Part shown: piece by piece, positions 1 through 48,495 of the stretch
How positions within the stretch are numbered: the stretch's first letter is position 1
Layout of the letters: every line of letters starts with the position of its first letter
Translations under genes and position numbers: made by a program
The notes under the pieces: generated by a model
Told to the model about the DNA's origin: nothing
The model's database searches: none
What the model saw: only the letters and a program-made list of their open reading frames with translations
NCBI RefSeq assembly: GCF_030407455.1
Contig: NZ_JASDDJ010000024.1
Location: 1 to 48,495, forward strand
Origin: Psychrobacter sp. 5A.1
Lineage (GTDB): Bacteria > Pseudomonadota > Gammaproteobacteria > Pseudomonadales > Moraxellaceae
Length of the DNA: 48,495 bases
Direction of reading: 5' to 3'

Positions 1-67
1 TGCTGAATAAGTCATAATCTTTTTACTTTTCGCTTATTTTAAAAGAACTGTACCACTTTTATAAAGG

Positions 68-222
68 ATGTACTATATCGAACAGATGTGGGCTTGGGTT
101 AAACAAAAACGTAAAGAGTGGCGGCTAGATTGCGTTGATACCTTGTTCTTTTATTTCTTATGGCTGTGTGGCGATTTATAAATTCTTTGACTATAGTGGT
201 CAACTAATTTAGGACAGCCCCT
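68..222 (+). mobile_element. 3' remnant of an IS630-type insertion sequence
   Basis: A 37-residue reading frame at 68-181 contains IEQMWAWVKQKRKEW, which resembles the C-terminal 'NPIEQ.W...K' region of IS630/Tc1-mariner DDE transposases. An in-frame stop lies just upstream (62-64), and no further transposase can be read to the left, so this is a decayed fragment. The sequence after the stop ends in ATTTAGGACAGCCCCTA (about 207-223), which looks like the terminal inverted repeat of the element with its TA target. The family call comes from the motif and the TA-flanked end only. Confidence 0.55.
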
Positions 223-254
223 AAGTTAATAAATGCTATAACTGATTTTTACAG

Positions 255-306
255 AAAAAAAGGTTGCCAACACTATATATAATATAGCGTTAGCAACCTT
301 TTTTCA
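255..306. terminator. Bidirectional rho-independent terminator
   Basis: AAGGTTGCCAACACTATAT at 261-279 pairs with ATATAGCGTTAGCAACCTT at 282-300 with two mismatches. The stem is flanked by an A-run on the left and a T-run on the right. It sits 62 bases beyond the stop of the minus-strand malic enzyme gene, and the A/T flanks allow termination on either strand. Confidence 0.8.
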
Positions 307-367
307 TTCAGTATTGTACTTAGGTAATATGCCCAATATTAGGGTTTGTTATATCTAATTTATAAAC

Positions 368-2050
368 CTAGAAGGAAGTACGGCGATAGTTACGATATTC
401 AGGTAACCAAAAATTTGCTTTTAAACGACGTTGTAAATTCTCCGCTGTAATAGGTAGTGCTAGCTTATCTTGAGCCGCCTGCAATGCCACTGCATACGCT
501 ATTTTTTCACTGATCTCTCTGATAACCTCAATAGGCGGTAGGATGGCACCAGGTGCTTTTTCGTATTCCATTGATATATCTGCAAGGGCTTGGCTTGCCG
601 CCATTAGCATATTATCGCTGATACCCGTCGCCCGTGCTGCTAAAACACCCAGACCAATACCGGGGAAAATATAGCTGTTATTACACTGAGAAACCTCAAA
701 AGACTGGCCGTTAAAAGTAGTATGAGGAAAAGGACTGCCCGTCGCAATAATTGCCTTACCTTTACTCCAATTCATGACCTCTTGCGGCGTTGCTTCCACA
801 CGAGATGTAGGATTTGAGAGTGGTAGTACAATTGGATTTTCCGTATTAACGCACAACGATTCGATCACTTCTTGGGTGAACAGACCTTTTTGTCCACTGA
901 CGCCGAATAGTACGGTTATTTTTGCTTGTTTAACCACTTGCGCTAAACCCAGCTTTTGACTTTTGTCCCAGCTTGCAATAGCTGATTCTTTTTGTACCAA
1001 TGGTTCTTGGAATTTTTGTAGCTCTGTCATATTATCAGTAAGTAGGCCATAACGGTCAACCATAAATACTTGACTGCGAGCCTGCTCTTCAGTCAATCCT
1101 TCACGCTGCATTTGGCGAATGATATGCTCAGCAATACCGCAGCCCGCCGATCCTGCGCCTAAAAATGCTATTTTTTGTTGGCTAAGTTTTTGACCTTTGT
1201 TTAAGCACGCTGCAATCAAGGTACCGACTGAAACCGCAGCAGTGCCCTGAATGTCATCATTGAAGCAGCATAACTGGTCACGATATTTATTCAATAATGG
1301 TGTCGCGTTCTCTTGGGCAAAATCTTCAAATTGTAATAATGCTTCTGGCCAACGGCGCTTAACAGCTTGAATAAATAAATCGACAAAATCATTATATTCA
1401 TCACCCGAGATGCGTGGATTTCTCCAACCCATGTACATAGGATCATCAAGTAGCTGTTGGTTATTGGTGCCGACATCCAGCAAAATAGGGAGACAATAAG
1501 CAGGGCTAATACCACCACAAGCCGTGTACAAAGCTAGTTTACCAATGGGGATTCCCATACCGCCAATGCCTTGATCGCCTAGGCCTAATATACGTTCTCC
1601 ATCAGTGACAACGATTACTTTGACGTTTTGCTTGGTGGCATTTTGCAGCATGTCATCAATTTTATGGCGCTCAGGATATGAGATAAACAGACCCCGTTTA
1701 CGGCGATAAATTTGCGAGAATTTTTCACACGCTTGACCAACGGTTGGGGTATAAATGAGCGGCATCACTTCCTCAATATGCTGCTCAATGAGGTGATGGA
1801 ATAAGGTTTCATTGGTATCTTGGATGTTACGCAAGTAAATATGCTTATCCATATCACTAGTGAATGAGCGCAGTTGATGATAAGCGCGTAATGACTGCTC
1901 CTCAATCGTCTCAATGTTATGAGGCAGTAGCCCAGTTAGATTAAAGCTATCACGTTCTTCTGATGAAAAAGCACTACCTTTATTCAGTAAAGGAGTCTCT
2001 AAAAGAGCAGGTCCAGCAACGGGAATATATAAAGGACGCTTGTTTGACAT
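368..2050 (-). CDS. maeA: NAD-dependent malic enzyme
   Basis: The 560-residue product has the length and character of E. coli MaeA (SfcA), which oxidatively decarboxylates malate to pyruvate with NAD in the cytoplasm. Visible landmarks are the N-terminal malic domain with YTPTVG (100-105), [16 protein letters not shown] (149-164) with its conserved Lys/Asp neighbourhood, the metal-binding E241-D242 and the [11 protein letters not shown] block (263-273). The NAD-binding Rossmann loop GAGSAGCG is at about 298-305. The ATG start is preceded by AAGAAGA on the minus strand. The gene appears to be monocistronic and ends at a strong terminator (255-306). It links malate to pyruvate and NADH supply. 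Confidence 0.93.
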
Positions 2051-2394
2051 AATGAAATCTTCTTATTAAGGGTGTATGAGTGAACGCTGTGCTAGGGCTG
2101 CATTATACATAGCATCGAGTGACACTTAACAATAGATAACAATATTTTTTATAGAGTCCATGTCTCTAAATTCGACTCGTTAATCAAATATTTACTTGAA
2201 TAACTTTTTGGTATATTGGTTGATATGACACTCTTTAATATTAGGGCGTGTCTTCATTTTGAAAGTGGTGATAAAATTGAGATCAATGGCAGCCCATTTA
2301 TAGTTTACCGTTCAGATTGAGGATATGCCTGAGTAAGATATAATCATGTAAACTAAGCGCAGCATTTGGGCTGCTAATAGCCATTAGATCCACT
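2051..2394. other. Intergenic region between DoxX gene and maeA
   Basis: This 344-bp gap carries the upstream region of maeA (minus strand) and the downstream region of the DoxX gene. It is AT-rich. The only recognisable structure is a decayed short copy of the MITE family at 2242-2332. No clear terminator for the DoxX gene was seen. Confidence 0.5.
2242..2332. repeat. Degenerate, internally deleted MITE copy
   Basis: The left end TAGGGCGTGTCTTCATTTT, followed by a GGTGATAAAATTGAGAT-like stretch, matches the first ~40 bases of the full-length elements at 35389 and 44978. The right end GATTGAGGATATGCC matches their other end. The copy is about 90 bp instead of 174 bp, so the interior is deleted. 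The right-hand TA has decayed to GA. Confidence 0.6.
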
Positions 2395-2835
2395 CTACTT
2401 TTCTGATAGCATCTTATCTATGCTCAGAGCACCGCCACCTTGTACTGCTAAAGCAAGCAAAGCCACCATCAATACCAATGCATATTCGTAGCCACCGTCA
2501 GCGGCAAATAATCCATTACTGATATGAACAGAAAAAATAGCCACTAACATCGTGAATGCAGCGACCACTGCGGCAGGTCTGGTCAATAGTCCGATGACTA
2601 ATGCAAGGCCACCAAAGAACTCAGCACCGCCTGCCAGCATGGCCATCAAGTAGCCAGGCTCCATACCGATACTGCTTAGCCATTGAGCCGTACCTGCTAG
2701 CCCATTACCACCGAACCAGCCAAATAGTTTTTGGGCACCATGGGCTGCCAAAATCAAGCCGACAGGTACACGAAGAATTAAAGCTGCTGACCCAGCTTTT
2801 GATGTCAAAATTTTGTGCAATAGTGATGTTGTCAT
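2395..2835 (-). CDS. DoxX family membrane protein
   Basis: A 146-residue integral membrane protein with about four hydrophobic segments. It has the DoxX-family signature regions RVPVGLILAAHGAQKLFGWF (about 22-41) and GGAEFFGGLALVIGLLTRP (about 69-87). DoxX/YphA-type proteins are small inner-membrane proteins of poorly defined function, sometimes tied to thiol or redox stress. It is transcribed divergently from the LysR regulator starting at 2987, across a 151-bp gap, which is the usual layout for a LysR protein and its target. Which compound induces it cannot be told. Confidence 0.85.
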   Translation of the reverse strand: MTTSLLHKILTSKAGSAALILRVPVGLILAAHGAQKLFGWFGGNGLAGTAQWLSSIGMEPGYLMAMLAGGAEFFGGLALVIGLLTRPAAVVAAFTMLVAIFSVHISNGLFAADGGYEYALVLMVALLALAVQGGGALSIDKMLSEK

Positions 2836-2986
2836 TGATAATTACTCGATTACATATTATTGGGATAAATTGTGTAGGGAATGATATGAGCACACTTTAC
2901 TATCAACGATATAAAATAGTAAGCTGAGTTATATTGAATAATTATCAACATATTGTTTATAGTGTATTTAATATTGGGATAAAAAT

Positions 2987-3919
2987 ATGGATAGAATTGA
3001 CGCAATGCGTGCCTTTGTCGCGGTAGTGACAGAGGGCAGTTTTAGTAAGGCGGCCATCACGATGCAACTCTCACCGCAGCTGGTCAGCAAGTATGTTGCA
3101 AGACTGGAAGAGCAACTACATACTCGCCTGCTCAACCGCACTACTCGCAAGGTCAGTTTGACTGAGGCTGGCAGTCAATATTTTACGCATGCACAGCATA
3201 TTTTATCGAGTATTGATGAAATGGCAGCACAGTTGGGCGGCTTACAACAACACCCTAAAGGGGTTCTACGAATCAGTGCGCCCGTCTCGTTTGCCTTAAA
3301 ACACATGGCAAGATTGATCGCTGATTTTCAAGAAAAATATCCCTCAGTCACTGTTGATCTACAGCTGAGCGACCGAAAAGTTGATATCGTCGAAGAAGGC
3401 TTTGATATCGCACTGCGTATTGGACAGCTCGAGAGCTCGTCGCTCATCGCCAAACAAATTGCGCCTATCCGCGTGGTTTTGTGTGCCTCACCTGAATATT
3501 TGAAAATTCATGGTTTGCCCAAACAACTTGAGGATTTAGAGGCACTTCGCTATTTGCACTATAGCTATATGAATGTAGAAACTCAGGGGCAAATTTATAA
3601 ATACCTAAAGACAAAACATTTCAAGGAACGTAGCGTTTTCCATAGTAACAACGGCGACGTACTGGTAGAAGCCGCCATTGCAGGTGCGGGACTGATATTG
3701 CAGCCGACTTTTATTACTAGTGAGGCGCTAAACACTGGCAAATTGGTCATAGTCCTACCTGAATACGAGCCCAACCCTTTAGGCTTATATGCCGTCTATG
3801 CCCATAGAAAACTGCTGCCCCATAAAGTCAGATGTTTTATTGACTTTATGACGGACTACTATGGCACGCCGCCGTACTGGGATGAGCAGATAGTGAGAAA
3901 ATCAGTAGCAAATAGTTAG
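2987..3919 (+). CDS. LysR-family transcriptional regulator
   Basis: A 310-residue protein. The N-terminal winged helix-turn-helix (about 1-60) has the typical MDRIDAMRAFVAVVTEGSFS opening and the recognition-helix region SPQLVSKYVARLEEQL. A LysR effector-binding domain follows (about 90-295), with a HMARLIADFQEKYPSVTVDL-like stretch. It resembles the large CrgA/YafC-type subgroup. It is divergent from the DoxX gene and is therefore the likely regulator of that gene and of itself. It ends 6 bases before the convergent efflux lipoprotein gene. The effector is unknown. Confidence 0.88.
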   Translation: MDRIDAMRAFVAVVTEGSFSKAAITMQLSPQLVSKYVARLEEQLHTRLLNRTTRKVSLTEAGSQYFTHAQHILSSIDEMAAQLGGLQQHPKGVLRISAPVSFALKHMARLIADFQEKYPSVTVDLQLSDRKVDIVEEGFDIALRIGQLESSSLIAKQIAPIRVVLCASPEYLKIHGLPKQLEDLEALRYLHYSYMNVETQGQIYKYLKTKHFKERSVFHSNNGDVLVEAAIAGAGLILQPTFITSEALNTGKLVIVLPEYEPNPLGLYAVYAHRKLLPHKVRCFIDFMTDYYGTPPYWDEQIVRKSVANS

Positions 3920-3925
3920 CGAAAT

Positions 3926-5395
3926 TTACGATGCCTCCGCAGTGACATTCTCTACCCACCCTCCTCCCAATGATTTATAAAGGTTCAGTAGCATTTGTGC
4001 TCGAGCAAGCTGCGAGTAGATCAAGTTTTCTTGTATTTGTTCCGAGTCGAGCTGCGCTGTCAGAGCTTCATCTAATGTTTGATAACCATAACGAAACAGT
4101 TTTTCGGCATCGCTGGCACGCTTGGCAGACTGCTGATAGGCCGTATTCAGCAATTTTTGTTGCTGCTGTAGAGCCTGATGCACCTGATAGGTATTATCTA
4201 CCTCACCGAGCGCGCGCAGTAGCCGTCGATCATATTGCAGTAGCGCCGTTTGCAATCGAGCGTCTGCGCTGTCAATATTGGCCTCAATCCGACCATTCGT
4301 AAAAATGGGAACCTGTATACCCACACTCAGTATACTGCCCCAACCTTTCAAATCTGGCACATCACTGTCAACGTCAATACGCCCACCTTGACCTAAAAAA
4401 CGAATGGAGAAACGTGGCAGCAGATCAGCTTTGGCACTTGCCAGTTTGGCAGAATAGGCATTGACTTGTGCGCCATAGGCACGCAGATCTGGACGACGTT
4501 CTAGCAACCCTTGTGGCGTTTGGCCACTGGGCGCACTCGGTTGATGATTGAGAATGTCTACAGTCGTAGAAGGTAGCTCAAAACCTTGCGGTACTTGCCC
4601 GATAAGTACGGCTATGCTACGTACGTGTGTGGCATATTCTGCATTGATTGTGCTTTTTTTCGCACGCATGGCATTGAGTTTACTTTGGACATTATTGACT
4701 TCATACATGGTGACTTGACCTGCTTGAAAACGCCCTTTTATATATCGCTCAAAGCGCGTCAATATCTCTACATTGCGGGCGGTAATGACTTCACGCTGCT
4801 GGGCGGCACGGGCCTGAAAATAGTGATCAGCAATTTGATCTGCCAGTAGCATTTGCGCGCCATATACTTTTTCTTGTACACCCAACGCCGCATAACGGGC
4901 GGCATCAGCATCACTTTGTTTTCTGCCAAATATATCAGGCTCCCACGCAGCAGAGAATCCCGCATTAGCATGACTGCTGTCTATATCTTGGTGCGTCTCC
5001 AGCAGCGCTGTACTAGCACCCAATAGACGACTGAGGTTGTCATTTGCAGACAGATGAGCCGAACCATTTATAAGGCCCGCTGAAGCATTGACGCCAGCTT
5101 GTGGCCCAAGATCAGCAGTGGCAAGACGACTGATTGCCACTGCTTCTGCAAAACGACTTTCAGCGATACGGATATCGGGGCTGTCTTGTAAGCCTTGCTC
5201 TATTAGGCGACTTAATAGCGGATCTTGCCATTGTCGCCACCAGTGGCTAATTTCTGGACTGCCCTTCGCCGCTTTGTTTTCGTCAAACATTGTCGGAATA
5301 GAAATGTCACTTTGGCGTACAACCTGTGTGCTTTGGCAGGCGCTTAAGATCAAGACCAATGCTCCCAAACTCACAATTTTGGATAATGGAAACAT
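3926..5395 (-). CDS. NodT/OprM-type outer-membrane efflux lipoprotein
   Basis: A 489-residue protein with a lipoprotein signal peptide ending in the lipobox LSAC (Cys20). Two outer-membrane-efflux-protein repeats follow, rich in Ala, Gln and Leu helices (for example LLERRPDLRAYGAQVNAYSA, typical of NodT-family factors). It would form the trimeric TolC-like channel of a tripartite exporter. The ATG follows a good AAGGAG on the minus strand. It is the last of four co-directional genes (adaptor, ABC fusion, permease, channel), with a 158-bp gap from the permease gene. The context makes it the dedicated outer-membrane partner of the RbbA/YhhJ-like transporter. Confidence 0.88.
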   Translation of the reverse strand: MFPLSKIVSLGALVLILSACQSTQVVRQSDISIPTMFDENKAAKGSPEISHWWRQWQDPLLSRLIEQGLQDSPDIRIAESRFAEAVAISRLATADLGPQAGVNASAGLINGSAHLSANDNLSRLLGASTALLETHQDIDSSHANAGFSAAWEPDIFGRKQSDADAARYAALGVQEKVYGAQMLLADQIADHYFQARAAQQREVITARNVEILTRFERYIKGRFQAGQVTMYEVNNVQSKLNAMRAKKSTINAEYATHVRSIAVLIGQVPQGFELPSTTVDILNHQPSAPSGQTPQGLLERRPDLRAYGAQVNAYSAKLASAKADLLPRFSIRFLGQGGRIDVDSDVPDLKGWGSILSVGIQVPIFTNGRIEANIDSADARLQTALLQYDRRLLRALGEVDNTYQVHQALQQQQKLLNTAYQQSAKRASDAEKLFRYGYQTLDEALTAQLDSEQIQENLIYSQLARAQMLLNLYKSLGGGWVENVTAEAS

Positions 5396-5553
5396 GCGCT
5401 TCTTCTCCTTATATTCTCTATCATTATTTTTAATTCAGTGCCATGGTCGAATATCAAACACGCCCTAGGACGTCTCATAGAAGCTATCCTAGGATATCGT
5501 TATACATATGACTGGCTTTTATTGAGCCAAATTGGGTCAGTCTGTTTTGCACA

Positions 5554-6672
5554 TTATCCTAGCTTTTCAAGCATCGCTTTAAATCGTACTAAAGCAAAAA
5601 TAAGAAACACGACGCCGATACCTGTCATGACTAATAGCTCAGGCCAAACAATGTCCAAGCCAGCATTACGGAATAAAACATTTTGAGTAAAGCTGACAAA
5701 CTGAGTCGTGGGCCAATACTCGCTTATCATTTGTGCCGCTTCGGGCATATTGCTGCGTGGCGCTATAGAGCCAGATAAGAGTAACGATACAACCAAAACG
5801 GGCAACATCAATAAGGCAAACTGCGGCATACTCGGTGCCATGGTTGATAGCATAATGCCGAGAGAAGATATGGAGAACAGATAAACGACCACACCACTAC
5901 CGAATAAAAGCAGCGACCCGTTGATGGGAATGCCGAGCAGATACTGGACCACAAAAACCATCGATAACATGGAGGCACATAAAATCACCAAGCTATTGGC
6001 AAGTATTTTTGAAATCACGATTTCTGTTGTATTGACTGGCATCACCAAGAGATGCTCGATGGTGCCACGTTCGCGTTCACGGATAACGGCAGCACCAGAC
6101 AACCCTATTGCCAAGAGCGCAATCATATTGCAGACTTCCATAACTGGTGTGTACCAGTAGCTGTCTCCGTTTGGGTTAAATATCATGTTCAGTACTGGCT
6201 TGACCAATAACGGTGGATCGGCTTGTTTTAAAAAATTACTCACTTCCTGATTAAATATTTGGAGAATATAGGCTTGCCCAATACCTGCTTGAGTCATGGT
6301 GGTGGCATCAATTAACAGCTGAACTTGCGGTTTTCGTCCAGCCAGCACATCCCGTTCAAACCCAGGTGGAAACTCCAGCACAAAAATAAGCTTGCTCTTG
6401 TCCATCAACTCATCGACATCTTCGCGTTTTACATCGACAGGAGGCAGAAAGTAAGGTTGTTGTAGGGCATCTCGAATTTGTCTGGTCAGGGCTGTACGGT
6501 CTAAATCTATAATACCTACAGGCGCATTGCGTACATCCGTATTGATGCCTTCTGCCACAGTATAAATAGTGACAGAGAACACGAAGCCAATCATGAGAAA
6601 CAGTATCTTGTCTCCAAAAAGACTGCGCAATTCTTTGATGGTCAACGTCCAGATATTTTTAAAAGTCTGCAC
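5554..6672 (-). CDS. yhhJ: ABC-2 type permease, YhhJ-like
   Basis: A 372-residue inner-membrane protein close to the length of E. coli YhhJ (about 375). There is one N-terminal membrane helix (LFLMIGFVFSVTIYTVAEGI, about 26-45), then a large periplasmic domain. A C-terminal block of about five helices carries the ABC-2 signature (RERERGTIEHLLVMPV, about 199-214). The start codon is GTG and abuts the TAA of the upstream ABC fusion gene; the GGAGG inside the last codons of that gene acts as ribosome-binding site, so the two genes are translationally coupled. It likely pairs with the membrane domain of the fusion protein to complete the pore. Confidence 0.88.
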   Translation of the reverse strand: MQTFKNIWTLTIKELRSLFGDKILFLMIGFVFSVTIYTVAEGINTDVRNAPVGIIDLDRTALTRQIRDALQQPYFLPPVDVKREDVDELMDKSKLIFVLEFPPGFERDVLAGRKPQVQLLIDATTMTQAGIGQAYILQIFNQEVSNFLKQADPPLLVKPVLNMIFNPNGDSYWYTPVMEVCNMIALLAIGLSGAAVIRERERGTIEHLLVMPVNTTEIVISKILANSLVILCASMLSMVFVVQYLLGIPINGSLLLFGSGVVVYLFSISSLGIMLSTMAPSMPQFALLMLPVLVVSLLLSGSIAPRSNMPEAAQMISEYWPTTQFVSFTQNVLFRNAGLDIVWPELLVMTGIGVVFLIFALVRFKAMLEKLG

Positions 6673-9444
6673 TTATACCTCCTGCTTTTTCAGGAAAATA
6701 GAGGCAAATGTGATAAATGCCAAGGCAAAAGCGGTCAAAACCATGTACTCCGTCAAAAAACTGGACCAACTCAGTCCTTTAGTAAACCCGCCAATACTGA
6801 TACGCTGATACCAAGATGCGGGGAACCCGACCCCAATGGCATAAGCAATGCCGTCCATACTAGAGAGCGGGTACAACAACCCAGAGTAGTTAATGGTGGG
6901 TATCAGAGTGACGATGGCGGTGACAAACAAGGCGGCAACCTGTGTACGAACCAAACTAGACACTAAAAGCCCCAAGCCTGTAGACACATAGACCAACAGC
7001 AATGCGCCAAAAGACATCGCCAAAAAAGAGCCTTTTATGGGCACTTTAAACCAAAATATGGCCATGAGCACAAGTATGAGATAATTGATCAGTCCCAGAA
7101 CGACATAAGGCAGCTGTTTTCCGAGCAGATATTGAGGCACACTGGCTGGTGATGTGTAGAGGTTTGATATCGAGCCAACTTCGCGCTCACGCACCACACC
7201 CAGCGTGGTCATCATTGCCGGAATCAACATGAGTATCATCATTAGCACACTGGGAATGACCGCGTTCACACTTTTGAAGTCTTGGTTATACATAAAGCGT
7301 GGAACCACTTCAGCAGCAGGGTCTAAATCGATAGGCAAGCCAGTATCTTGAAGAAGGTCTTTGATATATATCCTCATAATCCCTCCTACATAGCCCTCAA
7401 TATTGGCCGCATTGAATGGTACTGTCCCATCAATATAAAAGCTCGCTTCTGGTTGTCTATTGGCCAATAAATCACGTCCATAATCCACTGGAATATCAAT
7501 AACCAATTTCGTCTCAGAGCTTCTAAGCGCGTATTCAGCGGCCTTTATAGAGTCTACGGGTGACGTAGATGTAAAATATTCTGAGCCCGAAAAGTACTCC
7601 GTCAACTGTCGACTTTGTGCAGAGTGATCTTGATCCAGTATGGTATACGGTAAATCGTGCACATCAAAAGAGATACTCCAACCAGTCATGACCATCAAAA
7701 TAATGGGCCCAACGATAGCAAAGAACAGCCTGATTTTATCGCGTAATAGCTCTTTAAATTCACGCGTGGCAAATGTCCACACAGTGGTAAACCAATACTT
7801 AAGCGTGTCGGTTTTGTCGGTTTGACTATCAGGTTCAGACGCTATGATCGCTGATTCTGCTGGTGTATTTTCAGTCGTGTCGTTTTGGCTGGTGGGTTCA
7901 GTGTCATTTTTTTCATCTTCGAGCAGATACTCTACAAAGGCTTCTTCGAGATCTTCCGCTTGTTTATTATGTGTCAGCTCTGTCGGTGTACCAACGACCA
8001 GCACGCGACCACGGTGCATAAAAGAGATGCGATCGCATCGGCTGGCCTCATTCATAAAATGAGTAGAAATAAATATCGTGATTTTATCTTCTCGTGAAAG
8101 CGTCAATAGCTGTCGCCAAAACATATCACGAGCACCAGGATCGACACCTGAGGTTGGCTCATCCAAAATCAATACTTCGGGATGATGCAAACAAGCCGCT
8201 GCCAGCTGTAATCGTTGGCGGATACCCAGTGACAACGAGGCTGGCGCTGTATCCGCCACAGCACTGAGGTCAAATTTATCTAACGCATCCTTTACGGCCT
8301 GCTGTCCACGCTCCCCTTCTATTTGATAAAGGGTTGCATGCAGCTCTAAGTTTTGACGTACGCTCAACTCTTCATAAAGCGAGAAAGACTGCGACATATA
8401 ACCGACACGCATTTTTGTCGCTATGTCATTTGCATCGATAGACTGACCCAGCAGTTTGGCTGAGCCCTCTGTTTTATCAATCAATCCAGTCAGCATTTTC
8501 ATCGTGGTCGATTTACCACAACCGTTAGAGCCTAAAAAACCAAAAATCTCACCTTTCTCAATACAAAAGCTGACATTATCAACCGCTGTAAAGTCTCCAA
8601 AACGCTTGGTTAAGTTTTTTGCCTCAATAGCGGGCGGTGCATCAGGATCAGGGACAAATGGCGTGATAATCAACGCGCCTGCATTCGTTTGTTTCTCTGG
8701 TGGCAATAGCTTGATGTAGGCTTCTTCAAGTGACGTGACATTCAGCTCTGTCATGACGGTTTGCGTCCGCTGATTGGCTAAGAGCTTGCCGTCATCCATC
8801 GCTAGCAGGTATTCAAAATTTTTGGCTTCATCAATATAGGCTGTCGACACGATGACCGTCATCTCTTGACGTTCAGCTTGTAGCGAGGCCACTAATGACC
8901 AGAATTGACGGCGTGATAAAGGGTCTACCCCTGTGGTTGGCTCATCAAGAATCAGTAAGTCAGGATTGTGCACCAACGCACAGCATAAACTCAGTTTTTG
9001 CTTCATTCCGCCCGATAGCTTGCCAGCCGCACGATCAGGAAACGGTGCTAGTCCAGTTGCCTCAAGCAAACGGGCTATTCGTACATGGCGCTCATGCGCA
9101 TTCAATCCAAACAGTCGTGCATGAAATTCCACATTCTCATATACCGACAGGGTTGGATAAAGATTATGCCCTAAGCCTTGTGGCATAAAGGCGATATGTT
9201 TTGACAGCGCCTCACGTGCAGATTTTTCTGCCATATCCTTACCGAATACTTGCACGGAGCCATTTTGAATGACCTTGACCCCTGCAATAAGAGACAACAA
9301 CGTTGATTTTCCGACACCATCAGGACCAATTAGCCCAACGGTGCTCCCTTGTAAAATATTTAGGGAAATATTATCAAGAGCAACCGTCTTGCCATATGTA
9401 TGCGACACAGTGTTAATTTCAACGGCGGTATGTTGGCTATCCAT
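6673..9444 (-). CDS. rbbA: RbbA-like ABC ATPase-ATPase-permease fusion
   Basis: A 923-residue protein with two ABC ATPase domains followed by an ABC-2 membrane domain, as in E. coli RbbA (YhiH, about 911 aa). Domain 1 has Walker A GPDGVGKST (40-48), signature LSGGMKQ (143-149), Walker B LILDEPT (164-170), and STAY instead of the usual H-loop His. Domain 2 has Walker A GSNGCGKST (305-313), a degenerate signature LSLGIRQ (404-410), and an intact STHF H-loop. The membrane part starts near 545 and has one helix, a periplasmic region and about five C-terminal helices. Gene order HlyD-RbbA-YhhJ matches E. coli yhiI-rbbA-yhhJ. RbbA was named for ribosome association, but this context argues for export. 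Confidence 0.9.
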   Translation of the reverse strand: MDSQHTAVEINTVSHTYGKTVALDNISLNILQGSTVGLIGPDGVGKSTLLSLIAGVKVIQNGSVQVFGKDMAEKSAREALSKHIAFMPQGLGHNLYPTLSVYENVEFHARLFGLNAHERHVRIARLLEATGLAPFPDRAAGKLSGGMKQKLSLCCALVHNPDLLILDEPTTGVDPLSRRQFWSLVASLQAERQEMTVIVSTAYIDEAKNFEYLLAMDDGKLLANQRTQTVMTELNVTSLEEAYIKLLPPEKQTNAGALIITPFVPDPDAPPAIEAKNLTKRFGDFTAVDNVSFCIEKGEIFGFLGSNGCGKSTTMKMLTGLIDKTEGSAKLLGQSIDANDIATKMRVGYMSQSFSLYEELSVRQNLELHATLYQIEGERGQQAVKDALDKFDLSAVADTAPASLSLGIRQRLQLAAACLHHPEVLILDEPTSGVDPGARDMFWRQLLTLSREDKITIFISTHFMNEASRCDRISFMHRGRVLVVGTPTELTHNKQAEDLEEAFVEYLLEDEKNDTEPTSQNDTTENTPAESAIIASEPDSQTDKTDTLKYWFTTVWTFATREFKELLRDKIRLFFAIVGPIILMVMTGWSISFDVHDLPYTILDQDHSAQSRQLTEYFSGSEYFTSTSPVDSIKAAEYALRSSETKLVIDIPVDYGRDLLANRQPEASFYIDGTVPFNAANIEGYVGGIMRIYIKDLLQDTGLPIDLDPAAEVVPRFMYNQDFKSVNAVIPSVLMMILMLIPAMMTTLGVVREREVGSISNLYTSPASVPQYLLGKQLPYVVLGLINYLILVLMAIFWFKVPIKGSFLAMSFGALLLVYVSTGLGLLVSSLVRTQVAALFVTAIVTLIPTINYSGLLYPLSSMDGIAYAIGVGFPASWYQRISIGGFTKGLSWSSFLTEYMVLTAFALAFITFASIFLKKQEV

Positions 9445-9558
9445 ACGTTATCTCTCAGTTTGTATCGTTAATTTATTCATAAAGATAACTCTTCGGTTGT
9501 AAAACCCTCTGAATAATTTATGACCTCATTTTCTGCTGTCATACTCGAACATGAGAAA

Positions 9559-10632
9559 CTAGGATTGGCCTTTTTTGGGAAGGTTTATAGCAAGGTTACT
9601 CGGCCATACTACGTCGGTATTGCTACGCACATAACCATTACCTGTCATGCCGCCTTTGAGTAGACCTTTGTATTCTTTAGCTATTTCAACAGGTAATTTG
9701 ATACGCACTTTAAACATGAGCTTTTCGCGCTCGTTCTGTGTTTCCACTGACTTGGGTGTAAACTGTGCTTGTGATGCAATAAACGAGACTTTTGCGGGCC
9801 ACACACTATCCAGACCATCTAGCACGACTCTCGCGTCATTACCAACTTGTAAGCCACTCATCTGCCCGTTAGGTAAAAAAAGAGTCATAGACACATCTTC
9901 TGTGTCTAGTAGGCTGACCATTTTGCTGCCTGCTGCAATCACACTACCAACCTCGGCAATTCGGTATTCCACACGGCCCGCTTTAGGACTGCGTATCAAC
10001 ATATCGTCATTCATCGAAGCGGCAGATTTTTCTTGAGCTTTGGCCTGATTGACGCCAGCATTTGCTTCCGCTACTTGAGCATCGATTTGTTGAACAGCTG
10101 CCTGCGCTTCTGCGTACGCTGCTCTCGCCGCCTGCACAACCGCAACCGCGCCATTGTAAGCCGCTTGGCGTTTGGTCACTTCTGAATCTGACACCAAATC
10201 TTCGCGGCGCATCTTGCGAGCATTATCCAACTCCATTTTGGCTATTTTTTGCTGTTCAATCTGCGCATCGATTTGGGCGTTGGCACGCGCCATTGCCTGC
10301 TCTCCTTGCTTACGACCCGCCCGTGCCTGTGACACCATTTCATGTGCGCGCTGCTCGGTTGCCTGTGCCGCCACTAACTGACTTTCGCTTTGTGAGGAAG
10401 ACAGCTTCACAAGCAGCTGATCGACATCGACATCCTCTCCTTCCGCCACCAGCATTTGCTCGACTCTACCTGGATAAAGGCTAGCAATATCAAACCGCTC
10501 AAGCTCCAATCTACCGTTTGAGCTGACTATTCCTAGCGGTAGGGCTTGTGCAAGCTGCTGCTGTTGCCAGTAATACCAACCGGCAGCGGCGGCCACGACA
10601 AGCAATAGAATCAAAACCCATGCTTTTTTCAT
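9559..10632 (-). CDS. yhiI: HlyD-family periplasmic adaptor, YhiI-like
   Basis: A 357-residue membrane-fusion protein. One N-terminal membrane anchor (about 4-21) is followed by a lipoyl/barrel-sandwich half. A long Ala/Gln-rich alpha-helical hairpin (about 80-205, many AQA/EQ heptads) comes next, then the second lipoyl half and beta-barrel (MLIRSPKAGRVEYRIAEVGS region). The length equals E. coli YhiI (about 355). The ATG follows AGGAA. It is first of the four-gene export set, 114 bp ahead of the ABC fusion gene, and should bridge the inner-membrane ABC pump to the NodT-type channel. Confidence 0.88.
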   Translation of the reverse strand: MKKAWVLILLLVVAAAAGWYYWQQQQLAQALPLGIVSSNGRLELERFDIASLYPGRVEQMLVAEGEDVDVDQLLVKLSSSQSESQLVAAQATEQRAHEMVSQARAGRKQGEQAMARANAQIDAQIEQQKIAKMELDNARKMRREDLVSDSEVTKRQAAYNGAVAVVQAARAAYAEAQAAVQQIDAQVAEANAGVNQAKAQEKSAASMNDDMLIRSPKAGRVEYRIAEVGSVIAAGSKMVSLLDTEDVSMTLFLPNGQMSGLQVGNDARVVLDGLDSVWPAKVSFIASQAQFTPKSVETQNEREKLMFKVRIKLPVEIAKEYKGLLKGGMTGNGYVRSNTDVVWPSNLAINLPKKGQS

Positions 10633-11329
10633 AACGGTTCCTATATCTTATTTATATGCGGAAATAAAACAGAAAATAACCAACCCATACGTTTTTTAAC
10701 CGTATTCGGGCATATCCTCAATTTAAAAATTTTAATGATTTTTTAGTATAGGGCGTGTTGGGTGTAGGAAATCAGCTCAAGTACACCTCGTGTCGATCAC
10801 GATGACTGGCAATATTGGCGCTTTGTGAGTACAAGACACTTTCTACGCTAATGCAGGATGCTGAGTGAGGTATATAAGGTGTTCGGTACTCATGTTCGGC
10901 AATACAGTTAATTCATTGGATATTGAGCCGATTAGGACACGACTTAGTCAGAAATACCAATAAATCCATAATTTTATTGTGGTTATGGTACTCGATACCA
11001 CCTCAATACACCATCAGAAACTGCATTTATTTTGAGCATCCTATGATTCATTCAATATAACCCTGCAAGTCTTTTGACCGACTCAGGTACTACTTGTACA
11101 AAACCTGCTGCCATAGCAAACATTTTCATCATGGAGTCTCACGGTTATTTGACGGATATAGATACATAAATATTTTTAATGATGGACATTGAGCTAGCAA
11201 AATCATAATATTCCATGCTAATATTGTGGTGTTTTCATATATTAAACAATGTTTTTAAATAACCTTCAAGACCAAATCTATTTTGTTGCTTTCATATATT
11301 TCTCAATCAGAGAATAAAAGGTCTTCACC
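10633..11329. other. Intergenic region upstream of arcD
   Basis: A 697-bp gap between the divergent adaptor gene and arcD. It must hold both promoters. A decayed short MITE lies at 10708-10756. An isolated GATTAGGACACG-like MITE end occurs near 10941-10952. I found no convincing FNR/ANR site (TTGAT-N4-ATCAA), although arcDABC is ANR-controlled in Pseudomonas. No RNA gene or open reading frame here is supportable. Confidence 0.4.
10708..10756. repeat. Degenerate short MITE copy
   Basis: GGGCATATCCTCAATT is identical to the left end of the MITE after arcA (14154-14169). An AT-rich stretch follows that resembles the loop of the 51-bp hairpin copy at 16740, and the copy runs into TATAGGGCG. The right arm is not recognisable, so this is a decayed copy or a solo end. 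Confidence 0.4.
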
Positions 11330-12766
11330 ATGTCTGAAACAACGCATAATCCATCCGAGAAAAATCTAAACTTTACCGCACTCATTGCCCTTGTCGTAGG
11401 CTCTATGATAGGCGGTGGTATATTCTCATTGCCGCAAAACATCGCTGAAACCGCAAGCCCTGGTGCGTCCTTGATTGGTTGGATCATCACTGGCATTGGT
11501 ATGCTGATGCTTGCCTTCGTGTTCCAAAATTTAGCACATCGCAAGCCTGAACTGGACAGTGGGGTTTATGCCTACGCGCAGGCAGGCTTTGGTAACTATA
11601 TGGGCTTCAACTCTGCATGGGGCTACTGGCTCTCTGCTTGGTTGGGCAACGTCAGTTACTATGTGCTGATATTTAGTACGCTGGGTTATTTTTTTAATGT
11701 GTTTGGAGATGGTAATACCCTAACTGCATTGGTGGGTGCCTCTGTATTATTGTGGGCATACAACTTCATGATTACCAAAGGTATCCAGACGGCTACCTCA
11801 GTCAATACGTTGATTACGATCGCCAAAGTGATACCGCTGTTCACCTTTATTGTCATTATTTTTACGGTCTTTAATATGGATCTGTTTAATAGCGACTTTT
11901 GGGGCAGAGAGACAGATCTAGGGTCAGTCCCTGATCAAGTTAAAAACATGATGATGGTGACGGTATGGGTATTTATTGGTATTGAAGGGGCCAGTGTCTA
12001 TTCTGCACGCGCCAAAAAACGCTCCGATATTGGCAAAGCCACCGTATTGGGGTTCATTTTTACGTTAGTGCTATTAATGCTGGTTAACTTTTTAGCGATG
12101 GGTGTTAGATCCCTCCCTGAGCTTGCAGCGATGAAAAACCCGTCGATGGCTTATTTGCTAGAGTATGCCGTTGGCCCATGGGGCGCGACCTTTATCTCAG
12201 TCGGTTTGGTCGTCTCGCTACTCGGTGGTTTATTGGCTTGGACACTATTCTGTGCCGAAGTTTTATTCGTTGCCGCCAAAGACGAAACCATGCCGAGGTT
12301 CTTTTATAAGACAAATGCCGTTGATGTACCGGTAAATGCACTATTGGTGTCTTCTGCAGCGACACAGTTATTCTTAGTCATCACCTACTTTAGTAAAAGC
12401 ACCTATAACAATATTTTTTATCTGTCCACTTCCATGATTTTGATTCCCTATTTCTTTTCTGCTGCCTATGGATTTTTGGTGGCCTATCGCAAAGAAGGTT
12501 ACAAACCATCCGAGAGTGCCACAAAAGATATTATTATTGGGGTAACCGCGCTGTTTTATAGTATTTGGCTGTTGTATGCCGCTGGTATTCAGTACTTTTT
12601 ACTATCCGCTTTGTTGTATCTTCCTGGTGTGGTTCTCTATATAAAAGCACGCAGAGAGCACAAGCATCAGCTGTTCAATACAGCCGAAAAAGTGGTGCTG
12701 GCAGTCATTACTGTCAGTGCCATCTATGCAGCCTATGGCCTCTACAGCGGTACGTTAAGCTTGTAG
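11330..12766 (+). CDS. arcD: Arginine:ornithine antiporter
   Basis: A 478-residue APC-superfamily transporter with about 12-13 membrane helices. The helix-1 substrate motif SMIGGGIFSLPQN (about 24-36) is typical of basic amino acid/polyamine antiporters. As first gene of arcDABC it should exchange extracellular arginine for intracellular ornithine, which drives the deiminase pathway without energy cost. The ATG is preceded by AAAAGG at 11315-11320. Arginine/ornithine specificity rests mainly on the operon context. Confidence 0.92.
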   Translation: MSETTHNPSEKNLNFTALIALVVGSMIGGGIFSLPQNIAETASPGASLIGWIITGIGMLMLAFVFQNLAHRKPELDSGVYAYAQAGFGNYMGFNSAWGYWLSAWLGNVSYYVLIFSTLGYFFNVFGDGNTLTALVGASVLLWAYNFMITKGIQTATSVNTLITIAKVIPLFTFIVIIFTVFNMDLFNSDFWGRETDLGSVPDQVKNMMMVTVWVFIGIEGASVYSARAKKRSDIGKATVLGFIFTLVLLMLVNFLAMGVRSLPELAAMKNPSMAYLLEYAVGPWGATFISVGLVVSLLGGLLAWTLFCAEVLFVAAKDETMPRFFYKTNAVDVPVNALLVSSAATQLFLVITYFSKSTYNNIFYLSTSMILIPYFFSAAYGFLVAYRKEGYKPSESATKDIIIGVTALFYSIWLLYAAGIQYFLLSALLYLPGVVLYIKARREHKHQLFNTAEKVVLAVITVSAIYAAYGLYSGTLSL

Positions 12767-12909
12767 TGACCCTATTAAATAAAATGCCTTACCGTTGTAA
12801 TCACCAGAAAATCTGTTCGTCGTAATTGTCACATCAGTTGCTTTTTTAGATTGTTCGTCCTCTAAACAGTGGTGAGATACTTGCACCCAAACCGCATAAG
12901 GATAAAAAA

Positions 12910-14154
12910 ATGTCTGACAAATCTTTAGGTGTTCATTCAGAAGTCGGTAAATTACACAAAGTTATGGTGTGTTCTCCAGGTCTTGCCCATCAAAGACTGA
13001 CACCGCAAAACTGCGATGATTTATTGTTTGATGATGTCATGTGGGTTAGCAAAGCCAAAAGTGATCATTATGATATGGTCACAAAGATGCGAGATCGTGA
13101 TATTGAGGTGGTTGAGATGCATCAACTGCTCGCACAAACCCTTGATAATAGTGATGCCATGCAGTGGATTATGGATCATAAAATCACTGATAATCATGTC
13201 GGTACTTTATTGGCTGGCGAAGTGAGAGATTGGTTGACCAAACTTGAGCACAAGAAACTGTCCTCGTTTTTAATTGGCGGTGTCACCACTGAAGAGTTAC
13301 CGAATGATATTGGGGCGTCACTCAAAAAATTATCCGCACTGTCAGGTACGACTGAGTTTGTATTGCCACCACTGCCCAATACTCAGTTCCCTCGTGATTC
13401 CTCAAATTGGATATACGGCGGCGTTACCCTTAATCCCATGTACTGGCCCGCCCGCCAGCAAGAAACGCTTCTTATTTCTGCTATTTATAAATTTCATCCC
13501 GACTTTAAAGGCGCTGATTTCAAAATTTGGATGGATGATACTGAAGAAGATTTAAGCGGCTGTAGCTTAGAAGGTGGTGATGTCATGCCTATTGGCAACA
13601 AAACCGTGCTGATTGGTATGGGTGAGCGAACGTCACAACAAGCGATTACCAGACTGGCCAAAACTTTATTCATCGATGGTTCGGTTGACCATATCATCGT
13701 AGCAGCCTTACCTAATCAACGTTCTGCAATGCACTTGGACACCGTATTTACGTTTTGCGACATTGATTTGGTCAACGTGTTTCCGGCAGTGACAGATCAT
13801 ATTACGACCTTTCATATTCGTCCTGACGAAAGCAAGCCACACGGTATAGATGTGCGCGAAGATGACAGACACTTTTTGAAAGTGGTAGAAGAAGCCGCAA
13901 GGGTCGATAAATTAAGAGTGGTCGAAACAGGCGGCAATAGCTACGAAGTTGAGCGTGAGCAATGGGATGATGGTAACAATGTCCTTGCCCTTGAGCCAGG
14001 CGTTGTCATCTCTTATGACCGCAACACTTATACCAACACGTTACTGCGCAAACAAGGCATTGAAGTGATTACGATTCCAAGCTCCGAGCTGGGCCGTGGA
14101 CGTGGTGGTGGTCACTGCATGACTTGCCCTATCATTCGCGATTCAACAGATTAG
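12910..14154 (+). CDS. arcA: Arginine deiminase
   Basis: A 414-residue enzyme that hydrolyses arginine to citrulline and ammonia, the first step of the fermentative arginine deiminase pathway. Motifs include [17 protein letters not shown] near the N-terminus, [15 protein letters not shown] (the FxRDxS block), LEGGDVM, and the C-terminal [13 protein letters not shown] with the nucleophilic Cys403. The ATG has AAGGA nine bases upstream. The TAG stop is formed by the TA target plus the first G of a MITE (14152-14325). The protein ends RDSTD, whereas as I recall P. aeruginosa ArcA ends RDPIDY, so the insertion may have removed a final Tyr. The catalytic residues are intact. Confidence 0.95.
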
Positions 14155-14325
14155 GGCATATCCTCAATTCAAACGAGTGTCATCTAACTGGGTTAAAAAT
14201 GGCTGAATTTTGCCAAACATCGTCAAATAGCGGGTCAATATCTCGATATTACCGACACTATTTTTCTGGTTTGACGGCAATTTATCTCATTTTTATCTCC
14301 AGTTTTGAGATGAAGACACACCCTA
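14152..14325 (-). repeat. Full-length MITE between arcA and arcB
   Basis: A 174-bp copy including the TA on each side, inverted relative to the copy at 35389. The left end is GGGCATATCCTCAATT and the right end is GAAGACACACCC. The internal CAATATCTCGATATTA region is shared with the other full-length copies. Its left TA overlaps the arcA stop codon. It fills most of the 261-bp arcA-arcB spacer. Confidence 0.85.
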
Positions 14326-14415
14326 GAGCATGTTGAATCCTACCTGCTCATAGCGGTGCCAAATACAGTGATAGTCCATTCAAAATAAACAAACACTAAA
14401 AATTAAGGAATTATC

Positions 14416-15426
14416 ATGAGTTTCAATCTTCACAACCGTGATCTGCTAAGCCTTATGCATCATAGTGAACGCGAGCTTACTTATCTTTTGGATATGGCTC
14501 GTGACCTAAAAAGAGCGAAATACTCAGGCACAGAACAAAAGCATCTTTTGGGCAAAAACATTGCGCTAATCTTTGAGAAGACCTCAACCCGCACTCGCTG
14601 TGCTTTTGAAGTAGCGGCATATGATCAGGGTGCCAATGTGACGTTTATTGGCCCAAACTCATCACAGATCGGCTATAAAGAAAGCATGAAAGACACCGCT
14701 CGTGTGTTGAGCCGTATGTATGATGCCATCGAGTATCGCGGATTCGGTCAAGAGATTGTCAATGAGTTGGCAGAATATGCGGATATTCCTGTCTTTAACG
14801 GCCTAACGAATGAATTTCATCCCACACAAATGCTAGCAGACGTAATGACCATGCGTGAGCATACCGACAAATCAACCCATCAGATTAAGTATGCTTATTT
14901 TGGTGACGCGCGTAATAACATGGGCCGCTCATTATATTTAATGGGCGCTAAGATGGGTATGGACGTACGCCTTTGTGCCCCTAAAGATTTGTGGCCTGAA
15001 GCAGACTTTTTGGCCACTTGTGCAGACTTTGCCAAAGAATCAGGTGCGCGTCTTACCATCACCGAAGATGTAAAAACGGCGGCAAAAGACGTTGATTTCG
15101 TTCATACCGACGTATGGGTATCGATGGGTGAGCCTATTGAGAGCTGGGCGGAGCGAATCGATGCGCTAATGGCTTATCAAGTCAATATGGATCTGATAAA
15201 AGCCACTGGCAATCCAAGAGTGAAGTTTATGCATTGTTTGCCCGCTTTTCATAACTCAGATACCGAGGTTGGTAAAAAAATCACTGAAAAATACCCACAG
15301 CTCGCAGAGGGTATCGAAGTGACCGAAGAGGTATTTGAATCCCCTTACAACATCGCATTTGAGCAAGCCGAAAACCGTATGCATACGATTAAAGCCGTTC
15401 TGGTCTCTGCGCTTGGTAATATCTAA
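14416..15426 (+). CDS. arcB: Catabolic ornithine carbamoyltransferase
   Basis: A 336-residue enzyme that phosphorolyses citrulline to ornithine and carbamoyl phosphate. The carbamoyl-phosphate-binding STRT is at 57-60 (within [10 protein letters not shown]), HPTQ is at 135-138, and the catalytic HCLP loop ([10 protein letters not shown]) is near 272-281. The length and operon position match the catabolic ArcB rather than anabolic ArgF. The ATG has AAGGA upstream. The gene is flanked by MITEs on both sides. Confidence 0.94.
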
Positions 15427-15462
15427 CATATACCGAATGTATGCCATTTGCAGCATGGGCTA

Positions 15463-15637
15463 CTGGGTCGTGCCCTCAATTCAATCGATAGTCATCTAAA
15501 TAGGTTAAAAATAGCTAAATTTTGCCAAACATCGTCAAATAGTTGGTCAATATCTCGATATTATCTGCACTACTTTCCTCGTTTGACTGCCATTTATCTC
15601 ATTTTTATCACTATTTTTGAAATGAAGACACGCCCTG
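15463..15637 (-). repeat. Full-length MITE between arcB and arcC
   Basis: A near full-length copy in the same orientation as the one after arcA. The left end is GGGTCGTGCCCTCAATT (one base inserted relative to consensus) and the right end is GAAGACACGCCC. The internal CAATATCTCGATATTA region is conserved. The flanking TA dinucleotides have decayed to CT and TG, suggesting an older insertion than the copies at 35389 and 44978. Confidence 0.8.
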
Positions 15638-15675
15638 ATATGACGTTAACTGAAGACAATGCGTAGGGAAATATC

Positions 15676-16629
15676 ATGAGGTTACTAATTGCCTTAGGTG
15701 GTAATGCTTTATTAAAACGTGGAGAGCCGTTATCTGCTCAAAACCAACGCCAAAACATCAAGACGGCCGTTGAACAAATCAGTAAGGTCACGGAGGGTAA
15801 CGAGTTAGTCATTGCTCACGGTAATGGCCCTCAAGTCGGTTTGCTTGCGTTGCAAGGCGCGGCTTACACTGAAGTCGATACTTATCCATTAGACGTTTTG
15901 GGCGCAGAAACGGAAGGTATGATTGGCTACATCATCGAGCAAGAGCTTGGGAATGTCCTGCCGAGAGACTCCTCCATTGCTACCCTACTCACTCAAGTAG
16001 AAGTCGACCGTAAAGACCCTGCTTTTAACAATCCAACCAAGCCTATTGGCCCTGTATACTCAAAAGAGGAAGCAGAAAAGCTAAGTGCGCAAAAAGGCTG
16101 GGTTGTTAAAGCCGATGGTCAATACTTTAGGCGAGTGGTTGCAAGCCCTAAGCCCAAAAAAATATTTGAGCTAAAACCCATACAGTGGCTCCTTGAAAAG
16201 GGCGCGATTGTGATCTGTGCAGGCGGAGGTGGTATCCCAACGGCATTTTATGAAGATGGCTGTTTGCAAGGGGTCGAGGCAGTAATCGATAAAGATTTGT
16301 GCGCATCCTTACTTGCCCGTAGCCTTGAATGTGAGTTATTGGTGATTGCCACAGATGTGGCGTATGTTTATACAGACTTTGGGACTGACAAACAACGAAG
16401 CATCTTGCAGGCGCATCCAGATGCTTTAAGTGAGCTTGATCTTCCTGCGGGCTCTATGGGACCAAAAGTTGCAGCGGCTTGCGAGTTTGCGCGTGCGACT
16501 GGAAACACCGCCATCATCGGCTCACTGACCAATATTGGTCAGACACTTGAGGGAGGTGGCGGTACTCGTGTTTCAACGGAGTATGAAGGCCTCACGTATG
16601 CCGCTGTATCTCCGAAAAACACAGCATAA
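15676..16629 (+). CDS. arcC: Carbamate kinase
   Basis: A 317-residue amino acid kinase-family enzyme that transfers the phosphate of carbamoyl phosphate to ADP, the ATP-yielding last step of the arginine deiminase pathway. Visible motifs are the N-terminal ALGGNALL (about 6-13), AHGNGPQVG (about 48-56), GGGGIPTAF (about 181-189) and [12 protein letters not shown] near the C-terminus. The ATG is preceded by AGGGA. It is the last gene of arcDABC and faces the convergent FAD dehydrogenase gene across a 203-bp gap holding a hairpin MITE. Confidence 0.94.
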
Positions 16630-16739
16630 CTCCTCGATTTAATCTGTCGTTTTTGCCTCTACTTTATGTCCAATATTTACCATGGCTGGGATATTCAACA
16701 GACTTATATATTCAAACCATAAAAAAGACGCTAGCCTCT

Positions 16740-16790
16740 TAGGGCGTGTCCTCATTTTAAAAATGGTGATAAAAATGAGGACACGCCCTA
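16740..16790. repeat. 51-bp hairpin MITE derivative
   Basis: TA-flanked GGGCGTGTCCTCATTTT (16742-16758) is the perfect reverse complement of AAAATGAGGACACGCCC (16772-16788). The two arms form a 17-bp stem with a 13-base loop. It is the two ends of the 174-bp MITE with the interior lost. It lies between convergent arcC and the FAD dehydrogenase gene, where the hairpin could limit read-through in either direction. The stem is not followed by a T-run, so terminator activity is not assured. Confidence 0.85.
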
Positions 16791-16832
16791 GATTAACGTT
16801 TTTCTATTTTAGGTAAGTGATTCGAGTGCTCA

Positions 16833-18260
16833 TCACATATCAAAAATCTTACCACGATTCATAATATTGTTTGGGTCAAAGACTTTTTTGACCTCTCGTA
16901 AATAATCAATCTCAGTCTCGCTGCGGCTATAGTGTAGATATGGCTTCTTAGTCATGCCCACGCCATGCTCAGCAGACACCGAGCCGCCATACTTCTGTAC
17001 CGTCTCAAATACGTGTTTATTGACGATCTGACACTCGGCAAAGAAATCATCTTTGCTCATGCTTTCTGGTTTTAATATATTGAGATGCAAATTGCCATCA
17101 CCAATATGTCCAAACCAGCAGACTTCAAAGTCAGGATAGTTACTGCTGACAATATGATCAATCTCTTCGATAAAGGTCGGTACGTGGCTTATTAGTACCG
17201 ATACATCATTCTTATAAGGCGTAAATACTGAGATGGTCTCCGAGATATACTCACGCAGTTTCCACAGCTCTTCTGCCTGCGCGAGGCTTTGACTCATGAC
17301 ACCATCGACGACCCAACCTTGCTCCATACAATGCTCAAATATCGCCATGGCTTTGTCCATGATTGGCTCATATGGTGCTTCAAACTCTAGCAGGGTATAA
17401 AACTTGGTACGTGATTCAAAGGGTTCTTGTACTTGACCATGTGCCATTAGCTTGTCAATCGCCACATTGTCAAAGAACTCAAAAGCCGTTAAGTCAATCT
17501 GCGCTTGAAAGGCAGAGAGCACGTTCATCACATCATAAAAGCTGTCCATGCCAAGCACCATGACGTTTAAGTCTTGTGGCTGACGTTCCAGCTTGATTTG
17601 CGCATGAGTGACAAAGCCAAGCGTACCTTCACTGCCGATGAACAGTTGACGAAGATCATAGCCCGTGGCGTTCTTTACCATGCCGCGGTTCAGCTGCAAG
17701 ATATCGCCTTTACCCGTGACGACGGTCAGTCCCATGATCCATTGACGGGTCATGCCATAACGAATGACTTTGATACCGCCAGCATTGGTACCGATATTGC
17801 CGCCGATTTGACTTGATCCTGCTGAGGCAAAGTCGACAGGGTAGTATAGGTCTTTTGATTCGGCGAACTGTTGCAACTGCTGGGTGACGACACCTGCTTC
17901 AATCTCAACCATGCGATCGGCAGGATAGAACTGTCCGATACGGTTCATCTTATCCATGCTAACGACGATTTCACCGTTGGCAGCGACAGCACCAGCAGAG
18001 AGACCTGTACGACCACCACTTGGGGTTAGGACGACATTGTGCTCATTGGCAAGCAGTACGATAGTCTGTACTTGTTCAGTGGTCTTTGGAAAGACGATGG
18101 CGGCAGCCGCTGGGGCAAAATGCTTGGTCCAGTCTTTGCCCCAGTGCGCTAAGCTCTCAGCGTCGGTTTTGATTTGGCTGGGGTCGTAACCATGATCTTG
18201 TTGCAACTTTTGTATGATAATATCAACCACCCCTTGTGAGAGGTCTGAAAAATTATTCAC
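16833..18260 (-). CDS. FAD-linked D-2-hydroxyglutarate/D-lactate-type dehydrogenase
   Basis: A 475-residue GlcD-family flavoprotein. The PCMH-type FAD-binding domain (about 45-225) has TPSGGRTGLSAGAV and GGNIGTNAGG. The FAD-linked oxidase C-terminal domain has WFGHIGDGNLHLN and SAEHGVGMTKK, the metal/substrate blocks of D-2-hydroxy acid dehydrogenases. The start is GTG, with AGGGA at normal spacing. The neighbouring gene encodes an HglS-type enzyme that makes D-2-hydroxyglutarate, so the most likely reaction is D-2-hydroxyglutarate to 2-oxoglutarate. D-lactate or glycolate are alternative substrates that the sequence alone cannot exclude. Confidence 0.82.
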   Translation of the reverse strand: MNNFSDLSQGVVDIIIQKLQQDHGYDPSQIKTDAESLAHWGKDWTKHFAPAAAAIVFPKTTEQVQTIVLLANEHNVVLTPSGGRTGLSAGAVAANGEIVVSMDKMNRIGQFYPADRMVEIEAGVVTQQLQQFAESKDLYYPVDFASAGSSQIGGNIGTNAGGIKVIRYGMTRQWIMGLTVVTGKGDILQLNRGMVKNATGYDLRQLFIGSEGTLGFVTHAQIKLERQPQDLNVMVLGMDSFYDVMNVLSAFQAQIDLTAFEFFDNVAIDKLMAHGQVQEPFESRTKFYTLLEFEAPYEPIMDKAMAIFEHCMEQGWVVDGVMSQSLAQAEELWKLREYISETISVFTPYKNDVSVLISHVPTFIEEIDHIVSSNYPDFEVCWFGHIGDGNLHLNILKPESMSKDDFFAECQIVNKHVFETVQKYGGSVSAEHGVGMTKKPYLHYSRSETEIDYLREVKKVFDPNNIMNRGKIFDM

Positions 18261-18371
18261 CGGATATATTCCCTACGATAGTAAATAAAAACGCATTAAT
18301 AGCTGCCACTATTTTTATCAATAGTGACACAGAGGTTGTGCTATTTTGAGCCGATCATACGTGTTTAACAC

Positions 18372-19814
18372 TTATGCTGACTTTTGTAAGGCAACAAAAC
18401 AATCTTGCAGACTCTGAGCTTGGGTCATCTCATACAAAGCCAATTCATCTTGAACGTGAGTACCCAGTGCTTTTTCAAAATCCTGCTGATTTGAATTTCC
18501 CTCATAGCTACTTTGTTTATCACCACGTAGATTCGACTGAAAAATTCCTGCCGCACTCACAGGTAAAAAATCTTCGTAAACAATAGGCTCAATACGTATC
18601 ACGTTTTTTTCGATCAGCTCGATAATCGCAGATTTGGACTCCGCCATCTCCAAGCTCGTGAGCTGCAAGTCAGTATTGCTGTTATCCACGGGTTGATAAT
18701 AAAAATACGCCAAGCCTTCGCTATGTAGCGTTTGATAGTCATCAGGGAATGCAGCAAATGTCGCCTCTAAAATCTGATAATACTGTGAGGCATTGGCTTC
18801 ATTTGGGGTCACCCCTAGCTGGTTACGAGCATCGTTAAGCAACTGGTCATATAATGCTCTACCCTTTGGCGTTAATGCGACTCCACGTTGCTCAACTTCT
18901 CCGAAGCGTGCAGTGTGATAGCCTTGCTCATAGCCACCATTTGAGTCACATGTATTGGCAACTTTAAAGCTCACAGCCTCTTCTAACGCTTTGAAACTTG
19001 TTTGTCTTAGTAAGATCGGACAAGCTCTTCGTGGTGGTCCTTCGATAATGGCTTTTGACGGTATGCCTGCTGCTTGCATCTCATGTTGCACCACATCGAT
19101 GTCCAATGTTCTAGGCGTCAAATGGTTAATATGAGGGCCTTTAAAGCCAACCACATCAGCAATAAGCGGATGCTGATGTAATAGCCGCTGGTATAGCTCT
19201 TTTGACACAGGGGTACTGTCATGCCAGCGAAACGTTTCTAGTGCCTCAACGACGAACTGCTGGCCTGCTTGCTTGCTCAAACCACCTTGCGCTTCAAAAG
19301 ACTCGATAAGCTCGATGACAGTATCAGTAAAAATATTGCGGCGGGCCAATGCTGCTACGGCCTCTTCTTTGAGCGTTTCATCACCAATGAGATCTAAACG
19401 TAACAATGACGTAAACACTCGAAAGGGGCTTTTACTCAATGACGCTGCATCAGTCGCTCGAAATGCGGTGGAGTGTACGGGCACACCAGCTGGGGCCAAA
19501 TCATAGTAGCCCACAGGATACATACCCATCACTGCAAACAATCGACGCATCATACTAAGCTCATCAGCAGTACCCACTCTAATGGCACCGTGGCGCTCCA
19601 TACTGAGCCTATCCATTTCGCCAGTATGCTCAAGCTGCGCTTTAAGATCAGGTTGAGCAGCTAAAACCTCGGTGTTCACGTCAGTGACCAAACCAACAAG
19701 ATCGCCATATAACGGCACTTCTGCTTGGTACATCGCTGACATGGCCACAGAAAACTGATGGCGAATATCATCGCTACTCATAAAATCACTACTCATAAAA
19801 CTGTTATTGTTCAT
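18372..19814 (-). CDS. hglS: 2-oxoadipate dioxygenase/decarboxylase (DUF1338)
   Basis: A 480-residue DUF1338 (YdcJ) protein. The founding member, Pseudomonas putida HglS, is an Fe(II) enzyme that converts 2-oxoadipate, O2 and water to D-2-hydroxyglutarate and CO2 in lysine breakdown. The residues known from HglS can be placed: His75 and Arg79 in ERHGAIRVG (HglS H70/R74), His231 in INHLTPRT (H226), and a Glu in FGEVEQRG (306 or 308; E294). The start is ATG with AAGGA. The first codons contain a short duplication (MSSDFMSSDD). It lies 69 bp after the aminotransferase and 111 bp before the FAD dehydrogenase, consistent with one operon. Confidence 0.85.
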   Translation of the reverse strand: MNNNSFMSSDFMSSDDIRHQFSVAMSAMYQAEVPLYGDLVGLVTDVNTEVLAAQPDLKAQLEHTGEMDRLSMERHGAIRVGTADELSMMRRLFAVMGMYPVGYYDLAPAGVPVHSTAFRATDAASLSKSPFRVFTSLLRLDLIGDETLKEEAVAALARRNIFTDTVIELIESFEAQGGLSKQAGQQFVVEALETFRWHDSTPVSKELYQRLLHQHPLIADVVGFKGPHINHLTPRTLDIDVVQHEMQAAGIPSKAIIEGPPRRACPILLRQTSFKALEEAVSFKVANTCDSNGGYEQGYHTARFGEVEQRGVALTPKGRALYDQLLNDARNQLGVTPNEANASQYYQILEATFAAFPDDYQTLHSEGLAYFYYQPVDNSNTDLQLTSLEMAESKSAIIELIEKNVIRIEPIVYEDFLPVSAAGIFQSNLRGDKQSSYEGNSNQQDFEKALGTHVQDELALYEMTQAQSLQDCFVALQKSA

Positions 19815-19883
19815 AGATATTTATCCTTTTTATAGCTACTGAGAGAGCCTATTGCTGGTAACTCATTTATTAGTAATTTGTGC

Positions 19884-21161
19884 TTAAGACCAGTCGACTG
19901 GATTTTGATTAGGAATCGTACGTAATACGTCTCTTAAAATATCAAGGCCAGCTTGTAGCGTTTCAGGCTCAATGGTCAGCGGTGGTAACAATCGAATGAT
20001 ATGACGGTGCTTGCCACTTGGCATAAGCAGTAAGCCTCGCTTTCGTGCTTGGGTTAGTACGTGAGTCATCACACTAGGATGAGAGCCATACTCCGCATGA
20101 CGCAGCTCAATACCACGCATCGCCCCAATACCCGTGAGACCATACAGCCAAGGGCAAACGCCTTCCGCCTGCCATTGCGCGATACTTGTTTCAATCACTT
20201 GCGCATAGTGCTTCGCAGATGCCCATATCTCATCCTCTTGCATGATGTCTATCGTGGCATTTGCCGCTGCACACGCCACTGGATTACCAGAGTACGTACC
20301 GCCCAAACTGCCTTTAGGCAGGCCATTTATGACACTGGCCTTGCCTACAACCGCACCTAAGGGCAAGCCGCCTGCGATACTTTTGCCCAGCAGTATCATA
20401 TCTGGCTCAATGCCCAAATGTGAAAAGGCAAAAGGTGAACCAGTACGCCCATAGCCTGATTGGATCTCATCCATAATCAGCAAGATACCGTGCTCATCAC
20501 AAAAGGCGCGCAGGTACTGAGCAAAAGAGCGCGACATTAATTGAAACCCGCCCTCCCCTTGTATGGGCTCTGCGATAATCGCCCCAATATTATTGATGTC
20601 AGTTTCTACTTCAAACAAACGATTTAATGCATCGATTGCCTGTTGGTCGCTCACCTCATTATCTGGACTAGGGAAAGGAATGTGATAGACACTGCCGGCT
20701 AACGGCCCCAATCCTCGCTTGTAAGGAGCAACTTTACCATTCAAGTTGACAGCAGCAAGTGTCCGTCCATGGAACCCACCATCAAACGCAATGACACCGA
20801 CGCGCTGGGTTTTGAGACGGGCAATTTTTATGGCGTTTTCTGTGGCTTCCGCACCAGAATTGGTGAGCATGCCCGAGAGCTCACCACTGATAGGAATGAG
20901 CTCGCACAATCGTGGCATGAAGGTTTGATAGGGAGTGTGAGCAGCTGCATTGTAAGCATAATGAATGAGCGATTGGGTTTGATTGATAATGGCCGTCACG
21001 ATGTGAGGGTGGCAATGTCCGAAGTTCAAGACGCCAATACCACCCACAAAATCAATATAGCATTGGTCGTTATTATCCCAAACTTTTGCATTTTTACCTT
21101 TGGTTACGGTGATGGGATGCACCATCGTAAAAGCATCAGTAACGTTGTATAGCTTATCCAT
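19884..21161 (-). CDS. Class-III aminotransferase, probable 2-aminoadipate aminotransferase
   Basis: A 425-residue PLP enzyme of the GabT/ornithine aminotransferase type. It has NSGAEATENAIK (about 101-112), the PLP-aspartate region DEIQSGYGRTG (231-241) and the Schiff-base Lys260 in LLGKSIAGGLPLG. The frame stays open to 21275, but the ATG at 21161 (MDKLYN) has an AAGAG site and gives the family length. On its own it would be called 4-aminobutyrate aminotransferase. A P. putida protein of this family (PP_4108) is reported to transaminate 2-aminoadipate, and the downstream HglS-type gene favours that substrate here. The product would be 2-oxoadipate. Confidence 0.8.
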   Translation of the reverse strand: MDKLYNVTDAFTMVHPITVTKGKNAKVWDNNDQCYIDFVGGIGVLNFGHCHPHIVTAIINQTQSLIHYAYNAAAHTPYQTFMPRLCELIPISGELSGMLTNSGAEATENAIKIARLKTQRVGVIAFDGGFHGRTLAAVNLNGKVAPYKRGLGPLAGSVYHIPFPSPDNEVSDQQAIDALNRLFEVETDINNIGAIIAEPIQGEGGFQLMSRSFAQYLRAFCDEHGILLIMDEIQSGYGRTGSPFAFSHLGIEPDMILLGKSIAGGLPLGAVVGKASVINGLPKGSLGGTYSGNPVACAAANATIDIMQEDEIWASAKHYAQVIETSIAQWQAEGVCPWLYGLTGIGAMRGIELRHAEYGSHPSVMTHVLTQARKRGLLLMPSGKHRHIIRLLPPLTIEPETLQAGLDILRDVLRTIPNQNPVDWS

Positions 21162-21439
21162 TAAGAGTCTCTTATCTTCCTTAAATGTGACCCTCATTTC
21201 AGCAAAACCTGATGCACTCAGCAAACGAATAATAGTTGTGCTTTCATTCCTTTTCGTCATTGTGGTAAAAATCAAAGCTAAAACAAGAAAGACCTAAGCA
21301 TAAATATATGTTCAATCAAAGTCTTATGAAGCCTTTCAACAAATTCCAATTAAACACACTTGCACTGATTACTATCGATTAGCGGTAAATATTTATCTGA
21401 CCAACAAGCACGATTCGTTTTTTAACGGTTCAATATGCC

Positions 21440-22351
21440 CTAAGTTTCAAGATAAGCAGATATCCAATTTATAATGACTTTTATTCTGTGTGATTCACCA
21501 AGTGATAATGGATAGGTCATATAATAAGACCCTCTGCCTTTTGCAGCATAATCCCATGCGGTGACCAGCGCCCCTGACTGCAGCTCACGCTCTACCAAGC
21601 GTAGCGGTACCAGCGCGAGACCATACCCCAATAATGCCGCTGATATACATGCCTGAAACGTATCAAAACGTGGGCCAACGAACGTCGTGTTAACACTGAT
21701 ATCCTGTTGATCAAAATACTCATGCCATGCATTTAAGCGTGAGTTGAGGTGCAATAAGGTACAATTAGCGACAGTGCTCGTGAAGGGTTTTTCGTCTTTT
21801 AAATAATCAGGATGACAGACAGCCACACTGTATTCATCAAACAGCTTAATCGCTTCCATGCCACCCCAAATACCCGTACCATACAAAAACGCGATATCGA
21901 CATTTTGGTCTTCAGAGAAAAACGGTCCAACCTGTTCTTTGATTTCTACGTTGATTAAAGGATGCGCCTCATTGAACCCACTCAACGCAGGAATGAGCCA
22001 GCGTGAACAAAACGTTGGGTGCGAGACAATTCTCAACACCTCAGTATTATCACTGTGCGACACTAAGTTGGTCGTTGCCATCTCGATATGTTTTAGTATA
22101 TCTAGCACATCCAGATAATACATCTTGCCAGCAGGCGTCAATGAGATTTTTTGCGGTGTTCGATAAAACAGAGCAATATTTAGCACTTCCTCTAGCTGCG
22201 CGACTTGCTTACTGATGGCGCTTTGAGTCATGTGCATCTCTTGCGCGGCATTGGTAAAACTTAAGTGTCTAGCCGCTGTCTCAAAACATTGTAAAGCTTT
22301 GGTGGAAGGATATTTTCTAAAATCTAGCGAACTGTTGGTATCCGTTTTCAT
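21440..22351 (-). CDS. LysR-family regulator (GcvA-like)
   Basis: A 303-residue protein. The N-terminal helix-turn-helix has FETAARHLSFTNAAQEMHMT and SAISKQVAQLEE (about 23-58), and the effector-binding domain covers about 95-300. The opening 'ALQCFETAARHLSFTNAA' is typical of the GcvA/AmpR-like subgroup that often controls amino acid metabolism. It lies upstream of, and co-directional with, the aminotransferase-hglS-dehydrogenase genes (278-bp gap) and divergent from the symporter gene. Either set could be its target. Confidence 0.85.
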   Translation of the reverse strand: MKTDTNSSLDFRKYPSTKALQCFETAARHLSFTNAAQEMHMTQSAISKQVAQLEEVLNIALFYRTPQKISLTPAGKMYYLDVLDILKHIEMATTNLVSHSDNTEVLRIVSHPTFCSRWLIPALSGFNEAHPLINVEIKEQVGPFFSEDQNVDIAFLYGTGIWGGMEAIKLFDEYSVAVCHPDYLKDEKPFTSTVANCTLLHLNSRLNAWHEYFDQQDISVNTTFVGPRFDTFQACISAALLGYGLALVPLRLVERELQSGALVTAWDYAAKGRGSYYMTYPLSLGESHRIKVIINWISAYLET

Positions 22352-22797
22352 AACTTATTTTTAAATCCAAAATAGTAATTGTGGTTAAGGTCTGCTGGTA
22401 TAATCCTGCCTCGCTTGCTGTGTACAAAACACTCCAAAGGCTGTAAAACCTATCCCAACCATCCTGTATCCGCTTTAAATTGATCGACTATATATCAAGT
22501 AAAGCGCCTAAGCATTCGCTAAAAATAGGCGCACATTCCTCCATTAGTAAGAAAAAAAGGAATGCTCGCCATCATTTAATTCGCTTGTTTCAGTGATTGT
22601 TGGTGTTTAGTATCCTTACCTTAAGGAAAAATTCTAATATCACATGTCTGAAAACTGACAGCATCCGTATCAAGCCAAAGCGTTTGAATCATACAGGACT
22701 GGACAATGGAATGTCTAAAATCGAAATATTCTCTTGCCCATCTCGACATATCCTTTTAAAAGTCAGTGACAGATATTGTAAATAACAGGAGATAGTA
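22352..22797. other. Divergent promoter region between LysR and symporter genes
   Basis: This 446-bp AT-rich gap must contain the start sites of both divergent genes. On the plus strand an extended -10-like TGGTATAAT lies at 22396-22404, about 390 bases ahead of the symporter ATG. No -35 at clear spacing was seen. A 62-codon frame at 22597-22785 has no recognisable homology or good start context, and I do not call it a gene. Confidence 0.35.
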
Positions 22798-24093
22798 ATG
22801 GGAATAATTTGGCGTTGGTATACCAGCATGTCATTCATGGTAAAAATGACGGGCGGCTTTTTAATAGGTATCTTTTTGGCACTGGTACTGGGCGAGCACA
22901 GTAGTTTTCTGTCACCGCTTGGAACCCTGTTTTTAAACTTATTAAAAATGGTCGTGATACCTCTTGTTCTTTTCTCTTTGATGGTCGCCGTCAATCACTC
23001 CAACCCTAAAGAGCTCGGTCGTATAGGGCTAAAAATATTCCCCTTTTATATCGTCTCAACGGGTATTGCGGTGGTCGTTGGTATTATTTTGGCAAAAATG
23101 ACCAATCCTGGTGCAGGATTTTCGTTGCCCACCGCCGTCACTATGGACGCCCCTGCCCGCCCGTCTTTCATTGATACCTTACTGAATATGGTACCCAGCA
23201 ATATTTTCCATGCTTTTGCTCAAGGTGATATTCTCGCTGTCGTATTTGTCGCGGTTATCTCTGGATTGGCTATTTTATTCATGCGCCATTCGGCAGATGA
23301 GAAGCAACAAGAAATGGGCGATTTTTTATTCAGACTGCTCGAAGCTTGCAACGAAGTCGTCTCCAAAATACTAAGCGGTATTCTATTATATGCACCGATT
23401 GGTGTATTGGGCATCACTGCCAATACCTTTGGTACGCAAGGATTGGACGTCGTTATTGCGCTGGGTAAATTTATTGGTACGTCATACCTTGGCGTCATCA
23501 TATTGGTGGGGGTTGTGTTCCCAATCATGTTGAAACTGTTTGGCGTGAAAGTCATTCAATTCTATAAAAACATCAAAGAAGCGGCCTTTACCTCATTTGT
23601 GACCAGCAGTAGTCTGAGCACGCTACCGATTACCATTAAATGTGCAGAAAAAGCAGGTATTGGTGAGCGTGTTGCCAAACTGACATTGCCTATTGGCGCA
23701 ACCGTAAATATGAATGGGACGGCATTACGTTTTGGTGTCGCTGTTATTTTTGCAGCAGAAATCATGGGCATGTCACTGTCGGTACCTGAATTGGCCACCA
23801 TTGTCATCATTGGCACTATGGCTGCGATTGGTACGGCTGGTGTGCCAGGTGCTGGATTAATCGGTATGTCTATCGTCTTTACCCAAGCGGGATTGCCTAT
23901 TGAAATCGTTGCGCTCACCGCAGGTATCAATATTTTGGTCGATATGATCTTCACCTTTGGCAACGTCGTTGGTGATTTAGTGGGCGCCAAAATAGTAGAT
24001 CAGACTGAGAAAAAAAGTGTTTTTGGCACCTTCGCTGGTGATAAAACAATGCCTCAAACGGACCGTTCAAACTTAGTCGCTACCGACACGTAA
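22798..24093 (+). CDS. DAACS-family sodium/proton:amino acid symporter
   Basis: A 431-residue GltP/GltT-fold transporter with eight helices and two hairpins. The hairpin-1 serine stretch is TSSSLSTLPITIKC. Helix 7 carries NMNGTALRF where glutamate/aspartate carriers have NMDGT. Hairpin 2 has AGVPGAG, and helix 8 reads DMIFTFGNVVGD. In GltPh the corresponding helix-8 stretch is DMGRTMVNVTGD, where Arg397 holds the acidic side chain. Here that Arg is Phe, while the Asp that contacts the amino group and the Asn are kept. This suggests an amino acid that is not acidic. The ATG has AGGAG. The gene ends at a strong terminator. Confidence 0.85.
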   Translation: MGIIWRWYTSMSFMVKMTGGFLIGIFLALVLGEHSSFLSPLGTLFLNLLKMVVIPLVLFSLMVAVNHSNPKELGRIGLKIFPFYIVSTGIAVVVGIILAKMTNPGAGFSLPTAVTMDAPARPSFIDTLLNMVPSNIFHAFAQGDILAVVFVAVISGLAILFMRHSADEKQQEMGDFLFRLLEACNEVVSKILSGILLYAPIGVLGITANTFGTQGLDVVIALGKFIGTSYLGVIILVGVVFPIMLKLFGVKVIQFYKNIKEAAFTSFVTSSSLSTLPITIKCAEKAGIGERVAKLTLPIGATVNMNGTALRFGVAVIFAAEIMGMSLSVPELATIVIIGTMAAIGTAGVPGAGLIGMSIVFTQAGLPIEIVALTAGINILVDMIFTFGNVVGDLVGAKIVDQTEKKSVFGTFAGDKTMPQTDRSNLVATDT

Positions 24094-24105
24094 AATAAGC
24101 ACATT

Positions 24106-24150
24106 AAAAAACCCTTCACGCTATAAAAAGTTAGCATGAAGGGTTTTTTT
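24106..24150. terminator. Bidirectional rho-independent terminator
   Basis: AAAAAACCCTTCA-CGCTA pairs with TAGCATGAAGGGTTTTTTT around a short AT loop. It sits 12 bases after the symporter stop (24093) and 14 bases before the stop of the convergent TonB receptor gene. A-run and T-run on the two flanks allow use from both sides. Confidence 0.92.
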
Positions 24151-24164
24151 AATGCGTTGGTTTT

Positions 24165-26540
24165 TTAGTAATCGACGGTATAGCTTAGACCATAAGTCGT
24201 GCCCGAGGCAGGTAAGCGGTTCAAGTCACCAAACGTGGTTTGATGATAGACCGTTAGATAGTCTTTATTGAGTAAGTTATAAATACCATAACCTACTCGG
24301 CCGACTGGCATTTTTACTTGTCCTAACACATCAAGTGTCATATAGCCTGTCACAGGTAATGCACTAGAGTCAGCGTCTTTTTGTTGATCCTTAAAGGCTC
24401 TATCATCACCGCCCATCGCCAGTGCTTGCAGACGTATGTTGCTGCCTTCATCAAAGTTATATTGAGCAAATGCAGTGCCTTTTAGCGGTGTCAAACGCAC
24501 GGCATCCAGCTCCAGCCAGTCACCATCTTTGTCATATTGACCACGGGTATAGGCCACACTACCGCCCACTTGCCATTTATCACTAATGTCATGGCTGAGC
24601 GACCCTTCAACGCCATAGATGCGCTCATCGGTATCGACAACCTCGACAGTATAGCTGTCTGTAAAGCGTACTACTTTATCTGATTCGTTATAAAAACCAC
24701 TCAAACGGGCAGCGGTATCGCCATGTTTGCCCTGCCAGCCAAACTCATAGTTGTTAATCGCAATTGGTTGTACGTTGTCTGAATTGACCACAAATCCTGC
24801 ACGCACATCACGCAGCGCACGTTGTATATCTGCGGTGGTAAACCCTTGTGAAAAATTGGCAAAGACTTGGTCATTTGGTGTTAGCTGATAGCTCGTACCG
24901 ATGTTGAACAAGGTTTTGTCATGGTCGGTGTTGCCTTTTTCTACGGTTCCTGCTTGATAGTCAATGCCATAAGCTGCGCTTGTTCCGCTGATAAGAGGAT
25001 CATTAAAATACTCTTCAAGCAGTTGCTCATAGATAGGCGTGAAGGCCTTGGTTTCTGCTTTGAGCTTTTGGTAACGCACGCCAGCACTGGTATGCCACTT
25101 ATCCGTCAAGTCTACATCCGCATTGACAAAAGCGCCCCATTTATCAATGGTGGTATCTGGTCCGCCGTTATAGCTAAGGCCATTTGGCTGAGCGCTTAGA
25201 CCGTTGCTGGCCTTAAATTTATTTAAGTCTTGTCCGTCGTAAGTTTGCTCGCTTTTTTCGCGCTCAATATCCACACCATAGCTAAACAGTGTCTTTTTAC
25301 CCGCGATTTCACTATCTGTTTGCATAGCAGCACGCAAACCCATGACTTCGATATCCGCTTCTGACTGAGTCACAAATACGGCGGCATTTTTAAGCTTTTT
25401 CAGCGTGGCTTTGTCAGTAAGGCCATTCGCCTGCCATACTTCAGCTGCTTGGCTTCCTGCACTTTTGGCAGAAGGATAAAAACGGCCTTTTTCGTCACGA
25501 TAATAACCAGTAACACTCAGATTTGAGCCTGCAATATCATCATTATTATAGTTTAGGTTGACTGATGTCTTAGTCGTATAAGGCTCGTTTTTTACATTCG
25601 CGCCATCAATAGCTTTTAGAGAGGGTGTCTCGCCAAATAATACGCCTAAACCCTTACCATAGTCTGGGCCATAGTCGGTGTCCTGCTCATCTTTATAATA
25701 AGTCACGGCGAGATCAAGACGTTGGCTATCAGTGAGCTCCATACCTAAGCTACCGTTCACACTCAAAGCTTTGGTATCTTGTTGATCCGTTTGGTTGGCG
25801 TCTGGGCTGATACGATCGCCATGACTATCAAACTTGCCGCCTTTGCTATCATAGTCGACATCTAAACGCCCATAAACCCGCTCGCCACCATATCCTAAAG
25901 TTTGCCCTACGTGATAACCCAATGAGTCTGACTCAAAATCTCGGCTGCTACTGATGCCGACTCTGGTCTGTCTGATCGGGCCATAACCCACGAGAGATTT
26001 TGTCACAAGGTTGATAAGACCACCTGCCGCGCCAGCACCATAGATACTGGTAGCACCCGAGAGCACTTCTACCCGCTCAAGCTGCGCAGGATCAATACTG
26101 TTTAGCTCGCGTGATAGGCTACGTGAGCTGCTCAACGGCACACCATTCAACAAAAACTGCACAGGGCGGCCATGCATGGTGGTGCCGTAGTTACTGGTTG
26201 AGCCGCTACTCGCCCCCAAGCTCGGAACCAGCTGTGCCAATATGTCGCCAGTGGTACGGTCACCCGTGGCTTGCATCTGAATCTCGTTTTCAGTAATCAC
26301 TTGCGTGACGGCTGGCATCTCACTGATTTTTTGCGCCAGCGCAGTCCCCGTTCTGGCTTGTGCAGTGACGTTTATGGCGTCTAAAGTCACATTGGGTGTC
26401 TCAGTTGATGCTGCACTCAAAGCCAGCTCTGCTGAAGTATCTTCAGCCACAGATGCCGTATTATCATTGGTTTGTGCATATAACTGCTGGCTAATACAGA
26501 GGGTTAGAACGGATAGAGCAACTTGATGATGGCTTTTCAT
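24165..26540 (-). CDS. TonB-dependent ferric-siderophore receptor
   Basis: A 791-residue outer-membrane receptor. A signal peptide (about 1-22, ending LYA-QT) is followed by a Thr/Ala-rich linker and a TonB-box-like LDAINVTAQA (about 53-62). The plug domain (about 75-185) has MHGRPVQFLLNGVPL and ERVEVLSGATSIYGAGAAGG. The 22-strand barrel ends in an aromatic residue (YTVDY). Periplasmic plug binding of TonB would drive uptake of the Fe-siderophore made by the adjoining cluster. A Fur-box-like site lies about 105 bases upstream. A MITE is inserted beyond it. Confidence 0.9.
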   Translation of the reverse strand: MKSHHQVALSVLTLCISQQLYAQTNDNTASVAEDTSAELALSAASTETPNVTLDAINVTAQARTGTALAQKISEMPAVTQVITENEIQMQATGDRTTGDILAQLVPSLGASSGSTSNYGTTMHGRPVQFLLNGVPLSSSRSLSRELNSIDPAQLERVEVLSGATSIYGAGAAGGLINLVTKSLVGYGPIRQTRVGISSSRDFESDSLGYHVGQTLGYGGERVYGRLDVDYDSKGGKFDSHGDRISPDANQTDQQDTKALSVNGSLGMELTDSQRLDLAVTYYKDEQDTDYGPDYGKGLGVLFGETPSLKAIDGANVKNEPYTTKTSVNLNYNNDDIAGSNLSVTGYYRDEKGRFYPSAKSAGSQAAEVWQANGLTDKATLKKLKNAAVFVTQSEADIEVMGLRAAMQTDSEIAGKKTLFSYGVDIEREKSEQTYDGQDLNKFKASNGLSAQPNGLSYNGGPDTTIDKWGAFVNADVDLTDKWHTSAGVRYQKLKAETKAFTPIYEQLLEEYFNDPLISGTSAAYGIDYQAGTVEKGNTDHDKTLFNIGTSYQLTPNDQVFANFSQGFTTADIQRALRDVRAGFVVNSDNVQPIAINNYEFGWQGKHGDTAARLSGFYNESDKVVRFTDSYTVEVVDTDERIYGVEGSLSHDISDKWQVGGSVAYTRGQYDKDGDWLELDAVRLTPLKGTAFAQYNFDEGSNIRLQALAMGGDDRAFKDQQKDADSSALPVTGYMTLDVLGQVKMPVGRVGYGIYNLLNKDYLTVYHQTTFGDLNRLPASGTTYGLSYTVDY

Positions 26541-26542
26541 AA

Positions 26543-26569
26543 TTATTTCACTTAGGTTATTTCACTTAG
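26543..26569. repeat. Tandem duplication of a 13-bp unit just before the receptor start
   Basis: TTATTTCACTTAG occurs at 26543-26555 and again at 26557-26569, one base apart. It lies immediately 5' of the receptor ATG on the minus strand, within the ribosome-binding/5' leader zone, so copy changes would alter the leader length. Confidence 0.8.
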
Positions 26570-26644
26570 TTGGGTAGTCAAATAGTGGTATGCGTTATAT
26601 TTAGCTAATAATACTGTGTGTACTAACTTTGTGAATCGCATTCT

Positions 26645-26663
26645 AAATGATAATCGTTTTTAT
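26645..26663 (-). promoter_or_regulatory. Fur-box-like site upstream of receptor gene
   Basis: AAATGATAATCGTTTTTAT carries the TGATAATC core of the Fur consensus (GATAATGATAATCATTATC) with a degraded second half. It lies about 105 bases before the receptor ATG. This position fits iron repression of the receptor. Confidence 0.6.
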
Positions 26664-26708
26664 TTCTAGGTGTATTTACAATAATGTAAGTTTATCTTCT
26701 CATGGTAT

Positions 26709-26882
26709 TAGGATGTGTCCTCAATTCAATCGATAATTATCTAAATGGGTTAAAAATGGCTAAATCTTGCCAAATGGCGTCAAATAGCTGACTAATATCT
26801 CGATATTATCTGCGCTATTTTCCTTGTTTGACTGCAATTTATCTCATTTTTATCACCATTTTTAAAATGAGGACACGCCCTA
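26709..26882 (-). repeat. Full-length MITE between receptor and siderophore genes
   Basis: A 174-bp copy including both TA dinucleotides. The left end is GGATGTGTCCTCAATT and the right end is AAAATGAGGACACGCCC. The orientation is opposite to the copies at 35389 and 44978. It is directly abutted by a second, very short element sharing the TA at 26881-26882. Confidence 0.88.
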
Positions 26883-26918
26883 GGGTGTATCCTCATCTCA
26901 AAATAGCGACACGCCCTA
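26881..26918. repeat. 38-bp hairpin MITE derivative abutting the full-length copy
   Basis: TAGGGTGTATCCTCAT followed by a short loop and GCGACACGCCCTA: the two ends of the MITE with almost no interior. It shares its left TA with the full-length copy. Its right TA plus the neighbouring base forms the TAG stop codon of the minus-strand RraA-like gene. Confidence 0.65.
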
Positions 26919-27581
26919 GCTCTCAAACAACTTATCTAGCTGATTATTACGATACGCCTCAAAAAATATCTGAAACTTCACCTCATCTGATTTGTGCTTT
27001 TTTTGACAATCTGATAATAGCTGCTGCGCGACATCAACAGGCAATATAAACACACCATCATTATCCATAATGGCAATGCCGCCTGTACGGATAGGCGTGG
27101 TCTGCTCACCAAAGCGATAGGCAATATCGGATGCTAGCGTGCCTTGTATGTGATTGCTTTTAAAGGTGGTCACAGCACTGACACCTTGTGCAAATACAGG
27201 AAATCCCAATTGTTGAATTTGTACCGAGTCAGTTGCCTGTCCAATGACAATGACGGCGGATAGCTTCTCATAGATAGCCGCGCAAGTTCGCAGTGCTCCC
27301 CAACATGCTTTGATGCCTAATACTTGAGCATCAATACATAACACATCATTAGGCGCTGCTTGAATCAATGCTTGGTTGATTGCATCCGTATTATCCGAGG
27401 TTAGTTGCACCGTAAACACTCGGCCTACTATAGTATTTGAGCAAGGATTAAGTGGCTTAATATCTGGTAAATACCCCTCTCCCGTCAGATGACCAATGGT
27501 TGAGGTACCTATCTCTTTATAACTGTCTATAAGGTCGTGAATATCGATGTCATCCATTATGTTCTCATCATGGTATTTCAT
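26916..27581 (-). CDS. RraA-like / HMG-CHA aldolase-family protein
   Basis: A 221-residue protein of the RraA/'dimethylmenaquinone methyltransferase' fold, which includes 4-hydroxy-4-methyl-2-oxoglutarate aldolases and oxaloacetate decarboxylases. Recognisable parts are VGRVFTVQL, CWGALRTCAA, FPVFAQGV, and IMDNDGVFILP. The usual catalytic DGxxRD is IGQATD here: the metal-ligand Asp remains, the Arg is Thr and the Asp-Gly is Ile-Gly, so classic aldolase activity is doubtful. It starts 4 bases after the last NIS synthetase gene (an ATG at 27557 is an alternative), so it belongs to the siderophore transcript. Its role there is unknown. The TAG stop is at a MITE edge. Confidence 0.75.
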   Translation of the reverse strand: MKYHDENIMDDIDIHDLIDSYKEIGTSTIGHLTGEGYLPDIKPLNPCSNTIVGRVFTVQLTSDNTDAINQALIQAAPNDVLCIDAQVLGIKACWGALRTCAAIYEKLSAVIVIGQATDSVQIQQLGFPVFAQGVSAVTTFKSNHIQGTLASDIAYRFGEQTTPIRTGGIAIMDNDGVFILPVDVAQQLLSDCQKKHKSDEVKFQIFFEAYRNNQLDKLFES

Positions 27582-27585
27582 AATT

Positions 27586-29703
27586 TTAACCACTGTTCCT
27601 GATACGCTTGAACGGATTGTTCGTTTTACTTTCTCCCGCTGGCATACTGCCATGAGGATCAGCGCCACGGGCAATCACAGGCAATAGCAATGTTTTATGC
27701 GGATAGTGTGAACTGCTTAATAATTCGTCATGAAGTATCTGACGTTGATCGTCATCAAAATCGATAGTCACTAAGGATTCCTCGATACTAGTCATTGCCT
27801 CGTGCCACAGCGTATCTTCATTGATATGATAGTGCTCAACCAATGACTCGATAATCGCTCGAATATTGACTAATAACCCTAATGACTGTAGATAAAATAT
27901 CAGCGCTTGCGGCGTCTCTCGATATAAACGGTTTTTAAAATCTGGTGGGCTTAGATACTCAGGATCTGATATTTTGTGGCGTGCCAGCCATGGTAGATGG
28001 ATGCGTACGGAATCATGGTCACGTAGTAACAGACTCGTAAAACGATTGTCTTTTAATACGATAACAATATTTTGCCCATGCATCTCAGGCGCAAACCCTA
28101 GGCGTAGACAGCGCAGCATCGTTCCCAAAAACACATCACAAAGGTTTTTAAAACACGCTATGACAGCGAGTTTTTTATTCTGTGGCGAGCCTTCTTGAAA
28201 GCTGTCTTGAGCACTGTTTTGGCTACTATTCTGGGTAGTACTATCAATACCCTCCTGAACAATGCCGTCAAAAATGTGATGGCTAACACCTTGCTTATAG
28301 ACCAACATACCCAAGCTTGCCATCGGTAATAATCGAATCGTATCGTCACATAGATCTGCTGGTAATTGACGTAGCATCGCGCCTAGATGCGTGGGCTTTT
28401 CTTGATAAAATTGCGGATTAATAGCGCTTTTATCATGCAAATGAGACGGAGACATACAACCCCACCACAGGCGCTCATCCCATAACCGTAGCTGTGCTGA
28501 TAGTACAGGGTCTAACGTTCTTGCCTGCATCAATATGGCTTGGTTTTTTTCACCATTGATCAGCTTGAGGGCTGGCAAGTAACGCTTTGAGTTCAGTGCA
28601 TACACACCTATAGGCAGCTTAATGCTATTTGGCGTATCAGCATCAATTAACATACTGCGCATGGATGAGCTGGCATAAGTGATGAGCGCATCAAACTTGA
28701 GGGCGACAACTGTGCCATTGGCAAGATCGTCGGCATACATCTCATCAATTACATGAGTCATTTGCCAAGGGTGTACGGGCATCGCAATGTGCGTGTCTGC
28801 AATACCTTTGTCATCTAGCTCTCGCATCAACTTCTGCTGCTGCGTAGTATCCAAAAGATATTTCGCTGGGTTTTGCGTTGTTGTGTCTTGAACATGCTCT
28901 GCCACCATGACATGGCTTTTGGCAATGGCGACCCATACCAGCGTAATGGGCTGGTTAAACTCTGCCATATAGCGTTTATATTCTTGTGCAGTAAAGCCTA
29001 ATTTGCCTTTAGCCAATGGATGAAAAGGACGATCCATCAGTGAGGCCCACTGCTCCGCCGCAATCAAGGTTTGATGCCAATGCGTATGCTGACATACTGT
29101 AGTCGCGATATTTGCAGTTGCTGATTGTTTCTGAGCTATAAAAGAAGCCTCTAAGCTCTCTTTTAGCTTTAAGACACCAACATCAGATAATGCGGCACTA
29201 TCCATCATTGATAAGAAGATATCTAACAACTGCTGTGCTGAGCCTACTGGCTCTAGCAAAGCGCTGTTCACATGATGGCTATTATTAAGGATGCTATTAA
29301 GATTGCTGTTAAAACTGAGATTAGCGTTATGTATGACAGGGAGACAAGATTTAGACAATCGCCACGGTGACGCGTAAGCAGGCTCTACCAATAGTAACAA
29401 CTGTCTATCTTGGTCAAGTTGCATCACCATCAATGGGTTATCTTGGTCAAAGAAGTCTTGATACTGCTGTGGTAGCGACGCTAAAAATTGATGCTCGTCT
29501 TGAGCTTGAGTCGTCTGATGATTTGCCAAGTACTCGGTGGTAGTTGTCACTTGAATAAGTTGCTCATCCACCCACTGCTCTAATAGAAAGCACTCTACTA
29601 AATGGCTAATCAGCGACCATTGAACAGCCTCGACATCTAGCTCAGGGTTTGCATCAAGGTGGCTGTTTTGCGCATAAGTTTGCACAGGAAATAAGGTATG
29701 CAT
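27586..29703 (-). CDS. NIS siderophore synthetase (IucA/IucC family), third copy
   Basis: A 705-residue ATP-dependent synthetase that condenses a carboxylate with an amine or hydroxylamine. IucA/IucC landmarks are HPLAKGKLGF (ATP-binding HPxxKxRxGF), MPVHPWQM, YASSSMRSM (SSxRT-like, here SSMRS), and the C-terminal FhuF-like part with MHGQNIVIVLKD. The frame extends to 29823, but the ATG at 29703 (MHTLFPVQ) follows a GGGGGT site overlapping the stop of the preceding synthetase gene, 4 bases away. It is longer than typical family members (about 580-620). It has no counterpart in the two-synthetase rhizobactin 1021 set. Confidence 0.85.
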   Translation of the reverse strand: MHTLFPVQTYAQNSHLDANPELDVEAVQWSLISHLVECFLLEQWVDEQLIQVTTTTEYLANHQTTQAQDEHQFLASLPQQYQDFFDQDNPLMVMQLDQDRQLLLLVEPAYASPWRLSKSCLPVIHNANLSFNSNLNSILNNSHHVNSALLEPVGSAQQLLDIFLSMMDSAALSDVGVLKLKESLEASFIAQKQSATANIATTVCQHTHWHQTLIAAEQWASLMDRPFHPLAKGKLGFTAQEYKRYMAEFNQPITLVWVAIAKSHVMVAEHVQDTTTQNPAKYLLDTTQQQKLMRELDDKGIADTHIAMPVHPWQMTHVIDEMYADDLANGTVVALKFDALITYASSSMRSMLIDADTPNSIKLPIGVYALNSKRYLPALKLINGEKNQAILMQARTLDPVLSAQLRLWDERLWWGCMSPSHLHDKSAINPQFYQEKPTHLGAMLRQLPADLCDDTIRLLPMASLGMLVYKQGVSHHIFDGIVQEGIDSTTQNSSQNSAQDSFQEGSPQNKKLAVIACFKNLCDVFLGTMLRCLRLGFAPEMHGQNIVIVLKDNRFTSLLLRDHDSVRIHLPWLARHKISDPEYLSPPDFKNRLYRETPQALIFYLQSLGLLVNIRAIIESLVEHYHINEDTLWHEAMTSIEESLVTIDFDDDQRQILHDELLSSSHYPHKTLLLPVIARGADPHGSMPAGESKTNNPFKRIRNSG

Positions 29704-29707
29704 CGTT

Positions 29708-31657
29708 TTACCCCCGACTTTTAAACAATGGGTTATTGATGTATTTAATCGGGAATGCTTTATCTCCGAATAATCGGCGCTTAGCCAATGACTCAATGCG
29801 CGTTTGTTCAGCGAATACATCAAACAAGCCGAACCGTACTTGATGCTCTGGATGAGAGGTTTGATAGTCGATCACGCAGTCAGCAACCTGTTGCCAAAAC
29901 GCCACTTCAGCATAGTGATAATGCGTCTGCATAAAAATTGCGATGTCTGACAACGCCACAAAGAATAAGCAAGCAACCGTCATATCACGAATACCATCGG
30001 TATCTTCGGTCTCGATGAATGAGCCTCTATTTAAGGCAGCATGGGCAGGTGGCAAGCTATAAAAGTCTGGACGCAAGTGTTGTTGGGTCAAATGATTAGG
30101 TGAATAGCGAACCCCGTCATGCAAGTCTTTTAGTAATATTTTTATGGGATAGCCATCTTCATGTACCAAGACGATGTTTTGCGCATGGCATTCTAGTGCC
30201 ACACCATAACCAAATAAGATATGCAATAAAGGGGTGATAGTGATCTTAATTAACTGCGCAATCCATGTCTCTACGCCATATTTATCAAGCCAAGGTGCTA
30301 TTAAATGCGAGCCATCAGCATTGACATAGCTGACACCATTGAGCGGAAATGCGGTTTGACCTTTTGATAGATACTGACTGACGTTTTCTCGCCAAATCGC
30401 AGCTAGCCCGCCATACATATTTGGATGCTGGTAGCCGCGCGCGCGTAACGCCTCATGGTCGAGACTGACACCAACGGTCTCACCTAAAAACGCAATGGGT
30501 AATGCTTGGGCTGTCTTATCATCTGCAATCAGTTGATTCAACCAAGTGGTGACAACAGCCGCATTCATCACGGTATGCTTTGCCAGTATTCGTGTGCTTG
30601 AGGTATTAATCAGGTGCATACTTAGTTTTAGGTAGGCTTTATCATTAATAGTGTCATTGTTACCATTGTCATCGCTATTACCAAGCATCGTCAGTGAGCG
30701 AATAGACTGCTGAGCACGATATTGATGACCTGCACTACCTAAGTAGATAACTTCTTGCGTGGCAAGCAGTGGCTGTAATGCTTGAATTAAAGTATTTTGC
30801 CATTGCCAAGGATGCGCAGGTATCAGGCAATAATTATTAGCCGTCTCGTCTACTTCATGACTAGCTGTACCTTCGTCTTGCTTATTTGTGATTGTAAGTA
30901 CTTCTGTGAGTTTGGCATTGAGTGCATCAAATTCATCCGCACCCACATAATCTTTCACCCATTCGTTTATATCGATACCAGTAGTGGTATTGCTCACCAG
31001 TAGCTGTTTTTTGACCGCCAACCACACTACGTCGATGTTTTGATCAAACTCTGGGCCGTAGTCATAGTTATCTTGCAAATCAAAACCAATACGAGACTTA
31101 AAACACGGATGATAAGGATGCCCTGCCGTCAAATAGCCTTCGAGTTGCTCATAAGTGAGTTTATTAATAGCTACAGGCACATTAGAAGCCAGTATCTGAG
31201 ACTGTGTTTCGTTCACTAAGGTATGGCGCAGCTCTTTGATAAAGCTGTCTTTGAGTTCTGCACCCTCAATGTTGAGCAAGATATCACTGATTACATGCTC
31301 AAGAATGGCGTCTTCGGCAACACCGTTAACCACTCGCTGCACATTTAACTCATTCAAACGAATGATGTCAAAACTATAATGAATATAGCCTTGCGCGGTA
31401 TAACGGACATCATCACTTGCTTGTATGACAAAATTCAGCAGCGTCTCGTTGCCAGTACTTTCATGAGTGGTGTTCGCACTTTCAGATTCAAACTCAATGA
31501 TATTTTCATATAGTAATGCTTGTAGCAATTGCTTGATCACCCGTTGCTCAGCGCGTGCTATAATTTTAGAATTAACAGGTGCTTGCCACGGTTTAGTTGC
31601 ATAAGTGACATTTGCACTATTATTATTTTTGGTAGAGTTTGCTAGATGATTGGACAT
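29708..31657 (-). CDS. NIS siderophore synthetase (RhbF-like)
   Basis: A 649-residue IucA/IucC-family enzyme with HPCFKSRIGF (ATP loop), IPAHPWQWQ, AQQSIRSLTML, and a C-terminal ECHAQNIVLVHEDGYP block. By analogy with rhizobactin 1021 it would join the second N-acyl-N-hydroxydiaminopropane to the citryl monoamide. The frame is open to 31714, but the ATG at 31657 (MSNHLANS) has AGGAAG upstream, and this places the Fur-box-like site at 31721-31739 in the promoter. It is translationally coupled to the next synthetase gene. Which of the three synthetases does which step is inferred only from order. Confidence 0.85.
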   Translation of the reverse strand: MSNHLANSTKNNNSANVTYATKPWQAPVNSKIIARAEQRVIKQLLQALLYENIIEFESESANTTHESTGNETLLNFVIQASDDVRYTAQGYIHYSFDIIRLNELNVQRVVNGVAEDAILEHVISDILLNIEGAELKDSFIKELRHTLVNETQSQILASNVPVAINKLTYEQLEGYLTAGHPYHPCFKSRIGFDLQDNYDYGPEFDQNIDVVWLAVKKQLLVSNTTTGIDINEWVKDYVGADEFDALNAKLTEVLTITNKQDEGTASHEVDETANNYCLIPAHPWQWQNTLIQALQPLLATQEVIYLGSAGHQYRAQQSIRSLTMLGNSDDNGNNDTINDKAYLKLSMHLINTSSTRILAKHTVMNAAVVTTWLNQLIADDKTAQALPIAFLGETVGVSLDHEALRARGYQHPNMYGGLAAIWRENVSQYLSKGQTAFPLNGVSYVNADGSHLIAPWLDKYGVETWIAQLIKITITPLLHILFGYGVALECHAQNIVLVHEDGYPIKILLKDLHDGVRYSPNHLTQQHLRPDFYSLPPAHAALNRGSFIETEDTDGIRDMTVACLFFVALSDIAIFMQTHYHYAEVAFWQQVADCVIDYQTSHPEHQVRFGLFDVFAEQTRIESLAKRRLFGDKAFPIKYINNPLFKSRG

Positions 31658-31720
31658 AGGTATAAGCTTCCTGTCTGAAAATTGAATCAAATAAAAGTAT
31701 GAATTTAGATGCATATAAAG

Positions 31721-31739
31721 CGAATGATAATTATTTACG
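31721..31739 (-). promoter_or_regulatory. Fur-box-like site before the NIS synthetase pair
   Basis: CGAATGATAATTATTTACG contains AATGATAAT and ATTATT, arranged as in the Fur consensus. It lies 64 bases upstream of the ATG at 31657 and 39 bases beyond the stop of the MFS gene (31778). This suggests that the two synthetases and the RraA-like gene have their own iron-controlled promoter. Confidence 0.6.
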
Positions 31740-31777
31740 TTAATAAGTTAAAGTAAACCCCGATACGGGGTATTTGT

Positions 31778-33277
31778 TTATGAGGATCGTGGTAATTTGC
31801 ATGCTGAAGGAATTGTAAATAATAAAATCACCGCGATGACCACCAGTATTTCTTGGATCGCGCTTGCCATACCTTGACTACTACCTGATGCTAATAACTG
31901 CGCACTTCGACTGTCTATATAAAGGGTGGACAGCGTGATAAATATGGTAGAGATGATGCGGCGACTGATGTTATTAAGGGCGGCGCCTTCAGTGACTGAT
32001 TCTTTGGGTAAGCTACTAAACCCAACGGTAGTGGTTGGCAGGTAAGCCAAACCTACCCCAATACCTCGCATACTCATAATCAACATTAATAGCCAAAGCG
32101 TGGGCTGATACAAGCACCATGCCAGCATCAAAGTAGATAGCGCACTAATCGCAATTCCTACGATGCCAATCCCTCTGGCACCTTGCTTATCTACCATCTT
32201 GCCAGCGTAATGCGTGGTGATACTGGCCACGAGCGTCGCGACCATCAGGACAACACCTGTCCATAAAGCACTCTCGCCCATCACGTCTTGTATCAGCACG
32301 GGTAATAGTAAGAGACACAGCATCAAACCGACTGTTTGGCTAATGCTGATGATATTACTGTGCAAATAGGTTTTATTACGGAACAAGCGCACGTTTAATA
32401 ACGGATATTTCTGACGCCGCTCATATGCCCACCAAGCCATCGCGGACAGTAAAAATCCGACAGACAATAAACCCAACGTGGCTATCTTTAATAATCCGTC
32501 ACTGCTGAACAATCCACTAGTGAAGTCTATTTTCAGCGTGCTCAGCCAAACCATCATCGCAAGCAGCCAAGTGAGTAAGCTGATAAACCCGATGATATCG
32601 AAAGGACTTTTTTTATCATGTGAGCGCATATCAGGTATTAACCACCACACCATCGCCATGACCGCCGCACTGAGTGGCAAGGTAATGGCAAACAGTATCC
32701 ACCACGCAAACTGCTCAACCAAGTAAGCACCGACCAAAGGGCCAAACGCCAACGACATCATAATAACAATGCCCCATAGCGCCATTACTCTGCCGTGCTG
32801 CTGCTGCGGATAAATCTGATACAGCATACCAATAGACAGTGGAATGATCAGACCGCCACTCAGTCCTTGTATGGCCCTAGCAATGATGACAAAGCTCATG
32901 CTAGACGCTAGCATGCCAATGACTGAGCCCAGCATAAATCCGAAAATTGCCGCCAAATAAACATGCTTAAAAGGAAATTTTTTGTTTAAGTAGCCGCTTA
33001 GCATCAGCCCCACACTCATGGCCAAGACATAAGCATTTAACACCCAGCCGCCCATCACGATATCGACATCAAACACCGACATAAAGACAGGAATCGCTGG
33101 ATTGAGCGCGCTATTGCTAAAGCTGACGACCGTACCGCCGAGTAGTAATGTCAGTAATACCTGCTGTACCTGTTTGTCGGTCAAGCCATTACTACTACTT
33201 TGAGAGGCTTCGCTTATAGGCGACTCATTTGTAGATGCCTTATTTATAGGGGCTTTATTTATAGGGGCATTGCTCAT
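31778..33277 (-). CDS. MFS exporter (DHA2-type), probable siderophore efflux
   Basis: A 499-residue major-facilitator protein with about 14 hydrophobic segments. It has the family motifs NAYVLAMSVGLMLSGYL (about 81-97) and RAIQGLSGGLIIPL (about 133-146), as in EmrB/QacA-type proton antiporters. It overlaps the acyltransferase gene by one base (TAATG), so it is co-translated with siderophore biosynthesis genes. It most likely exports the finished siderophore. The N-terminus carries a perfect five-residue duplication (APINKAPINK). Confidence 0.85.
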   Translation of the reverse strand: MSNAPINKAPINKASTNESPISEASQSSSNGLTDKQVQQVLLTLLLGGTVVSFSNSALNPAIPVFMSVFDVDIVMGGWVLNAYVLAMSVGLMLSGYLNKKFPFKHVYLAAIFGFMLGSVIGMLASSMSFVIIARAIQGLSGGLIIPLSIGMLYQIYPQQQHGRVMALWGIVIMMSLAFGPLVGAYLVEQFAWWILFAITLPLSAAVMAMVWWLIPDMRSHDKKSPFDIIGFISLLTWLLAMMVWLSTLKIDFTSGLFSSDGLLKIATLGLLSVGFLLSAMAWWAYERRQKYPLLNVRLFRNKTYLHSNIISISQTVGLMLCLLLLPVLIQDVMGESALWTGVVLMVATLVASITTHYAGKMVDKQGARGIGIVGIAISALSTLMLAWCLYQPTLWLLMLIMSMRGIGVGLAYLPTTTVGFSSLPKESVTEGAALNNISRRIISTIFITLSTLYIDSRSAQLLASGSSQGMASAIQEILVVIAVILLFTIPSACKLPRSS

Positions 33278-33879
33278 TAAGCAGTGGCACCATAGAAATT
33301 CAGATACCCTCTAGATTCTAGAAACTCATCGCGATTGCAAAAATACAATGAGGCGGTTTTTTCTGGCATTTCAATCAGACGTTGTACGCGATAAGCGAAG
33401 CTATCAGCAATCCATTGGTACACCTCAACCTTACTATCCGGCTCGACTACGATTTTTTTGGCCTCAGTATGCTCAAATATAAACTTGCTGATCATCATGC
33501 CTGTTGGCTTGAGATAGCCTTTGCCAACCACCGCTGGATCGCCAAGCAAAATATGCCAGCCCATGTCCGTCTCTTTGGCTTTGTAATACTGAGACAACCG
33601 GTCACGAGCCGTTTCATAAATCTCTGTATAGCCAATCGGCTTATCATCACAAAGTATGAGGTAGAGACGCTGATGGTCATCGGCCAGCATTTTTTCAAAA
33701 TGGGTTTTTAGCTGCGGCATCGGGAGATGTAGCTGCCACTGATCAACCACATGCTCAGCATGCATCCACTTATACAGTAATGGCATATCATCTGGGTAGC
33801 TGACAGGTCGCAATGCAAACGTCTTTTGATAAGCTTCAATGCTAAACGTATCGGGTAGGTTTTGGGTGATAGTCGGCAT
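33277..33879 (-). CDS. Siderophore N-acyltransferase (RhbD/IucB-type GNAT)
   Basis: A 200-residue GNAT protein of the siderophore acetyltransferase group. YLILCDDKPIGYTEIYE and MGWHILLGDPAVVGKGYLKP (acyl-CoA loop) and the C-terminal half are typical of IucB/RhbD. It should acylate the hydroxylamine made by the monooxygenase on 1,3-diaminopropane, giving the hydroxamate. The acyl group (acetyl or longer) cannot be read from the sequence. The ATG has AGGAG. Confidence 0.85.
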   Translation of the reverse strand: MPTITQNLPDTFSIEAYQKTFALRPVSYPDDMPLLYKWMHAEHVVDQWQLHLPMPQLKTHFEKMLADDHQRLYLILCDDKPIGYTEIYETARDRLSQYYKAKETDMGWHILLGDPAVVGKGYLKPTGMMISKFIFEHTEAKKIVVEPDSKVEVYQWIADSFAYRVQRLIEMPEKTASLYFCNRDEFLESRGYLNFYGATA

Positions 33880-33948
33880 GACTTGCTCCTAGTTATTATT
33901 TTGCTATGTGGTTAATATGGTTTTGATGGAATAGGATGCTTATAAAAA

Positions 33949-35346
33949 CTACGCGCCAAAATTTTGAAATACTTTTAAGGCATCGGTGTCGTAAGTCTGC
34001 TCACCTGTTAACTGATTGACGATACACCCTGCTCGATAAGCCCCCAACCCCAAGTCTGGTGCGCCAACGCCATGGGTGTGCACCTCTTGGTTTTGTACAA
34101 AAATTTTGCCATCAGTCGCGATGTTTTTTTGATGCGTCAGCACATATTTCAGTGCATAGTCTCTATCAATGACTGGCTGATCAAATTCATCGTGCGCGAT
34201 GCTAGGTAGTAGCGTATTTAAGCACTCAGGCAGACCGTAACGATAGCCTGTACCAGCAATCACACAGTCATACTCAGCAGTGAAATCTTGATTCTGTTCA
34301 CGCTGTTTAACTACCAGTTTTATGGTGTCTGCCGGCTCTGGCGCTTCTAGCATTGTTGTCAGCGTTGCCTCAACCACTTCACAGTTAGACAGCAACGTCG
34401 AATACAAATCTTGATTGGTAATACTACGCTCATAGAGGCGATGATAGATATCACGTATGGTCTCAAAGCCCATGCCTTTATAAAGTAGATCTTGCTTGGC
34501 AGTGACTTGAGGCTTGGTTGCTGAGTCTAAATGATAAAAGTAATCTGTATACGCAGGGCTAAAATACTCCAAACCTAATGGGGAGTACTCCATGGGAAAA
34601 AATCCTGCCGAGCGAGTCATCCAATCTAGCTGAAACTTAGGGTCGTCATTAGTACTATCATCGCCATCAAACTGCTGATCAAACAGCGTTCGATATACCT
34701 CTGCTGAAGATTGCCCAGATCCCAACACTAACACTTTTGTCAGTTTGCCTTCAGTCTTGGTGCTATTCACATCAAGGCTACTAGCATTATTGAGGCTATC
34801 CAAGTCAAAATTGTCTGCAAAATGGGCAGTGTGCATACAGCGGTTAGGCGCTTGTTTGGCAATATCTTGCAGCGATGGTGGTAGCGTGGCCTGTGTTCCT
34901 GTTCCTATGACCAGATTTTTAGCATGATAGGTGTTTTGTGTACCTTGTTCAGAGACTGTCACTACAAACCCATCATTGCTATCGTCAAACGCCACGTCTA
35001 TCACTGCCGCATCAAAATTCAGACTATCCAGCTGCTCTGCTACCCATTGGCAATAATGATTGTACTCTTTACGATAAATTTTAAATTCTTCTAAAAAGTA
35101 AAACTTGAGCAATCGGTGCTGAGTATGCAAATAATTCAAAAAAGAATACGGACTGGTTGGGTCTATCAATGTCACCAAGTCTGCCATAAAAGGCACTTGT
35201 AGTGTGGTGTTTGGCAATATCATGCCTTTATGCCAATTAAACTCAGCTTTTTGCTCAAAAAACTTGGCGGTTACGTCGGTCTTTGTCAGTAATGCCGCCA
35301 AACTTAGATTAAACGGCCCTACGCCAATACCAATAATGTCTAACAC
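33949..35346 (-). CDS. FAD/NADPH-dependent siderophore amine N-hydroxylase (RhbE/IucD-type)
   Basis: A 465-residue flavin monooxygenase. It has the N-terminal FAD motif GIGVGPFNLSLAALL (about 6-20), the NADPH loop VLGSGQSSAEV (about 208-218), and the C-terminal GTGYRYGLPECL characteristic of lysine/ornithine N-hydroxylases. In a cluster with dat and ddc the substrate is most likely 1,3-diaminopropane rather than lysine. The start is GTG with AAGGGG upstream. A MITE separates it from the preceding synthetase gene by 275 bp, the largest gap in this set. Confidence 0.88.
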   Translation of the reverse strand: MLDIIGIGVGPFNLSLAALLTKTDVTAKFFEQKAEFNWHKGMILPNTTLQVPFMADLVTLIDPTSPYSFLNYLHTQHRLLKFYFLEEFKIYRKEYNHYCQWVAEQLDSLNFDAAVIDVAFDDSNDGFVVTVSEQGTQNTYHAKNLVIGTGTQATLPPSLQDIAKQAPNRCMHTAHFADNFDLDSLNNASSLDVNSTKTEGKLTKVLVLGSGQSSAEVYRTLFDQQFDGDDSTNDDPKFQLDWMTRSAGFFPMEYSPLGLEYFSPAYTDYFYHLDSATKPQVTAKQDLLYKGMGFETIRDIYHRLYERSITNQDLYSTLLSNCEVVEATLTTMLEAPEPADTIKLVVKQREQNQDFTAEYDCVIAGTGYRYGLPECLNTLLPSIAHDEFDQPVIDRDYALKYVLTHQKNIATDGKIFVQNQEVHTHGVGAPDLGLGAYRAGCIVNQLTGEQTYDTDALKVFQNFGA

Positions 35347-35388
35347 GGTCGCCCCTTAGTGATTTGGTAGTCACATTAATTCTGATGC

Positions 35389-35562
35389 TAGGGCGTGTCC
35401 TCATTTTAAAAATGGTGATAAAAATGAGATAAATCGCAGTCAAACAAGGAAAGTAGCGCAGATAATATCGAGATATTAGTCAGCTATTTGACACCGTTTG
35501 GCAAGATTTAGCCATTTTTGACCCATTTAGATAACTATCGTTTGAATTGAGGACACGCCCTA
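35389..35562 (+). repeat. Full-length MITE inside the siderophore gene series
   Basis: A TA-flanked 174-bp element. The left end is GGGCGTGTCCTCATTTT and the right end is AATTGAGGACACGCCC. A perfect internal inverted repeat, TAATATCGAGATATTA, lies near 35464-35479. It is nearly identical to the copy at 44978-45151. It lies between the first NIS synthetase and the monooxygenase genes. Confidence 0.9.
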
Positions 35563-35621
35563 ATTCTTGTTGAACCCTAACTTTTATCGTGTGCTTATCT
35601 TTGCCGTTCCAATATGACGTG

Positions 35622-37451
35622 CTACGTCATCATAGGGTTTGGGATATCGACATAAATAGACTGGGTTTCAACAGGTGCGGTCAGCTCATCGAGTGCATAG
35701 AGTCTGGTGAGTAGATTGCCCTTGAACGGCAATGTAGGGCTACGCAACAACAAGTCAAATAACGAACGATGTGGGTATTGTTGCTCTAACGCCATTAGAC
35801 ATTCTTTAAACGTCGTGATTAATGTCTCCTCACTCACAAGCTGAGTACGAGCAATAGCAGTGATAAGACCAAATATACTGTTGCCAACTAAATAATAGGC
35901 AAAGCGTGAGTCAGCAAAGTCTTCTGGAATGACACACTCTCCTTCGCTAATCAGCTCGGGATAAGCGTCAATGAGTGGCGTGGCGTACTCCGCAATATAG
36001 CCAAAGCCTTGATTGTCTCTGGCCCAAAATTTAGTAGGATAGCCGTCTTTTAGCTCAATCAGACTGTTTTGCTGATGTACCTCAAACCCAATACCATGCT
36101 GATAATACATATGAACCAGCGGTATAAAACCAACTTGCAAATAAGTATCAAACCATTGGATAGCCACCTGTTCTAGAGGTTCATCTGTCCGTTTATGGAT
36201 AGACTTAAACAATGTCTCTAAGCGATTGGTAAGACGAGTTGGATGGTCTTGGCTTAGGCTGGCAAGATTGGTGACTTGCGTCTCTTCTGTAAACGGGTTA
36301 TCACGTAGGATACAAATGGTCTCATCAATGATTTTTCCATCCACACGTAAGGCAATCCAAGCAGGATCATTCAATACCGCAATCGTAGGGTATTCGGTTT
36401 TGAGCTGAGTACCATAGTCGCTACGCCAGATTCGGCAGGCATGCATACCGCGTTTACATTCTTTGGGCAGGTTAATCCGCACCGAATTGGTAATCGCCAC
36501 AGACAACGACAGTTTAAACATCCAAGGCGCATCAAAGGCCGCTAGCGTGCGTACTGATGTAGTCGGATGCAGATACCAACCGAGCTCACCCAAGTCAAAC
36601 AATTGGCCTTGTTCTAGCAGTTTTTGATACCACGACTGCTGCTGCAAAAACCTTGCTTGCCAAGGGTGTAATGGCAACAGCTTATAGTCAGGATGCTCAT
36701 CGACAAGTTGCTGCTGATAGCCACTCATATCAGCTTTTAGTTTTGATTTGAGCGCTGTGGTAATGCTATCGCCATCTACGAATTCTTCTGTAATGCAGCT
36801 GGGGTGCACTAGCCAATAATGCAGCTGGGTTTTGCTATTGGTCTCGGGCGCATACTTCGCCCACTCAGCACCATAAAAACCAGCACGGCCTTTGGGTGTA
36901 GGATGCATGGCATGACCGTAAATAAGGTTTTGTTCAGTCTGAATAAAGTCTTGCTGATAGTCAATGATGTCATCAATCTCATCATTGCGATGCTCTAAAA
37001 TAATCTGTAGCCCCTCATAACTCTCAATCCAGCGCTTTAATACACCATTGGCATCTAGCGTCGCTTTCTCTTTATAACGATGCACGATGTCTTCAATAAT
37101 CAAAGACGCTAAACTCATAGCAGAGGATTTTATCCATCGGCTGTTTTGCAAAGGGTCGTCCAGTTGCGTGTCTAATTTTGAGTCTGATCGTATGCTGACC
37201 TGCTTATTTAATGTAAGCGGCGTGCCCGCCAAACGATGCTGACCCAATTGGCTCACGCTATCGACAGGTACGACCATTACCGTGTTCGAAGGCAATAGCA
37301 TTAGCACTAATAGAGGCTTGTTTTGTGAGGCCTGCTTCTGTATATCATCCTGCTGCTCTACGGCAATAATATCGCCGCGCCCAGTCTCAAAACAGTAAGC
37401 ATTGATTAGATTTTGTAGTGTAAGTCGATCAAGCGTTTTATGCTGCATCAT
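35622..37451 (-). CDS. NIS siderophore synthetase (RhbC-like)
   Basis: A 609-residue IucA/IucC-family enzyme. The ATP loop is MHPTPKGRAGF, followed by LLPLHPWQARFL, TTSVRTLAAF, VRINLPKECKRG, and the C-terminal block FEVHQQNSLIELKDGYP. By position after dat and ddc it corresponds to RhbC, which would form the first citrate amide. A TTG or ATG farther upstream is in frame (37466-37469), but the ATG at 37451 has GGAAGA at good spacing and starts one base after the ddc stop, giving tight coupling. Confidence 0.87.
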   Translation of the reverse strand: MMQHKTLDRLTLQNLINAYCFETGRGDIIAVEQQDDIQKQASQNKPLLVLMLLPSNTVMVVPVDSVSQLGQHRLAGTPLTLNKQVSIRSDSKLDTQLDDPLQNSRWIKSSAMSLASLIIEDIVHRYKEKATLDANGVLKRWIESYEGLQIILEHRNDEIDDIIDYQQDFIQTEQNLIYGHAMHPTPKGRAGFYGAEWAKYAPETNSKTQLHYWLVHPSCITEEFVDGDSITTALKSKLKADMSGYQQQLVDEHPDYKLLPLHPWQARFLQQQSWYQKLLEQGQLFDLGELGWYLHPTTSVRTLAAFDAPWMFKLSLSVAITNSVRINLPKECKRGMHACRIWRSDYGTQLKTEYPTIAVLNDPAWIALRVDGKIIDETICILRDNPFTEETQVTNLASLSQDHPTRLTNRLETLFKSIHKRTDEPLEQVAIQWFDTYLQVGFIPLVHMYYQHGIGFEVHQQNSLIELKDGYPTKFWARDNQGFGYIAEYATPLIDAYPELISEGECVIPEDFADSRFAYYLVGNSIFGLITAIARTQLVSEETLITTFKECLMALEQQYPHRSLFDLLLRSPTLPFKGNLLTRLYALDELTAPVETQSIYVDIPNPMMT

Positions 37452-37452
37452 G

Positions 37453-38958
37453 TTATTTCTTCCCATCAACGTTCAGGTTGTCAGAATTGAGTCGGTTAAA
37501 ACCAGCAATAGCCATCTGCTCAATGATGTCTGCAATATCATTGATTTGGGTATTGGGATTTAGAATGGTGAATTTAAGGCAAAGGCGCTGCTCAAACTGG
37601 GTGGTGGCTACATTGGCAATGTTATTGACCAATAATTCTTGTGCAATGTGGCGATTGAGCTGTGCGAGTTGGTCATCAGATAGCGCGGTATCTTTAGGTG
37701 TAAAGTAAAACAAAACACTGCTGATAATAGGCTCATGTACCAGTACAAAATTTTCATTTGCATCAATTAGCTGTGCCGCTTGCTTGGCGGTATCCAGACA
37801 GCTATCAATCAAAGTTGCATAGTCATCCGTTCCCAGTAAGTCCAGCGCCATCCACAGTTTTAAGGCATCGAATCGGCGTGTGGTCTGCAAAGAGTACGTC
37901 ACCAAGTTTGGAATATTGTCTTGTTCGTCATCAGCAGAGTTTAGATATTCGCTATGATGGCGAATACTCTCAAAATTTTGATTGTCTCGTAAGAGAAAAG
38001 CACCACAGCTAATCGGCAAGAAGAAATGTTTGTGAAAGTCCAAGGTGATAGAGTCAGCTTGATTCAGACCCTCAATTAAGTGTCGATAGCGCTGTGATAG
38101 TAGCAATGCCCCGCCCCATGCCGCATCGACATGTAGCCATATCTGTTCATCACGGCAGATTTTACCAATAGACATTAGAGGATCAATAGCACCCAAGTCC
38201 GTTGTGCCAGCGGTTGCGATGATGGCCATCACATTGTCAGCACCCAGCTTATCTATCTGATGTTGTAAATCAGACATCAGCATGGCACCTGATGCATCGG
38301 TCGCTATTTTAATGACGGATTTTTGACCTAAACCTAATAGCGCCGCGTTTTTTTCGATAGAAAAGTGCGCTTGGTCTGAGCACAGGATTGCGCCAACAGA
38401 CTGACCCATCAGACCATCCTTTTGCACATCAACGCCCTTAGCTTTATAGAATTGATTGCGTGCTAGGAGTAGACCCATCAAATTACTTTGCGTACCGCCA
38501 CTGGTAAAGACACCACCAGCGTTATGGCCTATCTGTTCATCAAAGAGGGCACCAGAGATGTCATCAAACTGACAACGTTGACACAGCCAATGGATTAAGT
38601 CTTTTTCGATATAGGTCGCTGCTGGGCTTTGGTTCCACGAGTCCATACTTTGGTTCGTGGCCGCTATAATCATCTCAGCAATCTGACCGATGACCAGTGT
38701 GGGTGGATGTAAGTGGGCTAAGCAATTCGCATTGGCCGTCGACACACAACTGGGTAAAAACTTACTTTGAATATCAGCGAGTATCGTGTCGATGTCTCGG
38801 CCTTGCTCACGGATGCTAAAGGCATTGGTTGCTTGCACTTGTTGCGGTGTGCCGCCCAAATACACGTTATTATCGTCTAGCCACTGTTTGATAACAGCGC
38901 TGGTTTTTTGCATATGCGTGACATATTGTTCACTGGTTTGCTGGTTTAATAAATGCAA
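37453..38958 (-). CDS. ddc: L-2,4-diaminobutyrate decarboxylase
   Basis: A 501-residue group-II PLP decarboxylase. GGVFTSGGTQSNL (about 148-160), HVDAAWGG (276-283) and the PLP Lys310 in LDFHKHFFLP can be seen. It matches the RhbB/Acinetobacter Ddc type that converts L-2,4-diaminobutyrate to 1,3-diaminopropane. The apparent start is TTG (38958) preceded by GAGGA; the next in-frame ATG is residue 16. It sits 129 bp after dat and gives the diamine building block of the siderophore. Confidence 0.9.
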   Translation of the reverse strand: MHLLNQQTSEQYVTHMQKTSAVIKQWLDDNNVYLGGTPQQVQATNAFSIREQGRDIDTILADIQSKFLPSCVSTANANCLAHLHPPTLVIGQIAEMIIAATNQSMDSWNQSPAATYIEKDLIHWLCQRCQFDDISGALFDEQIGHNAGGVFTSGGTQSNLMGLLLARNQFYKAKGVDVQKDGLMGQSVGAILCSDQAHFSIEKNAALLGLGQKSVIKIATDASGAMLMSDLQHQIDKLGADNVMAIIATAGTTDLGAIDPLMSIGKICRDEQIWLHVDAAWGGALLLSQRYRHLIEGLNQADSITLDFHKHFFLPISCGAFLLRDNQNFESIRHHSEYLNSADDEQDNIPNLVTYSLQTTRRFDALKLWMALDLLGTDDYATLIDSCLDTAKQAAQLIDANENFVLVHEPIISSVLFYFTPKDTALSDDQLAQLNRHIAQELLVNNIANVATTQFEQRLCLKFTILNPNTQINDIADIIEQMAIAGFNRLNSDNLNVDGKK

Positions 38959-39087
38959 AATGTCCTCACCCGTCCTATTCTACGATTGTATAAATCGAAA
39001 ATAAGTGACTTATTATTAGAGTCGTTATTAGAGTTGTTATCAGAGTTTTTTTATAAATGTGTGAATCATGCTAAGGCGCTGGCAATA

Positions 39088-40437
39088 CTATTGATTGTCT
39101 TCTAGCGCCATATCGAGCCTTTGCAAGACTTGCTGCAGCTCATCTTTGGTTATATTAAGGGGCGGTAACAACCGCAGTACGGTGCCACCGCGACCGCCCT
39201 TTTCAATCACCAATCCATGTTTGAAACACGCTTGTTGGATTTTGGCAGCCACATCGCTGTCTGCTGGATAGCTACCGTCATTTTGCTTAGGTAGGCTGGG
39301 ATTGACAATCTCTATGCCAATCATGAGACCACGCCCTCTGACTTGGCCCATTTTTGGATAGCGCTGTTGGCGTATTTTTAGCTGCGACATGAACCATGCG
39401 CCTATTTCTAAAACATAATCAGCAACGTTATTGTCTTTTAAGTAATTGAGGGTGGCAAGGCCAGTCGCCATGGCTAATTGATTGCCTCTAAACGTACCAG
39501 AATGATTGCCCGCCTGCCATACATCGTATTGTTTTTTGATACCCAGTACCGCAAGTGGCAGACCACCACCGATTGCTTTTGACATCACAATCATGTCGGG
39601 ATCAATATCCGCATATTGATAAGCGAACCAACGTCCTGTGCGGCAAAACCCTGTTTGCACTTCATCAATAATCAGCATGATGCCTAGCTCTTTTGTCACT
39701 CGGCGCACATGCTTCAGCCATTCTATGGGCGCAGGGTTGACACCGCCTTCCCCTTGTATGACTTCCAAAATGACCGCGGCTGGTTTCACCACACCGCTCT
39801 CTACATCTTTTAAGAAGTTTTCAAAGTAGCGCATATGGGCGTGGATGCTTTGCTCAAAAGGCAAGCCAAACGCGCAGCGATACATATTGGGATAAGGCAA
39901 GAACTGTACCGAGCTCATCAGACCTTCGATACCTTGTTTAGGTGCCAAGTTCCCTGTCACAGCCAGCGCGCCATGCGTCATACCATGATAGCCACCGCTA
40001 AAGCTAACAACACCTGAACGACCAGTGACTTGTTTGGCGAGTTTAATAGCCGCTTCTACCGCATCAGCGCCTGTCGGCCCGCAAAACTGCAAGCAATACT
40101 CATCGCTATTGGTAGCGAGTAACTTATACATAAACTCGCTGAATTTGTCTTTTAACGGTGTGGTAATGTCCAATGTATGCATCGGTAGGTTGCTGTCTAA
40201 TAGCACTTTGATACTTTCTGTGACTACGGGATGATTGTGTCCAAGTGCCAGCGTGCCAGCGCCTGATAGACAGTCGATATACTCATTACCTTCCACATCG
40301 GTAATCCACGCCCCTTTGGCTGATTGAATCGCAAAAGGTAGCTTACGTGGATAACTGCGAACCTTCGATTCAAATTTTTCTTGACGATGTAAGTAGCATT
40401 CGTTATCAAGTGGTTCGTCTAAGAGGATCGTGTCCAT
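39088..40437 (-). CDS. dat: L-2,4-diaminobutyrate:2-oxoglutarate aminotransferase
   Basis: A 449-residue class-III aminotransferase. It has [16 protein letters not shown] (about 120-135), [13 protein letters not shown] (256-268) and PLP Lys287 in [13 protein letters not shown]. The form is typical of RhbA/Dat/EctB enzymes that make L-2,4-diaminobutyrate from aspartate semialdehyde with glutamate. It is the first gene of the main biosynthetic set, with the best Fur-box-like site of the window 100-120 bases upstream. The dat-ddc pair commits the pathway to 1,3-diaminopropane. Confidence 0.9.
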
Positions 40438-40746
40438 AGCTTCAGCCTTGTTATTGTCAGTCGTCTTGGGTAAACATTCAAAAGTAAATTTTGACGCTTA
40501 CTTCTTAAAATACTGTTTTCTTATATTGAATGATAATATAAATGATAATCATTATCTTTAATGCGGTGTAGTATCTACTACCTATGATTTGCTGTCAACC
40601 CAATTTATTGGTTTTTCGAGAGGTAAAAATAATAAAGAAAAGTGTTTTGGTGACCATCACAGACCGTCGACCGCTCAGTGACACACAGCCAATAAGCACA
40701 GACAGTTCTAAAACCATCTATGCTCGCTTGAATTATTTGCTAGTAG
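40438..40746. other. Intergenic region upstream of dat
   Basis: A 309-bp gap between the co-directional importer permease (ends 40747) and dat. It holds the dat promoter and the Fur-box-like site at 40538-40556. I see no MITE, terminator or RNA gene in it. Confidence 0.5.
40538..40556 (-). promoter_or_regulatory. Fur box before dat
   Basis: ATAAATGATAATCATTATC matches 17 of 19 positions of the Fur consensus GATAATGATAATCATTATC. An overlapping GATAATATAAATGATAAT on its left could hold a second dimer. It lies about 100 bases upstream of the dat ATG. Confidence 0.85.
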
Positions 40747-42924
40747 CTATCTAAAGGCTGAGGCTGGCACCTTACGAATGAGCCATAAAAAGTAGCCACC
40801 ACCAATAATGGCAGCAATCGTACCCGCCGGTAGCTCATAAGGGAAAATAACATAACGACCAATCCAATCTGCTATTACCATCACGCCTGCCCCTAAAAGT
40901 GCAGCTAATGGCAATTGTCGTTCAAGCTTGACGGCACCGAGTGAAGTAGCCAAATGTGGCACCATCAAACCAATAAAGCTCAACGGGCCAACGGCAAGTG
41001 TACTGGCCGTACTAAGCGCTGCCACTAATGCCAATAGCGACAAGGTAACTGGCGTGACTGCCACACCTAGATTACGCGCCACACCTGCACCTAACCCAAG
41101 AACTCGCAAAGGTTTAATCAGCAGTAAACTGAGTGCAAATAAGATAGATGCAATACCAATGAGATACCATACCGTACTGGGCTGGGCGCTATAAGTTGTC
41201 CCTGATAGCCAGCTGAGCATCGCCTCTAAACGCGGGTCTCCTGAGAGCTTGACCATATGCATCACCCCATCCATCATGGCGGCAATGCCTATGCCCACCA
41301 ATAATAAATAACCTGAGCTGACCCTGCGTGCTAGCCAAATAATCAATAGCAGCACAGCCATCGCACCTGACAATCCTGAGATTAATAGCGTCCCTGCTCC
41401 AGCGGATAGCCCTAAACTTGGTAATAATAAAAACCCTAAAATGACCCCAAGTGCGGCACCCGAACTGACACCCAATACCTCAGGACTGGCCATGGGGTTA
41501 CGCGTTAAAGTTTGCAGTAGCACGCCTGCAACTGCCAACATCAAGCCTGTGGCCGCAGCGCTCAAACTACGAGGTAAGCGGTACTGCTGAGTGAGCGCCC
41601 AGTCTGTACTGAGCCCCCAACCATTAATGTCTTGTACAAAAAGACAAGCCAGCAGGATAAGGGCGAGCACCCCAACACCCCATCGCCAAAATGCAATGGA
41701 TGTATGCTTACCCGCAAGCATAGGCGTCACTGTCTCTATCCGCTCGCGACGCTGACGCAACATCAACCAAATAATCAACGGTGCACCCAAGATACCTGTC
41801 ATGGCACCAGCTGGAATTTGCATATCAAGTATTGGCTCAAGCAATAATGCGACATTACTGGTCAACAATAACAGCAGCGCTCCCAACCCAAATGCTGCGG
41901 CCAAACGCTTACCAATAGAAGAAATGCCCAGTGCATTGACCAAACTTGCCGCACCAAGACCAATGAATCCAATCAAGCCAACTTCACTAATCACTAAAGC
42001 AGTCACAATTGCCACAATCAACACGACAAGTGCGCGAATACCATTAATAGGAACGCCCAAACGTTTTGCTTGGGTGTCATCTAGACTCATGATGGTCAAT
42101 GGTTTTAATAAGGGCAGACATACTATCGCCATCAACGCTGCAGTAACGACTAACGCGATACTGGTATGCCAACTGTTTTGTGCCAAAAACCCAGCCGCCC
42201 ATGACAGCATGCCATTACTACGCTCAGCGAAAAACAACACCAATACATTGGCCACGGCTGCCAGCAAAATATTGACCACCAAACCAGCCAGTATCAAAAT
42301 CAATGGGTTAAACCGACTGGGTGCTGATAACGCAAACACTAGACTCATACTGATGATAGCCCCCACAAAGGCCACATAAAGTCCGCCATAAATGGCCAAG
42401 CTTGGCAAAAACAACGTGACGATGAGCATGGCCAACTGCGCACCAACGCCCACCCCTAGCGTCGTATCGGATGCTAAAGGGTTTTTTACCAATTGCTGTA
42501 GCAAAATACTGACCACGCCTAACAGCCCGCCAGCTAATAACGCCACCACACTGGTCGCCACGATATGCAGCTGTATCGCCATACTGGCAATGTCCAATTG
42601 CGAGCTTGGTATCAACAAATCACGGAATGGGCGCGTCCATTCTTGATCTATCAGTACCCAACTGCTCCATAATGATAGAGCCGTTAATCCGATGAGCATG
42701 ACCCACAGTCGCCAAGATATATTGGTAAATAGAGAAGTTTGAGGTTTGGGTTGATTCGGTGGCGGCGATGACTGTTTTAATGATGACGTTGATGACGTTG
42801 ATGACGTTGATGAGGGTTTTGAAACCGTTGCTGATTGAGAGGCTGATGTCATAGTATGAGCACTATCGGTGTGGTTATTGAGGTGATTATTGTGGTTGTT
42901 GTGAGTGTCTACATTGGCGCTCAT
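40747..42924 (-). CDS. FhuB-type fused iron-siderophore ABC permease
   Basis: A 725-residue protein with two tandem FecCD domains (about 70-390 and 405-720), as in FhuB (about 660 aa), so one chain can supply both halves of the importer membrane pore. Repeated landmarks are NPLASDTTLGVGVGAQLAML in half 1 and NPMASPEVLGVSSGAALGVI in half 2. A C-terminal GPLSFIGLMVPHLA is also present. The first 65 residues form an unusual Asn/His/Ser/Thr/Pro-rich cytoplasmic leader partly encoded by a 9-bp tandem repeat. The ATG overlaps the stop of the binding-protein gene (ATGA). Confidence 0.9.
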   Translation of the reverse strand: MSANVDTHNNHNNHLNNHTDSAHTMTSASQSATVSKPSSTSSTSSTSSLKQSSPPPNQPKPQTSLFTNISWRLWVMLIGLTALSLWSSWVLIDQEWTRPFRDLLIPSSQLDIASMAIQLHIVATSVVALLAGGLLGVVSILLQQLVKNPLASDTTLGVGVGAQLAMLIVTLFLPSLAIYGGLYVAFVGAIISMSLVFALSAPSRFNPLILILAGLVVNILLAAVANVLVLFFAERSNGMLSWAAGFLAQNSWHTSIALVVTAALMAIVCLPLLKPLTIMSLDDTQAKRLGVPINGIRALVVLIVAIVTALVISEVGLIGFIGLGAASLVNALGISSIGKRLAAAFGLGALLLLLTSNVALLLEPILDMQIPAGAMTGILGAPLIIWLMLRQRRERIETVTPMLAGKHTSIAFWRWGVGVLALILLACLFVQDINGWGLSTDWALTQQYRLPRSLSAAATGLMLAVAGVLLQTLTRNPMASPEVLGVSSGAALGVILGFLLLPSLGLSAGAGTLLISGLSGAMAVLLLIIWLARRVSSGYLLLVGIGIAAMMDGVMHMVKLSGDPRLEAMLSWLSGTTYSAQPSTVWYLIGIASILFALSLLLIKPLRVLGLGAGVARNLGVAVTPVTLSLLALVAALSTASTLAVGPLSFIGLMVPHLATSLGAVKLERQLPLAALLGAGVMVIADWIGRYVIFPYELPAGTIAAIIGGGYFLWLIRKVPASAFR
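42781..42813. repeat. 9-bp tandem repeat in the permease N-terminal coding region
   Basis: The unit TGATGACGT is repeated three times, plus a partial copy, inside the fused permease gene. It encodes a Ser-Ser-Thr repeat (SSTSSTSSTSS). A period of nine keeps the frame when copy number changes. Confidence 0.85.
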
Positions 42925-43934
42925 AGTACTTCCCCGCCTTTTAATGAAACTTCTGACAAGTTATTTGCTAGGCTGACCAATGACGACATCCCGCCATAAA
43001 TCCATACTGGTGGTAGCTCGCCCACACAGCGGGTATTGCCATAACCTAGGCGCTGCCAAATCAAGCTGTCATCAATTTCAGCTCTAGTGATTGGGCTTAA
43101 TGGATCGATAATTAACAAGCAGGTCTCATCATCTAGTTTTGTCAAATCTCCCATTCTTATCGGCACAAATCCCCACTGATTACCCTTGCCCAATACCACA
43201 AGCTCTTTGTCCATTTGTTTTAAGGCAGGTTGAAACAAACTGTTTGCCACATACATACGCATATTATTGGCATCCGCAAACTGTACCACCGCAAACTTTT
43301 TGACTTTTGGATAGCGCTGCTGAAATTTTTGACTGGCATGACGGATATCTTTTTGACTTTGTGCAATATAGTCTTCAGCCATTTTTGGGTTGTCAATGAG
43401 TGCACCTAGCTCTCGCGTTGGTTCGGTATAGTCCGTCCACGTTGCTGTCTCTCCTTTTGCCGCAGACATCACAGATTCTGCAGGCACATCGCCGTATAAG
43501 TTGCGTGCATGCTCATAAAAGTAGTTGTCTATGACCATATCGACAGGCAGTTGAGCGATTAGCTCAGCATTGGGCTGATAGCGGATGCCTAAGTCTGTTA
43601 TTGACGTCGGCAGCTTAGGGCTACCAACCCATCTGTCCCAAACCCTCACATCGCCTGTCGCAATCGGCGCATGCCCCATCGCTGTCAAAGTCGCCGCATT
43701 ACCCCAGTCAGGAGAGACGATGTTGAGTCTATCACTGTGACGGTTTTCTGCTTTTGAGGTAAGAGTAGACGATGATTCATCGAGCTGATCCGTATTTTTT
43801 TGCGTGGGTGTTGGGCTATCACAGGCTGTCAATACTAAGCACAATGAGAGAAAAAACCACTTAAATACTGTCACAGTAGCTGACGTGACTGTTGGATACT
43901 TGGATGATTGTTCTGTATAAAAAAGAGGAAGCAT
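42921..43934 (-). CDS. Iron-siderophore-binding lipoprotein (FhuD-like)
   Basis: A 337-residue class-III periplasmic binding protein. The signal sequence ends in the lipobox LTAC (about residues 35-38), so it is predicted to be membrane-anchored. The body has SPDWGNAATLTAMGHAPIATGDVRVW, typical of the first lobe of FhuD-like proteins, and NAELIAQLPVDMVIDNYFY. It delivers Fe-siderophore to the fused permease. It sits between the ATPase and permease genes, overlapping the permease start by 4 bases. An ATG nearer the signal core could be the true start. Confidence 0.85.
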   Translation of the reverse strand: MLPLFYTEQSSKYPTVTSATVTVFKWFFLSLCLVLTACDSPTPTQKNTDQLDESSSTLTSKAENRHSDRLNIVSPDWGNAATLTAMGHAPIATGDVRVWDRWVGSPKLPTSITDLGIRYQPNAELIAQLPVDMVIDNYFYEHARNLYGDVPAESVMSAAKGETATWTDYTEPTRELGALIDNPKMAEDYIAQSQKDIRHASQKFQQRYPKVKKFAVVQFADANNMRMYVANSLFQPALKQMDKELVVLGKGNQWGFVPIRMGDLTKLDDETCLLIIDPLSPITRAEIDDSLIWQRLGYGNTRCVGELPPVWIYGGMSSLVSLANNLSEVSLKGGEVL

Positions 43935-43984
43935 AGAAGCATATCTTTGTAAGCGAGTTAGAAATAAGAAGCAATAATTAGAGG

Positions 43985-44749
43985 CTAAGCGACTGCGACA
44001 GGCTGCCCAGTAATGGGATGACTGAGTAATTGCATATCGACATTAAAAATATCGTGTAGCACGGTAGGTTGCATGGTGCTGGCGATATCACCGTTGTGAC
44101 ACACTCGGCCATTTTTCAGCGCAATGATTCGATCCGCATACTGCGCGGCCAAATTAATATCATGGATAATAATTACCACGCTCAAGCCTTGCTCGTCCAC
44201 CAAACGACGAATGAGCTGAATGACCTCGATTTGATAATGCATATCGAGGGCAGCAAGTGGCTCATCGAGCAACAGGTAACGGGTATCCTGTGCCAGACAC
44301 ATGGCAAGCCAAGCACGAGCGCGCTCACCACCTGATAGCGTGGCCGTGATTCGATCAGCGAAGGCTTCGGTTTGAGTCACCTTTAATGCTTGTGCCACTT
44401 TATCTTTATCAATTTGGGTGGGCTTTTGCAGCCATTTTTGATGGGGATAGCGCCCTAGCATGACCAACTCACGCACCGTGAATCCAGCAGCTTCTGGCAA
44501 CTGCTGCGGCAGATATGCCATTTGCCGCGCCAGTTCTTTATTGCCGTAATCATTAATACTGTGCTCATCTAATGTGATAGTGCCGCTACTACTTGCCATT
44601 TCGCCCGCTAACGCTTTTATCAAGGTCGACTTGCCAGAGCCATTATGCCCAACCAAAGCCACCAATTGATTGGTATCAATCTCACAGCTCACATTGTCTA
44701 ATAGAGTATTTCCTTGACGGTTGATAGTCAGTTGATCTGCACGTAGCAT
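43985..44749 (-). CDS. Iron-siderophore ABC transporter ATPase (FhuC-like)
   Basis: A 254-residue ABC ATPase with Walker A GHNGSGKST, Q-loop YLPQQLP, signature LSGGERARAW, Walker B YLLLDEPLAALD, and the H-loop HDINLAAQYADRII, the form seen in FecE/FhuC/FepC proteins. Two in-frame ATGs exist at 44761 and 44749; the second has GAGAG upstream. It is the first gene of the importer operon (ATPase, binding protein, permease) and follows a Fur-box-like site. Confidence 0.88.
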   Translation of the reverse strand: MLRADQLTINRQGNTLLDNVSCEIDTNQLVALVGHNGSGKSTLIKALAGEMASSSGTITLDEHSINDYGNKELARQMAYLPQQLPEAAGFTVRELVMLGRYPHQKWLQKPTQIDKDKVAQALKVTQTEAFADRITATLSGGERARAWLAMCLAQDTRYLLLDEPLAALDMHYQIEVIQLIRRLVDEQGLSVVIIIHDINLAAQYADRIIALKNGRVCHNGDIASTMQPTVLHDIFNVDMQLLSHPITGQPVAVA

Positions 44750-44872
44750 ATAAGCTCTCATTATTGATAAAGGTATATTTAATAAAAATCATTGCTTATC
44801 GATTATTGGTGATAGCTCAATTTTTTGATGATCAAACAGCAATAAAAACTGATTTTACTCGTAAACGATAAC

Positions 44873-44891
44873 AAAAACAATTATCATTAAC
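44873..44891 (-). promoter_or_regulatory. Fur-box-like site before the importer operon
   Basis: Read on the minus strand, GTTAATGATAATTGTTTTT matches 14 of 19 positions of the Fur consensus, including the AATGATAAT core. It lies about 110-140 bases upstream of the ATPase start. Confidence 0.6.
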
Positions 44892-44977
44892 TAAAAATCG
44901 CTCGCTTTACCTTCAATGCTACGCTGATGGTGAGTATGGGAGTGTTCCTAAAATACTTGGCTAACCCCTGCATATAC

Positions 44978-45151
44978 TAGGGCGTGTCCTCATTTTAAAA
45001 ATGGTGATAAAAATGAGATAAATCGCAGTCAAACAAGGAAAATAGCGCAGATAATATCGAGATATTAGTCAGCTATTTGACGCCATTTGGCAAGATTTAG
45101 CCATTTTTAACCCATTTAGATAACTATCGATTGAATTGAGGACATGCCCTA
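44978..45151 (+). repeat. Full-length MITE near the adhesin terminator
   Basis: A TA-flanked 174-bp copy, nearly identical to the one at 35389-35562 and in the same orientation. The left end is GGGCGTGTCCTCATTTT and the right end is AATTGAGGACATGCCC. It carries the internal TAATATCGAGATATTA palindrome. It lies upstream of the importer promoter and downstream of the adhesin gene. Confidence 0.9.
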
Positions 45152-45304
45152 GCTACAGTCAAAAAAGTCTAAAACGGATACATGGCAGCTGACTGCAGAT
45201 TGTACAAGTCGTACATCTAGGGATGGGTAACGCTGTAGTAGTTTAGGGTCTATTGAATATTGAATATTGCACCGATAAAGACTATCTATGACCTAAACCC
45301 ATAC

Positions 45305-45336
45305 AAAAAAACGCTCCCTTTTAGGAGCGTTTTTTT
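45305..45336. terminator. Rho-independent terminator of the adhesin gene
   Basis: AAAAAAACGCTCC, a short CTTTT loop, then AGGAGCGTTTTTTT: a GC-rich stem flanked by A- and T-runs, 18 bases after the adhesin stop on the minus strand. The symmetric flanks could serve both directions. Confidence 0.9.
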
Positions 45337-45354
45337 ACAGCTTAAATGTCATTA

Positions 45355-48300
45355 TCAGATAACATTGTCATCTACAGCAGTCTGAATGTACAACTTCGCC
45401 AAATTACCACTGTCCTGATACAGATCATAACCCGCTTGGTCAGAAGTACCAGACTTAGTCATACCAGACACATTGACAGCATCAATACTATCGCCTTTGA
45501 TAAACAATTCGTTATTAGTATCCGTCATGCTAATAACATCGCTCAATCCTAAGCTAAGCGTTTGGGCGGTATCATTGGTCATATTGATGGTTTCAAAATT
45601 AGTCACGTTACTCAAATCGATACTAGACACAATACTCGTATCAGTAATCACCAAGGTATCATTGTCTAGGCTACCATCTGAGTTTTCGCCGCCGTTAATT
45701 TCGATATCATTTTTATCAAATATCAAAATATCGTTACCGTCACCACCCAGCAATCTATCTGCACCACTCAGGCCAATTAACGTATCGTCTCCTTTGCCAC
45801 CACTTAGCGTTTCTGCTTGGTTAGTACCGACCAAATAGTCATTATCAGCGGTACCACGTGGCGCAATATCATCTATTGAATCTGGGCTTTGCGGTGTTGC
45901 GTACTCATTATAGTTTAAGGTAACTGTTGAGTTGGCCATGTCACCATCAGAGTCCTGATAAGCAAATGAGAATACATCAATATCATCTACGCCAGGCGTG
46001 ACGATATCTGCAATGTTTTCCACTGGATCAAACTTATAACTACCATCAGCATAGCCAATAAATAATCCGTAGTCCGTTTGGAATTCATAATTGGTCGTGT
46101 CACCATCGGTATCGATAACTGCAATCGCTCCATCACTATCAGTTGTTGACACACCTGACCAGACAATACCAGTGGTAGTCGAGTTGAGATAATCAACCGC
46201 ATCACCACCAACCGCTACCTTTCCTTCAATGACGATATTATTATCTAACTTAGGTAAAGGGTTCAGAGGCGTTAATTTACCGATGATGTCATAGATATTT
46301 TCCTGACCTTCTTCACTATTGACCACAAAAGTACCTTCATCATCTAAAGCAGGATCGTACTCATTCAAAGCAAAGTCGGTATCAACGATGTTATCACCAT
46401 CACTGTCATATTTATCAATAATACCGTCATTATTGGTATCTTCAGCGCGTCTGCCATTCGTACTAAAGACAACATAGTCGAGATTACCAGCAGTATCTAG
46501 AACAGTATCAATGATGTTATCACCATCGAAATCAATGCCATCTGAGACTAAGTCTCTGTCTAAATCCATATAAGCAAAATTACTGTTACCGATAACGGTA
46601 TATCTATAGCCACCTGTCGTATCGCCTACATATTGCGCGTCGCCTACATCTCCTATAGTGCCGTTACCATTCAAGTTATAGTAAAAAGTACCATTCGCAG
46701 CCTGATCATTGAACCCATTAATTAACTTACCAAGAGTAGAATACATTGACTGATCAATTAGCCCATCACCATTGTCATCGACGCCATTGTTATTTTGATA
46801 TGCCTTCAAAAACGCCTTGTTTTTATCAGAGTCGATAGCAGCGTTAGGATCTTTATTCACGAGCATTAAATCAAGGTTATATTGCTGACCAGCAATCTCT
46901 ACAACCTGAGAAGCATTTGGTATAACAATGAAATCACTTTGAACAAACACATCTGAGTAAATTGTAGAATCTAAACCATAGGAAGCAGCCGTTAAGTTAT
47001 TGGGCGTTTCGTTATGTTTCAACAAATAATCGACATTGACTGGCTCCGAGTTACCATTAACATCAACCGTAAAGTTGATATTTAGTATCGTATTAATCAA
47101 AGTACCGCCATCTCCAAAGATACCAAAATTAATATGTGAGAAATCACCTAAATCAATATCGCTTTCAAACTTAATTTCTTCACCTGCACCTTGATAGTTG
47201 GTGCTTTCATAGGTGGTATAGCCTGCAGGAGAGCTGTCGGCATCTCCTGGTCTACCCCAGTAAATACCTTCATCCATAGCGTCTATGTAGGTATTTCCAT
47301 CAGGTGCTGTATACGTCGCATCTTGTTCTGCAGACAATATTCCCGTTGCACCATAATCCCTAGATGAGACCGTAGTACCAGCACTACCAGCTGCAGGATT
47401 ATTAGCCACTAGATAACCTGTTGCTGTCGCTGCTGGCTGAGAAAATAATGTTTCAGTAAAGCCTGTTTGCAAACCAGTGATGGTAACGGTTTCTTGCTGA
47501 ACATCAACGTTCCAAACAACTGGTTGGGGAGCAGGAGAATCATCTTCGATGATAGCCAGCAACTCATCAGATGTAATCAGAGGATTGGCAGCTGTGGCAT
47601 TTTCAAACACCTCAATACCAAAATTCACAGACAGTATGCCTTCAATATTGTCACCTTGAGCATGATCTACAGGTGCACCCAATGTGACGTTGTATCCAAA
47701 CTGATAGCCATCAACAATAGCCTCTTTACTACCATTTAAACCGACGGTCAGTACATTCTGAACTTGAGTGGCACCAGCGCTGTCTATATAGGTATATTCA
47801 CCAATGATGTCACCCGTAGTTGGATCAATTCTGAAAACCACTGGGTTGCCTTGACTCGTAATGCCGTTATCCACGGTTGGTAATACAAATTTAACAACAG
47901 AGTCAGTAAGACTGGTATCCGTGTCCGTTACTTTGATCCAATTATTATCGGAATCAGTTAATGAGTCAGTGGTATCAAGCTCTGGATTTGGATCAGAGTC
48001 TGGATTGCCTCCTGCTAACCCTTCTTCAGAAACGCGACCTGGTGGTTCCACTTCAATCTTAGTCAATTGGTCATAGTCGATGGTGACAGTCGCTTCGTTA
48101 GATAATAGATCAGTTGTATCTTCAACCGTGTAGCTGATTGGGGTTGGGTTGCCCGTGAAGCCTGCTTCTGGGGTAAAGGTGATATCACCTGATACTGGGT
48201 CAACCGTCCATACGCCTTCGCTGGCTACATCAACTGATTTACCGTCAGCGGCAATGGTGCCACCCGCTGGCGATAGCGTGATCACCACGCTGGTTGGGTC

Positions 48301-48495
48301 AAGATCATTTTCAGCATCAGTGTCGTTTCCGACTACAGCAACAGTAATTGCATTACCAAATATTTGATCCAGTCTTTCATCATCCACAGCCACTGGCGCA
48401 TCATTGACTGGTGTGACAGTGATGTCTAAGGTGGTGCTGTCGGTGTTGCCTTCAGCATCGGTCACGGTGTAACCCACTTGTGGCACGGTGCCATT
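45355..48495 (-). CDS. Large RTX/VCBS-type secreted adhesin, C-terminal part
   Basis: The last 1046 or so residues of a protein whose N-terminal part lies beyond the right edge. From the edge: cadherin/VCBS-like repeats (TVTDAEGNTDSTTLDITVTP, then NDAPVAVDDE and GNDTDAENDLDPTSVV). A middle domain has clusters of DxDxDG-type calcium loops (DDNGDGLIDQ, DFDGDNIIDT, DTNNDGIIDKYDSDGDN). Nonapeptide RTX repeats follow (LSGGKGDDTLIGLSGADRLLGGDGNDILIF), then a short tail ending DDNVI as expected of a type I secretion signal. LapA/Bap-like proteins of this design are exported by ABC systems and fold in calcium at the cell surface for attachment. No secretion genes are visible in this window. Confidence 0.85.
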   Translation of the reverse strand, partial: NGTVPQVGYTVTDAEGNTDSTTLDITVTPVNDAPVAVDDERLDQIFGNAITVAVVGNDTDAENDLDPTSVVITLSPAGGTIAADGKSVDVASEGVWTVDPVSGDITFTPEAGFTGNPTPISYTVEDTTDLLSNEATVTIDYDQLTKIEVEPPGRVSEEGLAGGNPDSDPNPELDTTDSLTDSDNNWIKVTDTDTSLTDSVVKFVLPTVDNGITSQGNPVVFRIDPTTGDIIGEYTYIDSAGATQVQNVLTVGLNGSKEAIVDGYQFGYNVTLGAPVDHAQGDNIEGILSVNFGIEVFENATAANPLITSDELLAIIEDDSPAPQPVVWNVDVQQETVTITGLQTGFTETLFSQPAATATGYLVANNPAAGSAGTTVSSRDYGATGILSAEQDATYTAPDGNTYIDAMDEGIYWGRPGDADSSPAGYTTYESTNYQGAGEEIKFESDIDLGDFSHINFGIFGDGGTLINTILNINFTVDVNGNSEPVNVDYLLKHNETPNNLTAASYGLDSTIYSDVFVQSDFIVIPNASQVVEIAGQQYNLDLMLVNKDPNAAIDSDKNKAFLKAYQNNNGVDDNGDGLIDQSMYSTLGKLINGFNDQAANGTFYYNLNGNGTIGDVGDAQYVGDTTGGYRYTVIGNSNFAYMDLDRDLVSDGIDFDGDNIIDTVLDTAGNLDYVVFSTNGRRAEDTNNDGIIDKYDSDGDNIVDTDFALNEYDPALDDEGTFVVNSEEGQENIYDIIGKLTPLNPLPKLDNNIVIEGKVAVGGDAVDYLNSTTTGIVWSGVSTTDSDGAIAVIDTDGDTTNYEFQTDYGLFIGYADGSYKFDPVENIADIVTPGVDDIDVFSFAYQDSDGDMANSTVTLNYNEYATPQSPDSIDDIAPRGTADNDYLVGTNQAETLSGGKGDDTLIGLSGADRLLGGDGNDILIFDKNDIEINGGENSDGSLDNDTLVITDTSIVSSIDLSNVTNFETINMTNDTAQTLSLGLSDVISMTDTNNELFIKGDSIDAVNVSGMTKSGTSDQAGYDLYQDSGNLAKLYIQTAVDDNVI

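Follow-up and report, generated by a model that had tools for sequence, protein, structure and literature searches.

Which siderophore is made by a locus that carries three NIS synthetases? The locus lies in a window of 48,495 nucleotides from Psychrobacter sp. 5A.1, by which we mean the whole stretch of DNA that was analysed. The initial annotation read positions 26916..40437 as a rhizobactin/acinetoferrin-like siderophore locus with one additional synthetase, and considered that its final structure may be new.

Gene content of the locus

The genes named in that annotation are found as intact ORFs in one run on the minus strand, with Pfam/NCBIfam matches for Dat, Ddc, three IucA_IucC proteins, a Lys/Orn monooxygenase and an acyltransferase. 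The run starts with the precursor genes: dat, a diaminobutyrate-2-oxoglutarate transaminase for DABA supply (39088..40437; TIGR00709, 657 bits, above the cut-off of 401.6), and ddc, a DABA decarboxylase for 1,3-diaminopropane supply (37453..38958; PF00282, and NF052646 with 367 bits, below the cut-off of 900). NIS synthetase 1 (35622..37451; PF04183) is followed by a BfnB/RhbE-like amine N-hydroxylase (33949..35346; PF13434), a BfnL/RhbD-like hydroxylamine acyltransferase (33277..33879; PF13523) and a BfnC-like DHA2-type MFS transporter (31778..33277; TIGR00711, 223 bits, just below the cut-off of 230); then come NIS synthetases 2 (29708..31657) and 3 (27586..29703). A PF04183 profile search of the genome finds exactly three synthetases, the number first annotated, and every one is inside the locus.

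Although the annotated range is right for these genes, an RraA-fold gene at its end (26916..27557, minus strand) went unmentioned, and the whole locus extends from 24165 to 44761. Just outside the range, also on the minus strand, are a FhuC-like ABC ATPase, predicted to act in siderophore import (43985..44761; NCBIfam FhuC, 271 bits, below cut-off), a FhuD-like periplasmic binding protein (42921..43934; NCBIfam FhuD, 95 bits, below cut-off), a FhuB double permease (40747..42924; NCBIfam FhuB, 647 bits, above the cut-off of 554) and a BfnH/RhtA-like TonB-dependent receptor (24165..26540; NF052649 RhtA, 300 bits, below the cut-off of 1100). A predicted Fur box (40538..40556) lies 5' of dat, with 3 mismatches to the 19-bp Fur consensus; the scan gives 1 site, against 0.01 expected from shuffles.

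The genes compared among ten intact Psychrobacter loci have pN/pS values of 0.01-0.40, where the more distant pairs are near saturation at synonymous sites. Synthetase 3, with values of 0.15-0.38 (ten intact relatives), is under purifying selection.

Synthetase classes and related clusters

Placing each synthetase on an NIS phylogeny, a check that the initial annotation had proposed, gives one synthetase in each class: A with BfnA/RhbC, C with BfnD/AcsC and B with BfnE/AcsA/SbnC, the rhb and sbn rows (RhbF included) being long branches whose placement is called unsure by the program. Synthetase 1 groups with the RhbC and BfnA rows (support 100/99) and has IucA as its best solved relative. Synthetase 2, with AsbB as best solved relative and 428 bits to the SbnF model (below the cut-off of 900), groups with BfnD/AcsC in a clade that has the RhbF row outermost. 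Synthetase 3 groups with the SbnC/AcsA rows (support 100/100); its best solved relative is 7cbb, and it scores 312 bits against the SbnC model, below the NCBIfam cut-off of 700. It starts with the ATG at 29703 and is 705 aa long, while the Acinetobacter counterparts, to which it is 35-41% identical, have 636-645 aa.

Synthetase 3 was described as coupled directly to an RhbF-like gene. The coupling holds, because only 4 nt separate the stop of synthetase 2 from the start of synthetase 3. A special likeness to RhbF does not: synthetase 2 is 27% identical to the S. meliloti protein over 498 aligned positions, and it groups with BfnD/AcsC.

Passages in PMC3179956 describe SbnC as using 2-oxoglutarate, SbnE as type A and SbnF as type C. 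Type B activity, that is the use of 2-oxoglutarate, is predicted for synthetase 3 because of the clade to which it belongs. Further, the tree suggests that the locus is chimeric in origin, with a rhizobactin-type A synthetase and achromobactin-type B and C synthetases, and that baumannoferrin-type loci combine synthetases in this way.

A cluster of this kind is known. In passages of PMC10483418, the A. baumannii bfn cluster, whose order bfnA-L is given in a table, contains three synthetases and an RraA family gene, bfnG, and baumannoferrin consists of citrate, diaminopropane, diaminobutyrate, decenoate and 2-oxoglutarate; bfnL is predicted, in an excerpt of PMC7595644, to transfer the acyl group onto hydroxy-diaminopropane. 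The Psychrobacter locus is syntenic with the named Acinetobacter loci and with 16 of 17 Acinetobacter-group regions, the remaining one being an achromobactin-like variant (L050). Both have, in the same order, type A synthetase, hydroxylase, MFS transporter, type C synthetase, type B synthetase, RraA and TonB receptor, which corresponds to bfnA-B-C-D-E-G-H; the shared genes have 33-54% protein identity.

The acyltransferase family is also common to both, but in Psychrobacter its gene sits between the hydroxylase and the MFS transporter. In addition, the Psychrobacter locus includes FhuCDB and has dat-ddc inside, whereas these two genes are elsewhere in the 3 Acinetobacter genomes searched for both. 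Counterparts of bfnF, I, J and K are lacking, so that no bfnF stands between E and G. The gene content expected of a baumannoferrin-type locus is present: a type A, a type C and a type B synthetase, hydroxylase and acyltransferase, dat and ddc. The finding extends baumannoferrin-type genes to Psychrobacter and to a Moraxella osloensis plasmid; in the open-access literature we found such a likeness once, as a 27% antiSMASH match.

Rhizobactin 1021 shares with the locus Dat, Ddc, the type A and C synthetases, acyltransferase, hydroxylase and receptor, under rhb names assigned by homology, because the pSymA stretch was unannotated. For six of the seven shared proteins the Acinetobacter homologue is closer than that of S. 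meliloti: Dat (60-62% against 51%), Ddc (42% against 38%), the type A synthetase (41-45% against 31%), the acyltransferase (47-54% against 33%), the type C synthetase (41-46% against 27%) and the receptor (38-40% against 28%). For the hydroxylase there is almost no difference (42-46% to Acinetobacter, 42% to rhb). In 45 kb of pSymA there is no match to a type B synthetase or to RraA, both of which the Psychrobacter locus carries. The acinetoferrin gene set likewise has two synthetases, A and C, and no type B; the Psychrobacter locus thus does not have the two-synthetase set of rhizobactin 1021 and acinetoferrin. A reading as a rhizobactin/acinetoferrin locus to which one gene was added is not supported; the synteny is with bfn, which itself has three synthetases.

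Achromobactin-like (acs/cbr) clusters resemble the locus in their AcsC- and AcsA-like synthetases and in carrying an RraA that belongs to the same subfamily. In contrast, the achromobactin-like loci that were read have an AcsD-like type A synthetase, an Orn/DAP decarboxylase and, in most cases, an HpcH aldolase (present in L084, L101, L149 and L155-L158), with no hydroxylase or acyltransferase match; neither an AcsB-type HpcH aldolase nor an AcsE-type decarboxylase is found among the ten core proteins of the Psychrobacter locus. Staphyloferrin B (sbn) clusters share SbnC- and SbnF-type synthetases, but they also contain the SbnA/SbnB diaminopropionate genes, which are present in L145 and have no match among the same ten core proteins.

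Predicted product

The bfn gene set and order, together with the three NIS classes, make it likely that the product is an asymmetric citrate siderophore, with synthetase 3 predicted to attach 2-oxoglutarate. That the product might be asymmetric, as baumannoferrin is, was among the initial suggestions, and it is the best reading since the rhizobactin region is without the type B class. A three-synthetase locus of unassigned product thereby obtains a specific predicted structure.

In the proposed route Dat would make diaminobutyrate, releasing 2-oxoglutarate, and Ddc would convert diaminobutyrate to 1,3-diaminopropane, which N-hydroxylase and acyltransferase would turn into an acylated hydroxamate arm. 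The acyl group is not readable from sequence, but by comparison with baumannoferrin it is probably of medium chain length. Citrate would then be linked to the hydroxamate arm by synthetase 1 (type A) and, through its other carboxyl, to diaminobutyrate by synthetase 2 (type C), and synthetase 3 (type B) would place 2-oxoglutarate on the free amine. The ferric siderophore would be re-imported by the TonB receptor and FhuCDB, and the RraA-like protein may act on the 2-oxoglutarate-derived unit, either in assembly or in iron release.

The greater length of synthetase 3 and its low identity to the Acinetobacter proteins could also mean that it takes another keto or dicarboxylic acid, giving a structurally new siderophore. 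With a gene order and a companion RraA gene that are the same as in bfn, this is unlikely; the synteny with a three-synthetase cluster gives little ground for predicting a new structure, apart from possible changes such as in the acyl chain. A symmetric citrate bis-hydroxamate of the acinetoferrin or rhizobactin kind, with a dispensable third synthetase, would fit the dat, ddc, hydroxylase, acyltransferase and type A synthetase that match the rhb set, but is very improbable given a synthetase 3 that is under purifying selection and clusters with SbnC/AcsA-type enzymes, and a synthetase 2 that is AcsC/BfnD-like.

A set consisting of 2-aminoadipate transaminase, HglS and FAD-oxidase genes, leading to 2-oxoglutarate, is located at 16833-21275. 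It was considered as a dedicated supply and rejected, because it has no match in the flanks of 21 Psychrobacter loci (of 23 named, leaving out L066 and L072).

The RraA-like gene

The gene at 26916..27557, 28 nt from synthetase 3, encodes an RraA/HMG-CHA aldolase fold. In this fold the aldolase catalytic motif is D-X20-R-D; at the aligned position the window protein has A-X20-T-D. In a difference from HMG/CHA aldolase (3noj) and the RraA family, the catalytic Arg is replaced by Thr in 62 of 63 aligned members of the subfamily, while 19/19 controls keep it (from 23 genomes with an RraA match, leaving out the window, 3 without a locus and a second match in G511). The subfamily also has a new His, a Cys-Trp and a relocated Arg. 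The residues concerned are H23, C85-W86-G87-R90 and T109, of which C85-W86-G87-R90 falls within one of the two search patterns used to retrieve the 66 loci, and H23 and T109 are outside these patterns.

An RraA-like gene accompanies the AcsA/BfnE-type synthetase in 43/43 Moraxellaceae and 31/31 halomonad genomes. Unlike the Psychrobacter locus, nine Acinetobacter genomes with only an SbnC-like synthetase (four loci read) gave no RraA of the BfnG-type subfamily. Fisher values for the co-occurrence are 3e-30 and 5e-53, which ignore shared descent and should not be read as probabilities of independent events. Among 321 genomes of the class the type B synthetase is found in the window genome only, too sparse for such a test.

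What looks new is the gene as a distinct subfamily. We tentatively propose an unrecognised BfnG type, recognisable by Arg to Thr, a His found in all members, Cys-Trp and an Arg at a shifted position, that may be dedicated to AcsA/BfnE-type NIS siderophores and act on their 2-oxoglutarate-derived iron ligand, the boldest form being a FhuF-paired processing of the ferric siderophore. Because the gene occurs almost without exception together with a single synthetase clade, a step still missing from the assembly or the unloading of 2-oxoglutarate siderophores is predicted, including baumannoferrin of A. baumannii.

The protein could plausibly act on the return path: once the siderophore is imported, it would process the 2-oxoglutarate-derived iron ligand and so enable iron release. 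Its gene often stands beside that of a FhuF-like reductase; in 36/66 loci the nearest labelled same-strand upstream gene encodes such a reductase, FhuB or FhuC. In 18 of the 31 halomonad genomes RraA is on the strand opposite to the synthetase, and in the three such loci that were read (L154-L156) the importer run has it as last gene. It is intact in the uptake loci of two halomonads, one where no synthetase was found in the genome (G628) and the other lacking a type B synthetase (G705). Further, parts of PMC3329529 place P. syringae Psyr_2595, a 'menaquinone biosynthesis' gene that is likely a BfnG-type RraA, at the end of the predicted cbrD operon, and report it 2.7-fold down in an acsS mutant, more like transport genes than acs genes. 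Against this, RraA is fused to synthetase 3 in one genome, Psychrobacter sp. I-STPA6b (P0237), has a synthetase or synthetase remnant upstream in 30/66 loci, and is only a remnant in four Psychrobacter loci where importer and receptor persist but the synthetases are gone.

The same fusion, the short spacing in the window and the joint loss in Psychrobacter are what would be expected from a biosynthetic partner of synthetase 3, which might supply, hold or cyclise the 2-oxoglutarate unit. Such a role is possible, but the importer-side neighbourhoods and the two halomonad cases speak against it, as does an A. lactucae locus (L086) that keeps FhuF, RraA, acyltransferase and receptor, with no bfn-type synthetase in the flank.

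Oxaloacetate is a substrate of class II aldolases with the RraA fold, and HpcH is absent from the ten core proteins, which would suit a citrate source in place of the HpcH/HpaI-type SbnG/AcsB enzyme; this is most improbable with the catalytic Arg replaced, and it was rejected because RraA and an HpcH aldolase gene coexist in many loci (Dickeya, Lonsdalea, halomonad, Duganella and achromobactin-like Acinetobacter).

In the open-access literature, RraA was found with achromobactin or a siderophore in PMC10483418 only. For bfnG, only that paper and PMC10826366, whose expression lists label it a biosynthesis gene, were relevant; passages of PMC3207962 and PMC13388484 add nothing on this point. BfnG, and likely Psyr_2595, is a protein without assigned function in published siderophore clusters.

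A link between RraA and diaminobutyrate was dropped because the halomonad and Saccharospirillum loci have no Dat gene nearby. The cluster contains a Dat gene or has one close by, with nearness judged partly by coordinates, in Dickeya, Lonsdalea, Hahella, Duganella, Pseudoduganella, Herminiimonas and Methyloversatilis.

The siderophore locus and its likeness to baumannoferrin

All genes of the locus lie on the minus strand. In order of transcription they are FhuC (43985-44761), a FhuD-like gene (42921-43934), FhuB (40747-42924), dat (39088-40437), ddc (37453-38958), synthetase 1 (35622-37451), an N-hydroxylase (33949-35346), an acyltransferase (33277-33879), an MFS transporter (31778-33277), synthetase 2 (29708-31657), synthetase 3 (27586-29703, 705 aa), an RraA-like gene (26916-27557) and a TonB receptor (24165-26540). 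Only 4 nt lie between the synthetase 2 stop and the synthetase 3 ATG, and a gap of 28 nt separates synthetase 3 from the start of the RraA-like gene. A Fur-box-like site is found 5' of dat (40538-40556; one found against 0.01 expected). The siderophore gene set with three synthetases described in the initial annotation is confirmed: the whole 3.43-Mb genome holds three PF04183 matches, all in this locus. The closest named relatives are Psychrobacter proteins.

The synthetases fall into types A, C and B. By profile comparison the closest solved structure to synthetase 1 is IucA. Synthetase 2 is closest to AsbB among solved structures and to the SbnF model among profiles, while synthetase 3 is closest to SbnC; with 312 bits it stays below the cut-off of 700 and is therefore not named by the model. 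A maximum-likelihood tree was built from 29 rows, 28 of them different; the program flags five long branches, which are all rhb or sbn-like rows, as unsure. In this tree synthetase 1 groups with the RhbC-type row of S. meliloti and the BfnA-type rows of Acinetobacter (100/99). Synthetase 2 groups with BfnD-type rows (100/100) and then an AcsC-like row (95/97), the RhbF-type row being the outermost member of its clade (99/96). Synthetase 3 groups with AcsA-, BfnE- and SbnC-like rows (100/100), within the AcsA/BfnE part (96/98). According to two papers, IucA and SbnE are type A, IucC and SbnF are type C, and the substrate of SbnC is 2-oxoglutarate (PMC12026967 for Iuc, PMC3179956 for Sbn).

In 16 of 17 Acinetobacter-group regions the order is synthetase A, hydroxylase, MFS, synthetase C, synthetase B and RraA, with receptor and acyltransferase near; this count includes L049, whose MFS match was removed by an overlap filter but whose MFS ORF is present. 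The 17th, L050, is an achromobactin-like variant. Named Acinetobacter loci share the arrangement, except L086, L095, L097 and L099; the genes bfnA-L of A. baumannii are listed in PMC10483418. Identities to the window over the cut Acinetobacter-group regions are 41-45% for NIS-A, 42-46% for the hydroxylase, 47-54% for the acyltransferase, 33-36% for the MFS, 41-46% for NIS-C, 35-41% for NIS-B, 33-43% for RraA and 38-40% for the receptor. Acinetobacter Dat and Ddc are 60-62% and 42% identical to the window proteins; in the three Acinetobacter genomes searched for both, dat and ddc are adjacent and away from the bfn cluster.

The locus had been called rhizobactin/acinetoferrin-like, perhaps with an asymmetric product as in baumannoferrin. 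It is the second part that is supported. On S. meliloti pSymA the rhb region gives lower identities for all these proteins but the hydroxylase, which is about equal: Dat 51%, Ddc 38%, NIS-A 31%, acyltransferase 33%, hydroxylase 42%, NIS-C 27% and receptor 28%. Further, this region has no RraA match, and the window NIS-B gives only cross-matches to the two other synthetases. The window locus represents the baumannoferrin type in Psychrobacter, and its product is predicted to be an asymmetric siderophore bearing 2-oxoglutarate.

Moraxella osloensis plasmid pMOSL1 (L153, AP017382.1) has the same cluster (43-67% identity). Neither dat nor ddc gives a match in the fetched stretch of 41.8 kb, and the record shows the hydroxylase gene split in two pieces. 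Transposase, integrase and invertase genes lie near this biosynthesis-uptake cluster. For Psychrobacter isolate AT9 an antiSMASH NI-siderophore call has 27% similarity to baumannoferrin (PMC12032627); nothing closer was found in the accessible portions of the Psychrobacter literature on such siderophores.

Achromobactin-like clusters also occur in Acinetobacter: L050/L149, L097 (Acinetobacter sp. NIPH 2100) and L099 (A. courvalinii), the last on one contig with a baumannoferrin-type locus (L080). In the window, 16833-21275 holds a 2-aminoadipate transaminase and HglS (2-oxoadipate dioxygenase/decarboxylase), both above NCBIfam cut-offs, beside an FAD oxidase. These would form a lysine-catabolic set ending in 2-oxoglutarate; it was not found adjoining the siderophore locus in 21 other Psychrobacter loci. 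Near the window edge a large repeat-rich ORF (45355-48486) gives no NCBIfam match at E 1e-20; its sequence resembles an adhesin that carries calcium-binding repeats at the C-terminal end.

The RraA-like gene and the type B synthetase

The RraA-fold companion is the part of the locus worth following. Scanning named genomes with a 22-sequence alignment gives 66 loci. They come from Psychrobacter, Acinetobacter, Lonsdalea, Dickeya, halomonads, Hahella, Saccharospirillum, Beggiatoa, Duganella, Pseudoduganella, Herminiimonas, Methyloversatilis and one contig titled Streptomyces cinereus JCM 3040 (L074, BMPS01000020.1). The latter has 43917 bases and gene content as in a contig of Moraxellaceae genome G042, and contamination or mislabelling of the record is probable. 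By manual count, 58 of the 66 loci have in the fetched flank a type B synthetase that looks intact. Three are Psychrobacter deletion remnants (L075, L076, L096), two are broken or ambiguous (L095, L086), and in three the synthetase is absent from the flank (L109, and also L100 and L104, in both of which the contig or flank may stop short of it). L086, from Acinetobacter lactucae, has FhuF-, RraA-, acyltransferase- and receptor-like genes and no bfn-type synthetases in its flank; the only synthetases there, 29-34% identical and perhaps an sbn-like set, are encoded on the opposite strand.

The fold can confidently be assigned to the RraA/HMG-CHA aldolase family. We compared 63 alignable subfamily members with 19 other RraA-family proteins from 321 class genomes, and five positions set the two groups apart. 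A His is present in 63/63 members and 0/19 controls, which have Asp, Glu or Asn in its stead. Cys and Trp (63/63 each) and Arg90 (62/63) are likewise absent from all controls, although their constancy is partly by construction, as these residues lie inside a search pattern. The aldolase Arg position is Thr in 62/63 members and Arg in 19/19 controls.

Among 299 Moraxellaceae genomes, 43 have a strong type B synthetase (best piece at least 590 bits), and the same 43 have a full-length RraA (at least 34% identity over at least 185 residues). None of the remaining 256 has a full-length RraA of the subfamily: seven Psychrobacter have C-terminal remnants and three Acinetobacter distant matches only (24-25%). 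Nine Acinetobacter genomes have a weaker SbnC-like gene instead (236-250 bits) and no RraA of this subfamily, with a distant RraA match elsewhere in two. The four of these loci that were read (L145-L148) look staphyloferrin-B-like. SbnA and SbnB exceed the cut-offs in L145, the proteins are 98-100% identical in L146 and L147, and L148 has ORFs that agree in length and start. Besides SbnA-, SbnB-, SbnC- and SbnG-like genes, these four loci encode a 1175-aa protein that matches the SbnF model over its C-terminal half. In the halomonad family (151 genomes) the type B synthetase occurs in 31, and each of these has, no more than 5 kb away, an RraA that scores over 200 bits.

Biosynthesis partner or return path

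The RraA-like protein could be a partner in biosynthesis or belong to the return path, in iron release. Four Psychrobacter loci (L075, L076, L096, L151) have a very similar deletion in common, which fuses synthetase B at about residue 237 with RraA at about 104-116, and retain MFS, FhuC, FhuB and receptor. No PF04183 gene is found in the 10 remnant-bearing Psychrobacter entries searched (L075 and G220 seem to be the same genome); for importer genes the reading covers the four loci. That these uptake-only lineages lost the synthetases and kept only a remnant of RraA speaks for RraA going with synthesis and being dispensable for uptake there. Two of the 120 other halomonad genomes point the other way, with an intact RraA in an uptake context and no type B synthetase. 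In G628, where no IucA/IucC gene was found in the genome, it lies beside importer and receptor genes; in G705 it lies behind FhuF-, FhuC- and FhuB-like genes, about 72 kb from two synthetase genes, neither type B.

The four loci are apparent siderophore cheaters. Compared between uptake-only lineages, the MFS has a pN/pS of 0.14-0.17 and the short remnant of RraA 0.28-0.55; the RraA of ten intact Psychrobacter loci has 0.15-0.33. Besides importer and receptor, the DHA2 MFS gene is under purifying selection after synthetase loss, a surprising retention, and therefore the MFS may be more than an exporter.

The nearest labelled upstream gene of RraA, on the same strand in all 66 loci, is a FhuF-like reductase in 23, FhuB or FhuC in 13 and a synthetase or remnant in 30 (manual count; for loci whose RraA match extended into synthetase B the neighbour shown is synthetase C, and the L112 gap is 1.2 kb). 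The adjoining FhuF-like proteins tested score below the NCBIfam cut-off, with no score for L035. RraA is opposite in strand to the synthetase in 18 of the 31 halomonad genomes. In Psychrobacter sp. I-STPA6b, RraA and synthetase 3 are fused in one 907-aa ORF.

MenG is a former name for RraA proteins, and Psyr_2595 of P. syringae is therefore a putative RraA-like protein of the window type. In PMC3329529 this gene, annotated 'menaquinone biosynthesis', is the last of the achromobactin cluster, and in an acsS mutant it is down 2.7-fold, close to cbrA and cbrB (3.3-4.6-fold) and less than the acs and yhcA genes (15-41-fold).
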